From: Pontibacter lucknowensis | GTDB taxonomy: Bacteria; Bacteroidota; Bacteroidia; Cytophagales; Hymenobacteraceae | DNA: 64,000 nt | Direction: 5' to 3' | Assembly (NCBI RefSeq): GCF_900156415.1 | Contig: NZ_FTNM01000005.1 | Coordinates: 186,001-250,000, forward strand | Part shown: in pieces, positions 1 through 64,000 of the stretch | Numbering within the stretch: position 1 is the stretch's first letter | Layout: every line of letters starts with the position of its first letter | The notes under the pieces: model-generated | What the model was told of the DNA's origin: nothing | Databases searched by the model: none | The model's input: only the letters and a program-made list of their open reading frames with translations | Position numbers and translations under genes: made by a program

Positions 1-1420
1 GGTCATCATCCAGACCAGCATAACGAGCGCCGGCAATGGCCTCACTCTTCCGGATAAAGCCTTTTACATCACGGATCTCCTGCGTATCGAGCTGGTTCGG
101 CTGCTTGTTTTCAATAAAGCCGCGCATGTCTTCGTAAATGTTTTCCAGGTGATCCGTTTCCTGGCCGATGCTCTTGTTGAAGTCGATGGCAAACTCCATG
201 TAGCGCAGCACATCGTCGTCCCACACGGCGGTGTTACCAGAAGTCTGATAAGCCACGTGCACGTCGTGCCCCTGGTCTACCAATCGGATAAACGTACCGC
301 CCATGGAGATTACGTCATCATCCGGGTGTGGCGAGAAGATCACGACACGCTTGCGGGCAGGCTCGGCACGCTCCGGACGGCGCTTGTCGTCAGCGTTCGG
401 CTTACCACCCGGCCAGCCAGTGATGGTGCTTTGCAGCTTGTTGAAGATATCGATGTTGATCTCGTAAGCAGTTCCTTTCTCGGTGATCAACTGCGCCATG
501 CCGTGGTTATTGTAATCCTCCTCGGTCAGCTTCAGGATCGGCTTTTTCACTGTCTGTGACAGCCAGATTACCGCTTTTTTGATCAGGGCATCATCCCAAA
601 CGCAGTCTTTCACCAGCCATGGCGTGTTGAAGCGAGTCAGATCCGAAGCGGCGTCCATATCCAGCACAAACTCCACATTGTCAGACAGCTGCAGGTAGGT
701 AGCCGGCACGTCGCTTGACATCTCGCCTTCCACGGCTTTCTTGATGATCGGCGCTTTCTTTCCGCTCCAGGCCATCAGGATGATCTCGCGGGCTTTGAAG
801 ATGGTACCGATGCCCATGGTGATGGCTTTGCGCGGCACGTTCTCCTTGCCACCAAAGTCACGGGAAGCATCGCGACGGGTCAGGTCGTCGAGCGTCACCA
901 GGCGTGTACCTGAGTTTGGCGCAGAACCCGGCTCGTTGAAACCGATGTGACCTGTACGGCCTATACCCAACAGCTGCAGATCCAGTCCGCCTACGGCTTC
1001 GATCTTGCGCTCGTACTCCAGGCAGTAGTCATGGATTCTTTCCTGCGGCAGGGTGCCATCCGGTATGTGTACATTGTTTTTGTTGATGTCAATGTGGTCG
1101 AAGAGGTTCTCATTCATGAACGTCACATAGCTCTGCACCGCAGTCGGCTGCATCGGGTAGTACTCGTCCAGGTTGAAGGTGATCACATTGCGGAAACTCA
1201 AACCTTCTTCGCGGTGCAGGCGCACCAGTTCGGCGTATACCTTCACCGGCGTGGCACCAGTGGCCAGACCGAGCACAGCCTTCTCGTTGCGCCCCTGCTT
1301 GTATCGGATCAACTCCGCAATGCGCTGAGCCACTTTTACGGAAGCGACATATTCATCGGAGTAAACAGTAACCGGAAGCTTCTCAAATCGGGTTTCTTCC
1401 AGAAGATTTAATCGTGCCAT
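1..1420 (-). CDS. nagB: Glucosamine-6-phosphate deaminase fused to a PIG-L/LmbE-type deacetylase domain (3' end cut by window)
   Basis: NagB converts glucosamine-6-phosphate to fructose-6-phosphate and ammonia, the last step feeding amino sugars into glycolysis. The frame is open from the ATG at 1418-1420 to the window edge (473 codons seen). The NagB domain spans about residues 10-290, with LDEYY at 84-88 and LGIGRTGHIGFNEP at 151-164. A linker leads to a second domain starting near residue 358 with SPHPDDD (363-369), the zinc/catalytic signature of the PIG-L/LmbE N-acetylglucosaminyl deacetylase family. This two-domain form is, as I recall, common in Bacteroidota; the extra domain's role is unproven. 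No NagA is in the window, so deacetylation of GlcNAc-6-P by this domain is a possible but untested idea. It lies 41 bp downstream of the ROK regulator on the same strand. Confidence 0.93.
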   Translation of the reverse strand, partial: MARLNLLEETRFEKLPVTVYSDEYVASVKVAQRIAELIRYKQGRNEKAVLGLATGATPVKVYAELVRLHREEGLSFRNVITFNLDEYYPMQPTAVQSYVTFMNENLFDHIDINKNNVHIPDGTLPQERIHDYCLEYERKIEAVGGLDLQLLGIGRTGHIGFNEPGSAPNSGTRLVTLDDLTRRDASRDFGGKENVPRKAITMGIGTIFKAREIILMAWSGKKAPIIKKAVEGEMSSDVPATYLQLSDNVEFVLDMDAASDLTRFNTPWLVKDCVWDDALIKKAVIWLSQTVKKPILKLTEEDYNNHGMAQLITEKGTAYEINIDIFNKLQSTITGWPGGKPNADDKRRPERAEPARKRVVIFSPHPDDDVISMGGTFIRLVDQGHDVHVAYQTSGNTAVWDDDVLRYMEFAIDFNKSIGQETDHLENIYEDMRGFIENKQPNQLDTQEIRDVKGFIRKSEAIAGARYAGLDDD

Positions 1421-1461
1421 TTTATTTGTGCTATAATGTGATGTTGTGTTTCGTTGTTCTG

Positions 1462-2715
1462 TTATTTAGTTGATTCAATGCGGTGCTCAAAAATGCGCTC
1501 CATCACCGTGGCCACCGGCCCCAGTATACCTGCCTGTGCCCCCAATTTGGAGAGTGCAATTTCAGTGCGTTCGCGCAGCTGCGTCATGCAGTACGTGTTG
1601 ATCGATTGCTGTATCGGTGTGGTGAGGTACTGCCTCGCTTCGGCCATTTTGCCACCAATGATGATCAGTTCCGGGTTAAACAGCTGGATCAGCATGGCAA
1701 TGCCTTTGCCCAGGTTTCGGCCTGTTTCGGCCAATATGTTTATGGCGTATTGGTCCCCTTCGTGTGCAGCCTGTATGATGGCCTGTGGTTCAATTTTCCC
1801 CGGTTCGTGGTCAGACAGCGCTTTAAGCAAAGTATCCTGCCCCGCCTGAAGCCCTTCGCGGGCCATACGTGCCAGCGCACTTCCAGAGGCCACCGTTTCC
1901 AGGCAGCCTCGCTTGCCGCAATGGCACAGCACGCCGTTGTCGATAAAAGGAATGTGGCCGAACTCGCCCGCAAAACCGGAGGTGCCTACACGCAGCTTGC
2001 CGTCCATGATGATGCCCAGACCGATACCCCAGTCCAGTGTGAGCACCAGTACGTCGCGTTTGCTCTGCGCAGCCCCAAATCGGTACTCCGCCAAAGTGAT
2101 GCTTTTTACGTCGTTTTGGATGTAAACCGGCTTGCTGAACTTGAGGGCCAGCAGATCCTGCAACGGCGTTTTGTTCTGCCCCGTGAGCAAATAGGTATAG
2201 CTGTCACCTTCACGTGACGACACAAGTCCCGGCATGCTCAAGCCTATGCCCATCAGTTTATCTGTGTCTATACCTGCCGAAAGCACCAGGCTGTTGGCAT
2301 GCTGGTACAACTCCTCAATAGCACTGATATCTTTTGAGAGATTTAGTGGAAAGGTATGGATACCGGTGATGTTGTTATTATTCCCATCGAAAATGGCCAT
2401 GCGGGTGCTGAACTTTTCCATTTCAATGCTCAGCACGAAAAGAGAATTATTGCGCAGTCCATACAGCTCCGGCTTTCGCCCTCCTACTGATTCGCCACGC
2501 CCCTGCTTCTCCACCAGCCCTTCAGCCATCAATTCGTTTAGCAAAGCCATGGAAGTCGGTGAGCTGATATTGAAGCGGTTACAGATATCAGCGTTAGAGC
2601 GAGCGCCCTTTACATACAAGTGCCGCACGATCTTGATCTTCTGCAGATGCTTTTTCCGTTCCACGTGGTTCAGCTTCTCCAGATATCCTTCTTCCAGTGC
2701 CAGGAATGCGCTCAT
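1462..2715 (-). CDS. ROK-family transcriptional regulator (NagC/Mlc-like)
   Basis: 417 aa. A winged helix-turn-helix occupies about residues 25-75, followed by a ROK domain. The ROK zinc motif is clear: H254 in EFGHIPF, then C264, C266 and C271 in CHCGKRGC. The Asp that is catalytic in ROK kinases is kept (D202 in QNDVKS). However, the N-terminal DxGGT phosphate-binding loop is replaced by EMEKFS around residue 98, so kinase activity is unlikely and a sugar-sensing repressor role fits. It is followed after 41 bp by nagB and probably controls it in response to an amino sugar or its phosphate. The ligand and operator cannot be read from sequence. Confidence 0.9.
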   Translation of the reverse strand: MSAFLALEEGYLEKLNHVERKKHLQKIKIVRHLYVKGARSNADICNRFNISSPTSMALLNELMAEGLVEKQGRGESVGGRKPELYGLRNNSLFVLSIEMEKFSTRMAIFDGNNNNITGIHTFPLNLSKDISAIEELYQHANSLVLSAGIDTDKLMGIGLSMPGLVSSREGDSYTYLLTGQNKTPLQDLLALKFSKPVYIQNDVKSITLAEYRFGAAQSKRDVLVLTLDWGIGLGIIMDGKLRVGTSGFAGEFGHIPFIDNGVLCHCGKRGCLETVASGSALARMAREGLQAGQDTLLKALSDHEPGKIEPQAIIQAAHEGDQYAINILAETGRNLGKGIAMLIQLFNPELIIIGGKMAEARQYLTTPIQQSINTYCMTQLRERTEIALSKLGAQAGILGPVATVMERIFEHRIESTK

Positions 2716-2852
2716 GCTATCAGTTTTGGTGTTATAATATAAAGTACGAGGATTAAGAGATTATATCCAAAAACTTTTATTAAATTTTTATTAAAGTATA
2801 AGCCAATCAAATAAAAAATAATTTAACAGCATACATTCATATTAATTTTTAT

Positions 2853-2860
2853 CAAAACTA
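2853..2860 (-). promoter_or_regulatory. Possible Bacteroidota -7 promoter element for the ROK-nagB genes
   Basis: The minus strand reads TAGTTTTG, matching the TAnnTTTG consensus of the Bacteroidota housekeeping sigma factor, in AT-rich DNA. No clear -33 TTTG partner is visible, and the leader would be about 135 nt. Confidence 0.3.
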
Positions 2861-2976
2861 GATCTATTGCTAAGGGTTAAAACATCTCTTACCTATGTTG
2901 AATCCATATCCTGAGACTGTCCTCCCCCATCCGCATACAGGAGCCTCACAACACTGTGAAACCTCTCAGCAGCCAC

Positions 2977-3007
2977 AAAAAAGGCAGTAGCTCTCGCTAC
3001 TGCCTTT
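2977..3007 (-). terminator. Rho-independent terminator of the NlpC/P60 gene
   Basis: GGCAGTAG (2983-2990) pairs perfectly with CTACTGCC (2997-3004) around a 6-nt loop, extended by A-T pairs. On the minus strand the stem is followed by a T-run, about 20 bp after the stop of the NlpC/P60 gene. Confidence 0.85.
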
Positions 3008-3028
3008 CCACTAACCTCTTGCTATACC

Positions 3029-4237
3029 TTATTCATACAGCGGCTTCTGACGCAAATCTACCAGCGTTGCTTCCGGGGATATACGCTTGGCACGCAGGAA
3101 GCGGGCCAGTTCGGAAGCATCATGGTTTTCAGCTGACGGATTCATGCTGTTGATACGTACACGTCCGGCGGAGTGAATGAATTCCTGATTCCCACCAATC
3201 CACATACCTACGTGCACCACACGCTCCGGCTTACCATCTTTGGCAGGTACGCCAAAAAACAACAGGTCACCCGGACGCAATTCGTCCCAACCCTTGTCAG
3301 TAGGCACCAACTCTCCAATGTGAATTTGCTGCGAAGCATCACGGGGCAATACCAGGCCGTTCATAAAGAAGATGGTTTTGGTAAAGCCGCTGCAGTCCAT
3401 CCCTTTCACGGAAGTGCCGCCCCAAAGGTATGGCATACCCAACATTTCTTTGCTGGAAGCCACCAGGTTCTCCTCAGTCGGTTTACGGGTGGCTACCCAC
3501 TCCTTGAAGTCCATGGCTTCGGCAGCAGACACAAATCCGGTTCGGCCATCCGGGAAAGCCACTTCATAGAAATCTTTCGTTTTGTTCTTCAACACCATCA
3601 CGTCGCCATACACCATATCCGATACAATCGTAGCGTTCTTGTCTCCCGTGGCGTGCGCAAAACCATAGGTTTTGGTGTAAATCAGCTTTTTGCCCTGTTG
3701 CCACTTGTTAAAGGCGGTCTGATCCATCAGGGCTACGCCACCGTAATCTACCCAGGCCAGGTACTGGTCAGGCGTCTGCACCAGGTACCAGCCGTTTTGC
3801 TTTTTCCATACCTTGAGCGGCGTGCCCATTGTTGCCTGTGTGGCTAGTTCGGCTGAGTGCTTTGGCTGTGAGCGCAGGTTGGCAACCGAGATCGTTACGA
3901 TAGCTTGGTGCTTACCTTCCAGTTCTGCTTCCGGCAGCACCTGTATACTGTCTACGAACGACACATTGGCCGCCTGCAGACGCTTGAGCAGATCCGCTTT
4001 GGCTTCCGGCATGTTGGTTTCGCCACGTAGCACCTTGCCATTAGGCTCCACATCAAACAGCGCCACACGTTTATCAGGGGCGAACTGCTGACGCACTGCA
4101 TCAATGTGCACCTTTGCAGGAGAAGCAGCGGTAGCAGCGCTTGTGGTAGTTGCAGTTTCAGATGTCGTGGTTTGTGTGCCCGCACAAGCCGAAAGCACCA
4201 GTGGGAGCAACAACGCAAAAAGACTCTTTCTAATCAT
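3029..4237 (-). CDS. SH3b/NlpC-P60 lipoprotein, gamma-D-glutamyl-diamino acid endopeptidase-like (YkfC type)
   Basis: 402 aa from the ATG at 4235-4237. A longer frame adds 16 residues that carry no signal, so this start is chosen because a lipoprotein signal follows at once (LLLPLVLSAC, lipid Cys18). Two bacterial SH3-like segments lie at about residues 110-240. A papain-like NlpC/P60 domain follows, with catalytic Cys282 in GMDCSG and His332 in VVHVG. Enzymes of this build cut L-Ala-D-Glu dipeptides off murein peptides. The dipeptide epimerase nearby (6744-7763) would act on that product, which supports a murein-peptide recycling role. Exact peptide specificity is inferred. Confidence 0.88.
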   Translation of the reverse strand: MIRKSLFALLLPLVLSACAGTQTTTSETATTTSAATAASPAKVHIDAVRQQFAPDKRVALFDVEPNGKVLRGETNMPEAKADLLKRLQAANVSFVDSIQVLPEAELEGKHQAIVTISVANLRSQPKHSAELATQATMGTPLKVWKKQNGWYLVQTPDQYLAWVDYGGVALMDQTAFNKWQQGKKLIYTKTYGFAHATGDKNATIVSDMVYGDVMVLKNKTKDFYEVAFPDGRTGFVSAAEAMDFKEWVATRKPTEENLVASSKEMLGMPYLWGGTSVKGMDCSGFTKTIFFMNGLVLPRDASQQIHIGELVPTDKGWDELRPGDLLFFGVPAKDGKPERVVHVGMWIGGNQEFIHSAGRVRINSMNPSAENHDASELARFLRAKRISPEATLVDLRQKPLYE

Positions 4238-4320
4238 AGTATAGGTTTTAAAATGTGGGCAGGCGCCAGGGCCTGACAACAGCATTACATACTGAACATT
4301 AATACATTAACAATAATTCG

Positions 4321-5580
4321 CTACTCCGCCACGAGCTGCATGAGTATACCGGAGATATAAGCCCCATAGGTACCCACGGCATAACCCAATATAGAAAGCA
4401 GTACTCCAACAGGAGCCAGCGCCGGATGGAAGGCCGCCGCCACAATAGGAGCCGAAGCCGCACCTCCTACATTCGCCTGACTACCTACAGCCAGGAAGAA
4501 GAACGGCGCCTTTATCAGCTTACCCACAATGAACAGCAGCAACATGTGCATCGAGATCCAGATAATGCCCACCAGGAAAAGTCCCGGCTGACTCACGATG
4601 GCCGTCACATCCATCTGCATACCGATAGTCGCCACCAGAATGTAAAGGAATATACTGGCAACACGCGAAGCACCCGCCCCTTCCAGGTTACGGGCTTTAG
4701 TAGTAGACAAAAGCATCCCGAACGTAGTGGCCAGCACCACAAGCCAGAAGAAGCCGGATGTCAAGCTGAAACGAGCCAACTCTGGTGCATTCGCCTCAAT
4801 CCAGGGAGCGATAATATCCGCAAAGAAGTGCGCGAGCCCCGTCAGACCAAATCCTATACCTGCTATCAGCATCAGATCAGGCATGGAAGGCACCCGCATG
4901 ATACTCTTGCGGTATTGCTCAATCTTATTCTTCAGGTTAGTTACAGCCGAACTGTCGGCCTTAAAGAAAGCGTCTATCTTTTCTGATCTTCCTGATCCGT
5001 ACAACAATACTGCCATCCAGATGTTCGCCACGATCACATCCACGGCAATCACGGCAGAGAACAGGTTCGGGCTAGGCTGGAAGATTTCGTACATCGCCAA
5101 TTGGTTGGCACCACCGCCAATCCAGCTGCCTGCAATGGTCGTCAGTCCGCGCCACACAGCGTCAGGCCCCGCTCCTCCCACCACATCGGGTGCAAAAGTG
5201 GAGACAATCAGAATCGCCAATGGACCACCGATCACAATGCCGACGGTACCGGTAATGAACATGAGTCCCGCTTTGTGGCGCAGCTTCCATATCTCTTTCA
5301 GGTCGAGGCTGATGGTAAAGAGCACCAAACTCGCTGGCAACAAGTAGCGCGACGCCATCCCGTACAGGGCTGAGGTTTCTCCGGAGATGATGTTCAGGGA
5401 GTTCAGCAAACTCGGAATAAGGTAACACAGCAAGAGTGAGGGCACCACCGAGTAGAATTTCTTAAAGACAGTGCGTTCGCTGGATGATGTCTTAAATATG
5501 ATCGCTAATATGACGACGAGAATGCCCAGCACAACGGCATCGTTGGTGATCAGAGGTGCTGCGGCGTTAGTTTCTTCCAT
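4321..5580 (-). CDS. DUF819-family integral membrane protein
   Basis: 419 aa with about ten hydrophobic segments and Gly/Ala-rich stretches such as GSWIGGGANQ and GSQANVGGAASAP, typical of DUF819 (B. subtilis YjcL family). Function is not established for the family. Its position between the endopeptidase and the epimerase/PLP-enzyme pair, all on one strand, suggests it moves a murein-derived peptide or amino acid. That is context only. No truncation is seen. Confidence 0.85.
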   Translation of the reverse strand: MEETNAAAPLITNDAVVLGILVVILAIIFKTSSSERTVFKKFYSVVPSLLLCYLIPSLLNSLNIISGETSALYGMASRYLLPASLVLFTISLDLKEIWKLRHKAGLMFITGTVGIVIGGPLAILIVSTFAPDVVGGAGPDAVWRGLTTIAGSWIGGGANQLAMYEIFQPSPNLFSAVIAVDVIVANIWMAVLLYGSGRSEKIDAFFKADSSAVTNLKNKIEQYRKSIMRVPSMPDLMLIAGIGFGLTGLAHFFADIIAPWIEANAPELARFSLTSGFFWLVVLATTFGMLLSTTKARNLEGAGASRVASIFLYILVATIGMQMDVTAIVSQPGLFLVGIIWISMHMLLLFIVGKLIKAPFFFLAVGSQANVGGAASAPIVAAAFHPALAPVGVLLSILGYAVGTYGAYISGILMQLVAE

Positions 5581-5676
5581 GAAGTGGTGTAGTAGTCGTA
5601 AATAAATTTCTTTTTGTTAAAGTAGCTGCTCTTACTGGTTCTAAACATAGCACATGGCCCTGCTAACCAAGCAACA

Positions 5677-6744
5677 TCATACCTGAGCAAACTGATTAAT
5701 CAACCCCGTTAATCGTTGTATATCCTCCTCCCGATGCGCGCTGCTCAGGATCACCCGCGTGATCGGATCATCAGCTGGTGTCGGATACCGGAAGCTGGAG
5801 ATGATCACCCCCTGCTCCTGCAGGTATGGCGCCATGCGATGGTCATGCACCCCGAATACCGGGTATCTTTCAAAGTAACTGAATTGATCCGGTCGCTCCA
5901 AATGCTGCAGGAAAAGGACAATGTTTGAAAACAGCTTCTGCCGCGCTTCCTTAAACAAGGACTCGCATCGCAAAAAGGCATACAGGTAGGCAGGTATAGC
6001 CGGAGATGCGCCACCGAAATAATGGCTGTGCCGCAGCTTATCCACCAGCTCTTTATCCCCCAGCACCACTCCGGCAGGTATACCCAAGGCCTTCCCCATC
6101 GAACTCGCCACCACCAGTTGCACATTAGCCTGCAGACGGGCTTTCAGCTGCGCGAACACACCGGCTCCGTCCTCCCCCGTCACTCCAAATCCATGCGAAT
6201 CGTCCACGATCAGCGTGATCTGCTTGTCTGTGGGCAAAGCACTTAGCCAGCTGAAACCGTGGTTGCGGGCTTTGAGCGAATCGAGGGAGTTGCAGACCAG
6301 GATAATGTGCTCGTACTTTGACTCCCTCACTTGCTCCAGCATAGGGCCTACCCAAGCATCGTAATCGCCCGTGACTTCGTCGGAAGTGCTGCGCCAGAGG
6401 GCCGGGTGCGTGTTGGGGGCGTAAATGAAGTGTCCGCTTCCCTGCAAAGTCTGCACCAGCGCCTGCCCGGCAAGATAGCCCGACGACATCGTGAAAGCAG
6501 CTTCGGCTCCGGTATACCTGGCCAGATACTCCTCCGCCTCCTCAAAAACCCGCAACTGTAGATTCGAGTTGCGAGAGCTGGAGTAGTTGGTACCGTAGCG
6601 GGCCATCCCTTCCAGCACGCAGTTCCTGAATTGCTCGTTCACAGGTATACCAAGGTAGGAGGTCCCGCTGAAAAACAGGAACTCCTCTCCGTCTACCACC
6701 AGGGTGCGGCCCGGCAGTTGGTTTGTGTATACCTTGTTGGCCAT
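5677..6744 (-). CDS. Alpha-oxoamine-synthase-like PLP enzyme (8-amino-7-oxononanoate synthase/KBL family)
   Basis: 355 aa, fold-type I PLP enzyme. The family signature DDSHGFGVTG is at 181-190 (Asp and His contacting PLP). The Schiff-base lysine is K218 in SSMGKALG, and a stacking His lies at 113 in NTHPALW. It is somewhat shorter than biotin-pathway AONS proteins (about 380-400 aa), and no other biotin gene is near. Its ATG overlaps the epimerase stop by one base (TAATG at 6742-6746 on the minus strand), so the two are translationally coupled. Relatives condense an amino acid with an acyl-CoA. L-Ala or L-Glu freed from murein dipeptide would be a logical amino donor here, but the product is unknown. 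Confidence 0.8.
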   Translation of the reverse strand: MANKVYTNQLPGRTLVVDGEEFLFFSGTSYLGIPVNEQFRNCVLEGMARYGTNYSSSRNSNLQLRVFEEAEEYLARYTGAEAAFTMSSGYLAGQALVQTLQGSGHFIYAPNTHPALWRSTSDEVTGDYDAWVGPMLEQVRESKYEHIILVCNSLDSLKARNHGFSWLSALPTDKQITLIVDDSHGFGVTGEDGAGVFAQLKARLQANVQLVVASSMGKALGIPAGVVLGDKELVDKLRHSHYFGGASPAIPAYLYAFLRCESLFKEARQKLFSNIVLFLQHLERPDQFSYFERYPVFGVHDHRMAPYLQEQGVIISSFRYPTPADDPITRVILSSAHREEDIQRLTGLINQFAQV

Positions 6745-7763
6745 TATGCTATAAGAGCGGCGCCGGTACCGTTCACATTTTCGCTATAACTTACCTTGCC
6801 TTGCTCGATGGTCACGCCAGTGGCGATGTCTTTGCTCAGCAACAGGGCGCCGTCCATGTCCACGTAATCGAGCATCGGCAACAACTGCGCAATGGCCGAT
6901 ATACCCACGCTGGACTCAGTCATGCAGCCCACCATCACTTTCATACCCAGGCTCTTGGCCTCGGCAATCATACGACGGGCAGGCGTCAGTCCACCGCATT
7001 TCACCAGCTTGATGTTCACGCCATGGAACAGGCCGTGGCACTTGGATACGTCAGACTCAGTAATGCAGCTTTCGTCGGCGATCAGGGGCAGTTCGGAGCG
7101 CTCGTATACCTGCTTCATGCCTTCCAGATCATCGGCCTTCATGGGCTGTTCGATGAACTGCACGCCTAGTTCCTTCAGCTGCTTTGAGTTCTCAATGGTT
7201 TCTTCCATACCCCAGGCGCAGTTGGCGTCCACACGGAAAATGGCGTCGGTGTGCTTGCGCAGTTCCTTGATGATGGCCACGTCTTCTTTCGTACCCAGCT
7301 TGATCTTGTAAAGCGGCCACGGCATTTCCTGCAGCTTCTTCACCATATTCTCCACTGTATCGATACCGATGGTGTAGTTGGTGAGCGGCATGTTCTTCGC
7401 CTCCAAGCCCCAGATCTTGTAGAGCGGCTGGCCCTTCATTTTGCCGAACAGGTCATTGGCAGCCAGGTCCAGTGCGCAGAGAGCAAAGGGATTGTCGGTC
7501 AGGTGTGGCTGCATTTGTGCCCAGAACTCCTCCGGCGAAGTCAGCTCCGTAGATTCGATTTGCTCGCGGATATTCTCCAGCGCTGCGGTCATGCTCTCGA
7601 TGGTGAAGCCGTAGTACGGGTTGCTGGTCGCCTCGCCATAGCCTTTGTGCTCCCCGTGCTGCAGCTCCACGATCATGGTCGGCTGCACATCGCGTGAGTC
7701 GTAGGAAATGGTGAAGGTATGCCGTAGCGGCAGGTCAAAAGAGCGTATCGTTAGTTTCAACAT
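6744..7763 (-). CDS. L-Ala-D/L-Glu dipeptide epimerase (enolase superfamily)
   Basis: 339 aa. All muconate-lactonizing subgroup landmarks are present: KIK at 153-155, metal ligands D179 (RVDAN), E205 (EQP) and D230 (ADES), and the second catalytic Lys in KCGG at 255-258. Near the C-terminus DMDG matches the DxD that Ala-Glu epimerases use to hold the dipeptide amino group. The enzyme turns L-Ala-D-Glu from murein into L-Ala-L-Glu, which ordinary peptidases can cut. It is coupled to the PLP enzyme by a TAATG overlap and lies near the NlpC/P60 gene that would supply its substrate. Confidence 0.92.
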   Translation of the reverse strand: MLKLTIRSFDLPLRHTFTISYDSRDVQPTMIVELQHGEHKGYGEATSNPYYGFTIESMTAALENIREQIESTELTSPEEFWAQMQPHLTDNPFALCALDLAANDLFGKMKGQPLYKIWGLEAKNMPLTNYTIGIDTVENMVKKLQEMPWPLYKIKLGTKEDVAIIKELRKHTDAIFRVDANCAWGMEETIENSKQLKELGVQFIEQPMKADDLEGMKQVYERSELPLIADESCITESDVSKCHGLFHGVNIKLVKCGGLTPARRMIAEAKSLGMKVMVGCMTESSVGISAIAQLLPMLDYVDMDGALLLSKDIATGVTIEQGKVSYSENVNGTGAALIA

Positions 7764-7837
7764 AGTATTGGTTTGTTTGTAAGGTACAGGTTGTTAATTG
7801 TTGGTTGTTGTTTTTGTTAAAAAAGTCTCAATTGCCT

Positions 7838-8008
7838 TCGCTCGCGTCCCGCGAGTGTGAGCTATCAGGTGGACTATGCCGCTTTAATTTCTACGCATGG
7901 CGCGAGCGTCCTCGCTCGTGACGACTATTGCGGGGCCTCTGGCCCCATTTTATTCAAAGCGGCCAGAGGCCCCTCTATAATAAACACGAGCGAGGACGCT
8001 CGCGCTAT
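7838..8008. repeat. Nested palindromic intergenic element
   Basis: Outer 20-bp arms at 7901-7920 and 7985-8004 are perfect reverse complements. Inside them 13-bp arms at 7932-7944 and 7961-7973 (GGGGCCTCTGGCC) are also perfect. Each outer arm is itself near-palindromic (GCGAG-CTCGC). A separate hairpin CTCGCG/CGCGAG lies at 7841-7855. It sits just after the PBP4 stop and could also end transcription. A related short piece occurs at 51119-51142. Confidence 0.85.
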
Positions 8009-8027
8009 AAAGGACTTCCTATTTATA

Positions 8028-9377
8028 CTAATACTTCTCGTGCACCTCCGTCATAATCCGCTCCATGGCGTTTCTTATTTCCGACGAAGATGTTTTAAAG
8101 TTGTTATTCATAAAGCTGTACATCAACAGTTTGCCGCTCTTCGTGATGATATAACCGCTTTGGTTGTGTACGTGCGAGAGCGTGCCGGATTTGCCAAACA
8201 CGAAAGGCACTTCTGCTTTGTAGATGTTCCGGAACGTGCCTGGTCTGCCTCCGACGGCCAGCATAGGCAGCAACTTTTCTCTTGGACGCTCAGCATGCAG
8301 TTTCTGCAACAGCGCAATGATGCTGCGTGGCGTGAACATGTTCATGGAAGACAGACCTGATCCATCAATCCATACCGGCGCATCCTGCAAATCGGACAAG
8401 TAAGTTTTCACGGCATACTTGATAGCCCGCTCTACTGACAGGGTATCCGAAAAAGTACCGGAGCTCAGCATCATTAACTGCTCAGCCATCAGGTTATCGC
8501 TCACCTGCAGCATGCGCTTAAATACGGTATCGGCGGGCAAACCGTACAAGATCTGGCCACCAGCAGGTATAGGACGCTTTACCAGTTTTACAGGGCGTTT
8601 CAGGGTGTCCGCCAGTAGCTGCACCGTCAATTCAGGCGAGGTAATGAAAGGCACTTCCTGTGAAAAGGCAATGGCAGCACGCTTCGGGTTGTAGGCGATA
8701 TCATTGGTACGCCATGCCCTGCGGAAGGTGTCGCGGTGGGCGTTTTTGGAGGTGTCAGGTTTAACGTGCTTCTGAAAAAAAGCCGGGGTGGTGGTATAGG
8801 CCGAGGTGCTGTCTTTTTTAAACTTCACGATGTTGCCGTGAATCGGAAAAGGGCTACGCTCCGGCTGGTAGTAGTAGTTGTAATCGTCCCAGCCCCAGTT
8901 GGTGGCGAAGGGCGTACTGGTCATGGGCGCTTCGATGTAGTAGAGTTTCTCTTTGCGGTTTTTCAGGAAATCGTAGGCGATGTTGTTCTGCAGGTCCATG
9001 TGCGTGTAGGTTGGATCGCCGGTACCCCAGAAAATCAAAGAGTCGCCTTTAGCTACATACTTGAGGGCAGGTATAGAATCGCCCAGCATTTTGGAGGCCG
9101 CATAAAACGTGAACAGCTTGGTGTTAGAGGCCGGCACAAAATACTTGTCGGCATTGTGCTCCACCACCGCCTTGCCCAGCTCCGGGTCGTACAGCACAAA
9201 GCCCACAAAGCTCTGTTGCAAGGCCGCCACCTCCATCACCTGCCGCTGAATCTCCGCTGGTCCATAAGGCGCAGGCGTTTCCGCCACAGGTTTGGCTGCG
9301 CTACAGCCGAGCAGGTAGAGCAAGCTGAGACAAGGTATAAGGCGTAAGGTATAGCGGGTGAGTAGGGGTCTGGTCAT
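8028..9377 (-). CDS. dacB: D-alanyl-D-alanine carboxypeptidase/endopeptidase, PBP4 family
   Basis: 449 aa lipoprotein (LLGC, lipid Cys25). Penicillin-binding-protein motifs are in order: SxxK as S84-N-T-K87 in ASNTKLF, SxN as SDN in VSDNLMAEQ, and KSG in GKSGTLSH near residue 400. PBP4-type enzymes trim D-Ala or cut cross-links in the periplasm. It begins a same-strand stretch with an unknown lipoprotein and an amidase upstream. The product of such cleavage would feed the recycling genes nearby. Confidence 0.9.
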   Translation of the reverse strand: MTRPLLTRYTLRLIPCLSLLYLLGCSAAKPVAETPAPYGPAEIQRQVMEVAALQQSFVGFVLYDPELGKAVVEHNADKYFVPASNTKLFTFYAASKMLGDSIPALKYVAKGDSLIFWGTGDPTYTHMDLQNNIAYDFLKNRKEKLYYIEAPMTSTPFATNWGWDDYNYYYQPERSPFPIHGNIVKFKKDSTSAYTTTPAFFQKHVKPDTSKNAHRDTFRRAWRTNDIAYNPKRAAIAFSQEVPFITSPELTVQLLADTLKRPVKLVKRPIPAGGQILYGLPADTVFKRMLQVSDNLMAEQLMMLSSGTFSDTLSVERAIKYAVKTYLSDLQDAPVWIDGSGLSSMNMFTPRSIIALLQKLHAERPREKLLPMLAVGGRPGTFRNIYKAEVPFVFGKSGTLSHVHNQSGYIITKSGKLLMYSFMNNNFKTSSSEIRNAMERIMTEVHEKY

Positions 9378-9391
9378 GGGTGGTGTCTGGT

Positions 9392-9976
9392 TTATTTACA
9401 CAGATTCTCTAAAGGGAGCTTTGCCATTATAATTCTGTCGGGAGCATACTTATTCGTATCCTCAAAATCCAGACAAAACTCAATAGCGTAGCCAAGTGTT
9501 TTATCAGCAAAAAGAGAGGTTCCTCCATATGTCTCAAATTTATCCGGGTCCAGATTAAGCGTGAATAAATACTCAAGTTCTCTATGGACCTTAGGCAGAT
9601 CATCGGCTGAAACGTAAAAACCGAAGCCTCCTGATGGTATCTCTCCGCCTAGTAACTTATCAATAATTTTGGGCTCTCTTGAGTAGTAATTGATAGTAAG
9701 TGTGCCTATAGAAGAGTCAGAAATGCTTTCCGGGGAAGGGATCGCAATTGGAATTAATTCTATTGCCCCATCTTGATCAGTACCTGATACTAATAGCAGA
9801 TAGTCTTTCCCGTCTTCTCGATAAAGAAAGCAATCGCCAAACTGATAATCGCCAGCAAAGTCTCTGTACGAAACCTGAACATTGCCACTACTCTCCTCAA
9901 ATTCTGATAGACTTTTTCGGGACATGCAACTAGTAGTTAAGCTTAGTATTAGGATTAAGAGCAAGTATCTGTTCAT
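9392..9976 (-). CDS. Lipoprotein of unknown function
   Basis: 194 aa starting with a clear lipoprotein signal (LILSLTTSC, lipid Cys17). No family recognised. The mature part is acidic, with short beta-like stretches (DCFLYREDGKDYLLLVSG, GTLTINYYSREPK). Base composition is visibly more AT-rich than both neighbours, and it lacks the AGGTATAG octamer common around it, so recent acquisition is possible. It lies 14 bp before the PBP4 gene and 30 bp after the amidase gene, consistent with co-transcription. Confidence 0.75.
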   Translation of the reverse strand: MNRYLLLILILSLTTSCMSRKSLSEFEESSGNVQVSYRDFAGDYQFGDCFLYREDGKDYLLLVSGTDQDGAIELIPIAIPSPESISDSSIGTLTINYYSREPKIIDKLLGGEIPSGGFGFYVSADDLPKVHRELEYLFTLNLDPDKFETYGGTSLFADKTLGYAIEFCLDFEDTNKYAPDRIIMAKLPLENLCK

Positions 9977-10006
9977 CTTTTGTCAGGCGGTTATCCCCTC
10001 CCCAAT

Positions 10007-10921
10007 TTACAAATACTTCTGATACAGGTTGTAAAGAATCAGTTTCTCATCCTCTGTCAAGGGTGCATTCACATCAGTCTGAATGAAGTGAATCTTAAAG
10101 GCACGTACGGCAGCTTCGGGATTGCGCACATCATAACCGATGATGCGCAGGGCGTCAAGTGGGTTGAAGTGCTCGGGCAGCGTATACTTTGGTACCGTCT
10201 CCATCACCAGCAAAGGACTTTGATCACCTTCACCACCTACAGGAACCTCGCGCAACACTTGTTCTTTCTCCAGCACATCTTCGTCAAACCATAGTCCAAA
10301 GCCGTTGTCGGCCAATGTCTTCCAAGGGAATAGCGGACTCGGGTCTACCTTACGCACCGGGGCGATGTCGGCGTGACCGATGAAGTTTTCGGCAGGTATA
10401 CCGTGCTCTTTTTTGAGCTTGCCCAGCACGGCGATCAGGCTGTTGATCATCTCCTCCGGGAAGGGTTCAGAGCCGTTGTTATCAAGCTCTATACCTATCG
10501 AAGACGAGTTAAGGTCGGTATTGCTGCCCCACCTGCTGTTGCCGCCATGCCAGGCACGCATGTGGTCGTGTAACATCTGGTATACCTTGCCATCACGACC
10601 GATCACATAGTGCGAACTCACCTTTGTAGAAGGCATCGTGAAAGTTTTCAGGGTATGCTCCGTGGAGTTCTGCGCCGTATGGTGGATGATCACGAAATTC
10701 GGCTTGCGCAGGTTAAAGTTTGTGGTACCTACCCAGTAGTCTCCCTGCGGATAGGTGTGCTCTCCATTGGGTGCCGCAGGTATAGCTCGCAGCGATTTGG
10801 CGTAAGCTTTGGCCTGCTTTTTATAGGACTTATTAGTTGCGCCGTAAGGGTTTGTGGCGCAGCTTGCCAGTAGGCCGCAGCCTAGTATCAGACTCAGTGC
10901 TTGCGTTAAAATGCGTTTCAT
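10007..10921 (-). CDS. N-acetylmuramoyl-L-alanine amidase (Amidase_2, AmiD-like lipoprotein)
   Basis: 304 aa, lipoprotein signal ending LLASC (Cys21). The Amidase_2 domain begins with the first zinc His in FVIIHHTAQ (H80/H81), followed by SHYVIGRDGKVYQ, AWHGG and NSSSIGIELDN. A later zinc site is FIGHADIAP; the usual Asp/Cys ligand is in RKVDPSPLFPW. It cuts the bond between MurNAc and the stem peptide at the outer membrane's periplasmic face. A C-terminal extension after about residue 210 resembles the helical tail of AmiD-type enzymes. Confidence 0.9.
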   Translation of the reverse strand: MKRILTQALSLILGCGLLASCATNPYGATNKSYKKQAKAYAKSLRAIPAAPNGEHTYPQGDYWVGTTNFNLRKPNFVIIHHTAQNSTEHTLKTFTMPSTKVSSHYVIGRDGKVYQMLHDHMRAWHGGNSRWGSNTDLNSSSIGIELDNNGSEPFPEEMINSLIAVLGKLKKEHGIPAENFIGHADIAPVRKVDPSPLFPWKTLADNGFGLWFDEDVLEKEQVLREVPVGGEGDQSPLLVMETVPKYTLPEHFNPLDALRIIGYDVRNPEAAVRAFKIHFIQTDVNAPLTEDEKLILYNLYQKYL

Positions 10922-11087
10922 GTTGTGTTTACTTGTTCAGTAAATGTATAAAATCAATTTGGCTATACCTGTCGGTGCTGTTTATACCTATTCATACCGC
11001 CAGTTTAGCAAAGCGTAACTTGTGGTAGCACATAGGGCCAGTTTATAGCTGGCGTAGCGGCGGCTGTAGGTATAGCGACTTGTGTTG

Positions 11088-11290
11088 TTTCATTGCTTCG
11101 CCTGTGCGGCGGGCACTCACTTTTTGTCTTGACACAAAAATCGAGGCCCCCTACCCCCAGTAAGCAAAAAAGTCAAGACGCTCCAAATCGAGGGCCCCTT
11201 CCCCCACTCGCTGAACGCTCTCGAAAGGGGGCCCCCTTCACCCCCAACAGTGGAGCGTCAAAAAGTGCACCTGGCTAATGCTGACTGTTT
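11088..11290. repeat. Degenerate C-rich intergenic repeat block
   Basis: CACTTTTTG near 11109 is matched in reverse by CAAAAAGTG near 11260, enclosing C-rich stretches (GGCCCCCTACCCCC, GGGGGCCCCCTTCACCCCC) and direct copies of TCAAGAC/AAATCGAGG. The style matches dispersed extragenic repeats of Hymenobacteraceae; no coding potential is evident. Confidence 0.5.
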
Positions 11291-11536
11291 CATTGCTCAA
11301 GTGCGAGTTACCTTTTCAATGCGTACCTGAGGTCTATAATAGAAACTACAGCGCTTTTAAATTCCACAACTGCAATACCCAAAGTCCCCCTTAGAAGGGG
11401 GCAGGGGGATGACAATCGTGCACAAATTCCATTCGAGCGCACAGAGGTTTCCCTCTCGAGAGGGGCAAGACTGTGTTAATTATGCACCTCCATCATACCC
11501 AAGCCCATACCTATAGGTATACCCGCCGCAACATCG

Positions 11537-11544
11537 TATATTTG
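11537..11544 (+). promoter_or_regulatory. Possible -7 element for the GH3/beta-lactamase gene
   Basis: TATATTTG matches TAnnTTTG. It would give a leader of about 130 nt, and no clean -33 TTTG is seen 19-21 nt upstream. Confidence 0.3.
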
Positions 11545-11679
11545 ACAATAATCCTTTGCTTGACGCCTCTAATATTGCTTTTATTTGCAGGAATTTAAAA
11601 AATTACCGCAAATAAAAATACATATACCTGAAAACTGTTAAATTGCAGTATATCTGATATTACAAAAACCTATATCACC

Positions 11680-14600
11680 TTGAAACCATCCTATTACTTC
11701 TCGTTGGCCTTTGTTCTGGTGCTGATTTTCGGCACAAACAACCTGCAAGGCCAGACCAACAAAGCAAAAACAAGCAAGGCTGCCGCTAAGAAAGCAACTG
11801 CTACCAGCTATACACCGGGCCGTGATGCTGAATTCCTGCAGTACGTGAACAGCCGCTGGGTTGACTCTGTCATGAAAACCCTAACACCCGAAGAGCGCAT
11901 CGCTCAACTGATCTCGATTCCGGTGTACTCCAACAAGAACCAGGCGCACATCGACTCGATCAGCAACATCGTGAAGACCTATAAAGTTGGCGGCATGATC
12001 TTCTTCCAGGGAGGTCCGGTGCGTCAGGCTAAAATGACCAACCGCTACCAGCAGGAAAGCAAGGTGCCGTTGATGATATCCATTGACGGTGAGTGGGGTT
12101 TGGCCATGCGCCTTGACAGCACCATCCGTTTCCCATACCAAATGGCTTTGGGCGGCATCGACAACGAGCGCCTGATCTATGAGATGGGTGCCGAGATCGC
12201 CCGTCAGTGCCAGCGACTGGGCGTGCACGTGAACTTTGCGCCTACTGTTGATATTAACAATAACGCCAACAACCCCGTGATTGGCTTCCGCTCTTTCGGA
12301 GAAGAGAAGCATAATGTAGCCAGCAAGTCACTGGCGTACATGAAAGGCATGCAGGACAACCGCGTGTTGGCTAGCGCAAAGCACTTCCCAGGCCACGGTG
12401 ACACCAACGTGGACTCACATTATGGTCTGCCGCTGATCAACTTCTCCCGCATTCGTCTCGACTCGATCGAGCTGCACCCATTCCGTGCCCTTATGGACAA
12501 AGGACTGGGTAGCGTGATGGTCGCGCACATGAACATCCCGGTGCTGGATAACACGCCAAACCTGGCCTCTACCCTGTCGAAGCCGATCGTGACGGACTTG
12601 CTCAAGAATGAGCTCAATTACAACGGACTGGTGTTTACTGATGCCCTCAACATGCAGGGTGTAGCCAAGTTCTATCCTCCGGGAGTTGTAGATGTGAAAG
12701 CTCTGATAGCTGGCAACGACGTGATGCTGAACACGATGGATGTGAAAACAACCATTCAGGAAGTAAAAAAGGCCATTGCCAACAAAGAAATCACGCAAGA
12801 TGAGATTGACTTCCGCGTGCGCAAAGTGCTTGCCGCCAAACAATGGGTGGGCCTCGACAAGTGGAAACCGATCGAGACGAAGAACCTGATCGCTGACCTT
12901 AACAACCCGCATGCGCAATACCTGAACCGTCAGCTGACTGAAGCGTCGCTTACGCTGTTGCGCAACAAGAACCACATCCTGCCGATCCAGACGCTGGACA
13001 CCTTAAAGGTAGCGGCACTGGCTATTGGCACGAAGAAAGAAACTGCTTTCCAGCGCGACCTTGCCCGCTATACCCAAGTGGACACCTTCTTCCTGCAGCC
13101 AACCAACTCTATCGAAGAACTGTTGGCTATGAAGGAGAAGCTGAAAGACTACGACCTGATCATCGCGGGTGTACACTCGCTTCAACTGAAGGCGGGCAGT
13201 AGCAATTTCGGTATCACCGCCGAGATGAACCTGTTCCTGAAAGAACTTATCCGTAACAAGAAAACCATCGTGAGCGTGTTTGGCAACGTTTACAGCCTCG
13301 CCGAAATGGAGAGTCTCGACAAAGCCGACGCCGTGATTGCCGCTTACCAGGAAAATGCCACCACGCAGGACCTTGTTTCACAGCTGATATTTGGAGGTAT
13401 AGGCGCTACAGGCAAACTGCCGGTTACAGTGAGCAATGCCTTCAAGATCGACGACGGTTTGCTGACCAGAGGCGGCTGGCGTATGGCTTACTCCATGCCG
13501 GAGGCCGTAGGTCTAAAGTCACAGGACCTGGCAGGTATAGACTCGCTTGTGCATCAGGCTATCCGTGAAGAGGCTGCCCCAGGTGCCCAGGTACTCGTGG
13601 CCAAAGACGGCAAAGTGATCTATCACAAAGCTTTCGGATACCATACCTACGACAAGGAGCAACCGGTTCGTGTTGACGATATCTACGATCTTGCATCTGT
13701 GACTAAGATCAGTACCTCCATGGCCGCGCTGATGCGCCTGAAAGGAGAAGGCCGCTTCGACGAAAACCAAACACTGGGCACTTACCTGCCAATGGCTGCC
13801 GGCACGAACAAAGCCGACCTGAACTACCGCGACATCCTCACGCACCAAGCCCGCCTGAAGTCCTGGATTCCGTTCTGGAAAGAGACCGTGAGGAAAAACG
13901 GTAACTTCAAGTGGCGTACGTTTAAGGCGGATTCTACAAGAAGATTCCCCATCAAGGTAGCCAACAACCTGTACATCCACCGCAAGTACGCCGAAAAGAT
14001 TTACAAGGAGATCATGGAGTCGCCGCTGAACGAAAAACCAGGCTATGTATACAGCGACCTCTCGTTTATCCTGGCTCCGAAAGTAGTAGAGAACATCACA
14101 GGCGTGGGCTTTGAGACATACCTGCAGAACATGATCTACAAGCCGATCGGTGCGACAACTTTGACCTTCAACCCATACAAACATTATCCGGCCTCCCGTG
14201 TAGTACCAACCGAGTTTGAGCCGCACTTCCGCAAGCAGCTTCTGCATGCCACTGTGCACGACGAAGGCGCTGCCATGCTGGGCGGTGTGAGTGGTCACGC
14301 TGGTCTGTTCGGTAACTCCAACGACGTAGCTAAGCTGATGCATTTATACCTGAACGACGGCCTGTATGCCAACAAGCGCTACATCGGCGAGAACGTGGTG
14401 AAGGAGTATAGCAAGTGCCAGTTCTGCGATCAGGGCAACTACCGCGCCCTCGGCTTCGACCGTCCGGCCAAACCGGGTGCTCAGAATAGCAACGCCGCTC
14501 CGAGTGCTCCGGTGGAGAGCTTCGGTCACTCAGGTTTCACGGGCACCTATACCTGGGTTGACCCGGTGAACAACCTGGTGTATGTGTTCCTGAGCAACCG

Positions 14601-14727
14601 TGTGAACCCGACCCGCGAGAACAACAAGCTGAGCAAACTCAATACCCGCACCGGTGTGCTGCAAGTGGTGTACGACGCCATGGGCAAGAGCAAAGAGAAA
14701 CAGCCTGCAGAAGCTTCTGTGAATTAA
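11680..14727 (+). CDS. GH3 beta-N-acetylhexosaminidase (NagZ type) fused to a serine beta-lactamase-like domain
   Basis: 1015 aa. The start is TTG: no ATG lies nearby in frame, the next Met is at residue 65, and a signal peptide (FSLAFVLVLIFGTNNLQGQ) follows the TTG directly. The GH3 domain (about 60-400) carries the NagZ loop KHFPGHGDTNVDSH (234-247) and nucleophile D321 in FTDALNM. Residues 410-600 form the usual GH3 C-terminal domain. A class C beta-lactamase/esterase domain fills 610-1000 with SVTK at 673-676, YSD at 791-793 (YSN in classic enzymes) and HSGFTG near 950. It probably removes GlcNAc from murein fragments and hydrolyses an ester or peptide in the periplasm. Confidence 0.92.
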   Translation: MKPSYYFSLAFVLVLIFGTNNLQGQTNKAKTSKAAAKKATATSYTPGRDAEFLQYVNSRWVDSVMKTLTPEERIAQLISIPVYSNKNQAHIDSISNIVKTYKVGGMIFFQGGPVRQAKMTNRYQQESKVPLMISIDGEWGLAMRLDSTIRFPYQMALGGIDNERLIYEMGAEIARQCQRLGVHVNFAPTVDINNNANNPVIGFRSFGEEKHNVASKSLAYMKGMQDNRVLASAKHFPGHGDTNVDSHYGLPLINFSRIRLDSIELHPFRALMDKGLGSVMVAHMNIPVLDNTPNLASTLSKPIVTDLLKNELNYNGLVFTDALNMQGVAKFYPPGVVDVKALIAGNDVMLNTMDVKTTIQEVKKAIANKEITQDEIDFRVRKVLAAKQWVGLDKWKPIETKNLIADLNNPHAQYLNRQLTEASLTLLRNKNHILPIQTLDTLKVAALAIGTKKETAFQRDLARYTQVDTFFLQPTNSIEELLAMKEKLKDYDLIIAGVHSLQLKAGSSNFGITAEMNLFLKELIRNKKTIVSVFGNVYSLAEMESLDKADAVIAAYQENATTQDLVSQLIFGGIGATGKLPVTVSNAFKIDDGLLTRGGWRMAYSMPEAVGLKSQDLAGIDSLVHQAIREEAAPGAQVLVAKDGKVIYHKAFGYHTYDKEQPVRVDDIYDLASVTKISTSMAALMRLKGEGRFDENQTLGTYLPMAAGTNKADLNYRDILTHQARLKSWIPFWKETVRKNGNFKWRTFKADSTRRFPIKVANNLYIHRKYAEKIYKEIMESPLNEKPGYVYSDLSFILAPKVVENITGVGFETYLQNMIYKPIGATTLTFNPYKHYPASRVVPTEFEPHFRKQLLHATVHDEGAAMLGGVSGHAGLFGNSNDVAKLMHLYLNDGLYANKRYIGENVVKEYSKCQFCDQGNYRALGFDRPAKPGAQNSNAAPSAPVESFGHSGFTGTYTWVDPVNNLVYVFLSNRVNPTRENNKLSKLNTRTGVLQVVYDAMGKSKEKQPAEASVN

Positions 14728-14736
14728 AATATAAGG

Positions 14737-14775
14737 TATAGCCGTCCCGGGTAAAAACGGGGCGGCTATCTTTTT
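14737..14775 (+). terminator. Terminator after the GH3/beta-lactamase gene
   Basis: ATAGCCG(T)CCCG and CGGGGCGGCTAT form a strong stem around GGTAAAAA, followed by TTTTT, 10 bp after the stop. The left arm includes an AGGTATAG octamer. Confidence 0.8.
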
Positions 14776-14817
14776 ATACCTCCCCGAAACACGCTATACC
14801 TTAACCGCCTTATACCC

Positions 14818-15993
14818 ATGACTAAACTCTCGACAGCCCCTCCCCTGACAGACGCTGGTTTACTCAGACCGCAAACGTATGAGCGTTACCTTTCACTCGA
14901 CGTGCTCCGTGGCCTTACCATTGCATTGATGGTGGTGGTAAATAACCCCGGCAGTTGGGGCAGCATTTACGCCCCTTTCAAGCATGCTGCCTGGCACGGC
15001 TTTACGGTCACCGACCTGGTGTTTCCGTCCTTCCTGTTTGTGGTAGGCAATGCCATGAGCTTCAGTATGCGCAAATTCGAGACGCAGCCGGACAGTGTGT
15101 TCCTGCGCAAGGTCCTCAAGCGTACGGCCCTTATCTTTCTGATCGGTTTGTTCCTGAATTTGTTTCCATTCGTAATGCGCAATCCGGAAGGGGCAATCGT
15201 GATGAAAGATTTCACGGCGGTTCGTATTATGGGCGTACTGCAGCGTATAGCGCTTTGCTATTTCATTGCATCACTGGCGGTGCACTATTTAAAATTCAAG
15301 GGAGCTGCCATTTTCAGTGTGGTAGTACTGTTGGGATACTGGGCTGTGATGTACTTCTTCGGTGATGCTGCTGATCCGTACAGTCTTGCTGGCAATGCCG
15401 CCCGCAAGTTCGACGACCTGATCATACCTGAAACCAACCTCTACAAAGGCTTCGGCATACCTTTCGACCCGGAAGGATTGCTGAGCACACTGCCAGCCAC
15501 TGTGAATGTGATCGCCGGTTACTTTGCAGGTCTGTTTATCCAGAAAAACGGCAACAACCTGAGCACCGTCTTCAAGCTGATGGTGGCTGGCGCCATACTA
15601 GTAGCTATGGCACTGGTTTGGGATATTTACTTCCCGATCAACAAGCCGATCTGGACAAGCTCTTACGTACTGCACTCGGTTGGCTTGAGCGTGATGTTGA
15701 TCGCTGGGCTGATGCTGGTGATCGAAGTGTTGGGCTTTGTAAAGTGGTCCTACTTCTTTGAAGCCTTCGGCAAAAATCCGCTCTTCATCTTCGCTTTTGC
15801 CACACTGGTCATTAAGCTGCTTAACTTCATCCGAATAGATGACATGAGCTTGCAGAAGTGGCTTTATACCCATCTTTTCCTGAGTTGGTCCGAAGGGAAA
15901 ACAGCTTCACTCCTGTTCGCACTAGGCTATATGCTAACCATGTGGGTAATCGGCTTCTGGATGGATAAGAAGAAGATTTATGTGAAGGTGTAA
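14818..15993 (+). CDS. HGSNAT/YeiB-like multi-pass membrane protein (DUF5009 type)
   Basis: 391 aa, about ten transmembrane segments. The N-terminus has the family pattern YLSLDVLRGLTIALMV followed by NNPGSW, WHGFTVTDLVFPSFLF and a first periplasmic His. Human relatives acetylate terminal glucosamine on heparan across a membrane. Bacterial members are mostly uncharacterised. It follows the GH3 enzyme on the same strand, though a terminator separates them. I recall a membrane protein beside murQ/murK in Tannerella forsythia reported as a MurNAc importer, but cannot confirm it is this family. A role in amino-sugar modification or transport is inference. Confidence 0.85.
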   Translation: MTKLSTAPPLTDAGLLRPQTYERYLSLDVLRGLTIALMVVVNNPGSWGSIYAPFKHAAWHGFTVTDLVFPSFLFVVGNAMSFSMRKFETQPDSVFLRKVLKRTALIFLIGLFLNLFPFVMRNPEGAIVMKDFTAVRIMGVLQRIALCYFIASLAVHYLKFKGAAIFSVVVLLGYWAVMYFFGDAADPYSLAGNAARKFDDLIIPETNLYKGFGIPFDPEGLLSTLPATVNVIAGYFAGLFIQKNGNNLSTVFKLMVAGAILVAMALVWDIYFPINKPIWTSSYVLHSVGLSVMLIAGLMLVIEVLGFVKWSYFFEAFGKNPLFIFAFATLVIKLLNFIRIDDMSLQKWLYTHLFLSWSEGKTASLLFALGYMLTMWVIGFWMDKKKIYVKV

Positions 15994-16015
15994 CAATTTA
16001 CAATTCCTGACTTTG

Positions 16016-16049
16016 AAAGCCTGTCCCTTAAGTGGGGCAGGCTTTTTTT
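16016..16049 (+). terminator. Terminator after the HGSNAT-like gene
   Basis: AGCCTGTCCC (16018-16027) pairs with GGGGCAGGCT (16034-16043, one G-U pair) around a 6-nt loop, followed by seven T. Confidence 0.85.
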
Positions 16050-16093
16050 GTCTGAATCAGGATTTTCAGGATTTAAAGATTAACAGGATTTCG

Positions 16094-16276
16094 ACAGGGA
16101 CAGGTCGCGACCGACTACTGCATACTTAAGAAACGTTGAACACAAACTGTCATTTCGAATGTAATGAGAAACCTGAATTCTTTGAGATTAGTGGTAATTC
16201 TTCAGATTTCTCCCTAGGGTCGAAATGACAGTAAAAACGCTTTAGTTGACGAAATTGGATCGTGGCCTGTCCCTAC
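16094..16276. repeat. Composite inverted-repeat element (TGTCATTTCGA family)
   Basis: An inner pair ACTGTCATTTCGA (16146-16158) and TCGAAATGACAGT (16220-16232) is a perfect 13-bp inverted repeat. It is framed by an outer pair AGGGACAGG (16096-16104) and CCTGTCCCT (16266-16274). Relatives of the inner unit lie at 45359-45429 and 51156-51224. The layout is MITE-like, but no transposase or clear target duplication is visible. Confidence 0.75.
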
Positions 16277-16400
16277 ATATTAAACATTCAATTCCAGAAA
16301 TCCTGCCAATCCATGGGGTAGAAGCATTCTTAAATACCAAAAATCCTTGGGGTTGGGGCCCTATTTAAAGATCCCGACTACATATTTTCAGAAAAAAATC

Positions 16401-16408
16401 TATATTTG
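16401..16408 (+). promoter_or_regulatory. -7 promoter element for the DeoR-family gene
   Basis: TATATTTG, an exact TAnnTTTG match 26 bp before the start codon at 16435, in AT-rich DNA. The -33 region is weak. Confidence 0.5.
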
Positions 16409-16434
16409 ATTTTTACAGATTAAACACGACCAGA

Positions 16435-17178
16435 ATGCTTAAGGAAGAACGGCAGGCTTTTATCATAAAGCAGATCAATCTGCACAACAAGGTGCTTTCA
16501 TCAGATTTGAGTTTGAAGCTCAATGTATCGGAAGATACGGTTAGAAGAGACTTGAACGAACTGGCAGAAAGCGGCCAGATTCTGAAGGTACATGGTGGCG
16601 CTTTGTCGAAATCCTTCCATTACCCATTCAGTCAGTCGGAGGTATACGCCAAAGAGTCGAAAAAGGAAATTGCCCGCAAGGTAATTGACCTGCTAAAAGA
16701 CGGCATGAGCATACTGGTAGGCGGCGGCACCACTATGATCGAAGTAGCCCGTATGATTCCGGATACCCTGCGCTGCACCTTCTTTACGGTAAGTCCGTTG
16801 GTAGCATTGGAGTTGGCAGAGCGTCCGAATATCAACGTGATCCTGCTGGGCGGACAGCTCTCCAAAAACTCCCACATCATGATCGGTGCCCAGGTGGTAA
16901 ACCAGCTTTCTGAGATCAAAGTGGATCTCTGTATACTCGGCACCAACTCCCTCTCCGTAGAAGACGGCCTCACTGATTCTGACTGGGAAGTAGTGCAGGT
17001 AAAGAAAGCAATGATTCGATCTGCTAAGAAAACCGCTATCATGAGTATAGCCGAAAAACTCGGCTCCGACCAGAACATGAAAGTATGCGATCTCAACTCA
17101 ATTCACTACCTGGTGACAGATCTGAATCCTGAGGACGCAAGTCTGAGAGAGTATGCAGCAGTAGTCGAAACAGTCTAA
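16435..17178 (+). CDS. DeoR/GlpR-family transcriptional regulator
   Basis: 247 aa. Residues 1-57 are the DeoR winged helix with the signature VSEDTVRRDLNELAESGQILKVHGGAL. The remainder is the sugar-phosphate-sensing domain (GGGTTMIEVARMIPD, LLGGQL, LGTNSLSVEDGLTDSD). Such regulators respond to phosphorylated sugars. It has its own promoter-like element and converges on the D-lactate dehydrogenase gene. Likely targets are amino-sugar or lactate genes nearby, but no operator can be assigned. Confidence 0.92.
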   Translation: MLKEERQAFIIKQINLHNKVLSSDLSLKLNVSEDTVRRDLNELAESGQILKVHGGALSKSFHYPFSQSEVYAKESKKEIARKVIDLLKDGMSILVGGGTTMIEVARMIPDTLRCTFFTVSPLVALELAERPNINVILLGGQLSKNSHIMIGAQVVNQLSEIKVDLCILGTNSLSVEDGLTDSDWEVVQVKKAMIRSAKKTAIMSIAEKLGSDQNMKVCDLNSIHYLVTDLNPEDASLREYAAVVETV

Positions 17179-17195
17179 GAAACCATACACAGCAT

Positions 17196-17236
17196 AAACA
17201 AAGAGGCCCGTCACTTGAACGGGCCTCTTTGTTTTG
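17196..17236. terminator. Bidirectional terminator between convergent DeoR and D-lactate dehydrogenase genes
   Basis: AACAAAGAGGCCCG (17197-17210) pairs perfectly with CGGGCCTCTTTGTT (17220-17233). A and T runs flank it so that it can serve both strands. Confidence 0.9.
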
Positions 17237-17252
17237 TGATGAAATAGACTTT

Positions 17253-20084
17253 TTACAAACACTCATCCAGCAGATAAACAATTGACTCGTAGTTACGACC
17301 AACCGCCTCCGTCATGGCCATTTCGCAGGTCTTACCGGAAGAGTAATACCCATCATACTCCCGTTGCTTCACCTCCGCCGCTTCTGGCGCAGTGGCAGAT
17401 GCTGTTAGCTCCGGCACCAGGAATCCACGGTCGCCGGCCATACCGCAGCAACCGGCGTGCATCGGTACCGTTACTTCTTCGGCCAGCTGTCTGGCTATAC
17501 TTACAAAGCATCCTTCCAATCCCATCTTCTGCAGGGAGCAAACCGGGTGTAGTACTACGTTTGCCTTCTTACGCTGCACAGTGGCTTTCGGGAGGATGAA
17601 ATCGGCAATGTAGTCAATGCTGTCGATGATCTTGATGCTATCGAACTTCTGTTTGTTCTCGGCGGTGAGCACCGGACGGCAGTTCTGCAAAGTTTGGGTG
17701 CAGGAAGTAATGTCGAGTACCAGCGGCAGACGGCCTTTATCTGTCCATTGCCATACCTTCTCTATTGTTTCGTTGGCGGTGTAGGCGAATGCCTTGCTGT
17801 ATCCTTTCGAAGAAAAGATCTGTCCGCAGCAGGCGCCTTGTACATCCTGCGGAATTGTAAACTTCAGCCCTACCTTATCTGATACACTTTTGAACGTGTC
17901 AATGATGTTTTTCTTACCTGACTCAGCGGCACCCATGGTACGCGAAATACAGGTCGGGAAGTAGACCACAGCGGCTTCTGCTACAGGAGCTGTCGCATAG
18001 GCAATGGATTTGGCTATACCTGGGGCGGGCGCCAGTTGCTTTGTCCAGAGCGGGAAAGATGGGATCATGTCTTTCACCTCCTCTGTCAGCCTTGCGACAG
18101 TATTGGCTCCCAGGAGTTTGTTCACACCCGCACCTGCCTGCAGACCGAATTTAACAGTCGCGGCAACGGGTTTAAAGTTCTTGGCTACCATCAGTGCCAC
18201 CTGATTTGCCAGTTCGCTGTGATTCTCGCGGCGGAGGCGTTTCACCAGATCGCCGGTGTTGATGTCAACCGGGCAGGCGGTGGCGCAGAGGCCATCGACG
18301 GCGCAGGTATCCAACCCGTCGTATTGATATTGGTTAAGCAGTTCTTTGTGCTCTTTCTTCTTTCCTTTGCGTTGCAGGTTGAGCAGTTCGCGGCGCACCA
18401 CAATGCGCTGACGCGGTGTGAGAGTGATGTTGCGGCTCGGGCACTTGTGTTCACAGAAACCGCATTCCATACAACGGTCCACTTCCTCCTCTACCTTTGG
18501 CAAGTCCTTCAGGTTCTGAATGTGCGCATTCTGGTCATGGTTGATGATCACGCCGGGATTTAGCAGGTTCTCCGGATCCACCACCTGTTTGAGCGCCTTC
18601 ATAATGCGGTATACCTCTGGCCCCCATTCTGTTTCCACAAACGGCGCCATGTTACGACCTGTACCGTGCTCGGCTTTCAGGGCGCCTTCGTATTTCTTCA
18701 CCACCAGCTTCACCACTTCTTTCAGGAAGCGGTCGTAGCGGGTGACTTCGGCAGGTGTGTCAAAAGCCTGTGTGACAACAAAGTGAATGTTGCCGTCCTT
18801 GGCGTGACCGAAGATGATGGCGTTGAGATAGCCGTGTTTACGGAAGAGCTCCTGCAGGTCGAGTATGGCATCACCAAGTTGTGCAACCGGTACAGCTATG
18901 TCTTCGAGCAACACGGTGCTACCGCTGGCCCGCACAGCCCCTACGGCCGGGAACATCCCTTTGCGTACCTTCCACAGCAAGCCCTGTTCGATCGGGTCGG
19001 TTGTGAAAACAGGTTGCTCCAGCAAAGCCAGCTCCGGCGACAGCGCCATAAATTTCAGAATCTTCTCCTGCACCTCTTCGTGCGTGTTCGCCTGGAACTC
19101 TACCAGCAAAGCTGCCGCGGTGTCGGGTAAGGTCTTGATAACGGCCGGAACGCCTGCCATGTGCTCGATGGAGCGCAGCGAAGCACGGTCCATCAACTCG
19201 ACGGCCTCGGCACCTGCCTCCGTCAGCGGCACAATGGCCTGACAGGCGGCATAGATATCGGGAAAGTATAGTAGCGCTGTTGACTTTGCCGGATAATCAG
19301 GCACAGTTTGCAATACGGCCTCAGCAATGAAGCCGAGCGTACCTTCTGCCCCGATCAGCAAATGCGCCATGATATCGAGCGGGTGCTCGTAATCGATGAA
19401 CGCGTTGACGGAGTAGCCGACCGTATTTTTGGTCTTATACTTGTGCCGGATCAGGTAGTGCAGCTCCGGGTTGTTTCGAATCTGCTGCTTGATCTTTTGA
19501 AGTGTCAGGTATAGCTCAGGACATTCCTCGCTGAAGCGCAGGTAGTCGATCTGTTTTTCGGTGGTGAAACATTGGCCGCTGGGCAGCACAAAGCTGATGT
19601 ACTTCGTGGTATGGTAGGAGTTCTTGCTCACACCACAGCACATGCCGCTGGCATTATTTGAGAGGATCCCACCCATCATGGCTGAGTTGATACTGGCCGG
19701 GTCCGGACCGATCTTGCGCTTAAACGGACGTAGATGCGCATTCACGATGGCACCAATCACGCCGGGCTGCACACGTACCTGAGCCCCCTCGTTTTCTACC
19801 TGCACTTTGTTCCAGTACTGACTCAGGTCAACCAGTACACCATCGGTAATGGACTGACCCGACAAACTGGTACCAGCTGTACGGAACGTGAGGGGCACCT
19901 TGTGCTGGTGCGAAAAAGCAAATAACTGTTTAACCTCCTCCTCCGACACCGGCTGCACCACAGCCTTCGGCCTAAGGTAGTAAAAGCCTGCGTCAGAAGC
20001 GTAGGACACGACATCGATCAGGCGTGCCCGAATGCGCGCTTTTGGCAAAACACTCTCCAAAAGCAATGCTATATTCATAAGCAT
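17253..20084 (-). CDS. FAD-linked oxidase/Fe-S/CCG-domain fusion, probable D-lactate dehydrogenase
   Basis: 943 aa, a GlcD-GlcF type fusion. The FAD-binding_4 domain (about 35-190) has FRTAGTSLSGQ and MMGGILSNNASGM; the FAD-oxidase C domain (about 260-515) has FGHAKDGNIHF and AEHGTGRN. Two 4Fe-4S motifs follow at 538-548 (CMECGFCEHKC) and 594-604 (CAVDGLCATAC), then two CCG cysteine-rich repeats (ACCGQIF, GCCGMAG). Such enzymes oxidise D-lactate, glycolate or similar 2-hydroxyacids and pass electrons to the respiratory chain at the inner membrane. Its place downstream of murQ and the symporter suggests the substrate is the D-lactate released by MurQ. Two closely spaced Met codons (20084, 20078) could be the start. 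Confidence 0.88.
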   Translation of the reverse strand: MLMNIALLLESVLPKARIRARLIDVVSYASDAGFYYLRPKAVVQPVSEEEVKQLFAFSHQHKVPLTFRTAGTSLSGQSITDGVLVDLSQYWNKVQVENEGAQVRVQPGVIGAIVNAHLRPFKRKIGPDPASINSAMMGGILSNNASGMCCGVSKNSYHTTKYISFVLPSGQCFTTEKQIDYLRFSEECPELYLTLQKIKQQIRNNPELHYLIRHKYKTKNTVGYSVNAFIDYEHPLDIMAHLLIGAEGTLGFIAEAVLQTVPDYPAKSTALLYFPDIYAACQAIVPLTEAGAEAVELMDRASLRSIEHMAGVPAVIKTLPDTAAALLVEFQANTHEEVQEKILKFMALSPELALLEQPVFTTDPIEQGLLWKVRKGMFPAVGAVRASGSTVLLEDIAVPVAQLGDAILDLQELFRKHGYLNAIIFGHAKDGNIHFVVTQAFDTPAEVTRYDRFLKEVVKLVVKKYEGALKAEHGTGRNMAPFVETEWGPEVYRIMKALKQVVDPENLLNPGVIINHDQNAHIQNLKDLPKVEEEVDRCMECGFCEHKCPSRNITLTPRQRIVVRRELLNLQRKGKKKEHKELLNQYQYDGLDTCAVDGLCATACPVDINTGDLVKRLRRENHSELANQVALMVAKNFKPVAATVKFGLQAGAGVNKLLGANTVARLTEEVKDMIPSFPLWTKQLAPAPGIAKSIAYATAPVAEAAVVYFPTCISRTMGAAESGKKNIIDTFKSVSDKVGLKFTIPQDVQGACCGQIFSSKGYSKAFAYTANETIEKVWQWTDKGRLPLVLDITSCTQTLQNCRPVLTAENKQKFDSIKIIDSIDYIADFILPKATVQRKKANVVLHPVCSLQKMGLEGCFVSIARQLAEEVTVPMHAGCCGMAGDRGFLVPELTASATAPEAAEVKQREYDGYYSSGKTCEMAMTEAVGRNYESIVYLLDECL

Positions 20085-20216
20085 GAGTACAAAAGAACTT
20101 TAGATAAAGGACAAAAGACTGTCCCACTCAATGTTTTCTTAGTTAAGAAAACACTTACGATGTTTCAATTTCGCACTTACCTGAGGTATGACCGTTCACA
20201 CATTACAGGTATAAGC

Positions 20217-21743
20217 TTAATAAGTTGTCTGTTTTACTTTAGGGCCACGTTCGGCTTCCTCCAGGGCGTCCATCATCATGCCGCCACCTGGTTTGCTTGT
20301 TACCAGCAACAGGATGAATGTGATGGCAGCATTCACCACAATCAGTTCAAAACCCATGGCATAACCAGTCCACTCCACAGAGTTGCTATCCAGAATATAA
20401 GTCAGCACAGGTGAAATCACGCAGACGTACGGCACCAGTTTGTCAGCCACGGCACGTTTGTTAGCCATGCCGAAAGCAAACAAGCCCAGCAACGGACCAT
20501 AGGTATAGCCGGCCGCTTTGAAAATCGCGTTCACCACTGAGTCATCGTTGATGATCTTGAACACGAGGATAACCAGCAGCATGACTACTGAGAAACCAAT
20601 GTGCACCATGTGGCGGGTGCGGATCAGTTTGATGTCGTCGTGGTTGGCTTTTTTGGTGAAGTTCAGAAAGTCCACGCAGAAAGACGTGGTAAGTGCTGTC
20701 AGCGCTGAGTCAGTGGTGGCAAACGTAGCTGCCGTAAGGCCGAGCATGAAGATGATGGCCGGGATCATGGCCATGTGGTTCAGGGCGATTTCTGGGAACA
20801 GGTGGTCAGGCGTAGCAAGCGCCGTTACGTCGATGCCATTGGCTTCTGCATAGATGTACAGCAAAGCACCTACACTCAGGAAGAAGATGTTGATCGATAC
20901 GAAAACACCCGTAAACGTCAGCATATTCTTCTGCGCTTCGCCGATGTTTTTGCAGCTCAGGTTCTTCTGCATCAGGTCCTGATCCAGGCCTGTCATGGCA
21001 ATGGTCACAAAAATACCGCCGATAAAGTGCTTCAGGAAGTGGCTCTTCGTACCCAGGAAATCCTCCCAGAAGAACATCTTGGAGTAAGAGCTGTTTTTCA
21101 CCGCCTCAAAGGTCTGCACCACGTTCAGGTCGAGGCTGCTGGCGATAAAGATGATCGAGAAAATAACCGACGACACGATGAAGAGCGTCTGCAGGGTATC
21201 GGTGATTACGATCGTTTTAAGACCACCCTTGTGGGTATAGAGCCAGATGAGAATCAAGCAAATAGCCACAGTAGCCACAAAAGGGACGTTCCAGGCATCG
21301 AAGATAAAACGCTGCAGCACAATAGCCACCAGGTATAGACGGAAAGCTGAGCCAATGGTACGCGACACCAGGAAGATCATGGCACCCGATTTATAACTCC
21401 AGTAGCCGAAGCGCTTCTCCAGGTAGGTATAAATGGAGATCAGGTTCATGCGGTAGTAGAGCGGCAGAAGCACAAAAGCGATCAGCACAAAGCCGACCGT
21501 GTTGCCAAGCACAAACTGGAAATAGCCGAAACTACTATTGACCACCGCCCCCGGCACCGAGATGAAAGTCACACCCGACAGAGCGGTACCGATCATACCA
21601 AATGCCACGAAGTACCACTTCGAGTTGCGGTTGGCGATAAAGAAACTGGAGTTGTCTGATGATCCTTTCGAAGTAAAGTAGGATATACCTATCAGCACCG
21701 CAAAATAGCCGATCAGAAAAGATAAAAGAACGATTGGAGACAT
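20217..21743 (-). CDS. Sodium:solute symporter family transporter, candidate MurNAc (or related) importer
   Basis: 508 aa with about 13 hydrophobic segments and SSS-family features (GMIGTALSGVTFISVPG, SRTIGSAFRLYLVA, ATFATTDSALTALTTSF). It is followed by the D-lactate dehydrogenase and preceded by murQ on the same strand (gaps of 132 and 121 bp). Members of this family carry sugars, sialic acid or carboxylates with sodium. The linkage to murQ makes MurNAc, its anhydro form or lactate the best candidates. Substrate is inferred only. Confidence 0.85.
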   Translation of the reverse strand: MSPIVLLSFLIGYFAVLIGISYFTSKGSSDNSSFFIANRNSKWYFVAFGMIGTALSGVTFISVPGAVVNSSFGYFQFVLGNTVGFVLIAFVLLPLYYRMNLISIYTYLEKRFGYWSYKSGAMIFLVSRTIGSAFRLYLVAIVLQRFIFDAWNVPFVATVAICLILIWLYTHKGGLKTIVITDTLQTLFIVSSVIFSIIFIASSLDLNVVQTFEAVKNSSYSKMFFWEDFLGTKSHFLKHFIGGIFVTIAMTGLDQDLMQKNLSCKNIGEAQKNMLTFTGVFVSINIFFLSVGALLYIYAEANGIDVTALATPDHLFPEIALNHMAMIPAIIFMLGLTAATFATTDSALTALTTSFCVDFLNFTKKANHDDIKLIRTRHMVHIGFSVVMLLVILVFKIINDDSVVNAIFKAAGYTYGPLLGLFAFGMANKRAVADKLVPYVCVISPVLTYILDSNSVEWTGYAMGFELIVVNAAITFILLLVTSKPGGGMMMDALEEAERGPKVKQTTY

Positions 21744-21864
21744 AATAAGTTAATTAACCACCAGAGGATTAGAAAGAAAAGCAGCTATCACTTTCCTTTC
21801 TTAACCACATAGGATGGTAAGTTACACAGATTTGCCGAATTGGCGGCAATATTGGCCAGCGTTA

Positions 21865-22677
21865 CTACTTCGAAACCAGCACGCTGGCTACGGCCTTGCG
21901 CACACTGCCATGTTTCTCCAGCAATGCAGCCGCTGTTGCTTCGTCAGCACCCGTCTCCGACATGACCATGCGCACGCCACGGTGGTAAAGCTTGTGGTTC
22001 GTCAGCTGCATGTCCACCATCTTGTTGCCGCGCACACGACCCAACTGGATCATCACGGTGGTGCTGAGCATGTTGAGCACCAGTTTCTGAGCCGTACCGG
22101 CTTTCATGCGGGTGCTGCCTGTCACAAACTCCGGGCCTACGACCACCTCTACCGGGTACTGCGCCTCGGCTGCTACCGGACTGCCGGTGTTACACACGAT
22201 ACAGCCGGTTGCCAGACCATACTCATTGGCCATTCGCAAACCGCCGATCACGTATGGTGTCGTGCCCGATGCGGCTATACCTACGATCACATCATTTTCA
22301 TCGAGAGCGTATTCTTTCAGGTCTTCCCAAGCTTGCTCCATGTCGTCTTCGGCAAACTCCACCGCTTTGCGGATAGCCGTGTCACCACCGGCGATCAGGC
22401 CTACTACCATGTCAAAGGGCACACCAAAGGTCGGTGGGCACTCAGAAGCATCCACTACGCCCAGACGGCCGCTGGTGCCGGCACCGATGTAGAACAGTCT
22501 GCCGCCTTTTTTCATGCGGTCCGCTACTACTTCAGCCAGTTTTTCTATTTGAGGAATTGCCTTTTCAACGGCAAGGGGTACGCTTTTGTCTTCACGGTTG
22601 ATGTTCTCCAGCACTTCCCTCACCGACATCTTTTCCAGGTTGTTATAGTTCGAGTCTTTCTCGGTTGTAATCTCCAT
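21865..22677 (-). CDS. murQ: N-acetylmuramic acid 6-phosphate etherase
   Basis: 270 aa SIS-domain enzyme. It cleaves the lactyl ether of MurNAc-6-P to give GlcNAc-6-P and D-lactate in the cytoplasm. Family signatures are clear: YIGAGTSGRLGVVDASECPP, AGGDTAIRKAVEFAEDD with the catalytic Glu region, GIAASGTTPYV, and EFVTGSTRMKAGTAQK. Slightly shorter than E. coli MurQ (298 aa). It sits in the middle of the cell-wall salvage locus between the metallophosphoesterase and the symporter. Confidence 0.96.
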   Translation of the reverse strand: MEITTEKDSNYNNLEKMSVREVLENINREDKSVPLAVEKAIPQIEKLAEVVADRMKKGGRLFYIGAGTSGRLGVVDASECPPTFGVPFDMVVGLIAGGDTAIRKAVEFAEDDMEQAWEDLKEYALDENDVIVGIAASGTTPYVIGGLRMANEYGLATGCIVCNTGSPVAAEAQYPVEVVVGPEFVTGSTRMKAGTAQKLVLNMLSTTVMIQLGRVRGNKMVDMQLTNHKLYHRGVRMVMSETGADEATAAALLEKHGSVRKAVASVLVSK

Positions 22678-22730
22678 GTTGTGTTTTAAATAATTCCTTC
22701 TAAATCAATCGCTATACCTGTTGCTATACC

Positions 22731-24593
22731 TTATTTGGCAGGCACATACTCCAGGCAGGCGATCTTCCCATCCATTGTGCTCACGACTACCCTGTTTTTG
22801 CCGAGCGGCATCACCGGGTTCATGAGACTGTTTGAACTCTTGTATTTCCAAAGTACTTCCCCACTCTGCCGGTCCAATGCGCTGACCAGACCTGAGTGCG
22901 AAGGCACCAGTACTATATTGTTGTGTTCGATTATAGCTGAAGGGGCCAGCTCGTATGGCAGCTGCAACGGCGATTTCCAGTGTAGCTGCAGGGCATTTGC
23001 AGAGCTTGAAACGCCGTATACCTGCCCGTCCATGGTCTTCACGTAGATCAGTTTGCCGTCATTCGAAATCCCCATCGACTCACGCACGCGGCCATCTTTC
23101 ATTTGCTCACGCCACACTACTTCACCTGTGTTAGCGTCCAGTGAGGTCATAAAGCGATCAGGGGCCACGATAAAAATGCGGCCATTGGCGGCTACCGGGT
23201 AGCAGGCAGCTGGTGAAAACATCCGGTTACTGGAGCCGTTGCTCCATTTCCAGGCCAGCTGACCTGTATTGGCGTCAAGGGCATAAAACTCATTGCCCCA
23301 GCTACCAAAGTATACTTTGCCCTGGAAAAGCAGCGGTTTGGTCACCACAAAGTTGTTCACCTGGTCAAAATCCCACAGCAGCTTGCCTTTCTTTAGATCA
23401 AGTGCACGAAAATGCCCATCCGAAGCACCTATGTAGACGACACCTTTCTCGATAAGCGGCGATCCCAGCACAGGTCTGTTGGCTTTAAATTTCCAGGCTA
23501 ACTTGCCTGTAGCGGCAGAGAGGCAGTAAATATGGTCATCCGAAGAACCTACCACCACATAGCCATTCGCCACAGCCGGAGTAGAGTAGATTTTGCCATT
23601 AGTGCGGTAAGTCCACCTGCGCTTTCCGGATTTACTATCCAGTGCGAATACCTCGCCCGTGGTGTTTGTGGCAATGATCAGATCTTTATAAACAGCCGTA
23701 CCCGCTCCTACATCGCTATCATCCTGGTATTCCCATACCAGTTTTACATTTGGGTATAACTTGTTTACGGCAAAAGACGGACGGTGGTGCTTAGTCGGGT
23801 CGTTGGCGAAATCATGCTTTACCAACGGCACCTCTATCCATTTTGGCAAGGATGCTATACCTGGCTTCCGGATTTCAAAACTGGCTTTTCCATCGGCGAA
23901 GGTCACGATATTATACCCTCCCACTTCTTCTTTTGCACGCAGATTAGAGCGACCCATCACGGCAGGTATACCGTCGTAGCGGTATTCGCGGTTGTTATGG
24001 CCATGGCCGTGCAGGATCAGCTGAGTGTTGTAAGAGCGCAGCTTGTCCGTTACGTCGTACCAGTTGTTCAGCGAGGAGTCCTGTGGGTAGTGGTTGAGGA
24101 AAATGACCGGCATTTCCGGATCGGGCATGTGAGTCAGTACCGAGTCCAGCCACACGATATTCTCGCGCGGAATCTGCCCCGGCCCCATTCGCATGTTTGG
24201 CCCTGAACCAGTGCCTGCAAAGAGGTAACCTTTGTGGGTAAATGCAAAGGTCTCTGCCCCGAAAACAACCCGAAAGCTGTTGCTGCCGCTCTCTGACCAG
24301 TTGGTGTCGTGATTGCCAGGCACAATGTACCAGGGCTTTTGGAGAGTATCGAATAGCTGTTTAGCCAGTTTCAGTTCTTCATCAGAACCAAACTCGGTGA
24401 TATCGCCGGTGATGACTACAAACTCAAGATTGGGGTTAGCATTAATGTCGGCGATGGTGCGCTCAAGGTCTTCCTGTGCAGTGGGATTGCCGATGTGGGT
24501 ATCGGATACAAAAGCAAATTGGAAAGACTGACTATAGCCAAGATTGGCGATTAGAAACAGTGCTAACAAAGCGGCATACTTCCGTAAATTCAT
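22731..24593 (-). CDS. Exported calcineurin-like metallophosphoesterase with C-terminal PQQ-type beta-propeller
   Basis: 620 aa from the ATG at 24591-24593. This start is preferred over a frame 54 codons longer because a signal peptide (YAALLALFLIANLGYSQ) follows. The phosphoesterase metal motifs are in order: SDTHIG, GDITEFG, VPGNHDTNW, LNHYPQD and LHGHGHN (about residues 25-210). After a linker, repeats of PQQ/WD-like type begin near residue 280 (GTAVYKDLIIATNTTGEVFALD, GKRRWTYR, GKLAWKFK, GQLAWKW, GEVVWREQ, GEVLWKYK), forming a propeller. Substrate unknown. Upstream of murQ by 53 bp, so possibly part of the salvage operon. Confidence 0.88.
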   Translation of the reverse strand: MNLRKYAALLALFLIANLGYSQSFQFAFVSDTHIGNPTAQEDLERTIADINANPNLEFVVITGDITEFGSDEELKLAKQLFDTLQKPWYIVPGNHDTNWSESGSNSFRVVFGAETFAFTHKGYLFAGTGSGPNMRMGPGQIPRENIVWLDSVLTHMPDPEMPVIFLNHYPQDSSLNNWYDVTDKLRSYNTQLILHGHGHNNREYRYDGIPAVMGRSNLRAKEEVGGYNIVTFADGKASFEIRKPGIASLPKWIEVPLVKHDFANDPTKHHRPSFAVNKLYPNVKLVWEYQDDSDVGAGTAVYKDLIIATNTTGEVFALDSKSGKRRWTYRTNGKIYSTPAVANGYVVVGSSDDHIYCLSAATGKLAWKFKANRPVLGSPLIEKGVVYIGASDGHFRALDLKKGKLLWDFDQVNNFVVTKPLLFQGKVYFGSWGNEFYALDANTGQLAWKWSNGSSNRMFSPAACYPVAANGRIFIVAPDRFMTSLDANTGEVVWREQMKDGRVRESMGISNDGKLIYVKTMDGQVYGVSSSANALQLHWKSPLQLPYELAPSAIIEHNNIVLVPSHSGLVSALDRQSGEVLWKYKSSNSLMNPVMPLGKNRVVVSTMDGKIACLEYVPAK

Positions 24594-24887
24594 CTGTTTA
24601 TTTCCTCTTGAAGCAAAAAGACCGATGGCAGCACTTAGAGTAGTTGTACCCATTCTGCTCATGCTGCCTTTTGTTTGGTAAACTAGCGCAGAAACCGCAC
24701 AAAAGCGCACGAGCAAAACGAATACTGTCCCTTTATTTTGTATAAAACTAAGCACTTGTTCGTAAAGTTCAAACTATTTCGCAAGATTTTTTCTAAAACC
24801 GGCAAAAACACGCAAAAAACCTCTTTTTAATAATCTATATATTCCGGCACTTACCTCAGGCTGTGGTTCAGCTATTGATGCCGGCAC
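24594..24887. other. Intergenic region upstream of the metallophosphoesterase gene
   Basis: 294 bp without a gene. It is AT-rich around 24770-24840. A 10-bp direct repeat CCGGCACTTA occurs near 24844 and 24881. No hairpin terminator is visible after the amidase gene. Confidence 0.5.
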
Positions 24888-25505
24888 TTAATGGCCTTTC
24901 ACTAATTGCCTGAATCGTGGCAGCTCCCCATACAAACCAGTACCCGGACAGCTGGTTTCAGCAAAATCCTTGTGTGCCCCCAGGCTGTCGGCAGGTATGC
25001 CGAAGCGCTTCGTCAGGGCCGGCACCAGTTTTTCGAGCGTCTTTAGCTGCGCCTCTGTGATAGCCTCTTTTTCGAAGTTGCCCTCTACGACCACCAGCAG
25101 ATGGCCGGCCGGATCGTAACTGGTGTTGGAATCACCTGCATAGTTGAGATCCCGCGCCTCTCCAACAGCTCCATGCACATCCACATAAAGGTGATAGGGC
25201 ACATCTGCCCAGGCCGGTTTCATGCGACCATCCGCCAGGGGGCTGTCTTCCTGTGAGAACTTCTGCAGATTGCGCAGCTTATCAGTCAGGCTACGGTCAA
25301 ACAACTGCGGCACACCGGTATGATGGATGGTCAGCCTTGTCAGCTTATGCGGTCGCATCGGCAGCACTGGCGCGTTAGCTCCCCACTCCTCCCTCGACAG
25401 GTAGCTTATACCTTCCGGTATCAGCGGCGCATCGGAAGTGGCAGCAGGTTGTTGGCAACCAACAAAGCCGGCAAGGGCGCACACCAGTATCAGAACTTTT
25501 TTCAT
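24888..25505 (-). CDS. N-acetylmuramoyl-L-alanine amidase, peptidoglycan-recognition (PGRP/Amidase_2) type
   Basis: 205 aa lipoprotein (LAGFVGC signal, lipid Cys near 17). PGRP-like pattern: SREEWGANAP, zinc His pair in LTIHHTGVP, YHLYVDVHGAVGEARD, and the distal ligands in LGAHKDFAETSCPG (His and Cys). It hydrolyses the MurNAc-L-Ala bond. Located directly downstream (35 bp) of the deacetylase frame, so likely in the same transcript as GH9 and the GHL10-type enzyme. Confidence 0.9.
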   Translation of the reverse strand: MKKVLILVCALAGFVGCQQPAATSDAPLIPEGISYLSREEWGANAPVLPMRPHKLTRLTIHHTGVPQLFDRSLTDKLRNLQKFSQEDSPLADGRMKPAWADVPYHLYVDVHGAVGEARDLNYAGDSNTSYDPAGHLLVVVEGNFEKEAITEAQLKTLEKLVPALTKRFGIPADSLGAHKDFAETSCPGTGLYGELPRFRQLVKGH

Positions 25506-25539
25506 TTGTCTCTAATTTTTAAAGCGCAGGTATAGCGCG

Positions 25540-26253
25540 CTACTTTTCTTGTTCCAACAACTCATCCAGCCGCACAAACCGATAGTTTTTCTCTTTCAGC
25601 TTCGTGAGCATTTCGTCGAGCCGGTGGTAAAACTTATCCGTCCGCCTCGGGTCTGTGCCAATGTGCAGGAGCAGCATAAAGCCGTTCAGTCCGTTTCTGT
25701 CCTTCGCCTCATAGCCCATGATCGACTGCAGCACCGTTTCCGAGTCCATATACCGGTTGCCCATTTCGGGGTAGGTATAGTCGGCGGCAGAACGGGTGCC
25801 GGGCGAAAAATTAACCAATTGCAGCCCTTCCTCCGATGTCCAGTTGCTGATGCTGCGGTTATACCATTCGTATGGCGGCAGAAAATAAGGCGCGTCTTTC
25901 TTCTTCACACCAAAGGCTTCCATGCGCTGGTAATTTTTCCGCAGGTCTTCCCTGAACTGCTCCCGCGTTACCAACAGACTATCGCGTTTTGTCCAGTCGC
26001 AGTAAAGCAGGTGCTCGTCGGAGTGCGCTCCCAGGTAATGGCCCTCTTTCTTCAGCCCCCTGATCAAGGCCCTGAAAGCGGGATTCCGGTAAAAGCGCCC
26101 CGTGAGAAAAAAGGAGGCTTTGACCTGGTGCTTTTTCAGCACATGGCTGATCACTTCTCCACCGTCCGCAAACTCATCCCCGGTGAAGATCAGCGCGATC
26201 TGCCGGACTGTCGTGTCACCCCGGATGATCGCTCCGTGGCTGTCTACTATTAC
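25540..26253 (-). CDS. Polysaccharide deacetylase (NodB-like) domain lacking its own start; likely -1 frameshift extension of the GH9 gene
   Basis: 237 codons. A NodB fold is clear: the Bacteroidota variant catalytic motif FTGDE (codons 26187-26173), KASFFLTGRFYRNP, the metal site GAHSDEH, YFLPPYEWYN and LLLHIGTD near the end. The reading frame is open from 26280 (after a TAG at 26281-26283) but contains no ATG, GTG or TTG before GTG at 26154. That GTG lies after the catalytic Asp, so an enzyme begun there would be dead, and there is no signal peptide. The frame joins GH9 exactly by a -1 shift at A AAA AAG (26253-26259). The alternative is an indel in the six-A run or a sequencing error. Domain call firm; mode of expression inferred. 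Confidence 0.85.
   Translation of the reverse strand, partial: VIVDSHGAIIRGDTTVRQIALIFTGDEFADGGEVISHVLKKHQVKASFFLTGRFYRNPAFRALIRGLKKEGHYLGAHSDEHLLYCDWTKRDSLLVTREQFREDLRKNYQRMEAFGVKKKDAPYFLPPYEWYNRSISNWTSEEGLQLVNFSPGTRSAADYTYPEMGNRYMDSETVLQSIMGYEAKDRNGLNGFMLLLHIGTDPRRTDKFYHRLDEMLTKLKEKNYRFVRLDELLEQEK
26195..26232 (-). promoter_or_regulatory. Possible stem-loop downstream of the frameshift site
   Basis: GCGATC (26232-26227) pairs with GATCGC (26200-26195). After a 2x2 internal loop, CCGG (26224-26221) pairs with CCGG (26206-26203). It starts about 20 nt after the slippery heptamer, farther than in dnaX, so a stimulatory role is uncertain. Confidence 0.35.
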
Positions 26254-28109
26254 TTTTTTGGCTGCCTCCCCTCCTGCGAGCTATGTTCTTTGGCTGCCAG
26301 CAAGTAGATCAGAGAAGCTGTACCGTCCATGGTTGGCTCGTTGGTGCTGTAGTCGCCGAAGTCGTCGTGATATACTGCCAGGTCAGACTGAAACTCGGCA
26401 TAGGCATCCTCACTGTATAGCTTCAGATGTTGCAGGTTGTTGAAGATGCTGCCATACACCGGACCATCCACCAGCCCTCCGTCAATCGGGTACTTGTTCA
26501 GTCGGGTAAAGGCGGAGTGTGGGTCTGTTGGCGTATCGCCGTGTGCTGGCAGGCCATACACCATGCTTGTCCCCCAAGGGTTCACACCGAACAGCCAGTC
26601 TATGTTCGCCTGCTCCAGCTCAGCGTACGTCTGGTCGCCGGATAACTGGCGGTACAGGAAGCTTTGGATGGCAAAAGAGGTAGTCAGGTTATTAGAGCAC
26701 CAGATGAATGGCACACCACGGTAAAAGGCATTCTTCTTTGCCTTGGCGTATACCTTTTCTATACCTTCCTTGTAGAATCCGATCAACTCTGCCTTCGTCT
26801 TGTCGTCAGATTTCTTGGCCAGCTCAAAGTGACCGAAGTTGTGGAACGGGTACCACTGGTAATGACGGGCTGTATCGGCCCCCATCCAAGGGGTTACCTT
26901 TTCCTGAAGCCCATAGGTGTAGGCTTGCTTGAAGAATTCCTGCTTGCCGGTCAGCTGGTAAAGCGCCGCTGCACCCAGCTGCATGTCGTCTACCCAGTTG
27001 TCTTCCTCATAGAAATAAGGCGCCCTGTTGGGAGCGGTCTGTGCAACGCCTGGTTTGGCCAGGCCCAGTTTGTAGGCAGACTGTGCCTTCTGACCAAAGA
27101 GATTAGAAAGTCTCTGATCTTTGGTGCTGTAAATCTGAGCGGCCAGTCCGAAGGCACTTGTGAACTTCCCGGCAATAGAGGCAACGCCGGTCGCCCGGTT
27201 CTGGTACTTGCCCAGGCCTTGCGGCTCCCCGGAGGCAAAGTATACCGGACGCGGACCTCCATTGCCCATGCCATAGTCAACGGGGTCATTCGTTGGAAGC
27301 CGCATGCCTTGATGGTCGCGGTCGTCAGCTAGTTGGTTGAAGAGCCAGTCTTCACGCGGGTGCATCTTCACGAGCCAGTCCAGTCCCCACTTTGCCTCGT
27401 CAAGTACGTCGGCTACACCGTTCGTTCCCTCGAGTCCGTTGGCCTGGTGCTTGTCAGTGAACACGTCCGGAAAGTCACGGTAGGCAGCCAACAGGTGGTA
27501 AGTGGCGTTGGCCGAAGTAGTGGCATACTGCAGGTAATCTGAGGCATCGTGCCAGCCACCCGACACGTCGATGATGGTGCTGTCGGGCATCGGGCCATAC
27601 ATGGTATAGCCGTCCTGGGTATGACAGGAGTCTTGCAGGTAAGGGTTGAAGCCGCTGCGTTGCTGGCGCATGTAGCGCAGCGCAAAGTCTGCGGTACCTT
27701 TGTACACGTCGGCGCCAATCCGGAACTCGGGCGACTTAGCACTACCGGCCTGCAGGTAGTAAGTACCCGGCTTGTTATACTCGGTGAAGTTCAGGCGGTA
27801 AGATTCCTCAAACGGTCCGTAAGCACCAAAAGCATTACCAGCTCTGCCTTTGAATACTACTTTGCCAGTGCTAGCGTCTACCAGCTGAAAGCGGCGAAGC
27901 TTTTCTTTCGATTTACTTCCCCACACCGCTACTTTTATACCTTGAGGGGTATAACCTAACTGGTTAATGCGAATCCAGGCAGGACCTTTGGCGGCTATAC
28001 CTGCCTCCTCTATAGCAGGGGTAGCTTTGTTCGAGAAAGCAATGGCATTGGCTGCCACGATCATCGTCGTCAGCACCAGCGCCAATATGGTCTTTTTCCT
28101 GTTCTTCAT
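26250..28109 (-). CDS. Glycoside hydrolase family 9 with N-terminal CelD-type Ig domain
   Basis: 619 aa with signal peptide (ILALVLTTMIVAANAIA). An Ig-like CelD_N domain (about 42-130, IRINQLGYTPQG) precedes the (alpha/alpha)6 GH9 domain. Catalytic residues are visible: base/nucleophile-activating Asp in GGWHDASDY (D188, D191) and proton donor E591 in TNEPTMDGTASL. GH9 contains cellulases but also exo-beta-D-glucosaminidases acting on chitosan oligomers. In a cell-wall locus and next to a deacetylase, an amino-sugar substrate is plausible. It starts 4 bp after the GHL10 gene ends. The C-terminal tail may be extended by frameshift into the deacetylase to about 856 aa. Confidence 0.92.
   Translation of the reverse strand: MKNRKKTILALVLTTMIVAANAIAFSNKATPAIEEAGIAAKGPAWIRINQLGYTPQGIKVAVWGSKSKEKLRRFQLVDASTGKVVFKGRAGNAFGAYGPFEESYRLNFTEYNKPGTYYLQAGSAKSPEFRIGADVYKGTADFALRYMRQQRSGFNPYLQDSCHTQDGYTMYGPMPDSTIIDVSGGWHDASDYLQYATTSANATYHLLAAYRDFPDVFTDKHQANGLEGTNGVADVLDEAKWGLDWLVKMHPREDWLFNQLADDRDHQGMRLPTNDPVDYGMGNGGPRPVYFASGEPQGLGKYQNRATGVASIAGKFTSAFGLAAQIYSTKDQRLSNLFGQKAQSAYKLGLAKPGVAQTAPNRAPYFYEEDNWVDDMQLGAAALYQLTGKQEFFKQAYTYGLQEKVTPWMGADTARHYQWYPFHNFGHFELAKKSDDKTKAELIGFYKEGIEKVYAKAKKNAFYRGVPFIWCSNNLTTSFAIQSFLYRQLSGDQTYAELEQANIDWLFGVNPWGTSMVYGLPAHGDTPTDPHSAFTRLNKYPIDGGLVDGPVYGSIFNNLQHLKLYSEDAYAEFQSDLAVYHDDFGDYSTNEPTMDGTASLIYLLAAKEHSSQEGRQPKK
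26253..26275 (-). promoter_or_regulatory. Candidate -1 programmed frameshift site (slippery heptamer plus SD-like stimulator)
   Basis: In the GH9 frame the last codons are CCA AAA AAG TAA. The heptamer A AAA AAG (26259-26253) is the same as in E. coli dnaX. AGGAGG (26275-26270) lies exactly 10 nt upstream of it, the spacing of the dnaX stimulator, inside AGGAGGGGAGG. Slipping back one base continues into the deacetylase frame. In Bacteroidota the anti-SD is thought to be sequestered, so the stimulator may be weaker than it looks. Confidence 0.6.
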
Positions 28110-28113
28110 AAGG

Positions 28114-29655
28114 CTAGCGTAGCTTTTTTAGGTAAACATTAGAAGGCTTACTCTCATTTTTCAATCTGTCGATGGATGTTACCACATATTTGTAGGTCTT
28201 CCCGCGTTCGGCTGTCTCGTCGTGGAAACCCAGTTCGTAATCGTTGAATTGGATGTGGCGAATGTTGCGGGCATGTTCCAGGTTGATCGGCTCGTTTTCG
28301 TCGAAGCGGTATACTACAAAACCATACACATCCTCTTCCTGATCCGGGTAATCCCATTTGATAATCGCCTTGCGAAGTCGCGGTAAGAAGAGCAGGAACT
28401 TGTCTTCTCGCAGACTAACAGGCTTGGCAGGTTTGGCCATACCTAACCATGGCATAATTGGCTGCAGGGCCGGATAGCGGTACAGGTCGTGTTGCAGGGA
28501 ATCGCGAAAACCAGCCAGGTTGTTGGTGAGCGAACGTGAACTGAAATACACACTGCCCTGCACCCGTGGGTTCTCACGCAGGTAGCGCACCTGGTTTGGC
28601 AACTGCTGCCGGTCGCGCCAGCCTTCACGGTCTTCCATGGCACGGTAGGCTCCCTGGCCTATATACACATGCTTACCATTGGAATTGGCAGCCCACCAGT
28701 CCAGCAGTTTTTCGTAAGGTGCCGGTGTATAGCCGAAGGGGAAGTACAGCTGCGGGTTGATGTAGTCGATCCAGCCTTCCTGCACCCACTTGCGGGCATC
28801 GGCATATAAGGCACTATACCCTGACAGGCCATTGCTCTCTGAACCCTGCGGGTCCTGTGACTTGTTGCGCCAGATACCAAATGGGCTGATACCGAACTTC
28901 ACATGCTTTTTCTCTTTCTTGATTGCCTCTGACAGGTCTTTGATCAGCTGGTCCACATTGTTGCGGCGCCAGTCTTCAATGTTCTTAATGCCTTGCTCAT
29001 GCAACATATAAGTGATGGAGTCTGGCAGGGCTGTTTTGCCCGGATAAGGGTAAAAGTAATCGTCGAAGTGGATGCCGTCGATGTCGTAGTTGCGCACCAC
29101 GTCCATGATCACATCCACGAGGTAGTGGCGCACCTCAGGTATGCCGGGGTTAAAGTATTTTTTGTCGCCGTAGGTAAAGAACCAGTCCGGCTGAATGCGG
29201 GAGATGTGCTCGCTGCTCACCAGCGAATCGACCAGGCTGGTTGAGGCACGGTAAGGGTTAATCCACGCATGCAGTTCCATGCCACGCTTGTGGGCTTCTT
29301 CGATGGCAAACTCCAGCGGATCGTAGAACGGCTCCGGCAGCGTGCCTTGCTTGCCGGTCAGGAACATACTCCACTGCTCACGCCCTTTGGCATAGAAAGC
29401 GTCGGCTGAGGGACGAACCTGCAGCATCACAGCATTTATACCTGTTTTCTGATGGGTGTCGAAGATGTCAACCAGTTCCTGCATCTGCTGCTGGGAATCT
29501 ACACCCTGCTTTGGTTTGGAAGGCCAGTCGATGTTCTGTACTGTGGCAATCCATACGCCTCTGAACTCACGTTTAGGAGGATCTTTTGAAACCTGTGCAA
29601 ACAGGCTGACTGAACTGAGTAGCAAGGCGGCTAAAAGTGTAAAGTTTCTAATCAT
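28114..29655 (-). CDS. Glycosyl-hydrolase-like 10 (DUF187) family protein, YngK/DigH-like
   Basis: 513 aa from the ATG at 29653-29655. A longer frame adds 14 residues before the signal peptide LLAALLLSSVSLFAQ, so the later start is chosen. The TIM-barrel domain starts with FRGVWIATVQNIDWPSKP and includes MLQVRPSADAFY, HAWINPYR, DGIHFDDYFYPYPG and WIDYINPQLYFPFGY. A fibronectin-like C-terminal domain begins near 405. E. coli DigH of this family cuts denuded murein glycan strands, which fits the setting. It is first of the GH9/deacetylase/amidase transcription unit. Confidence 0.9.
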   Translation of the reverse strand: MIRNFTLLAALLLSSVSLFAQVSKDPPKREFRGVWIATVQNIDWPSKPKQGVDSQQQMQELVDIFDTHQKTGINAVMLQVRPSADAFYAKGREQWSMFLTGKQGTLPEPFYDPLEFAIEEAHKRGMELHAWINPYRASTSLVDSLVSSEHISRIQPDWFFTYGDKKYFNPGIPEVRHYLVDVIMDVVRNYDIDGIHFDDYFYPYPGKTALPDSITYMLHEQGIKNIEDWRRNNVDQLIKDLSEAIKKEKKHVKFGISPFGIWRNKSQDPQGSESNGLSGYSALYADARKWVQEGWIDYINPQLYFPFGYTPAPYEKLLDWWAANSNGKHVYIGQGAYRAMEDREGWRDRQQLPNQVRYLRENPRVQGSVYFSSRSLTNNLAGFRDSLQHDLYRYPALQPIMPWLGMAKPAKPVSLREDKFLLFLPRLRKAIIKWDYPDQEEDVYGFVVYRFDENEPINLEHARNIRHIQFNDYELGFHDETAERGKTYKYVVTSIDRLKNESKPSNVYLKKLR

Positions 29656-29678
29656 TGTTCCGGTTGGGTATAGGGTGG

Positions 29679-29723
29679 CTAAAAAAAAGCCCTCCAATAG
29701 GTTTAGTAAAGGAGGGGCTCTTT
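29679..29723 (-). terminator. Terminator after the DUF4397 gene
   Basis: AGCCCTCC and GGAGGGGCT form a stem; on the minus strand it is followed by eight T. A second hairpin without T-run (AACCCGGG/CCCGGGTT, 29828-29854) lies between it and the gene's stop. Confidence 0.75.
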
Positions 29724-29861
29724 CATGTTGATAAAACTATTCGTAAGCTAATCTATTACTATTTGTACTAGGATGCAAGCCAGGTCTGAAACCGACTTAC
29801 CTTGTGCAGAAAGTAAAAGCGGGAAATAACCCGGGACCAGCGCTGCCCCGGGTTTACCACC

Positions 29862-30665
29862 TTATCTCTCTCTCCAGTAATCTATCTGGGCAGCCTTTGG
29901 CTTTTCAGCGTAAGTGCCACGAATCTGCGTAGTGTACACACGACCCAATGACGCTATTGCGAATGACTGCTGGATATAAGAAGTTGAAGTAGCAGGATCG
30001 TACTCCGTACCGGAGGCAAAAACCTTGTAGGTATAGGTTCCTGGCTTCAGCTCTACGTATGGGCCGTGCTCTTTAAAGTCAAGACCTTTGCCCAGTTCAT
30101 ACACCTCAACTGGCTCAGCTGGCTTTGTGTCAGTTGCTGGTACAGCAGAACGCACTGCGTAAGCATCCACAGCAAACGGCATGTTCGCCATTGTGTTCAT
30201 AAAGCGCCACCAGATTTTGGTGTAATCTGCTGGAGGCAGGTTATCCTCTACCATGAACACTTCGTAGCTTTCCGGAGTACCCGCCAGGTAAGCTGAGTAG
30301 TGTTTGTTGTTAGCCAGGCTTACAGAAGTACTTGCCAGCACATCGGCCGTGCCGGCTCCTGCCACTGTGTCGATCGCACTCATATTAAAGCTACCAGCCG
30401 GCACCAATGCGTAGGCATTGCTAGGGTATACTGAACCATAAAGGTTGCCCAGCACAATGTCAGTCGTGGTAGGCGCTACACCAGTCACTTTCTTGCTGTC
30501 CAGGTAAAAATTGGCGCGGGGTGCTCCTTCCACCTGGAAGAAGAACTTCACGTAAGCGCCATCTTGCACTGGCTCTGTTACTTCAGGGATGGCGTTCTTT
30601 TCGCAGGCTCCTAGCAGGAAGCCTGCTGCCAAAAACAGGAATGCTCTTTTAAATATCTTCATCAT
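29862..30665 (-). CDS. DUF4397-domain lipoprotein downstream of SusD
   Basis: 267 aa with lipoprotein signal FLLGACEKN (Cys near 21). Residues about 40-130 match the DUF4397 pattern (AYVKFFFQVEGAPRANFYLD, GNLYGSVYPSNAYALVPAG). It follows SusD by 12 bp, the place where surface glycan-binding proteins are usually encoded, so a cell-surface binding role is a fair inference. A terminator follows. Confidence 0.82.
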   Translation of the reverse strand: MMKIFKRAFLFLAAGFLLGACEKNAIPEVTEPVQDGAYVKFFFQVEGAPRANFYLDSKKVTGVAPTTTDIVLGNLYGSVYPSNAYALVPAGSFNMSAIDTVAGAGTADVLASTSVSLANNKHYSAYLAGTPESYEVFMVEDNLPPADYTKIWWRFMNTMANMPFAVDAYAVRSAVPATDTKPAEPVEVYELGKGLDFKEHGPYVELKPGTYTYKVFASGTEYDPATSTSYIQQSFAIASLGRVYTTQIRGTYAEKPKAAQIDYWRER

Positions 30666-30677
30666 CTCTTTTTCGGA

Positions 30678-32273
30678 TTATTCGTGTTTGCTGAACCAAG
30701 TTTCATAAGTGTGGTAGTTCTCATCGAAGCCGCCCATAGCACGTAGCGCCTCCTGATTCCACATATACTCTGAGTTGTATCTCGGACGTGCTCTGTAAGC
30801 CGGCACTCCCTGGTTAGACACGTGCAGTTGCTCAGGCAGTACGAAGCCTGTATACACTTCACCATCCTGGTTGTAGTGGTATCTTCTCATGTCAGACCAA
30901 GTCTCGATGAAGCCCCATCCCCATGTAGCGATGTACTTCTGCAGCATGATCTTAGAAAGTGTCAGGCCGGCAGGAGAAGTTGGCATCATTTCCTCGCTGG
31001 CCAGGTAAGCGGCCTTGCGCTGATCAAACATAGCTGGATCTGGTGCATAAGTACGGGCAAAGTCAATATGTGCTGTCACCCCTTTTCTGTAAGCATCCAG
31101 GGCTACATCCATCTTACCTGCGATCCAGGCTGCTTCTGCTTTGATGAACTGCAGCTGCGAGTAAGTCATCAGTGGGAAAAGAGCCGAGTTACCAAAAATG
31201 TAGATCTGGCGAGGCTGTACAGTTGACACACCTACAGAACCCCACAGGTTGTTTGGAACCTCCGCGGCAGGTATACCTGTGATACCTTTTCCTGAACGAA
31301 GACCTCTGTACTGACCGTCCGGCGACGGTGCCAGCATAGCCGTCAAACGTGGGTCTTTCAGGTGCTGTCCTTCAAACACAGGATCAGTTCCTGCCAGGTC
31401 CTCGTCACGCAGCGATGGGTTAGTACCATCCAGCAAACCAACGATGTAATCTGTCTGACGATTAGAAGCGATGTTGTTACGGATCGGCCCGAAGAAGTTT
31501 GTGTTAGCACTTACTTCTCCCTGAAAGCGGATCATAGCGTTGTCGGCATTGCTGGCAAGCGACTGATCCACGTACTCGATCACTTTGTTCGGGTCATAAG
31601 AAGACTTGTTTGTCAGGCGGTGTGCGTTGATCGCCAGCATACCGTAGGCAAACTTCTTCCAGCGCTCACGATTACCTGCGTAAATCAGGTCACCTTTGCT
31701 CAGACCAGAGCTAGCAGCATCCAGTCCGTCAGTTCTCTCCAGGCTTTTGATACCTTCTTCTAACAGACGCTTGATCTCAGGGTAAACAGCCTGCTGCTCA
31801 TCGTAGTTGAACACACGTCTGTCTGGATCAAAGGCCTCCGTCATGATCACCGGACCATGATAGTCGGTCAGCGCCTGCCAGCCGTAAGCACGCATGATGT
31901 GGCCAACGCCTACAAAGTCGTACTTTTTGCTGCGCTCGCCGCTCTCGATCATATCCGACAGGTTGTAGCCCATGCTCCAGTACACGGCTCTCCAAAGCTG
32001 CGCATAGGAGTCAGAAAGTGGATTGGCGTGTAAGTCAAGTGCGTTGTCTGCAGCTGTAGAAGCCCAGTTCTGCACGTACTGACCTGCAAAACGACCATCC
32101 CACTGCATCGCTACTGCCATTTCAGACTGTATCTGCGGCAGGAACAGTTCCGGCTGCAACAGAGAGTCCGGACCGTTCGGGTTTGTGTTTACGTCTAGGT
32201 AATCTTTACAGCCAGATGCCGAAAACACGCTGGCCGCTATAAGAGAAGCTACTAATATCTTTCTCATTTTCAT
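30678..32273 (-). CDS. SusD/RagB-family outer-membrane lipoprotein
   Basis: 531 aa with lipoprotein signal ending SASGC (Cys22) and the family N-terminus KDYLDVNTNPNGPD. Internal landmarks include VGHIMRAYGWQALTDYHGPV and a C-terminal FIETWSDMRRYHYNQDGEVYTG. SusD caps the SusC channel and binds the ligand. It lies 5 bp after SusC. The neighbourhood (NamZ, GHL10, GH9, amidase, MurQ) points to a cell-wall glycan or muropeptide ligand rather than a plant glycan. Confidence 0.93.
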   Translation of the reverse strand: MKMRKILVASLIAASVFSASGCKDYLDVNTNPNGPDSLLQPELFLPQIQSEMAVAMQWDGRFAGQYVQNWASTAADNALDLHANPLSDSYAQLWRAVYWSMGYNLSDMIESGERSKKYDFVGVGHIMRAYGWQALTDYHGPVIMTEAFDPDRRVFNYDEQQAVYPEIKRLLEEGIKSLERTDGLDAASSGLSKGDLIYAGNRERWKKFAYGMLAINAHRLTNKSSYDPNKVIEYVDQSLASNADNAMIRFQGEVSANTNFFGPIRNNIASNRQTDYIVGLLDGTNPSLRDEDLAGTDPVFEGQHLKDPRLTAMLAPSPDGQYRGLRSGKGITGIPAAEVPNNLWGSVGVSTVQPRQIYIFGNSALFPLMTYSQLQFIKAEAAWIAGKMDVALDAYRKGVTAHIDFARTYAPDPAMFDQRKAAYLASEEMMPTSPAGLTLSKIMLQKYIATWGWGFIETWSDMRRYHYNQDGEVYTGFVLPEQLHVSNQGVPAYRARPRYNSEYMWNQEALRAMGGFDENYHTYETWFSKHE

Positions 32274-32278
32274 TTCAA

Positions 32279-35200
32279 TTAAAATCCTGCTCTAATTCCA
32301 AAGTTAATTCCTCTTGGCAACGGGAAGTTACCATAGTCGAGGCCACCACCACCGGCGCCACCTACTGCGGCAGAGTTACCGTTTGCTACCGGATCCAGAC
32401 CAGAGTAGTTCGTGATCAGGAACAGGTCTGTACCTGTTACAAACACGTTCAGGTCTTCGATGAACTTCACACGCTGCATGATGCTCGTCGGCATGCGGTA
32501 GTTCAATGTCACGTCACGCAGACGTACCCAGTTCACGTCTTTCTCAATGAAGCTCTGGTGCGGGTAGATAGAAGCCCAGTAAGAAGAGTTTCTGTAAAGG
32601 TCGATCGGAATGTTGTTCTGTGTTGGGTTGGCCGTGTTCTCCAGACCGTCTTTCAGCACACCTGTTACAATGCGTGGCTCTTCTCTGTTCAACGTACGCT
32701 TGCTCAGACCATTTACCGTCAGGTAGTGCTCTGTTGCATTGTACACGTCACCGCCTTTGCGGATGTCAAGCAGGAAGTTAAGCGACAGATTCTTGTAAGT
32801 GAAAGTGTTTGTCAGGCCGATGTTGAAGTCAGGGTTACGGTCACCTACTATAGCCCACTCGCTGGTGTTCAGGATAGGAAGACCGGTAGATGGGTTGATC
32901 AACACATCACCGTTGTCGTTGCGCTGGTAGTCATAACCCGTGAAGGTTGTAAGCGGACCATCCACACGTGAACCTACACGCACGTTGCCATACAGCCAGG
33001 TGTCAGAGTTGTAGAACTCCTGCACGTCGCCAGGCAGCTTCGTCAGTTTGCTGTTGTTCTTCGTGTAGTTCAACAACACGTCCCATCTGAAATTGCTGTT
33101 CTCTACAGGCGTGCCGTTCAGTTGAAGTTCTATACCTGAGTTCTCCATCTCACCGGCATTGAAGGTCATCAATACGAAACCAGTAGCATAGCTCAGACGC
33201 AGGTTCTGCACAATCTGGTCAACAGACTTCTTCTTGAAGTATGTCGCGTCGATGCCGAAGCGGTCGTTGAAGAACTTCAACTCTGTACCAAACTCGTAAG
33301 AGGTTGTCATTTCCGGACGCAGGTTCAGGCTTGGGCCTGTGAAACCGTAGCGGAAGCCACCACCTGTCGTTTGAGCCGATTCGTAGAACGGACGGATGCT
33401 GTAAGGGCGGGCATCTTTACCTACCTGGGCAATTGAGCCTCTCAACTTACCATAAGACAGTACATTTTTGAACCCCTGGAATGGCTCCAACTCGGTGAAC
33501 ACAAAGCTCAGACCGGCAGATGGATAGAAGAAAGAGTTGTTCTGCACTGGCAGTGTAGAGCTCCAGTCATTACGACCTGTCAAAGTCAGGAAGAGGATGT
33601 CGTTGTAGCTGGCGTTGAAGCTACCCCATGCGCCTACCAGACGACGCTGCGTCAGGTTATTGTAGGCGCGCTGTGTTGTAAGTGCCGTGTTGTTGATCGA
33701 GTACAGATCAGGCGCCATGAACTGCTCACCTGTAGCGGCTGCACTGAACGTGTTCCAGTCATATACTGTGCTACCCACTTTCAGGTCAGTGCGCAGTTTG
33801 TCGTTGAACAAAGTAGGCGCTGTAAACTGTGCGTAGTACTGGAAAGTAAGGTTACGGTTCGTGATAAGCGCCTGGTCAAAGATACCACCGTAAGAGCGGC
33901 CTGCATTAGACTCAGGATGACGCACGATTGTATTTTTCTCAGTATAGTAGTCAACACCTGCCTGGCCTACCAGTTTCATCCAGTCTGTCACGTCAGTTGT
34001 TAAGCTGGCGTTCAGTCTGTAACGGTCTGTCAGGGAGTTGAAGATGTTCTTGTTTACGTTAAAGAACGGGTTCTCAATAGCAGTTGAGTAAGCACCGAAG
34101 TCTCTTCTGTTTCCGCTCGGCGTCAGGTAGTTGCTTGCGTCGTCGTTAGATGGCCAGCGCAACAACTGCAGCAAAGGACCACCAGCACCTCTGAATGCCT
34201 GGTCGTTGTCAGAACGGGTATAGTCGAATGTCACGTCTGTTGACATGAACTTATTCAGCTTTGCTGTGATAGCAGAAGAAAGCGTGATACGCTCCAGACC
34301 TGTGTTCGGGATGAAGCCCTGAGCATCGGTGAAGGAACCCGAAATGCGGTACTGTGCAGATTCGTTACCACCAGTAAAGGCCAGGTTGTGCTTCTGAGTG
34401 AAAGCATCCTGGAAGAAGTTCTTTACATTGTCATAGAACTGTACTTCAGATGGATAAGGCGCACCGAAGTAAGAAAGGCTTTCATCACCTTCCGTTGTGT
34501 AGCCATTAATACCTCTGTCGTACTTCTGCTGAATTTCAGGGTAGCGCACGATGCGGTCGATACGGAAGCTGTTGCTGTAGTTGATACGGGCTTTGCCAGC
34601 CTGACCACGCTTGGTGGTAATTACGATCGCACCAGAAGCAGCCTCAATACCATAAAGAGCGGCCGCTTCAGGGCCTTTCAGTACGGTGATGCTTTCAATG
34701 TCCTCCGGGTTGATGTCGGCAGCACGGTTGGTAAAGTCAACACCTCTGTTTTCGAAGGACTTAGCGCCAGCACCGATAGAAGAAGCAAACACCCCTGTAG
34801 AAGTTGTGTTGTTGCTGATCGGAAGACCGTCTACCACGAACAGTGGCTGGTTGTTACCGCTCAGGGAGCTGATACCACGGATTACGATAGAAGAAGAAGA
34901 ACCTGGCAGACCAGAAGAAGCATTTACTTCCACACCAGCCACACGACCGGCAAGGCCGTTCACGAAGTTCTCGCGCTGTGTCTGGGCAATGGTAGCACCT
35001 TTAACCTCTGTTACGGCGTAACCAAGCGCTTTCTTTTCCTGCTTGATACCAAGGGCTGTTACTACCACTTCGCTCAGGCTTTCGGCATTTGCTTGCAGTG
35101 CAACATTGATTACTGTGTTAGTACCCACAGGTCTTTCAGCAGGTTTCATCCCGATAAAGCTGAACACCAGCACATCAGAAGGCGCTACTGAAATCGAGAA

Positions 35201-35386
35201 TTTACCATCCACGTCGGTATTCGTACCACGCGGCTGGCCTTTAACGGCTACCGTCACACCAGGTAGCGGGGAATTGTCGGAGGCGGCAGTTACCGTGCCG
35301 GTCACAGTCGTGCTCTGGGCATTGGCTGTAAAGTGAAACAGGAGGAAACATATCCCCCATAGGTAACATTGTAATTTTTTCATCAT
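32279..35386 (-). CDS. SusC/RagA-family TonB-dependent outer-membrane transporter
   Basis: 1035 aa. Signal peptide, then a CarboxypepD_reg-like domain (STTVTGTVTAASDNSPLPGVTV, about 25-105), a plug with SLSEVVVTALGIKQEKKALGY and FVVDGLPISN, the SusC signature ADINPEDIESITVLKGPEAAALYG, and a beta-barrel ending in GINFGIRAGF. No N-terminal STN signalling domain is seen, so it is not of the anti-sigma-coupled type. It starts the susC-susD-DUF4397 operon behind a 595-bp AT-rich region. Confidence 0.95.
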   Translation of the reverse strand: MMKKLQCYLWGICFLLFHFTANAQSTTVTGTVTAASDNSPLPGVTVAVKGQPRGTNTDVDGKFSISVAPSDVLVFSFIGMKPAERPVGTNTVINVALQANAESLSEVVVTALGIKQEKKALGYAVTEVKGATIAQTQRENFVNGLAGRVAGVEVNASSGLPGSSSSIVIRGISSLSGNNQPLFVVDGLPISNNTTSTGVFASSIGAGAKSFENRGVDFTNRAADINPEDIESITVLKGPEAAALYGIEAASGAIVITTKRGQAGKARINYSNSFRIDRIVRYPEIQQKYDRGINGYTTEGDESLSYFGAPYPSEVQFYDNVKNFFQDAFTQKHNLAFTGGNESAQYRISGSFTDAQGFIPNTGLERITLSSAITAKLNKFMSTDVTFDYTRSDNDQAFRGAGGPLLQLLRWPSNDDASNYLTPSGNRRDFGAYSTAIENPFFNVNKNIFNSLTDRYRLNASLTTDVTDWMKLVGQAGVDYYTEKNTIVRHPESNAGRSYGGIFDQALITNRNLTFQYYAQFTAPTLFNDKLRTDLKVGSTVYDWNTFSAAATGEQFMAPDLYSINNTALTTQRAYNNLTQRRLVGAWGSFNASYNDILFLTLTGRNDWSSTLPVQNNSFFYPSAGLSFVFTELEPFQGFKNVLSYGKLRGSIAQVGKDARPYSIRPFYESAQTTGGGFRYGFTGPSLNLRPEMTTSYEFGTELKFFNDRFGIDATYFKKKSVDQIVQNLRLSYATGFVLMTFNAGEMENSGIELQLNGTPVENSNFRWDVLLNYTKNNSKLTKLPGDVQEFYNSDTWLYGNVRVGSRVDGPLTTFTGYDYQRNDNGDVLINPSTGLPILNTSEWAIVGDRNPDFNIGLTNTFTYKNLSLNFLLDIRKGGDVYNATEHYLTVNGLSKRTLNREEPRIVTGVLKDGLENTANPTQNNIPIDLYRNSSYWASIYPHQSFIEKDVNWVRLRDVTLNYRMPTSIMQRVKFIEDLNVFVTGTDLFLITNYSGLDPVANGNSAAVGGAGGGGLDYGNFPLPRGINFGIRAGF

Positions 35387-35981
35387 AACTACGTGGCTAT
35401 TGGTTAAGATTATTGTGGGTAGATTGATTATTGGTTATAGGTAAAACATAGAATAAACTCTCTCCAACTCTCCGGCTAAGCATTGCAGCAAATCATATAA
35501 ACAAAATACAATTCAGCCAGCTACATTAATGTTACTGTATATCAGTATATATTAAACTCACATTAAAGCTACTAAAAAAGGAACACAGCGCACAGGTTAC
35601 TGCAATGATTTTAGCTAAAAAAGAAAAAAGCAGCAACATGATGCTATACGCAAAAACGCAAATTCATGCATATAAAATTATAATTATTTAATATAATTTT
35701 TAACTATAAATCTAATTATACCTTATGCGTAACAAAAACCTGCTTAATTAGCTTTTAAAACAGCATCCCCACTGATACCGTGAACTAGGCCTTTTGAACA
35801 AACATGCAAACTTCGGCAAACCTGTCACAAACAAAACCTTCATAACATAAGACCTCAAACCGTGTTATCACAACTGATTCCGGCAAACTATTAACCCATA
35901 ACATATTACACGTGTCTCCAATCAGGTTAACAGCATCAGTTATCGTGTCCCGAAATTTTTCAATCCGGTCGGTTTCTTGTA
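35387..35981. other. AT-rich promoter region of the first susC operon
   Basis: 595 bp without a convincing gene. Strongly AT-rich from about 35470 to 35760, as expected upstream of a PUL operon. No exact TAnnTTTG element was found on the minus strand. No regulator gene is embedded. Confidence 0.6.
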
Positions 35982-37250
35982 TCAAGGGTATAGCAGATAC
36001 TTTTTGCGCTTCTCCTTGTACTGGCTCAGCCCAGGTTCCCAGCTCTGCCGGATCTCTTCTTCCGAGACACCTGCGATGATCTGTTCTCTAAACTTTTTAG
36101 TCCCTGCCAGCCGGTCAATATTACCGATCTGATTGCTCTGTGATTGATCAAAGAACCGCTCCTTATCCGGATAGGCCTGGTAAAGCTCGATCATCCAACT
36201 CAGGTTGATTCTACCTGTTTCCCGGAAGGTATTCACATCATAGTTGCGCAGGTCCAGCCCGTAACATACCTTGTCCTGGTGCAAAGGCGTTTCAGCCATG
36301 CCCTTTATACCTGTAGGGGTATAGCTGAAGGAGTATTTATCTTTCATGACCGGATGACCCAGCACTGTAAAAGGATACATCGTGCCACGTCCATGGTTGA
36401 AAATCGTGCCTTCAAATAGGCAGGTAGAGGGGTATAGCAGAATAGACTGTTGTGTGTTAAGATTTGGGGAAGGCCATACGGGTAAGTCATAAGGCATATC
36501 GTGGTCATAGTTTTTGACCTTCACAACTTTGAGTTTGCACTGCACGCCATTTGCCAGCCACTTTTCACCGTTGATCATCTGGGCAAACTCACCCACCGTC
36601 AGGCCATGCGCAATAGGTATAGGATGTATGCCAATCCCTGATTTGTTCTCTGGCTCCAGAATCGGACCATCTATCAGGAAACCATTAGGGTTAGGTCTGT
36701 CCAGCACCATCAGCTCTACGCCGTTTTCGGCGCAGGCTTCCATCACACGGTGCAGCGTAATGGTATAGGTATAGAAGCGGGTGCCTACATCCTGTATGTC
36801 AAAGATCATCAGGTCTACATCGGCCAGATCTTCTTTTGTAGGCTTATTGCGCTTACCATAAAGCGACACTACCGGTATACCTGTTTTGGGGTCCACACTA
36901 TCCTCCACCTTAATGCCAGCACTGGCATCACCTCTGAAGCCGTGCTCAGGACCGAACACTTTCACAATGTTCACTCCGAGCGCATGCAAACTGTCAACAC
37001 TCAGTTTATTGCCGATAATGGAAGTCGGGTTCACCACCATTCCAATGCGCTTACCCTTGAGGTAAGGCAGATAGGCTTCGGTTTGGTCAGCACCGGTCAC
37101 AATCGGAGCCTGCTTGGCTTCAGGGGCTGTCGCAGTGCTTTGCGCAGCTGGCGTGGTTTCGCTCTGTTGCGGCGCTTTGCAGGATGCGGCCGCCAGCACT
37201 AAAGCTAGCGCGCTGTTTACCAGCACTTTTACTTTGAAGGAAGTATACAT
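35982..37250 (-). CDS. namZ: Exo-beta-N-acetylmuramidase NamZ-like (DUF1343, GH171)
   Basis: 422 aa lipoprotein (LVLAAASC, Cys24). The DUF1343 core is clear: GKRIGMVVNPTSIIG, KVFGPEHGFRGDASAG, FDIQDVGTRFYTYT, VLDRPNPNG, PIPIAHGLTVGEFA and WPSPNLNTQQS. Characterised members release MurNAc from the non-reducing end of murein glycans. This gives the substrate for the MurQ pathway encoded downstream. It sits upstream of the susC operon on the same strand. Confidence 0.93.
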   Translation of the reverse strand: MYTSFKVKVLVNSALALVLAAASCKAPQQSETTPAAQSTATAPEAKQAPIVTGADQTEAYLPYLKGKRIGMVVNPTSIIGNKLSVDSLHALGVNIVKVFGPEHGFRGDASAGIKVEDSVDPKTGIPVVSLYGKRNKPTKEDLADVDLMIFDIQDVGTRFYTYTITLHRVMEACAENGVELMVLDRPNPNGFLIDGPILEPENKSGIGIHPIPIAHGLTVGEFAQMINGEKWLANGVQCKLKVVKVKNYDHDMPYDLPVWPSPNLNTQQSILLYPSTCLFEGTIFNHGRGTMYPFTVLGHPVMKDKYSFSYTPTGIKGMAETPLHQDKVCYGLDLRNYDVNTFRETGRINLSWMIELYQAYPDKERFFDQSQSNQIGNIDRLAGTKKFREQIIAGVSEEEIRQSWEPGLSQYKEKRKKYLLYP

Positions 37251-37466
37251 AGTTAGTTAATTACTCCGGCAACCTGACCCGCTATAAAGGCCCGGCAAGA
37301 AGCGAAATACGCAGCTTTATGCAAGCTCTTTTGCTATTCCTGCTTTTTCCTTCACTAATTAACTCATTTATATTTATATATACCAAATTTTATGCTGACT
37401 ATTTTATCAAATCCGCAAAAACATGCATAAAACACGGGACTATATTAGCAATTTGATAATCGATAA

Positions 37467-37509
37467 TAACAAAGGGCAGGTATAGTCTCGCTATACCTGC
37501 CCTTTGTTA
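37467..37509. terminator. 19-bp perfect hairpin with AGGTATAG in the stem, terminator of the galactose operon
   Basis: Arms 37467-37485 and 37491-37509 are perfect complements around TCTCG. It lies 20 bp after the symporter stop. The stem embeds AAAGGGCAGGTATAG, so the window-wide octamer forms part of a terminator here. Confidence 0.8.
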
Positions 37510-37528
37510 CTGCTGGTTCTATATTAGT

Positions 37529-39106
37529 TTACCAGAAGATTATGTAGATCGCAGCCAGAGTCAATACGATAGCAAAAGATGCCACATTAAAGATCATGTC
37601 TGTCCGGAACAACGACCTGTCATACTGGATTGGATTGGCTGGCACGATGCCGCGCGATTTGTTCTCATAAAGTGAGTACACAATCATCAGCGTAGACAGA
37701 AGCAGGAATACCAGTCCCATCTGGTCCAGGAACGGCATGGTCGGAAATAGCTGGTCGATGATGATACTGAAAGGCACCGAAGCGATAGCCGTAGCAAGCG
37801 CTGCATTGGAAGTCGCCTTTTTCCAGAACAGACCGAATACGAACAGCACCACGATACCCGGACTCACATAGCCCGTGTATTTCTGGATGAACTGGAAGAT
37901 CTGCTCCTCCCCTCCCAGCAACGGCTCTGCTACCAGTACGGCAATGATAATGGCTGTCAAACTAACCAGTCGCCCGATCACTACCAATTGCTTCTCGTTG
38001 GCATCTGGCTTAAGGTGAGCTTTGTAGATGTCCATGGTAAAGATCGTGGCCGTGGAATTCATCATAGAACTGAGCGAAGACAGGGCTGCCGCCATCAGGG
38101 CAGCAAAGGCCAGGCCTTTCAGACCAGTCGGCACCAGGTTACTCAGAAGCCATGGATAGGCCTCGTCATACCGGCTGATTTCGGCATTCAATGCAAAGGC
38201 CGCTATACCTGGAATCACCACCACCAACGGAATAAGCAGCTTCAGGAAGGCAGCGAACACCAGACCCCACTGCACTTCTTTCAGGCTTTTGGCTGCCAGG
38301 GCACGCTGCACAATGTATTGGTTAAAGCCCCAATAGCTAATGTTGGCGATCCACATGCCACCAAAGAGCACTGTCATACCCGGCAGGTCTTTGTAGAAAG
38401 GATTCTCCTCTGACAGGATCATGTCGAACTTCTCCGGCGCCTGCTCAAACAGCATGGCCATGCCGCGCATCGGGCCTTCGCCACCACTCACGGCATCGAG
38501 TGCCAGAAAAGTAGTCACCAAACCACCCAATATCAGGAACACCACCTGGATTACGTCAGTCCAGGCTACCGCCTTAAGACCACCGTAAATCGAGTACGAA
38601 ACGGCCACTGCGGCAAGGCCGACGATTGCCCACATCGTGCTAACGCCAAACACCACGCTCAGGGCCAGCGCCGACAGGTATAGCACCGTGGTCAGGTTCA
38701 CGAAGATATAGAGCATGATCCAGAATATGGCAAGGCTGGTGCGGATGCGGTCGTCGTAGCGCAACTTCAGGAACTGCGGCATGGTGAAGATACCTTCTTT
38801 TATATAGATGGGCAGGAAAAACTTGGCTACAATGATAAGCGTAGCTGCCGCCATAAACTCGTAGCTGGCTATACCTAGACCAATGGCAAAACCGGAGCCC
38901 GACATCCCGATGAACTGCTCGGCCGAGATGTTTGAGGCGATGAGCGAGGCTCCGATCGCCCACCAGGGCAGGGACTTACTGGCCAGGAAGTAGTCCGTTG
39001 AGTTTTTGATGTGGCCTTTCTTTTCGCGGGACACCCAAATGCCGACCGCTATAATAAGCACACAGTAGCCAATGAAAATGGCAAAATCCAGTGTAGAAAA
39101 ATTCAT
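37529..39106 (-). CDS. Sodium/sugar (probably galactose) symporter, SGLT-like
   Basis: 525 aa, about 14 hydrophobic segments. It closely follows the vSGLT pattern: SLPWWAIGASLIASNISAEQFIGMSGSGFA in TM1, SIYGGLKAVAWTDVIQ, NQYIVQRALAAKSLKEVQWG and AAALSSLSSMMNSTATIFTMD. It is last in a galK-galT-transporter unit, which points to galactose uptake with sodium. Confidence 0.9.
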   Translation of the reverse strand: MNFSTLDFAIFIGYCVLIIAVGIWVSREKKGHIKNSTDYFLASKSLPWWAIGASLIASNISAEQFIGMSGSGFAIGLGIASYEFMAAATLIIVAKFFLPIYIKEGIFTMPQFLKLRYDDRIRTSLAIFWIMLYIFVNLTTVLYLSALALSVVFGVSTMWAIVGLAAVAVSYSIYGGLKAVAWTDVIQVVFLILGGLVTTFLALDAVSGGEGPMRGMAMLFEQAPEKFDMILSEENPFYKDLPGMTVLFGGMWIANISYWGFNQYIVQRALAAKSLKEVQWGLVFAAFLKLLIPLVVVIPGIAAFALNAEISRYDEAYPWLLSNLVPTGLKGLAFAALMAAALSSLSSMMNSTATIFTMDIYKAHLKPDANEKQLVVIGRLVSLTAIIIAVLVAEPLLGGEEQIFQFIQKYTGYVSPGIVVLFVFGLFWKKATSNAALATAIASVPFSIIIDQLFPTMPFLDQMGLVFLLLSTLMIVYSLYENKSRGIVPANPIQYDRSLFRTDMIFNVASFAIVLTLAAIYIIFW

Positions 39107-39201
39107 TGCATGGTTATTTAGAATAGCTAATATAGAATATTAGATTTAATAAATAGTACAGGCATAAGCAGTTATTTTCGATCGGCCCCGCTGTCTGACT
39201 A

Positions 39202-40236
39202 TCAGGCCAGATTCACGAGACTGCGCAACAGCCTGGCAGCAGCTTCCGGAGTAATGTCGCGCTGCGGATTTCCCATCATCTCGTAGCCTACCATGAATTT
39301 CTTGACAGTGGCCGAGCGCAGCAGTGGCGGGTAGAAATGCATGTGAAAGTGCCAGCCAAGGTGTTCCTGTCCGTCGGTTGGGCTCTGGTGGATGCCCGAA
39401 GAGTAAGGAAATGACACCCCAAACACCCGATCGTACGTGGCCGTGAGCGACTGAATGATTTGACTGAAGCCGTCTTTCTCCTTATCGCTCATCTGCCCGA
39501 TGTGCTGAAAATGGCGTTTGCTGATGATGATGGCTTCAAAAGGCCACACTGCCCAAAAGGGCACCAGCGCTGCGAAGTGTTCGTTCTGCACTACGATACG
39601 CTCTCCTTGCTCCAGCTCCAGTTGCAGGTAATCAGCCAACAGACTGCGGCCGTGCTTTTCAAAGTATTGGGTTTGTTGAGCGGTTTCCTTAGCGGGCTCT
39701 ACCGGCACGGTGCTCTGCGCCCAGATCTGCCCGTGCGGATGCGGGTTGCTGCAGCCCATGATACTCCCTTTGTTCTCGAATATCTGCACGTAGTTGATGA
39801 AGTCCAGTCCTCCGAGTTCGGCATACTCCTTCTGCCAGAGGTCTACTACCTGTCGGATGTCGACAGCTTCCATGTCCGCCAATGTCAGGTCGTGCCTTGG
39901 CGAGAAACAGATGACCCGGCAAATGCCACGCTCGCTCTCTGCCCGAATCAGGTCGCCCACCACATAGGCCCCTTGGGGCGCATCGGCCTGCAAGGCACCG
40001 AAGTCGTTGTCGAACACATAAGTGGAGGTATAAGCAGGATTCTGCTCGCCGTTGGCGCGGGTATTGGTGGGGCACAGATAGCAGCTGGGATCATATTCGG
40101 GGCGTGTCTCGCAGCTCTCCTCTTCCTGCTGTCCCTGCCAGGGGCGTTTGGAACGGTGCGGCGACACCAGCACCCACTCACCGGTGAGCGGATTGTAGCG
40201 ACGATGCGGATGTTCTGCCAGATCAAAAGTAGCCAT
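39202..40236 (-). CDS. galT: Galactose-1-phosphate uridylyltransferase
   Basis: 344 aa. Leloir pathway enzyme exchanging UMP between UDP-glucose and galactose-1-phosphate. Zinc cysteines C52 and C55 (SCYLC), N-terminal [22 protein letters not shown] and the active-site HPH at 166-168 ([10 protein letters not shown]) are present, as is a C-terminal HFHMHFYPP. It lies 136 bp after galK. Confidence 0.96.
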
Positions 40237-40372
40237 GGTATATTTAGTTAGATTGCTGCTTCGAAAGCAAGTCCATTTTATCTCTTTGTCATTCTAAAAG
40301 AATCCTGGTGGCAGACAGTAAGAGAATAAGCCCGCTGCCTACTGGTTATTCATTTCACCAGGGTTCTAATAC

Positions 40373-41530
40373 TTATGCTTGTACCAGGCTTGTCCCATCC
40401 ACAATCTCGGCCACATAGGTTCTCAGGCTAATGCCGAACCGCAGCTTGTAAGCTTCCTCCATATTTTGAGTAAAGGCCTGTAGTGCATCCAGCTTCACAA
40501 GGTTGATGGTACAGCCGCCAAACCCACCGCCCATCATGCGGGCTCCCATCACTTCCTCCATATCGCTTGTCTGGTCTACCAGAAAATCCAGTTCCGGGCA
40601 GCTTACTTCGTAGTCGTGCTGCAGACCGTGATGCGAGGCGTACATCTTTTCGCCAAAGGCATGCATATCGCCCTGCTCCAGAGCCTGACAGGATTCCTCT
40701 AAACGGATGTTCTCGTGCACGACATAAGAGCATCGCTTGTACACTACCGGATTAAACTCTTCCTGGTGCTGCTCCAGCATAGCCACGGTAACGTCACGCA
40801 AACTGTGCACCTGCGGGTAGTGGCGCTGCAGCAGAGTTACACCGGCTTCGCACTCCTGTCGGCGGGTGTTGTACTCCGACGAGGCCAGGCTATGCTTTAC
40901 CTGCGTATCACAAAGCACGATGCGGTAGTCCGCCATGTCCAGCGGGTAGTAGTCGAACTCCAGAGAGCGGCAGTCGAGCTTAACGGCGTGCTGCTGACGG
41001 CCGTACATGCTGGCAAACTGGTCCATGATGCCGCAGCGCACCCCGGCATAGGTATGCTCAGCCATCTGCGCCATCTTCACCAGGTCAAACTTAGGTATAG
41101 CATAGCCGAAGACATGGTTCAGCCCAAAAGCCAGTCCGCACTCCACGGCCGCTGAAGACGACAGCCCGGCCCCTATCGGAATATTGCCGCCGTATACCAG
41201 GTCGAATCCTTTCACTTCATATCCGGCCTGCTGCAGCTGCGCGATCACACCCAGCAGGTAATTCGCCCAACTTAGCTCAGACCGCTGCACCTGGCGCAGA
41301 TCAAACTCCGCTGCCTGCTGCAGGTCGTAAGCGTATACCCGAAACATGTTGGATTGATTCGGAGCCAAGGCAAAGTAAATCTCCTTGTTAATAGCAGCCG
41401 GCAGCACAAAGCCCTCGTTGTAGTCCGTGTGCTCGCCGATCAGGTTTACACGGCCGGGTGAGCGGACTACCACTGGCTCTTGTTTAAAGCGTGCTCTAAA
41501 TTGAATAATAATTTCCTGCACCATATTCAT
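40373..41530 (-). CDS. galK: Galactokinase
   Basis: 385 aa GHMP kinase. Motif 1 PGRVNLIGEHTDYNEGF (about 25-41), the ATP loop GAGLSSSAAVECG, and motif 3 MGGGFGGCTINLV are present. Starts at Met1 or Met3 (MNMVQE) are equally possible. First gene of the galactose operon. galE and galM are not in the window. Confidence 0.96.
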   Translation of the reverse strand: MNMVQEIIIQFRARFKQEPVVVRSPGRVNLIGEHTDYNEGFVLPAAINKEIYFALAPNQSNMFRVYAYDLQQAAEFDLRQVQRSELSWANYLLGVIAQLQQAGYEVKGFDLVYGGNIPIGAGLSSSAAVECGLAFGLNHVFGYAIPKFDLVKMAQMAEHTYAGVRCGIMDQFASMYGRQQHAVKLDCRSLEFDYYPLDMADYRIVLCDTQVKHSLASSEYNTRRQECEAGVTLLQRHYPQVHSLRDVTVAMLEQHQEEFNPVVYKRCSYVVHENIRLEESCQALEQGDMHAFGEKMYASHHGLQHDYEVSCPELDFLVDQTSDMEEVMGARMMGGGFGGCTINLVKLDALQAFTQNMEEAYKLRFGISLRTYVAEIVDGTSLVQA

Positions 41531-42056
41531 GTGTGGTTAAGTTCAGGTATACATCGGCCACCTGCATAGCTGCCTCGAAACGCAGCGCAATATACCTGTA
41601 TGCACATCAGCTTTACAGGCCTGACTTCAAACGAAGAAATCCCTCAGGTGTTTAGCATGGCCGATGCTAACAGGCTCCTAAATATACAAACTCTCAGGAC
41701 ACACTTCATTACGACATAGACTTATACCGCACATCTTAACACCTGGTATATTACAATTATGTATCCTATTTTTCCCTATCACTATTCAGAACAAGGCTGC
41801 CTGAAATTTTAGAAGAGGGCCTGCTTTGATAAACGCAGAAGTCTTTGCTAACTTAGAGGCTTCTAAAAGAGCATGTTCAAACTTTATCTTTCATATAGTA
41901 CCCACTTTGCAGCGGAAGCCACGATTCGCTATCTCAGGACGCGCTGCTCAGCCATGCGGCTTTAGTACCATTCTGAAGCCTTGCTCTTACCCGCTCCCAA
42001 GGGCCGAATAAAAGTTTAAGCATTCTCTACGCACCTTATTGCACAATTCACCTTAT
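41531..42056. other. Intergenic region between divergent galK and an exported protein gene
   Basis: 526 bp without a gene. It holds AGGTATAC/ATATACCTG motifs near 41546 and 41590 and an AT-rich stretch (41710-41830). Promoters for both directions are expected, but no clear element was found. Confidence 0.55.
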
Positions 42057-43640
42057 ATGAAAAAGAGTCTACTTCTTTTTTCTCTCCTGATACTCCTTAT
42101 CAGCCAAGCAATTGCCCAGGACACACCCTCCGGCAAATCTTCCAGGTCATCGCCTATCAAGCTACAGTTCCCCACTGATCCCGGCTGGAACGTGCTTAAA
42201 GAGGGACAGAAACTCGAATTCGACGTGCAGGCCAGCGGTGGCACGGGCACCGATTTCAGGTATAGCATCAAGCAAGGCAAAGTCGATGGCATGATCTTCG
42301 ACTCAACCGGCTATTTCTCCTGGACGCCCAGCTACGATTTTGTGGACCGCCTGAGCGGAGGTCGTGTGCTGCAGGTGATTTTTGAAGTCCGCAACGAGAA
42401 AGACGAGAGCGCCAGCCAGGTCGTTGACTTTAAAGTAGAGCATGTAAACCGTCCGCCGGTGGTGGGCGAACTGAAGCCGCTCTATGTACGCTACAATACC
42501 CAGAATACTTATACCATTGAGTCAGCGGCGGTGCAGGACGAAGACGAGGACCCGATCGTGTTTGTAGCCATTGCGGACGGTATGCCGGAAGGTGCCAAGC
42601 TTTCGGCGCAGGGCGAGTTTACCTGGAAGCCTTCTCTTACGCAGTTCAATCGCCTCCGTAACAACCCGATCAAAGTAGAGTTTTATGTAGAAGACCAGCC
42701 AGCCAAGGCCCGAACCCGCGGCTCTTTCAAAGTGGAGGTAACGCAGCAGGACCTGCCGCCTACCCTGCAGATGATCCCGTCTCAGAAGCGTTTTGTTTAC
42801 AAGGAAGACGCCACACTTAATATCAAGTTCCAGATCTATGACCCGAACGGGGAGGCCGATATCGCTTCTTTCAGCTTTATTTCCACTGACCCCAAAGTCC
42901 CGGCTACTGCCCTCGTGAAGAACACAGCCTCGCAGTACGAATTCATCTGGCGACCGGGCTACGACTTTGTGCGCGACCCGCTCGACTCTGTGGCTTTTGA
43001 GATGACCTTTTTTGTGCTGGACAAATCCAACAAGCGCGATGAGCGCACCGTGTCTATCACCATTATCAATGCCGTAAACGAAGGTGAAAAAGATCAGAAG
43101 CTTTATAACGAGTATCGCGCTGCCCTGGTGCGTGCCTGGGACCTGATGGAGCAGCTTAAGGAGACTGAAAAAGACCTGAAGAAGAAATATAACCGCGCCC
43201 GTAAAGGCAAGAAAGGTCGCTCCCTGGCCAATGCCTCGATGGGTGCTGTAACGGGTGTGGCCCCTGTCATCATAGACGAGCCAGCTACCAGCAAAAAGAT
43301 CACCACCATCGGCGGTACAACTGTCATGACCATCGGCACGCTGGAGGCGACGGAGGTGATAGGCCGCTCCACCAAAGACCTGGTAGAGCGACTGAATTAC
43401 ATCATCGAGAAGCGCAACGAACTGCAGACCAAAGGCGATGTCTTCGCCCGTAAGTATGCCCTCAAGTCATCCCGCCGCAGGCCGGATTTCCTCAAAGATG
43501 TGGATGACTTTGTAGCAGTGATGAATCTGAAAGGCATGGTCGCCCTGGAGCTGGATGCCAGCTGGAAGAACAAGAGCAAAGCCAGCGATGAGAACATCGC
43601 CAAGACCTTTAAGGATTTTGGATACGAAAGTCAGAATTAG
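42057..43640 (+). CDS. Exported Ig/cadherin-like repeat protein with charged C-terminal helical region, unknown function
   Basis: 527 aa from the ATG at 42057. A TTG six codons earlier is possible, but the signal peptide LLLFSLLILLISQAIAQ directly follows the ATG. Three putative Ig/cadherin-like repeats follow (about 30-130, 135-235, 240-345), with phrases such as FSWTPSYDFVDRL, FTWKPSLTQFNRL and FIWRPGYDFVRDPLDSVAF. The C-terminal third is helical and Lys/Glu-rich (MEQLKETEKDLKKKYNRARK) and likely coiled-coil. No enzyme motif and no T9SS sorting tail are seen. It stands alone with its own terminator. Perhaps a structural or adhesion protein of the envelope. Confidence 0.82.
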   Translation: MKKSLLLFSLLILLISQAIAQDTPSGKSSRSSPIKLQFPTDPGWNVLKEGQKLEFDVQASGGTGTDFRYSIKQGKVDGMIFDSTGYFSWTPSYDFVDRLSGGRVLQVIFEVRNEKDESASQVVDFKVEHVNRPPVVGELKPLYVRYNTQNTYTIESAAVQDEDEDPIVFVAIADGMPEGAKLSAQGEFTWKPSLTQFNRLRNNPIKVEFYVEDQPAKARTRGSFKVEVTQQDLPPTLQMIPSQKRFVYKEDATLNIKFQIYDPNGEADIASFSFISTDPKVPATALVKNTASQYEFIWRPGYDFVRDPLDSVAFEMTFFVLDKSNKRDERTVSITIINAVNEGEKDQKLYNEYRAALVRAWDLMEQLKETEKDLKKKYNRARKGKKGRSLANASMGAVTGVAPVIIDEPATSKKITTIGGTTVMTIGTLEATEVIGRSTKDLVERLNYIIEKRNELQTKGDVFARKYALKSSRRRPDFLKDVDDFVAVMNLKGMVALELDASWKNKSKASDENIAKTFKDFGYESQN

Positions 43641-43651
43641 TACGTCTTATA

Positions 43652-43693
43652 AAACGATAGAGCCGGAGGCTGACGCCTCCGGCTCTATCGTTT
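43652..43693. terminator. Bidirectional terminator between convergent genes
   Basis: AAACGATAGAGCCGGAGG (43652-43669) pairs perfectly with CCTCCGGCTCTATCGTTT (43676-43693) around CTGACG. It lies between two converging stop codons. Confidence 0.92.
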
Positions 43694-43710
43694 ACAGCTA
43701 AACAATTAAA

Positions 43711-44340
43711 CTATTCTTTAGAAGCCAGTATCATTCTGGCTAGTTCTAACTCTTCCTGCAGGATGGTGTGCGGGCGTCCCGGGTATACCTTGCGGGATAC
43801 TTTCGCGCCCATCCCTTCCATTTGCTTCACGGTTTCATCTACCCTGCTTACCGGCACATGCGGATCCGGGTCTCCTGTAGAAATGAACACCGGTGTACCT
43901 TCGAAATCGCCTTTGTAGTTGCTCGTGTTCAGTTCCTGACCGATCAGTCCGCCCGTGAAGATCAGCAGACCACCGAAGCGCTGTGCGTGCCGGGTAGCGT
44001 ACTCTGCCGTTAAGCAGGCGCCCTGCGAGAAGCCGAGCAAGTAAATGTCCTTACTGGCTATACCTTGCGCTTTTATACTTTGCACGGTTTCATTGATCAG
44101 TTCCAGGGCCGAGTCCAAAGCAGGCTGGTTCTGATCGGCCGGCGCCATGAAGCTGTAAGGGTACCAGGTATTATTGGTAGCCTGCGGTGCGAACAGCGTG
44201 AAATCATCCGCTCCCAGTTCCTGCGCCAAGGGCAATATGCTCGCCGCCGTGGCACCTCTCCCATGGATCAGGATCAGCGCCTTGCCAGTTTCAGACAAGG
44301 GTTTGCCCTGCGTGCGTACTTGCTTTTCGTGTGTGTACAT
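43711..44340 (-). CDS. Alpha/beta-hydrolase, phospholipase/carboxylesterase family (MhqD-like)
   Basis: 209 aa. Oxyanion region ALILIHGRGA, nucleophile S105 in LLGFSQGA, Asp in STGDPDPHVP and His in GRPHTI form the triad. It lies 33 bp downstream of a ring-cleaving dioxygenase. The same two families make up B. subtilis mhqO-mhqD, which counters quinone stress, so a role in quinone or aromatic detoxification is likely. Confidence 0.87.
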   Translation of the reverse strand: MYTHEKQVRTQGKPLSETGKALILIHGRGATAASILPLAQELGADDFTLFAPQATNNTWYPYSFMAPADQNQPALDSALELINETVQSIKAQGIASKDIYLLGFSQGACLTAEYATRHAQRFGGLLIFTGGLIGQELNTSNYKGDFEGTPVFISTGDPDPHVPVSRVDETVKQMEGMGAKVSRKVYPGRPHTILQEELELARMILASKE

Positions 44341-44373
44341 GCTATATCTTTCGTTCAGTTTAAGATGACTGCC

Positions 44374-45309
44374 TTAGTCCAGACTTGGCAGAACGGCTTC
44401 GATTTTGGCTCTGTGGGGTTCGTACTGCGGTGGCAGCAGTAGTTTCTGACCCAGTTCTTCCACCGGCTCGTCTATCGCAAAGCCCGGGTTGTCGGTTGCG
44501 ATCTCGAATAGCACACCGCCCGGCTCACGGAAGTAAAGCGAGTAGAAGTAATTGCGGTCAATCTTCTCAGTAATATTGAAGCCTTTGCTAGCCACTTTTT
44601 CACGGAATCGCATCAGCACCTCCTCATCTTTCACCCGGAAAGCAATGTGATGGTTTGTACCTGCTCCGCCTTCTCCACGACTGACATTCGGGTTTTCCAC
44701 GATGTCAATGTTGTTGGCGCCTTCCACCGCATTGGTGCTATACCTGTAGCTGTTTCCTGTCTGGTCCTGCAAGGTATAGCCAAAGATGTCGGTCAGGATC
44801 GTCGCCGTCTTTTCAGCCTTACCCAATGTCAGCGTCACACTATGGAAACCTTTGGTCGCCACGTCTGCTTTCACTTCGTCGGTTTCCCAGGGCTTGCGGT
44901 TGTCAGTATTTTTAGGGATCACCAGCTCCAGCAACAACCCGTCCGGGTCCTGGAAAGGCAGGTACTGCTCCCCGAATTTCTCCGCAGGGCGACCGTAACT
45001 TACTCCGTGTTCCTCGAAGCGTTTTATCCAGAAGTCAAAGCTGCCCTCAGGCACAGCGTAGCCAATGTGCGTGGCCATACCTGTGCCAGCCTTGCCACGA
45101 CGTGCACCTGCGTAAGGGAAGAAGGTCAGGATGGTTCCCGGGCTGCCCGCCTCATCGCCATAATAGAGGTGATAGGTGCCGGGATCATCAAAGTTAACCG
45201 TCTTTTTGAGCAGCCTTAAGCCCAGCACTTTGGTATAAAAGTCCAGGTTGCTTTTTGCCGAATCGGCAATGGCTGTGATATGGTGAAGTCCTAAGATTCT
45301 GTCTTCCAT
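44374..45309 (-). CDS. Ring-cleaving dioxygenase of the VOC/glyoxalase superfamily (MhqO-like)
   Basis: 311 aa, two tandem VOC modules (about 5-145 and 150-290). Metal ligands are visible: H10 in LGLHHITAI, His in NHHIAFRV and Glu in GVLFEIATD. The typical phrase KKTVNFDDPGTYHLYYGDE is present. Extradiol-type enzymes of this group act on (substituted) hydroquinones. It is coupled to the hydrolase gene downstream. Confidence 0.88.
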   Translation of the reverse strand: MEDRILGLHHITAIADSAKSNLDFYTKVLGLRLLKKTVNFDDPGTYHLYYGDEAGSPGTILTFFPYAGARRGKAGTGMATHIGYAVPEGSFDFWIKRFEEHGVSYGRPAEKFGEQYLPFQDPDGLLLELVIPKNTDNRKPWETDEVKADVATKGFHSVTLTLGKAEKTATILTDIFGYTLQDQTGNSYRYSTNAVEGANNIDIVENPNVSRGEGGAGTNHHIAFRVKDEEVLMRFREKVASKGFNITEKIDRNYFYSLYFREPGGVLFEIATDNPGFAIDEPVEELGQKLLLPPQYEPHRAKIEAVLPSLD

Positions 45310-45358
45310 GGTAATATTGTTTAGCTGTTAAAAGGTATACGCGAGGAGGGAGTTAAGA

Positions 45359-45429
45359 TGTCATTTCGGATGCAATGAGAAATCTGAAGGCATTTATTAT
45401 CCGGATTTCTCATTGCATCTGAAATGACA
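45359..45429. repeat. Inverted repeat of the TGTCATTTCGA family
   Basis: TGTCATTTCGGATGCAATGA (from 45359) and its near-perfect reverse complement ending at 45429 form arms of about 26 bp with one mismatch. It sits 10 bp after the YceI stop and may also act as a terminator. Confidence 0.8.
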
Positions 45430-45439
45430 ATTTGCAAAC

Positions 45440-45976
45440 TTAGCCCTGCTTCACCAGCTGCACTTCAGCCTGCAGCTTGATCTCGTCGCTCACTACGACG
45501 CTACCGGCTTCCGTTACCGCGTTCCAGGTCAGGCCAAACTCTTTACGGCTGATCTTTCCAGTCACCGTGAAGCCTGCCTTGTGCTGCCCGTAAGGGTCTA
45601 CTACCGTGCCGCCAAACTCCACGTCCACAGTAACAGGCTTGGTTACGTCACGGATGGTCAGGTCGCCGTGCAGTTTGTACTCATTGCCGCCTACGTTCTC
45701 GTAGTTCTTGCCAACAAAGCGAATCTCGTCGTGCTTCTCTACATCAAAGAAATCGCCTGACTTCAGGTGCGTATCACGCTGCTCGTTGTTGGTGCTGATC
45801 GAGTTCACATCGGCCGTGAACACAATGTTGCTGGCACCATTGAAGTTCTCGTCTTCACTCTCGGCCTCTACCGTGAATTTTTCGAAATAACCTGTCACAG
45901 TCGTGATCATCAGGTGCTTTACTTTGAACTGTACTTCGCTGTGCGTTGGGTCTACTGACCATTTTACGTTTGCCAT
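45440..45976 (-). CDS. YceI-family protein (lipid/isoprenoid-binding lipocalin-like fold)
   Basis: 178 aa without a signal peptide. YceI pattern: WSVDPTHSEVQFKVKHLMI at the start, then RDTHLKSGDFFDVEKHDEIRF, LTIRDVTKPVTVDVEFGG and SRKEFGLTWNAV. Family members bind polyisoprenoids or amphiphilic molecules; physiological role is poorly defined. It has its own promoter-like element and may respond to the same stress as the dioxygenase pair. Confidence 0.92.
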   Translation of the reverse strand: MANVKWSVDPTHSEVQFKVKHLMITTVTGYFEKFTVEAESEDENFNGASNIVFTADVNSISTNNEQRDTHLKSGDFFDVEKHDEIRFVGKNYENVGGNEYKLHGDLTIRDVTKPVTVDVEFGGTVVDPYGQHKAGFTVTGKISRKEFGLTWNAVTEAGSVVVSDEIKLQAEVQLVKQG

Positions 45977-46375
45977 AATCTTATCTTTTATTTGGGTTAA
46001 AATGTTTTCTGCTACAAACTTACAATAAATGTATAGACTTTAAATGTATATACATCAATTATTTTAAAAAGGTTTCTTATGCTTCAACTTTCCTGTCTTA
46101 TATAGCTGATTATGCGCTGAAAATTTGCTCCGGTTTATGAATTCAAAAACAGGGCGCACAGACAGGTATAAGAGCATAGGTTAGACCCAGCAAGATACCG
46201 ACAGTTGCAGGATATTTTTTCATACCTAAACCGCAAATATTAAAGTGTATTTTGCGCAAACGGGTTGGCAGTGGTGCAGAAAATAGCGAACTTCCAGCTA
46301 GTAAACCGGCATGTTCAGAACAGTGAGTAGCAGCATCTGAAATGTGCCGAATCAAGACTTAATTCTGATCAAGAA
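45977..46375. other. Intergenic region between divergent yceI and kdgK
   Basis: 399 bp. It holds the yceI -7 element and AT-rich DNA. On the minus strand, 46143-46223 could encode a 26-residue hydrophobic peptide starting MKKYPATVGILLG, but evidence for expression is lacking. No clear kdgK promoter seen. Confidence 0.5.
46015..46022 (-). promoter_or_regulatory. -7 promoter element for the yceI gene
   Basis: Minus strand TAAGTTTG, an exact TAnnTTTG match 38 bp upstream of the start, in AT-rich DNA. No -33 match is obvious. Confidence 0.4.
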
Positions 46376-47395
46376 ATGGGAAAGGTACTTTCTTTTGGTG
46401 AGTTGTTGTTGCGTATCTGTCCGGATGAAGCGGGGCAGTGGCTTCAGGAAAATAGCTTACCTTTTTATGTAGGCGGTGCAGAAGCCAATGTGGCAACGGC
46501 GCTGGCCCTGTGGGGTATACCATCCGCCTATCTTACCGCCCTGCCCGACAACTTTGTGTCAGAACAGTTGGTTGGCTACCTCAACAGCCGCCAGGTACAA
46601 ACGGACCAGATTGTGTATCAGGGCGACCGTGTCGGGCTGTATTACCTACCCAAGGGAAAAGACCTGAAAAATGCCGGCGTGATTTACGACCGGGCCGGAT
46701 CGGCTTATGCTGACCTGAAACCGGGCACTATTGACTGGGAGAAAGCTTTCGAAGATGTGAGCTGGTTTCATTTCAGCGCCATTTGCCCTGCCATCAACCA
46801 ATCCGTAGCCGATGTCTGCGAAGAGGCTTTGCAAGTTGCAGTACAGAAAAAAATCACGGTCTCGCTGGACCTTAACTACCGCGCTAAGCTTTGGAAATAT
46901 GGCAAGGACCCATTGGAAGTGATGCCTGCGCTGGCACAGTATTGTGACCTGATCATGGGCAACATCTGGGCAGCCAATAAGATGCTGGGTATACCGCTTG
47001 ATGAAAACCTGATCGCTAACCTTAACAAGGCGAGCCTGCAGCAGCATGCCGCCCGCACTTCAAAAGCTATTTTGGAGAAGTTTCCTAAGTGCCGCACGGT
47101 AGCCAACACCTTCCGGTTTGACTTCCGGCAAGGCATTCGGTACTTTACTACACTATTCGAAGCAGGCAACCTGTATACCTCCCACGAATACCAGGTGGCG
47201 CAGATCCTGGACAAGGTAGGAAGTGGCGATTGTTTTATGGCCGGCCTTATCTACGGCTACTACAACCAGCTTCCCCCTGCCGAAACGGTTGAATTCGCCA
47301 CTGCCGCCGCCTTCAGGAAATTATTTATCCCGAGTGATGCCACCACCAGCACCGTGGCCGAGATCAACGATACCACCCTAGCCCATGCAAACTAA
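46376..47395 (+). CDS. kdgK: 2-keto-3-deoxygluconate kinase (PfkB family)
   Basis: 339 aa. PfkB features: N-terminal FGELLLRICP, GGAEANVATALALWG near 35, and the catalytic/anion-hole motif KVGSGDCFMAGLIYG near 280. It phosphorylates KDG from the UxaC/UxuA pathway encoded on the opposite strand. Its stop overlaps the aldolase start by 11 nt, so the two are coupled. Confidence 0.9.
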   Translation: MGKVLSFGELLLRICPDEAGQWLQENSLPFYVGGAEANVATALALWGIPSAYLTALPDNFVSEQLVGYLNSRQVQTDQIVYQGDRVGLYYLPKGKDLKNAGVIYDRAGSAYADLKPGTIDWEKAFEDVSWFHFSAICPAINQSVADVCEEALQVAVQKKITVSLDLNYRAKLWKYGKDPLEVMPALAQYCDLIMGNIWAANKMLGIPLDENLIANLNKASLQQHAARTSKAILEKFPKCRTVANTFRFDFRQGIRYFTTLFEAGNLYTSHEYQVAQILDKVGSGDCFMAGLIYGYYNQLPPAETVEFATAAAFRKLFIPSDATTSTVAEINDTTLAHAN

Positions 47396-48047
47396 AGAAA
47401 ATGCCCTGAACACTCTCTTGAAGCAGGGTTTACTGCCCTTGTTCTTTTATGAAAACCCAGAGGTGAGCCTGCAGATTGTGAAGACGCTCTACCAGGCTGG
47501 CATCCGCACCCTCGAATACACCAACAGAGGTCCTGCGGCACTCGAAAACTTCAGATTTCTCAAGAAAGAACTCACTGTGCTATACCCTGACTTGCACCTA
47601 GGCATTGGCACGATCAAAACCACTGAAGAAGCTGAGGCTTTTATAGAGGCAGGCGCAGATTATATTGTGTGTCCGATTGTGAACCCTGCCGTGGGTGATC
47701 TCACACACAAAGCCGGGCTGCTGTGGATACCGGGCTGCTTTACTCCAACCGAAATCCATGTGGCCCAGCAGCACCAGGCAGCGCTTATTAAAATTTTTCC
47801 GGCCAATGTACTCGGACCGGGTTATGTAGCGTCTATCAAAGAACTATTCGCAGGGCAGCTGTTCATCCCGACAGGCGGCGTGGAGATTGACCTTGACAAC
47901 ATCAGCACCTGGTTTAAATCCGGCGTTTGCGCCGTAGGGATGGGCTCCAAACTTATCAGCAAAGACATACTGGACAACAGGGACTACCCGAAACTGGAAA
48001 AACTAACGCAGCAGGCTATCGAAATAGTCAAAAAAGCCAGAAAATAA
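47385..48047 (+). CDS. eda: KDPG aldolase (2-dehydro-3-deoxyphosphogluconate/galactonate aldolase)
   Basis: 220 aa class I aldolase. The Schiff-base Lys lies in ALIKIFPAN; GIGTIKTTEEAEAFIEAGADYIVCP and IPTGGVEIDLDN complete the barrel. It splits KDPG to pyruvate and glyceraldehyde-3-phosphate, the end of glucuronate breakdown. It starts inside the end of kdgK. Confidence 0.93.
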   Translation: MQTKENALNTLLKQGLLPLFFYENPEVSLQIVKTLYQAGIRTLEYTNRGPAALENFRFLKKELTVLYPDLHLGIGTIKTTEEAEAFIEAGADYIVCPIVNPAVGDLTHKAGLLWIPGCFTPTEIHVAQQHQAALIKIFPANVLGPGYVASIKELFAGQLFIPTGGVEIDLDNISTWFKSGVCAVGMGSKLISKDILDNRDYPKLEKLTQQAIEIVKKARK

Positions 48048-48110
48048 AGCCTGCGTTCCTCGAGGCTGTTTCATATCCTGATTTCAGGTATAGCTCACCC
48101 AAAATGCCAA

Positions 48111-48150
48111 AAAAATACCCTGCCGATAAGCATCAACAGGGTATAAAAAT
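48111..48150 (-). terminator. Terminator of the GH43 gene
   Basis: ATACCCTG (48115-48122) pairs with CAGGGTAT (48137-48144). On the minus strand a T-run follows the stem. It may also serve eda from the other side. Confidence 0.65.
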
Positions 48151-48170
48151 AGACTTTTGATGCGAGCTCA

Positions 48171-49274
48171 CTATAACTTCACCATCGCGTCTATTGTCTG
48201 GATACTTCCATCCGGGTTGTGCTTCAGTTCTGTTACCTTCACGCTACGCAGCGGTGTTTTACCCCCTGACAGAGAACTGTCGTGGTAGAACAGGTACCAC
48301 TTGCCATTGTGCTCTGCGATAGAATGGTGGTTGGTCCAGCCTAGCACGGGCTTCAGGATAACACCCTGGTAGGTGAACGGGCCGTATGGGCTGTCGCCGG
48401 TAGCATAGGCTATGTTGTGCGTGTCACCGGTGGAATATGAGAAGTAGTATTTGCCATTGTACTTGTGTACCCAGGCTGCCTCAAAAAAGCGTCTTTCATT
48501 GTCGCCGGCCAGCAGTGGTTTCCCGTTCTCGTCGAGTATCTGCACATCGCGCAGCTCCTCAGCAAAGCTCTTCATGTCAGGGCTCAGTTTGGCTACTTTC
48601 GGCATCAAGGCTGGTGCGTCATCAGCAGGATATTCGTCGTTTGGGTTATAGGTGCCCGTGCTCCAGCGCTGCAACTGACCTCCCCAGATGCCACCAATGT
48701 ACATATAGTATTCGCCGTTGTCTTCGTACACGGCAGGGTCTATGCTGTAGCTGCCCTTGATCGGTTCCGGCTCTGCTTTGAACGGTCCGGTTGGTGAGTT
48801 GCTGGTCGCTACCCCGATCCTAAAAACATCCTGCTTGTCTTTTGCCGGGAAAAAGAAATAGTAGGTCCCGTCTTTGTAAGCCGCATCCGGTGCCCACATT
48901 TGTCTTCCGGCCCAAGGCACATCCTTGATATCCAGCGCCACGCCATGGTCTTTTACCTCACCGCCTACACTGTCCATCGACAGCACATGGTAGTCTTTCA
49001 TAGCGAAGTGTGAGCCATCGTCTTTCTCAGGTATACCTGCTTCAATATCGTGCGAAGGGTAAATGTATATTCTGCCGTTGAAAACATGGGCTGATGGATC
49101 CGCGGTGTAAATGTGCGTCACCAATGGGTCGTTTGCTACAGTGACTACTTCTTGCGCTACGGGCTGTTCGGCCTCTGTCTGGTTCTCGGATGCTGTGCTC
49201 TGGCAACCGCTTGCCAGAACAGATACCGCTAGCATGGCCAACGCGGTGTGTTTAAATGGCTTTTTTGCTATCAT
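48171..49274 (-). CDS. Glycoside hydrolase family 43 lipoprotein
   Basis: 367 aa, lipoprotein signal ending LASGC (Cys24). Five-bladed GH43 propeller with catalytic Asp D59 (TADPSAHVF), pKa-tuning Asp in YSIDPAVYED and acid Glu in RFFEAAWVHK. Substrate is probably arabinose or xylose side chains/ends of xylan, given the locus. It lies 40 bp after the second GH43. Confidence 0.9.
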   Translation of the reverse strand: MIAKKPFKHTALAMLAVSVLASGCQSTASENQTEAEQPVAQEVVTVANDPLVTHIYTADPSAHVFNGRIYIYPSHDIEAGIPEKDDGSHFAMKDYHVLSMDSVGGEVKDHGVALDIKDVPWAGRQMWAPDAAYKDGTYYFFFPAKDKQDVFRIGVATSNSPTGPFKAEPEPIKGSYSIDPAVYEDNGEYYMYIGGIWGGQLQRWSTGTYNPNDEYPADDAPALMPKVAKLSPDMKSFAEELRDVQILDENGKPLLAGDNERRFFEAAWVHKYNGKYYFSYSTGDTHNIAYATGDSPYGPFTYQGVILKPVLGWTNHHSIAEHNGKWYLFYHDSSLSGGKTPLRSVKVTELKHNPDGSIQTIDAMVKL

Positions 49275-49314
49275 GATAGGTATAGGGTTATAAATCAGTT
49301 AAAAGCTTAATTTT

Positions 49315-51033
49315 TTATTGTTTCAGGGAAGTGGAAGTGCTGTTGTAGATCGCGTCGTTGCCTTCATAATCAAACCAGTCGAAGGCGGCTTTGCTGTTGG
49401 ATGATTTACCCTGTGAGGTAGCGAATATACCCAGCGTCACGCCCACAAAGCCACCCGATACGCGGGTGCTCAGGTAACGACCGTCGACCTCGCCCTGCAG
49501 CAATTTCCAAGCGCCATCTTTAGTCGCGTAAGAGAAGGCATACCTGGCTCCGTCGAAGTCTATTTTAAGTTGCAAAGGCAGTTTGCTTTCCTTTTTGCTG
49601 AGCTGTTGCTCGGCCAGCACCGTGCCGTCGGCTTTCCGCAGCTGCACCACCTGTTTACCTTTAGCTATGGTTTTGCCGAGTAGGTAATGGTGCTTCTCTC
49701 CCTGAAAGGCGGCTATACCTGCAAACTCGCTGTCGCCTGTTGGCTGAAACTCCATTATAGTGCTGGCGCTCCCCGCGATGTGCTGCTGCCTTCTGGTGAG
49801 GAAAGACGGATTGCTTTTGCCAGAGAGTTCTTCGGGGCGCACCGCCAGCGTCAGTTTTCCGGATGGCTGGCTCAGGCTGTACCAGTCGGTGTGCGGAGTG
49901 CGCAGCATCAGCCAGTGCATCGGCAGTTTGCTGTCGTTAAAGTCCTCTCTATACCTGAAGTTTCCGTTCAGCGGGAAATCGCTCAGCTTGGCTTCTGGCA
50001 GATTGGGACGGGTATAGCTATACTGTACCAGCTCGTGCTCAGCGTTGATAATGGGCCAGCCGTCCTGCCAGGTTACCGGGGCTAGAAATGTTTCGCGGCC
50101 GATGTTGTAGTGGTCCTCCGTATCGTACGGGCGGGTAGCCAAAAACACAGCCCACCATTCGCCGTTTTTTGTCTGCACCAGGTCGGCATGGCCCGTGGCG
50201 GATACCGGGTTGGGACGGTCGTTGGGCAGATGGCGTTGCGTCAGAATGGGATTTTTATCGTAGGGCACATAAGGCCCGGTTGCTTTTTCGCTGCGCAGAA
50301 TCACTTCGGAGTGGTTCACGCTGGTCCCCCCCTCGGCCGCCATCAGATAGTAGTAGCCATTCACGTTGTAAATGTGCGGCCCTTCAATCCAGACAGGCTT
50401 TTTGGAAATATCTACTCCCCCGTTTACCAGGATGCTTGGCTGGCCCACTGTTTTCAGGTTTTTGTAGTCGAACTCGAGTATCCGGATGGTGCGGTGTCCA
50501 TCGTAAAGCGGCTTGTTGTCAGGTGCGTCGCTGTTGTAGAGAATGTAGGCTTTACCGTCCTTGTCAAAAAAAATGGATGGGTCGATGCCGCTTACCTCGC
50601 GCAACCACACCGGGTCAGACCATGGCCCTGCCGGATTGGTGGCCGTTACCACAAAGTTACCACCTTTGTCCACCAGCGTCGTGATCATATAAAACACGCC
50701 GTCGTGGTATTCAATGGCGGGTGCAAAAATGCCGCGCGACACACCCAGACCTTCCACGTCCAATTGCTCCGGACGGTCAAGTATGTTGCCGATCTGTTTC
50801 CAGTTTACTAAATCCTTGCTGTGGAAAATTGGCACACCCGGGTAGTAAGAAAAGGTAGAGTGCACCAGGTAAAAATCATCGCCCGCCCGACAGATGCTGG
50901 GGTCCGGGTAAAAGCCTGCCAGAATCGGATTCAGGAACTTCTCCTGCGCCTGCACTGCCAATGAAATCAGAAATAAAGCCATCGCCAGGCCTGCCTTTTT
51001 CAGGATGCTGCTATACTTGGTTATACCTGCCAT
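49315..51033 (-). CDS. Glycoside hydrolase family 43, beta-xylosidase/arabinofuranosidase type with C-terminal beta-sandwich
   Basis: 572 aa with signal peptide (LAMALFLISLAVQAQ). GH43 catalytic Asp at D44 in GFYPDPSICRAGDDFYLV, second Asp in SGIDPSIFFDKDG, and Glu in WIEGPHIYNVNGYYYLMAAEGG. A concanavalin-like domain (about 345-560, DFNDSKLPMHWLMLRTP) shapes the active site in this XynB-like group. It releases xylose or arabinose from xylo-oligomers. Confidence 0.91.
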   Translation of the reverse strand: MAGITKYSSILKKAGLAMALFLISLAVQAQEKFLNPILAGFYPDPSICRAGDDFYLVHSTFSYYPGVPIFHSKDLVNWKQIGNILDRPEQLDVEGLGVSRGIFAPAIEYHDGVFYMITTLVDKGGNFVVTATNPAGPWSDPVWLREVSGIDPSIFFDKDGKAYILYNSDAPDNKPLYDGHRTIRILEFDYKNLKTVGQPSILVNGGVDISKKPVWIEGPHIYNVNGYYYLMAAEGGTSVNHSEVILRSEKATGPYVPYDKNPILTQRHLPNDRPNPVSATGHADLVQTKNGEWWAVFLATRPYDTEDHYNIGRETFLAPVTWQDGWPIINAEHELVQYSYTRPNLPEAKLSDFPLNGNFRYREDFNDSKLPMHWLMLRTPHTDWYSLSQPSGKLTLAVRPEELSGKSNPSFLTRRQQHIAGSASTIMEFQPTGDSEFAGIAAFQGEKHHYLLGKTIAKGKQVVQLRKADGTVLAEQQLSKKESKLPLQLKIDFDGARYAFSYATKDGAWKLLQGEVDGRYLSTRVSGGFVGVTLGIFATSQGKSSNSKAAFDWFDYEGNDAIYNSTSTSLKQ

Positions 51034-51118
51034 GTTATCTTTTTGCTGTAATGAAGATTTAGTTGCTGTAAACTTGGCCCTTCAGAAAAAGGGAATTTCA
51101 AACACTGCTGTTACCCAT

Positions 51119-51224
51119 GGCGCGAGCATTCTCGCTGGCGCTATGAAAGTCTTCTTGTCATTTCGACCTTTGGGAGAAATCTGAAAGTCATTACATCCAG
51201 TTCTTTCCTATCATCGAGATGACA
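51119..51224. repeat. Two intergenic repeat units side by side
   Basis: GGCGCGAGCATTCTCGCT (51119-51136, GCGAG/CTCGC hairpin) is related to the element at 7901-8004. It is followed by TGTCATTTCGA (51156-51166) and TCGAGATGACA (51214-51224), a third copy of the inverted repeat family, one mismatch. Lies just after the GH115 stop. Confidence 0.7.
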
Positions 51225-51236
51225 GCTTAAGGTCGG

Positions 51237-54143
51237 TTAATTCACCGCCGTCTCCGCTCCTGCCTGCACGCTCTCTGGCGGACCGAGATAGCTTGGCTTC
51301 GCTCCTGTTGTTTCCACCACAATCTTCTGCACCACCACACCCGGGTCTACCATCCATACCTTGAGCGTATGCTGCCCTGGCTTGCTCACCTGGTGCTTCG
51401 ACTGCGTCACGATGATGCTGTTGGCTACCCACTCGTCCCAGGACTGGGTGGTGTTGTCGTGGTGGATGCTCACGATCTGCGGAGCTGCATCGTCAATGGA
51501 AACGGCGTAGCGTATACCTTTCGGCAGGTCGAGGTAGTTGAGCGTGGGCGATACGTGTACCTGCACGTTCACTTCACCACTGGTCAGCAGGTGCATGTCG
51601 TACTCCAGCACAGGGCTGTTGGCGCCAGGCTGCTGACTTGAGGCTGTAACAGGGAAAGGCGTCATGGCAGAGGCGGTGCGGCCCATGTCGGGCAACAGCT
51701 TCCAGCTTAGGTTGCCAGCGGGTATGCTGCGGCTGTAATTTTCGGCTTGCATCGAGACATAGCCATTGCTTTCCACGAAGCCTTTGGCCGTGCTGGCCGT
51801 AGCTGGGTTGTTCACCTGCGCCTGCACCACCACGCTTTTGCCGTTCGGGCCTGTGATGGTAATCGGCACCCGTTGCTTTCCTTGCGGGGCTTTGCTCCAA
51901 TCGACACGCACCCAGAGGCGCTGCTGGTCTTCTACTTTGCCCTGTTGCTGGTCTACCTGTAGCCAGGCTGCACCCGTTTTCACAGAATAGTTGAAAGGTG
52001 CCTGCCCACGGTTAAAGATTTCGATATAATGGGCTTTCTCGCCAAACGGGGTCAGTTCAGGCAATATGGCCTCTTCTTTGGCGGCTGGCCACCAGGCAGT
52101 GGAACCTTCCACGGCGATGCCCATCTCGGCGGCTGGCAGTTTGATTTCTGTTACATCCGGCATCACGTCCTTTTCGGGTTGCTGCCAATAGGTATAGCTG
52201 ATGTGCGTCTGGTCCATCATGTGGCTCCACTTGCCGTTGGCAATGTCTTCGTTGTAAATGCGGGAAAGCTCCTGATCCAGGGCAAAGTGCTTTCTGCCTT
52301 TTTCAGCCATGGCATTGGTGGCGGCGCGGCCCTGCTTGCCATACAGTCGGTTAAAGCCCACGGACACCCACAGCGCATTGAGGTTGGCTGCGGCTTTAAC
52401 AGGATGCAGCACCAACTGGAAGTAAGCGTCTTTGGCTTCGGCGGGAAGCTGGTTGTAGAGCTTTTCAGCCTGCTCCGCTAGTTGCTGATATTCTGCTACT
52501 ACCCGCTCCGCTTCGCGGTAATTAGTCAGGCTATAAGTTTCGGCTGACAAAAGCTCAGGCTTGCGGCGTGAGTTGAACTTGGCATACTTGGCCAGCATCC
52601 CGGCTATGGCTGGGGCATGGGTTTCGCCGAACTGCTGCGCTGCCCACAGTCTGGTGTACTCGTCGAGCCGCTCTACAGGCCACTTCTCCGGGTTCCAGGC
52701 ATAGTCGAGGAAGAACTCGGTCGGGAACTCCATCGGTTTGATATCGCCCACGTTTACAATCCAGATTTTGTTCGCGCCGTGCTGGTAGGCCAGGTGCATT
52801 TGCTCCCAGATGCGGGGTAGCGGGTTGGTGTTGATCCACTTGTAATTTCGCGGACCACCTACATAATCGTAGTGGTAGTAGATGCCAAAACCGCCCGAGT
52901 GCTGCTTCTCGCCTGGCTTGGGCAGTTTGCGCAGGTTGCCCCAGTTGTCGTCGGCCAGCAAAAGCGTTACGTCGTCCGGCACACGCATGCCTTTGTCGTA
53001 ATAGTCCTGCACTTCTTTGTAGAGCGCCCAGATCTGAGGCGTTTCAGAAGCAGGTTTGCCCGTTACTTCTGCAATGATTTTGCGTTGGTCTTCTACAATC
53101 TGCTCAAGCAAGGCAATGTTACTGTCCTCGCTCATTGGCTCGTCGCCGTCGCCGCGCATACCTATCGTCACGATGCTTTCGTTATTGCCCATGCGCTTAA
53201 TTCCTTCACGCCAGAATTCCTGCAGGGTTGCTTTATTGGTTTGGTAGTTCCAGTCGCCTTTGCCGTAGCGGCTCCACTCCACGTGGGCACGCGACAGGGG
53301 CTCGTGGTGTGAGGTGCCGATCACCACACCATATTCATCGGCCAGTATTGGGCTTTTGGGGTCGTCGTCATAAATAGAGCGTCCCCACATGGCCGGCCAC
53401 AGGTAATTGCCTTTCATGCGCAGAATCAGCTCAAACACATGCACATAAAACTTCGAGTTGAAGCCGCCGAATTTCTCGGTAGCCCATCCTGCCAGCGCAG
53501 GTGCTTCATCGTTAATGAAAATGCCCCGGTACTGCACAGCGGGCGTACCCAAGGTATGGCGGCCTGGCAGTACGTACAGATTCTCTTGTTTCTTTACCGG
53601 CACATCTGCCCACCAGTACCAGGGCGTCACGCCAATTTGAGCCGAAACATCATAGATGCCGTAAATGGTACCGCGCTTGTCACTGCCCACAATTACCAAG
53701 GCCTGATCTACACCCGCCATCGGCTTCTCCACTACCTGCACCAGAAAGGTCTCCCACTTGCCCGCTATACCTGACACGTCGAGTTTTCTATCCTTCACCA
53801 GTTTGTCAATCACCGGACTTTTGCCCAATGTACCTACCAGTACCAGTTGCTTCGTTTTCGGAGCCTTTTTATCGACAGTCAGTTTCGGTTCGGCCTGGGT
53901 TACCCGCTTGATATCAGCCTGCAGGTCGCGGGCAGCGCGAATAACGCCCGCGTGGTCCTGATTGCTCACATACAGCGGGGCCAGTTTGCCAGCCGCCGCC
54001 AGAGTAAAGCTGCCTTTCTCTTGAGAATTGCTGATGTAGGATTTGTCATGCGTAGCCTGCGCTGACTGTGCAACCAGCGTAAAAACTGCCATCAGCAACA
54101 AGGTATAGGACAACCGTGATAGGTATAGCAAGGAGTGTTTCAT
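51237..54143 (-). CDS. GH115 xylan alpha-1,2-glucuronidase
   Basis: 968 aa with signal peptide. GH115 core: RGIFINDEAPALAGWATEKF, FYVHVFELILRMKGNYLWPAMWG, GVVIGTSHHEPLSRAHVEWSRYG, TIGMRGDGDEPMSEDSN, LLADDNWGNLRKLP, GGFGIYYHYDYVGGPRNYKW. A C-terminal domain (about 780-960, GYVSMQAENYSR) is the usual GH115 tail. It removes (4-O-methyl)glucuronic acid from xylan, supplying the transporter and UxaC/UxuA encoded next to it. Confidence 0.95.
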   Translation of the reverse strand: MKHSLLYLSRLSYTLLLMAVFTLVAQSAQATHDKSYISNSQEKGSFTLAAAGKLAPLYVSNQDHAGVIRAARDLQADIKRVTQAEPKLTVDKKAPKTKQLVLVGTLGKSPVIDKLVKDRKLDVSGIAGKWETFLVQVVEKPMAGVDQALVIVGSDKRGTIYGIYDVSAQIGVTPWYWWADVPVKKQENLYVLPGRHTLGTPAVQYRGIFINDEAPALAGWATEKFGGFNSKFYVHVFELILRMKGNYLWPAMWGRSIYDDDPKSPILADEYGVVIGTSHHEPLSRAHVEWSRYGKGDWNYQTNKATLQEFWREGIKRMGNNESIVTIGMRGDGDEPMSEDSNIALLEQIVEDQRKIIAEVTGKPASETPQIWALYKEVQDYYDKGMRVPDDVTLLLADDNWGNLRKLPKPGEKQHSGGFGIYYHYDYVGGPRNYKWINTNPLPRIWEQMHLAYQHGANKIWIVNVGDIKPMEFPTEFFLDYAWNPEKWPVERLDEYTRLWAAQQFGETHAPAIAGMLAKYAKFNSRRKPELLSAETYSLTNYREAERVVAEYQQLAEQAEKLYNQLPAEAKDAYFQLVLHPVKAAANLNALWVSVGFNRLYGKQGRAATNAMAEKGRKHFALDQELSRIYNEDIANGKWSHMMDQTHISYTYWQQPEKDVMPDVTEIKLPAAEMGIAVEGSTAWWPAAKEEAILPELTPFGEKAHYIEIFNRGQAPFNYSVKTGAAWLQVDQQQGKVEDQQRLWVRVDWSKAPQGKQRVPITITGPNGKSVVVQAQVNNPATASTAKGFVESNGYVSMQAENYSRSIPAGNLSWKLLPDMGRTASAMTPFPVTASSQQPGANSPVLEYDMHLLTSGEVNVQVHVSPTLNYLDLPKGIRYAVSIDDAAPQIVSIHHDNTTQSWDEWVANSIIVTQSKHQVSKPGQHTLKVWMVDPGVVVQKIVVETTGAKPSYLGPPESVQAGAETAVN

Positions 54144-54217
54144 GTCGTATGTATTAAGAGCGTTGTAAGCATTGATATTTCTTGTTAAGCCAATTGCCTG
54201 CTTATTACATCCTGTTG

Positions 54218-55543
54218 CTAGAGTTCTACCTGCTTCATTTTAGGCGACAGGAAGTGAATCACCAGCCAGGCTACCAGATAGGCCAGTCCGCAAATCGTGA
54301 AGATGATGTTGTAGCCCGCCACCAGATTGCCGAGTACTTTGTAATAGTCGAGAATGAAGCCGATGAAGAGCGGGAAAAGCGCCCCGCTCACTGAGCCAGC
54401 CATGCCGCCTATACCTACCACCGAGCTCACCGCTTTTTTCGGGAACATATCTGACACGATGGTATAGATGTTGGCACTCCAGGCCTGGTGTGCCGCAGCC
54501 GCCAGACTAATCAAACCTACAGCTACCCAGATGTCGGAGGTATAGCGGGCCAGCATGATGGGCACCACCAGCAAAGCGATAATCAGCATGGCCGTTTTGC
54601 GGGCCTTGAACACGGGCCAGCCTTTGTTGATGAAATAGGAAGAAAGATAACCCCCGCCGATGCTACCCACTGTGGTCGCGGTATATACGATGGCCAGCGG
54701 CAAACTAGGCTTGCTCAAATCCAGCTGGAAAGTCGTACTGAAGTAGGAAGGCAGCCAGAAAAGGAAAAAATACCAGATAGGGTCGGTGAAGAACTTGCCA
54801 CAAATGAATACCCAAGTCTGGCGGATGAACAGGAGCTTCGACCATTTCAACGGTTTCTCTTCAGCTTCCAGAGAAGCCGCATCGTCATCGCTGTGAATGT
54901 AGTCGTACTCTGCTTGGCTCAGGCGCTTCTGCTTGGCCGGAGTGTCGTAGTAGTATAACCAGAAAGCCAGCCAGACAAAACCGATGGCCCCTGTTATAAT
55001 GAAGGCTTCCTGCCAGCCGTAGACACCCAAAATCCAGGGCACGATGATAGGTGCAGCCACAGCACCCACATTGGCTCCTGAGTTGAAAATGCCCGTAGCC
55101 AGTGCCCGTTCCTTCTTGGGGAACCACTCCGCTACTGTTTTTACGGCGGCAGGAAAGTTACCTGATTCTCCCGCACCCAATGCTGCACGTGCCACACCAA
55201 AGCCGAAGGTGCTGCGAGCCGCGGCATGCGCCATGGCGGCCACACTCCACACTACAATCGAGATGGAGTAGCCCATCTTGGTACCGATCTTGTCGATGAA
55301 GCGCCCGAACACCACCATACTTAGTGCATAAGCTGCCGTAAAGGCCGTCACGATGGCTGCGTAGTCGCTTTCGGTCCAGCTGAACTGCTGCTCCAGTGCC
55401 GGTTTCAGCAAGCCCATCACCTGCCGGTCGAGGTAGTTGATGGTGGTGGCGGCAAACAAGAGCGCACAGATCGTCCAACGGTAGGAACCTATCTTGACTT
55501 TCTCAGTGACGAGCTTGGGCTTCTTGAGGAGAGGTGAGTTCAT
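54218..55543 (-). CDS. MFS hexuronate transporter (ExuT-like)
   Basis: 441 aa, 12 transmembrane segments. Family phrases: NYLDRQVMGLLKPALEQQF, SDYAAIVTAFTAAYALSMVVFGRFIDKIG, GAGESGNFPAAVKTVAEWFPKKERALATGIFNSGANVGA. It imports glucuronate/galacturonate with protons. It lies between uxaC and the GH115 gene. Confidence 0.93.
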   Translation of the reverse strand: MNSPLLKKPKLVTEKVKIGSYRWTICALLFAATTINYLDRQVMGLLKPALEQQFSWTESDYAAIVTAFTAAYALSMVVFGRFIDKIGTKMGYSISIVVWSVAAMAHAAARSTFGFGVARAALGAGESGNFPAAVKTVAEWFPKKERALATGIFNSGANVGAVAAPIIVPWILGVYGWQEAFIITGAIGFVWLAFWLYYYDTPAKQKRLSQAEYDYIHSDDDAASLEAEEKPLKWSKLLFIRQTWVFICGKFFTDPIWYFFLFWLPSYFSTTFQLDLSKPSLPLAIVYTATTVGSIGGGYLSSYFINKGWPVFKARKTAMLIIALLVVPIMLARYTSDIWVAVGLISLAAAAHQAWSANIYTIVSDMFPKKAVSSVVGIGGMAGSVSGALFPLFIGFILDYYKVLGNLVAGYNIIFTICGLAYLVAWLVIHFLSPKMKQVEL

Positions 55544-55566
55544 AGCAGGCGAGTTAAGGGAAAAGA

Positions 55567-57024
55567 TTAATCTTGATCAAAAGGGAAATAGTTCTTGGCG
55601 TTGTAGTAGCAAATGTCCTGTACCAGTTTGCCAATCCATGCGGTGTCGGCAGGCAACAGGCCCTGCTCCACTTCCTGCCCGAAAATATTGCAGAGCAGCC
55701 TTCTGAAATACTCGTGCCGTGAGTACGACAGGAAGCTGCGCGAATCAGTAAGCATGCCGATGAAGCAACTGATCAGGCCCATGTTAGAGAGCGCATCCAT
55801 TTGTGATTTCATGCCGTCTAACTGGTCGAGGAACCACCAGCCCGAACCGAACTGCATTTTGCCTTTGATGCCACTCTGCTGGAAGTTGCCAATCATGGCG
55901 GCAAATACGGCATTGTCGGCTGGGTTCAGGTTATAGATGATAGTCCTGGCCAGCATACCTTCACGCTCCAAATCGTCGAAAAAAGCGGCCATGTTGCTGG
56001 CCTGTGCATAGTCCCCGATGGAATCGTAACCCGTGTCGGGACCATTGACTTGCAGCATGCGGCTGTTGGTGTTGCGCAGGGCGCCCACGTGGAACTGCTG
56101 TACCCAGCCTTTTCGGCTATACATTTTGCAAAGTTCCAGCAAAATAAAGCGGGAGAACTCCTCCTGGTATCTCGCACCCTCGCCATCCTGACCAGCCATC
56201 ACGCAGGCGAATACCTGTTCTATTTTGCCGCTGTGTTTGCCTCTTGCCGGCAGCTGCGACAAGCCATGGTCGGAGATGCGGCAGCCATGGGCATGAAAGT
56301 ACTCCATGCGGTTCTGCAGTGCCTCCAGCAAGGTATCGATGCTGTAAATGTGTATGCCACTGACGTCCGAAAGGCGGCGGATGTAGCTGCGGTAGCTCTC
56401 TCCTCCAGACAGATTCAGCGCTTTATCAGGGCGGAAAGAAGGCAGCACTTTTGTGCTGAGCTGCCCATCAGCCAGTTGCTTGTGGTACGCCAAGGTATGC
56501 ACGGGGTCGTCGGTGGTGCCGACCATTTCCACATTGAAGTGCTTTAACAAACCCTGCGGCGTAAACTCGGGCTGCTGCAGCAACTCGTTGCAGTGGTCGT
56601 ATACCTCGCGGGCATTGGCGCCGGAAAGCAAGTCGGTCACGCCAAAGGGATTTTTAAGTTCCATGTGCGCCCAGTGATAGAGCGGGTTGCGCATGGTATA
56701 AGGCATCGCTTCGGCCCACTTGACGAACTTCTCTTCGTCGCTGGCATTGCCGGTGATGTAGCGCTCGTCTATACCTAAGGTGCGGAGTGCGCGCCACTTA
56801 TAATGGTCGCCAGCCAGCCAGATTTGTGTCATATTCCGGAAATTCTCGTTCCGGGCGATTTGCTCCTCAGGAAGGTGGTTATGATAATCGATGATGGGCA
56901 GGTCTTTCGCGTAGCCATGGTATAGCTCGCGCGCGACCTCGTTTTGCAACAGAAAATCTTCGCTCAAAAAACCCGCTGCCGTCTTGGTGTTAGTGGCGGT
57001 TGGCAGTGTCGTATGTCTGTTCAT
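55567..57024 (-). CDS. uxaC: Glucuronate (uronate) isomerase
   Basis: 485 aa amidohydrolase-fold enzyme converting glucuronate to fructuronate. Metal site IIDYHNHLPEEQ (H48, H50), GTTDDPVHTL, RISDHGLSQLP, QFHVGALRNTN and a C-terminal LTDSRSFLSYSRHEYFRRLLCN are typical. Its start overlaps the uxuA end by 35 nt; no alternative Met lies close. Confidence 0.96.
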   Translation of the reverse strand: MNRHTTLPTATNTKTAAGFLSEDFLLQNEVARELYHGYAKDLPIIDYHNHLPEEQIARNENFRNMTQIWLAGDHYKWRALRTLGIDERYITGNASDEEKFVKWAEAMPYTMRNPLYHWAHMELKNPFGVTDLLSGANAREVYDHCNELLQQPEFTPQGLLKHFNVEMVGTTDDPVHTLAYHKQLADGQLSTKVLPSFRPDKALNLSGGESYRSYIRRLSDVSGIHIYSIDTLLEALQNRMEYFHAHGCRISDHGLSQLPARGKHSGKIEQVFACVMAGQDGEGARYQEEFSRFILLELCKMYSRKGWVQQFHVGALRNTNSRMLQVNGPDTGYDSIGDYAQASNMAAFFDDLEREGMLARTIIYNLNPADNAVFAAMIGNFQQSGIKGKMQFGSGWWFLDQLDGMKSQMDALSNMGLISCFIGMLTDSRSFLSYSRHEYFRRLLCNIFGQEVEQGLLPADTAWIGKLVQDICYYNAKNYFPFDQD

Positions 57025-58198
57025 GTAAGTCAGTTTGGTTCATGGAACGTGCTATACCCATTTCGAGGCCCCGCAGCTCAGCCAGCCCGCGCAACCTGCC
57101 GATGGCAGAGTAGCCGGGGTTGGTTACTTTGTGCAGGTCATCGAGCATCTGGTGGCCGTGGTCCGGACGGAAAGGGATTGGCTGCTCGCGCTTTTCGTTT
57201 ATTTGCACCAGTTCCTGCATCACGCCAAACATATCCACGTCGCCGGCCAGGTGGTCGGATTCGTGAAAGCTGCCCGCTTCGTCTTTGAGCACGTTGCGCA
57301 GGTGCGCAAAGTATACGCGGTGCCCTAAGGCTTTCAGGATCTCAACTGGGTTGTTGTGGCTGCCAGCCCCGAGGGAGCCTGTGCAGAAACAGATACCGTT
57401 AGCAGGATGGTCTACCCGTGTGATGATGTGCAGCAAGTCTTCTTTGGAAGTAGCGATGCGCGGCAGCCCAAGTATGGCAAAAGGCGGATCGTCGGGGTGG
57501 ATGGTCATGTTGATGCCCGTCTCTTCACACACCGGTATAATGGCCTCCAGGAAATACGCCAGGTTCTCCCGCAACCCGTCGTAGCCGATGTTTTTGTATA
57601 TCTCGATGCTTTGCAACAGCTCCGGAATGGTCACGCTGCCTTCGGTGGGCACACCCATCAAAATGGTATCGCTCAGCTTTTGCAGGTCTTCTTCGGAGTA
57701 AGTCTTATACCTGTCCACTGCCTGCTGCACCACCGCTTCAGGGTAGTCTTTTTTGGCACCTTCGCGGTTTAAGATGAACATGTCGAAAATGGCCAGCTCC
57801 ACCCAATCGAAGTACAGAGCTTTGGCTCCGTTCTCAAGCTCGTAGGCCAGGTTGGTGCGGGTCCAATCGAGCACCGGCATAAAGTTGTAGCACACGGTTT
57901 TGATACCGCAGGCGGCCAGGTTGCGGAGCGTCTGGCGGTAGTTTTCCAGGTATAGTGCGCAGTCGGCGCGGCGGGTCTTGATGGATTCGTGCACGGGAAC
58001 ACTCTCTACCACTACCCACTCCAGACCAGCTGCCTCAATAATGCGTTTGCGTTCCTGTATTTCTTCCAGCGGCCATACCTGCCCGTGTGGTACGTGGTGC
58101 AGCGCACTCACTATACCTGTCGCTCCGGCCTGCCTCACATCTTGTAGTGTAACCGGGTCGTTGGGTCCGTACCATCTCCAGCTTTGTATTAGTGCCAT
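56990..58198 (-). CDS. uxuA: Mannonate dehydratase
   Basis: 402 aa. Converts D-mannonate to KDG. Typical N-terminus WRWYGPNDPVTLQDVRQAGATGIV; metal ligands in MTIHPDDPPFAILGLPRI and FCTGSLGAG; VYFAHLRNV and HGHQMLDD near the end. Upstream of and overlapping uxaC. UxuB, which makes mannonate from fructuronate, is not seen in the window. Confidence 0.96.
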   Translation of the reverse strand: MALIQSWRWYGPNDPVTLQDVRQAGATGIVSALHHVPHGQVWPLEEIQERKRIIEAAGLEWVVVESVPVHESIKTRRADCALYLENYRQTLRNLAACGIKTVCYNFMPVLDWTRTNLAYELENGAKALYFDWVELAIFDMFILNREGAKKDYPEAVVQQAVDRYKTYSEEDLQKLSDTILMGVPTEGSVTIPELLQSIEIYKNIGYDGLRENLAYFLEAIIPVCEETGINMTIHPDDPPFAILGLPRIATSKEDLLHIITRVDHPANGICFCTGSLGAGSHNNPVEILKALGHRVYFAHLRNVLKDEAGSFHESDHLAGDVDMFGVMQELVQINEKREQPIPFRPDHGHQMLDDLHKVTNPGYSAIGRLRGLAELRGLEMGIARSMNQTDLHEQTYDTANRH

Positions 58199-58385
58199 GG
58201 TGTATGTGTTTCAATTGTTGTTCCTATTGTCTCTTATGGTGGACTTTTAGCTTCCCACGATGCTCGGCCAGGATGAAGGAAGGAGACCGCCTACAAGCAG
58301 TTCCTTCCCTATCTCACCTAAAAATCACCTTTACTATCCGTTGTATGTTCTGCAGGTTCAGCACCTGTGTTATCTGCTTCTCAGG

Positions 58386-60341
58386 CTATTTGCTACTGGT
58401 GCTTGTATCCAGTTTAGCCTCGAATGGTGAGGCGGGTAAACCTTCTTTGTTATACAGGTTGGCCCCTTCCGGATTGTCGGCCCAGGCATACCGCACTGTT
58501 GTTGGATTGGCAACAGCATCGCTCCAAACCACAACCTTATTTTTCCTAATCTCCGCCTTCGCCCACACAAACCTGCCGTCTGTACCGGCAATAGCGAAAC
58601 CGCTCAGCGGCTTATCTCCTTTTGCTAGCAGGCCCTTTCCGATGTCCGTAAAACTGAGTGTTACCTTATTGCCCTGCACCTGCATCGACTGGAATAAAGG
58701 CCCTGAAGCGACAACCGCTTTATCACCGTAAGCCAGCTTCCGGGCTTGTAGTGCAAGGCGCAAACCCACATCCCGTTTGTTGAGCGGGTGGATGTCGTTC
58801 CATTCGCCCAGGTCCATGGCCACGGCCATACCGGTGTTAGGTATAGCCAGGTTATCAAGTTGGGCCTGCCGCAGTGCCGCCCAGTTACTTTCGACGGGAG
58901 TTTTATTTGCCTCGTTGAGGTTCGCCAGCTGCACATAAATGAAAGGGAAGTTGCCCTGCCCCCACTGTGTGCGCCAGTCGGCAATCAGCGTTTCCATCAG
59001 ACTGGCATATTCTCCCGGGTTTTTGGTATTGGACTCGCCTTGGTACCAGAGCACGCCTTTAATGGAAAGGTCAGTCAGCGGGGCAATCATGCCATTGTAA
59101 AGGCCGGTTGGTTTCCAGCGGACAAAGGTTTGCCCTGGCGCTGGCTCCATGGTGGTGCCGAGTTTATACTTCCAGTTGCCTTTCAGATCGAGGGCCAGGC
59201 CGCCTACTGTGATGTCGTAGGGTTTGTCAGGAATAAAGCCCCCTCTGCCGGAGTTGTTGATCACCCGCACAGCCAGCGTGTTTTTACCTTCCTTCAGCGC
59301 ATTGGCTGGCAGCATGTAGCGGCGTGGCGGGTACTGGTAACTGGTGGTGCCTACGAGCTTTCCGTTCAGGTATACCTCATCGGCGTCTACTATCCTGCCC
59401 AACATCAGTTTGGCTTCTTTGCCCACCATGCTCTTGGGCACATTGATTTCTTTTCTGAACCAAACAACTCCGTTCACCTGTCCCAGTGGACCATCGGCCC
59501 AGTAGCCAGGTATAGCCATCTGCGCCCAATCGCTGTCGTTCAAATCAGCGGCAGCCCAGTTGTTTTTCTTTCCTTCGTCTGTCTCGTTTAGTTTGGAGTA
59601 CCAGGCCTGGCTTGCCTTCTGATCATCGGCTTCGATGCGGGCAATCAGGGCATCGTCTTTAAATTTCTGAAGTTCCTGGTAGGGTGTCGGGAATTTCTTC
59701 AGAGCGCCTTCACTGATCCAGGCCTCGGCAGGCGAACCGCCCAGCGCTGCGTTGATCAGGCCAACCGGTACCTTATATCGGTTGTGAATCTCCTCCGCAA
59801 AAAAGAAAGCGACAGCGGAAAACTTGCGTATGTTCTGTGTCGTGGCCGGCAGCCATTCCCCCGCCTCCACGTCTTGTTTCTCTTGTTTGAAATCATAGCG
59901 GTCAGGAATTTCGAATTGCCGGATGTTGGGGTAGTTGGTTTTCGCGATGGCATCCGGATAGGTGTCCTGCACCCGGTCCATGGTGAGCTCCATGTTGGAC
60001 TGTCCACTGCAGATCCAAACATCGCCAAAGAGTATGTTTGTGAGTGTGATACGGTTGCTAGCCGCAAACGTCATGTCATAAGGGCCACCTGCCTGCTGTG
60101 GGGGCAGTTGCATGGTCCACCTGCCGTCGGGGCCGGTGGTGGTGCGGTAATCTTTTTGTTTGAAAGAGAGTCTCACCTCTTCGCCTGGTTTGGCCCAGCC
60201 CCACAGTTTGGTTTCGGTGTCGCGCTGCAGCACCATGCCATCGCTGATCAGGCGGGGCAATTTCACCTGGCTGTGTGCCGCCGTACTGATGCTCAGCAAC
60301 AGGTATAGCAGTATAAATTTTTGCGTAAAAGCTACTCGCAT
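58386..60341 (-). CDS. SASA/DUF303 family carbohydrate O-acetylesterase with inserted beta-sandwich
   Basis: 651 aa from the ATG at 60339-60341. A frame 22 codons longer exists, but the signal peptide ILLYLLLSISTAAHSQ follows this Met. Catalytic Ser115 in CSGQSNMELT, WYQGESNTKNPGEY and the Asp-His pair in WNDIHPLNKRD define the sialate-O-acetylesterase type. A jelly-roll insert (GVVWFRKEINVP, AKLMLGRIVDADEVYLNG) lies about 250-390. In this locus acetyl groups on xylan are the probable substrate. Confidence 0.9.
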   Translation of the reverse strand: MRVAFTQKFILLYLLLSISTAAHSQVKLPRLISDGMVLQRDTETKLWGWAKPGEEVRLSFKQKDYRTTTGPDGRWTMQLPPQQAGGPYDMTFAASNRITLTNILFGDVWICSGQSNMELTMDRVQDTYPDAIAKTNYPNIRQFEIPDRYDFKQEKQDVEAGEWLPATTQNIRKFSAVAFFFAEEIHNRYKVPVGLINAALGGSPAEAWISEGALKKFPTPYQELQKFKDDALIARIEADDQKASQAWYSKLNETDEGKKNNWAAADLNDSDWAQMAIPGYWADGPLGQVNGVVWFRKEINVPKSMVGKEAKLMLGRIVDADEVYLNGKLVGTTSYQYPPRRYMLPANALKEGKNTLAVRVINNSGRGGFIPDKPYDITVGGLALDLKGNWKYKLGTTMEPAPGQTFVRWKPTGLYNGMIAPLTDLSIKGVLWYQGESNTKNPGEYASLMETLIADWRTQWGQGNFPFIYVQLANLNEANKTPVESNWAALRQAQLDNLAIPNTGMAVAMDLGEWNDIHPLNKRDVGLRLALQARKLAYGDKAVVASGPLFQSMQVQGNKVTLSFTDIGKGLLAKGDKPLSGFAIAGTDGRFVWAKAEIRKNKVVVWSDAVANPTTVRYAWADNPEGANLYNKEGLPASPFEAKLDTSTSSK

Positions 60342-60566
60342 ACTTTGGGATTTAAGCCGTGCATAAAATGCATATGATCGACCGACAGACCCCGACCGAC
60401 CATACACGCTTTATGTACTTACCTAACAAAACTCATTATTCAATTGATAAAGGATTCTTAATATAGCTACAGTCCGAATGAGTATGACAGTATACCTGCA
60501 TTTTTATTGTGATGAAAGACTGGCTGCCCATGACAGGCAACCAATCCCATTCACCATAATCTATGT

Positions 60567-62510
60567 TTAATTGTAGCCAGGGTTCTGGTAACCGCCTGTT
60601 TCGCCTTCCATACCATCTATCTGCCCGATCGGAATAGGGCGCAGGTAGTGGTGCGGCTGGATGTTGCGCGTTACCCGCTGCGGCGTATGGTCTCCGTAGC
60701 CCATACCACCAATTTCATAAGTACCGGCAAGTTCTCCCCACTTTTGGGTGCGTACCAGGTCGAACCAGCGGTAGCCTTCGCCATAGTACTCGCGTGAGCG
60801 CTCAGCCAGAATGTAGTTGATGTCAATGGTGGCTGGCGTTGCGGCAATCATCTCGGCGCTACGGTCTTCTGCTTTCGCTACATTGCCATTGTTGTCCCAG
60901 CGCCACTTGCCGGCACGTGCACGAATCACGTTGATCAGGTCACGGGCACTTTGACTGCCAGCTGCACCTTTCACGGCTGCCTCTGCTGCCACAAAGTATA
61001 ACTCCGAGAACTTGGCGATGTTGAACGGACGGGTACTGGCTGCGTTCGGCTGTCCCAATCCGTTGCCACCATCGGTACGGTACGGGCCGAGCTTCCAAAG
61101 GCCAGGGTATACGATGCGGTTGATGCCGCGTGGAGAGATCACAAAGTCAGATCTGCCCGGAATCTCGCCAGCCCCCACATTGCTTTTGCCAGCTCCACTC
61201 GGATAGTTGATCGCTGTTGACGGCTCTTCGTTCAGGAAAGTCAGGATGGCCCCTCCCGGACTTACCGGCAACCCGTTCGCATTGTACACCACCGGTGCAC
61301 TTACACCTGCCTTAGGCCAGTTACCACGGTACACGGTTGTGAAAGTGCCGTCGTAGCGGGAGTCGTTGGTTTTGTCGGCAAAAGTGTTGGTGAAGACACC
61401 AATGGTCGGAGCCATACGCGTCCACGGACGCCCCAGGGCCTGATGCGCTTCGCGCTGCACGGAGCTGATCACGTTGGACCAGTTCTGGTCGGTAGCGCTT
61501 CTAAGGTTAGTGTAGTTCCAGGTCATCATCCAGCCGGCGAAGTTCTCCGGCGCGTTGCCGTTACTCCAGGTCAGACTGGCGCCATTATAGAATTCGCTGG
61601 TCTCCGTGTGGTCAGCGAACAGCATCACTTCACTGTTGCGGTCATTCGAGCCACGGTTCACATCATAATAGGTATCCTGCAAGCGGTAAGGCCCCGGATT
61701 GTTGATACCGGCCATTGCCACATCATACGCCTGCTGGAAGTACCACTGTGCGTTTTGCCCGTCAGGGTCTACCCGGGGAGCCTCCGGATAAGTAGGGATA
61801 TTGTTCGGATTCTCAAGCCACCAGCCGTAGGTCAGGTAGGCCTTTGCCAGATACAGGCGTGCCAGCGTTTTGGTCACACCGCCCGTCACACGCGGGTTGT
61901 CCGGCAGGTCTTCTATCGCTTTCAGCAGATCCGGGAAAATAGCCTTCGTGTATACCTCCGGCACGGTGTTTCGCACCGAGGTCCGCACAGGGTTGGTGTT
62001 GAATTTCAGCTCTCCGGCTCCCAAATCTAAAGGCACACCACCAAAAGTCTGCACCAGCAGGAAGTAGTCGAAGGCACGGAAGAACCTGGCCTCGGCAATC
62101 AGCGAAGCAGGTATAGAGCCTACTTCAGCGGCGTTTTCAATGATGCCACTGGCAGTGTTTATGTTTGGGAAAGCGGCGCCCCACAGCACGTCGGCACGGC
62201 TGCTGGAGGAGTTGATTTCTCCCTGCCCCGAGAGGTCCATCACCAGGAAGTTCTGATCCGCACTCTGCGCGTAGGTTACTTCATCAGTACCTGTCTGGGT
62301 GGCGTTGTAGTAGTAGGCCTGGCCGTAGATGTAGCGCAGGTGCGCGTACATGGAAGTTATGCCGCCCTGAACGCCTTTCTCCGTTCTGAAGAAGCCGGGC
62401 TCGTAGATACTGCGTGGCTGTTCATCCAGAATGTGCTCGCAGGACCCCAGGGACAAGGCCATCATCAGGGCTGAGCCTATGTAAAATTTTCTATTGAAAC
62501 GTTTCATCAT
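60567..62510 (-). CDS. SusD/RagB-family outer-membrane lipoprotein (xylan locus)
   Basis: 647 aa with lipobox ALSLGSC and the typical HILDEQPRSIYEPGFFRTEKG. TPR-like helices (ARLYLAKAYLTYGWW) and a C-terminal ELYFVAAEAAVKGA, REYYGEGYRWFDLVRTQKW, LRPIPIGQID pattern follow. Paired with the SusC 8 bp upstream; binds oligosaccharide, likely xylo-oligomers. Confidence 0.94.
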   Translation of the reverse strand: MMKRFNRKFYIGSALMMALSLGSCEHILDEQPRSIYEPGFFRTEKGVQGGITSMYAHLRYIYGQAYYYNATQTGTDEVTYAQSADQNFLVMDLSGQGEINSSSSRADVLWGAAFPNINTASGIIENAAEVGSIPASLIAEARFFRAFDYFLLVQTFGGVPLDLGAGELKFNTNPVRTSVRNTVPEVYTKAIFPDLLKAIEDLPDNPRVTGGVTKTLARLYLAKAYLTYGWWLENPNNIPTYPEAPRVDPDGQNAQWYFQQAYDVAMAGINNPGPYRLQDTYYDVNRGSNDRNSEVMLFADHTETSEFYNGASLTWSNGNAPENFAGWMMTWNYTNLRSATDQNWSNVISSVQREAHQALGRPWTRMAPTIGVFTNTFADKTNDSRYDGTFTTVYRGNWPKAGVSAPVVYNANGLPVSPGGAILTFLNEEPSTAINYPSGAGKSNVGAGEIPGRSDFVISPRGINRIVYPGLWKLGPYRTDGGNGLGQPNAASTRPFNIAKFSELYFVAAEAAVKGAAGSQSARDLINVIRARAGKWRWDNNGNVAKAEDRSAEMIAATPATIDINYILAERSREYYGEGYRWFDLVRTQKWGELAGTYEIGGMGYGDHTPQRVTRNIQPHHYLRPIPIGQIDGMEGETGGYQNPGYN

Positions 62511-62518
62511 TATCTCTT

Positions 62519-64000
62519 TTAGAATGTCACATTAAGACCAACCAGGAAATTGCGGGTCGATGGTGAGTTTGTACCTATAGTCAGCAAGCGTGGACGGTAG
62601 GCAGTAGTTACTGCCGCGTTTTCGTCGCCGTACGAGTTGGTCTCCGGATCCATGCCTGACTCTTTGTGGAATGGCGAGAATAGCACGAATGGGTTTTGTG
62701 CCGTTACGTACACACGCAGGTTGCCAATACCGGCACGCTGCACCCAGTTGCTGCTTCCGAAGTTATAGCCAAGTGAGATGGTGCGGATCTTCATGTAAGA
62801 GGCGTCAAAGTAACCGAGGGTGCTGCCGTATTTCGGGTTGTCACCGCTTGTTATGCCACCTGGTCTTGGATACTTGCCACCGGTGTTCTCCGGGGTCCAG
62901 TAATCAACACTTACGTTGTTACGGCGTCCGCTCAGCATGTTGAGGTAGCCGGAGGCTGAGTGTAGCGTGCTAATCAGAATACCGCCGCTCTGGAAGGCAC
63001 CCACAGCGCTCAGGTCAAAGCCTTTGTATGATATGCGGGTATTGAAACCTCCCTGGAAGTCTGGATTCACGTTCAGTATCTGGCGGTCTTCAGGACCAAT
63101 GGCCCTGGTCGGTGTGCCGTCGGCATTGTAGTCGCCGGTATACTTCACCTTGATCATCCCTGCGTTTCCGCCTGGCTCCAGAATATCACGATGCGGGTCT
63201 TCTTCCTGCCAGATGCCGATACGCTCGTGGTCGTAGATCACATTGATCGGCTGGCCTACAAACCACCAGTTCTGCTCATCTCTCTCAGCTCCCGAGGCAA
63301 GGGCCACAATTTTATTGCGGTTGCCATACACGTTCAAGCCGGCTTCCCAGGTCCAGCCGTTCAGGTTCTCGATGATCACGCCATTCAAACCGATCTCAAG
63401 GCCCTTGTTTTGGGTAGCCCCGATATTCGACACCACCGAGTTCACACCTGATGTGGAAGGCAGATTCACTCTAAGAAGAATATCTTCCGTATTGGTCACA
63501 TAGTATTCTACAGTACCCGACAGGCGGCTATTCAGGATGGAGAAATCCAAACCGTAGTTCCAGGTTTTGGAGAACTCCCAGCCAAGACCGGCATTCGGCA
63601 CTTCGGTTACATACAAGCCCGTCTGATAGTTGTCAGGACCGAAATTGTAGGGTCTGGTGCCGAGGCGGCCGAGCGTTGCATAAGGTTCAACAGCCTGGTT
63701 AGAGGTTTGTCCGTAGCCTGCACGCAGTTTCAGCATGTTCACCAGGCTCACATTCTCCATAAAAGACTCTCTGACAATGTTCCAACCGGCTGATACGGCT
63801 GGGTAGGTATGCCACTTGTGGCCTGGAGCCAGACGCGAAGAACCATCTGAACGAACGGTGAGGCTCAGCATATAGCGGTCGTCGTAGGAATACATGGCAC
63901 GCCCCATGTAAGACAGCAGACCCCATTTCGTATAGTGCTGCTCACCCGGGTTGATGGTGATCTCGCCGGCGGCCTGACCCAGGTTGTAGAACTGAAAAGC
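62519..64000 (-). CDS. SusC/RagA-family TonB-dependent transporter, C-terminal part (5' end beyond window)
   Basis: The frame is open to the window edge (about 493 codons seen); internal Met codons are not the start. Barrel features: YMLSLTVRSDGSSRLAPG, NMLKLRAGYGQTSNQAV, GWEFSKTWNYGLDFSI, GNAGMIKVKYTGDYNADG, SYMKIRTISLGYNFG and a terminal FLVGLNVTF. Partner of the SusD gene 8 bp downstream. Confidence 0.94.
   Translation of the reverse strand, partial: AFQFYNLGQAAGEITINPGEQHYTKWGLLSYMGRAMYSYDDRYMLSLTVRSDGSSRLAPGHKWHTYPAVSAGWNIVRESFMENVSLVNMLKLRAGYGQTSNQAVEPYATLGRLGTRPYNFGPDNYQTGLYVTEVPNAGLGWEFSKTWNYGLDFSILNSRLSGTVEYYVTNTEDILLRVNLPSTSGVNSVVSNIGATQNKGLEIGLNGVIIENLNGWTWEAGLNVYGNRNKIVALASGAERDEQNWWFVGQPINVIYDHERIGIWQEEDPHRDILEPGGNAGMIKVKYTGDYNADGTPTRAIGPEDRQILNVNPDFQGGFNTRISYKGFDLSAVGAFQSGGILISTLHSASGYLNMLSGRRNNVSVDYWTPENTGGKYPRPGGITSGDNPKYGSTLGYFDASYMKIRTISLGYNFGSSNWVQRAGIGNLRVYVTAQNPFVLFSPFHKESGMDPETNSYGDENAAVTTAYRPRLLTIGTNSPSTRNFLVGLNVTF

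Follow-up and report, generated by a model that had tools for sequence, protein, structure and literature searches.

The GH9 gene in the window, the 64,000-nucleotide stretch of Pontibacter lucknowensis DNA analysed here, ends in a junction that is very probably a conserved programmed −1 frameshift site, which would yield both GH9 alone and a GH9-CE4 fusion. The sequence confirms what the initial annotation had described: an in-phase slippery heptamer at the end of GH9, an AGGAGG exactly 10 nt upstream, and an overlapping −1 frame, closed on its upstream side by a stop codon. This frame encodes a NodB-type CE4 deacetylase, whose FTGDE motif lies ahead of the first possible start codon in that frame (Table 1). 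No ATG, GTG or TTG was found in the −1 frame of the window between the upstream TAG and FTGDE.

Table 1. Features of the GH9-CE4 junction in the window
Feature	Position	Strand	Details and source
GH9 gene, 0 frame	26250..28109	-	619 aa, ends CCA AAA AAG TAA; ORF list and Pfam
Slippery heptamer A AAA AAG, in phase with GH9	26253..26259	-	sequence
GH9 stop TAA adjoining the heptamer	26250..26252	-	sequence
SD-like AGGAGG, 10 nt 5' of the heptamer	26270..26275	-	sequence
Second GGAGG, 5 nt 5' of the heptamer	26265..26269	-	sequence
TAG closing the −1 frame on the upstream side	26281..26283	-	sequence
CE4 (NodB-type) deacetylase, −1 frame	25540..26253	-	237 residues from GTA 26253, plus stop; PF01522
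FTGDE motif of the deacetylase, 5' of any start codon	26173..26187	-	sequence
GTG, first possible start in the deacetylase frame, 3' of FTGDE	26152..26154	-	ORF list
Hairpin of the initial annotation; folds here, conservation not found	26195..26232	-	folding

We propose that ribosomes on the mRNA of the secreted GH9 would arrive at CCA AAA AAG with GGAGG 10 nt behind them, and that the two lysine tRNAs would shift back by one base and pair anew on A AAA AAG, a slip probably aided by pairing of GGAGG with the anti-SD of the 16S rRNA. After the slip, reading would continue from GTA into the CE4 deacetylase. The products, both presumably exported, would be GH9 alone and GH9-CE4, whose 856 aa (619 from GH9 and 237 from the −1 frame) agree with the length calculated in the initial annotation. 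We infer that the ribosome, not RNA polymerase, slips at A6G and that the fusion is exported, as we do the role of the SD-like element, the product ratio and the substrates.

Conservation in Pontibacter and relatives

A search of 59 genomes, including the own genome, gave 20 with a match. Seventeen matches are strong, comprising the own genome and 16 relatives with 68-100% identity over CE4, and the weak matches L024-L026 were left out. All 17 strong matches keep A AAA AAG followed by TAA or TAG, with CE4 in the −1 frame; such retention of the heptamer and the two-frame layout argues against decay or sequencing error. The SD-like element, too, is kept in relatives. A GTG lies 5' of the motif in three of them (L014, L019 and L020), and no conserved start-like codon was found between heptamer and motif across the first 17 loci. 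The gene is missing from many Pontibacter genomes, which counts against the frameshift reading.

Further analysis of 20 Pontibacter sequences, two of which have a GTG near the end of the tested stretch, covered the 22 codons that run from the heptamer in the direction of the motif and gave a dN/dS of 0.16 in the CE4 frame versus 1.53 and 1.78 in the other two frames. Coding constraint on the −1 frame thus extends beyond the site.

Layouts in a wider sample of loci

The sample was widened by overlapping searches of the family (204 genomes, 28 with a match), the order (390 genomes, 50), the class (395 genomes, 19), the phylum (395 genomes, 41) and the family to which a Pedobacter genome belongs (301 genomes, 108), and by 80 named loci kept among 589 confirmed ones. 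In total, 302 loci were gathered, 228 of which are distinct after duplicate removal. As only part of the matches was taken and later sampling favoured short open frames, enriching two-frame loci, the following shares of the 228 are not prevalences: 101 are in-frame GH9-CE4 fusions, 90 have CE4 in an overlapping −1 frame, 33 have no GH9 within 1 kb upstream, two have a −1 frame with a gap, and two have an overlapping +1 frame. Relatives with one continuous GH9-deacetylase therefore exist, and random indels at the junction, a counter-indication named in the initial annotation, are not the pattern, with overlapping pairs shifted by −1 in 90 cases versus +1 in two. Both +1 pairs (L189 and L191) are distant, with 39-40% identity to the window GH9, and their deacetylases possess their own start and a signal-peptide-like N-terminus. 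Together with L075, an N-masked record, they make up three initial +1 layouts that were dismissed.

An in-phase A AAA AAG or A AAA AAA lies in the overlap of 89 of the 90 −1 loci. The exception, L174, is a distant pair with a true ATGA overlap; a start of its own precedes this deacetylase, and the N-terminus resembles a signal peptide. In 70 of the 89 two-frame loci, the GH9 stop directly follows the heptamer. The linkers of the in-frame fusions served as a control (89 usable of 101, 12 being dropped for want of an anchor or linker); they contain an in-phase heptamer in 7/89, GGAGG in 7/89 and an A9 run in 2/89. In the first sample, which had 51 recoded loci and 79 fusions (68 of them usable), the median linker is 25 residues in both groups alike.

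The deacetylase frame of the window had been described as lacking a signal peptide, and the same holds throughout: a signal-peptide-like start was found in 0/89 two-frame loci versus 32/33 stand-alone CE4 loci, by a generous rule (a hydrophobic N-terminus after some start) that was the same for both groups. An ATG, GTG or TTG is present 5' of the motif in 48 of the 89 two-frame loci, with ATG in seven, which counts against the frameshift reading. Altogether, the kept layout, the coding constraint and the continuous fusions in relatives support the programmed −1 frameshift put forward in the initial annotation, and argue that translation of the −1 frame takes place within a fusion.

Two kinds of slip site

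The A runs of the 89 loci are 6 (62 loci), 7 (two), 8 (one), 9 (13) or 10 (11) nucleotides long. A G follows the A6 run in 62/62 loci, and 57 of these 62 carry GGAGG within 25 nt upstream, 49 at exactly 10 nt and five at 13 nt; a second GGAGG at 5 nt, as in the window, occurs in five of the 62. GGAGG is also found in all three A7-A8 loci and in two of the 24 A9-A10 loci. The association between run length and GGAGG is strong when kinship is ignored (Fisher p = 1e-13); correction for kinship leaves three to four independent pairs, of which none points the same way, and significance would take more of them. The residues encoded under the GGAGG at 10 nt vary among REG, LEE, QEG, REV, MEE and others. 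Since the spacing is fixed over such varied residues, the SD-like element appears to be under selection at the nucleotide level.

The window possesses two features of dnaX-type sites, the in-phase A AAA AAG and an SD-like element about 10 nt upstream; its A6 run falls short of the run of about nine or more identical bases that defines transcriptional slippage. By analogy, A6G sites with GGAGG look like ribosomal shifts of the Escherichia coli dnaX type, and A9-A10 sites without GGAGG perhaps represent polymerase slippage of the Thermus dnaX type. Other Bacteroidota encode the join as an in-frame fusion or carry it at an A9-A10 run, for which polymerase slippage is the likelier mechanism. Within one Sphingobacteriaceae group (g168), 18 A6, 10 A9-A10 and four fused loci occur side by side.

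RNA structure around the site

A downstream stem-loop is a stimulator that not every −1 shift needs. The hairpin that the initial annotation placed after the site does fold in the window (−19.6 kcal/mol), but it is not conserved in the 20 Pontibacter sequences (alifold 0.0, z 0.5). Nor was a conserved stem-loop seen in the 45 nt downstream of the heptamer in 26 further A6 loci. The lack of this element of the dnaX-type class in Pontibacter counts against the assignment. Five Pedobacter loci with the SD-like element at 13 nt have a stem starting 5 nt past the heptamer, with one compensating pair.

In 38 non-Pontibacter A6 loci, the 31 nt 5' of the heptamer contain a small inverted repeat that often has GGAGG in its loop, with some compensating changes. 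Its pairing is in excess in one register (z 5.1 versus permuted arms, kinship ignored); in the 20 Pontibacter sequences, z is only 2.4 and in another register. Per-sequence folding of this mini-hairpin is modest (mean z −0.8, 46 loci). The mini-hairpin with GGAGG in its loop is no more than a lead.

Alternative explanations and switching between layouts

RNA polymerase slippage, by which some transcripts would gain one A and produce the fusion by ordinary translation, also at A6G, is an improbable account of the window. It would fit the A9-A10 runs, 22 of 24 without GGAGG, as bacterial polymerase slips at that length according to an excerpt of PMC5009743, which also describes stimulation of weak sites by a nascent stem-loop; the upstream repeat, present though weak in many non-Pontibacter A6 loci, could play such a part. 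However, the repeat is weak in Pontibacter, the run of the window consists of six A then G as do all other A6 runs, and polymerase slippage has no need of the GGAGG that nearly all A6 loci carry, mostly at one spacing. Synthesis of two separate proteins, in which reinitiation past the GH9 stop, from a weak or non-AUG codon, would yield the deacetylase, is less likely still. The close overlap of the GH9 stop with the deacetylase frame would suit it, and L174 shows what a true overlap of this kind looks like; yet the two-frame loci have neither a conserved start-like codon (first 17 loci) nor a signal-peptide-like start, and reinitiation would leave the A6G plus GGAGG pattern without purpose.

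Decay of a fusion gene or a homopolymer sequencing error, both listed as alternatives in the initial annotation, has a negligible probability. A runs are indel-prone, the tree requires at least 20 changes between fused and split states, and the fused Pedobacter locus L078 has A7 where its two-frame neighbours have A6. As a general account it is nevertheless contradicted by the same site in all 17 strong matches and in 20 distinct sequences of Pontibacter, where purifying selection acts downstream of it, and by the in-phase heptamer in 89/90 shifted loci. The programmed −1 frameshift thus stands as the preferred reading.

On a quick tree of 190 rows, in which some long branches meet and from which the direction of change was not inferred, at least 20 changes separate fused from recoded loci, 14 of them forced by well supported branches, and three states need 22. 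Such frequent interchange suggests that free GH9 is dispensable in some places, which counts against the frameshift reading. In Pedobacter, recoding at A6G is seen in L055 and L058; their neighbour L078 (Pedobacter rhodius) keeps AAGGAGG and is continuous through A7. L078 may have switched recently, or its linker may represent the layout in reverse, with slippage releasing GH9. We tentatively suggest, as a speculation more likely to fail than to hold, that this Bacteroidota family switches repeatedly between three routes to one GH9-CE4 joint: as a plain fusion, through a ribosomal shift driven by the SD at A6G, or through slippage of the polymerase at A9-A10. The ribosomal route would draw on the normally hidden anti-SD, so that the proportion of fused and free GH9 could follow ribosomes with a freed anti-SD, e.g. 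bS21-poor ones.

Anti-SD and lysine tRNAs

The anti-SD is sequestered in Bacteroidia ribosomes (PMC9976891, excerpt), which counts against an SD role; the caution of the initial annotation on this point was apt, yet the 10-nt spacing of GGAGG holds although the residues encoded there vary. A prfB shift containing an SD is common in Bacteroidia, being present in 523/726 genomes (PMC8710568, excerpt), and the GH9-CE4 locus points the same way as prfB on SD use despite a hidden anti-SD. An intact CCTCC 16S end was found by one pattern in 4/48 genomes, two more matching genomes having another sequence, and by a second pattern in 23/39 genomes. The genomes with an intact end include the Pontibacter genome G020 and belong to both the A6G and A9-A10 classes. 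The assembly of the window gave no pattern match for its 16S end, and the patterns cannot reveal an altered end where unmatched. An altered anti-SD was rejected, with intact 16S ends among the matching genomes of both classes.

Pattern matching shows tRNA-Lys UUU but not CUU in six Pontibacter genomes, as in the E. coli frameshift case in an excerpt of PMC5009743. Across 48 genomes, the CUU pattern is absent from the six Pontibacter and five Rufibacter-group genomes, and present in most Sphingobacteriaceae of both classes. ARAGORN identified 10 of 12 CUU-pattern loci as tRNA-Lys CUU and 12 of 12 UUU-pattern loci as tRNA-Lys UUU. The lysine tRNA set, an idea taken from the same excerpt (PMC5009743), fails to sort A6G from A9-A10 sites in these 48 genomes and was rejected as their cause.

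Domains of the two enzymes

The window GH9 consists of Pfam CelD_N and Glyco_hydro_9 domains, the latter complete (PF00759, match 1-444 of 444), following an N-terminus that is signal-peptide-like by eye. Its GGWHDASDY and TNEP, which we take to be the motifs of the catalytic Asp and Glu, align with 3x17, in keeping with GH9 membership. The nearest solved structure is an endoglucanase.

The −1 part matches Polysacc_deac_1 (PF01522) at 50.8 bits (cut-off 23.1). Its AlphaFold2 model (pLDDT 94.7) resembles solved CE4 structures with top TMq values of 0.72-0.75, and the NodB fold with its catalytic motifs places it in CE4. As some of the top matches are pseudoenzymes, CE4 activity is here a prediction. 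PdaA and PdaB are among its kin in the PDB and NCBIfam, all of them below NCBIfam cut-offs. Compared to the usual CE4 motif 1, TFDD, the deacetylase has TGDE, and T24, G25, D26 and E27 are invariant in the 17 sequences from the own genome and 16 relatives; FTGDE is presumably the catalytic motif. The group termed Rufibacter for convenience (g25; L096, from Rufibacter ruber, and L128-L132) has FTGHE instead, in which the His presumably takes the place of the usual base Asp.

Genomic neighbourhood

GH9-CE4 lies in an apparent cluster for peptidoglycan or MurNAc use (window 17253-35386, minus strand), together with SusC, SusD, DUF4397, GHL10, an amidase, a metallophosphatase-PQQ protein, a MurNAc-6-phosphate etherase (TIGR00274, above cut-off), a sodium symporter and an FAD/Fe-S oxidase, which is perhaps, at a guess, a D-lactate dehydrogenase. 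In Tannerella, a MurNAc symporter-kinase-MurQ operon is described (PMC5790795, excerpt). Peptidoglycan is a fair guess for the substrate in Pontibacter. It was rejected for the whole family, since MurQ lies within 5 kb of only 8/80 named loci, all of them Pontibacter.

Comparison with known frameshift systems

Like the junction described here, E. coli dnaX has an in-phase A AAA AAG with an SD-like element upstream (PMC3711429 and PMC5009743, excerpts). Its shift, however, shortens the product, whereas that of GH9-CE4 would add a second catalytic domain, and it differs from Pontibacter, though not from the five Pedobacter loci, in having a conserved downstream stem. Thermus thermophilus dnaX, where the polymerase slips at an A9 site (PMC5009743, excerpt), has its likeness in the A9-A10 sites of 24 related loci, at which slippage is a prediction; unlike that case, the window site is A6G with an SD-like element. 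The −1 genes of magnesium chelatase (GeneTack clusters) are likewise two-frame in some species and continuous in others (PMC3711429, excerpt), but they encode other proteins and their frameshifting was measured, whereas that of GH9-CE4 is predicted from the sequence. In Bacteroidia prfB, an SD-like element also acts on elongating ribosomes with a hidden anti-SD (PMC8710568, excerpt); that shift is +1 at a stop codon and autoregulatory, in contrast to −1 on lysine codons. Another glycoside hydrolase, the archaeal α-L-fucosidase of Sulfolobus, is made via a −1 shift (PMC8037382 and PMC8211752, excerpts), which completes one enzyme rather than adding a second enzyme domain. No GH9-deacetylase frameshift appears among the literature matches listed or in the excerpt of PMC3711429, supplementary tables excluded, and the gene may sit unnamed in a frameshift catalogue.

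If true, GH9-CE4 would represent frameshifting in a gene for secreted carbohydrate enzymes, widely conserved within a phylum described as having SD-blind ribosomes. Comparison of its natural variants could then test whether the anti-SD is used by elongating Bacteroidota ribosomes outside prfB, and this single gene would show how plain fusion, polymerase slippage and ribosomal shift take one another's place. Such deacetylases may appear truncated or inactive in gene-caller output.

A dnaX frameshift site is possibly present in the own genome as well: its dnaX gene (L340, bases 2585-2621; G000:C6) contains A AAA AAA in phase, preceded at 7 nt by AAGGAG and followed two codons later by a −1 stop.
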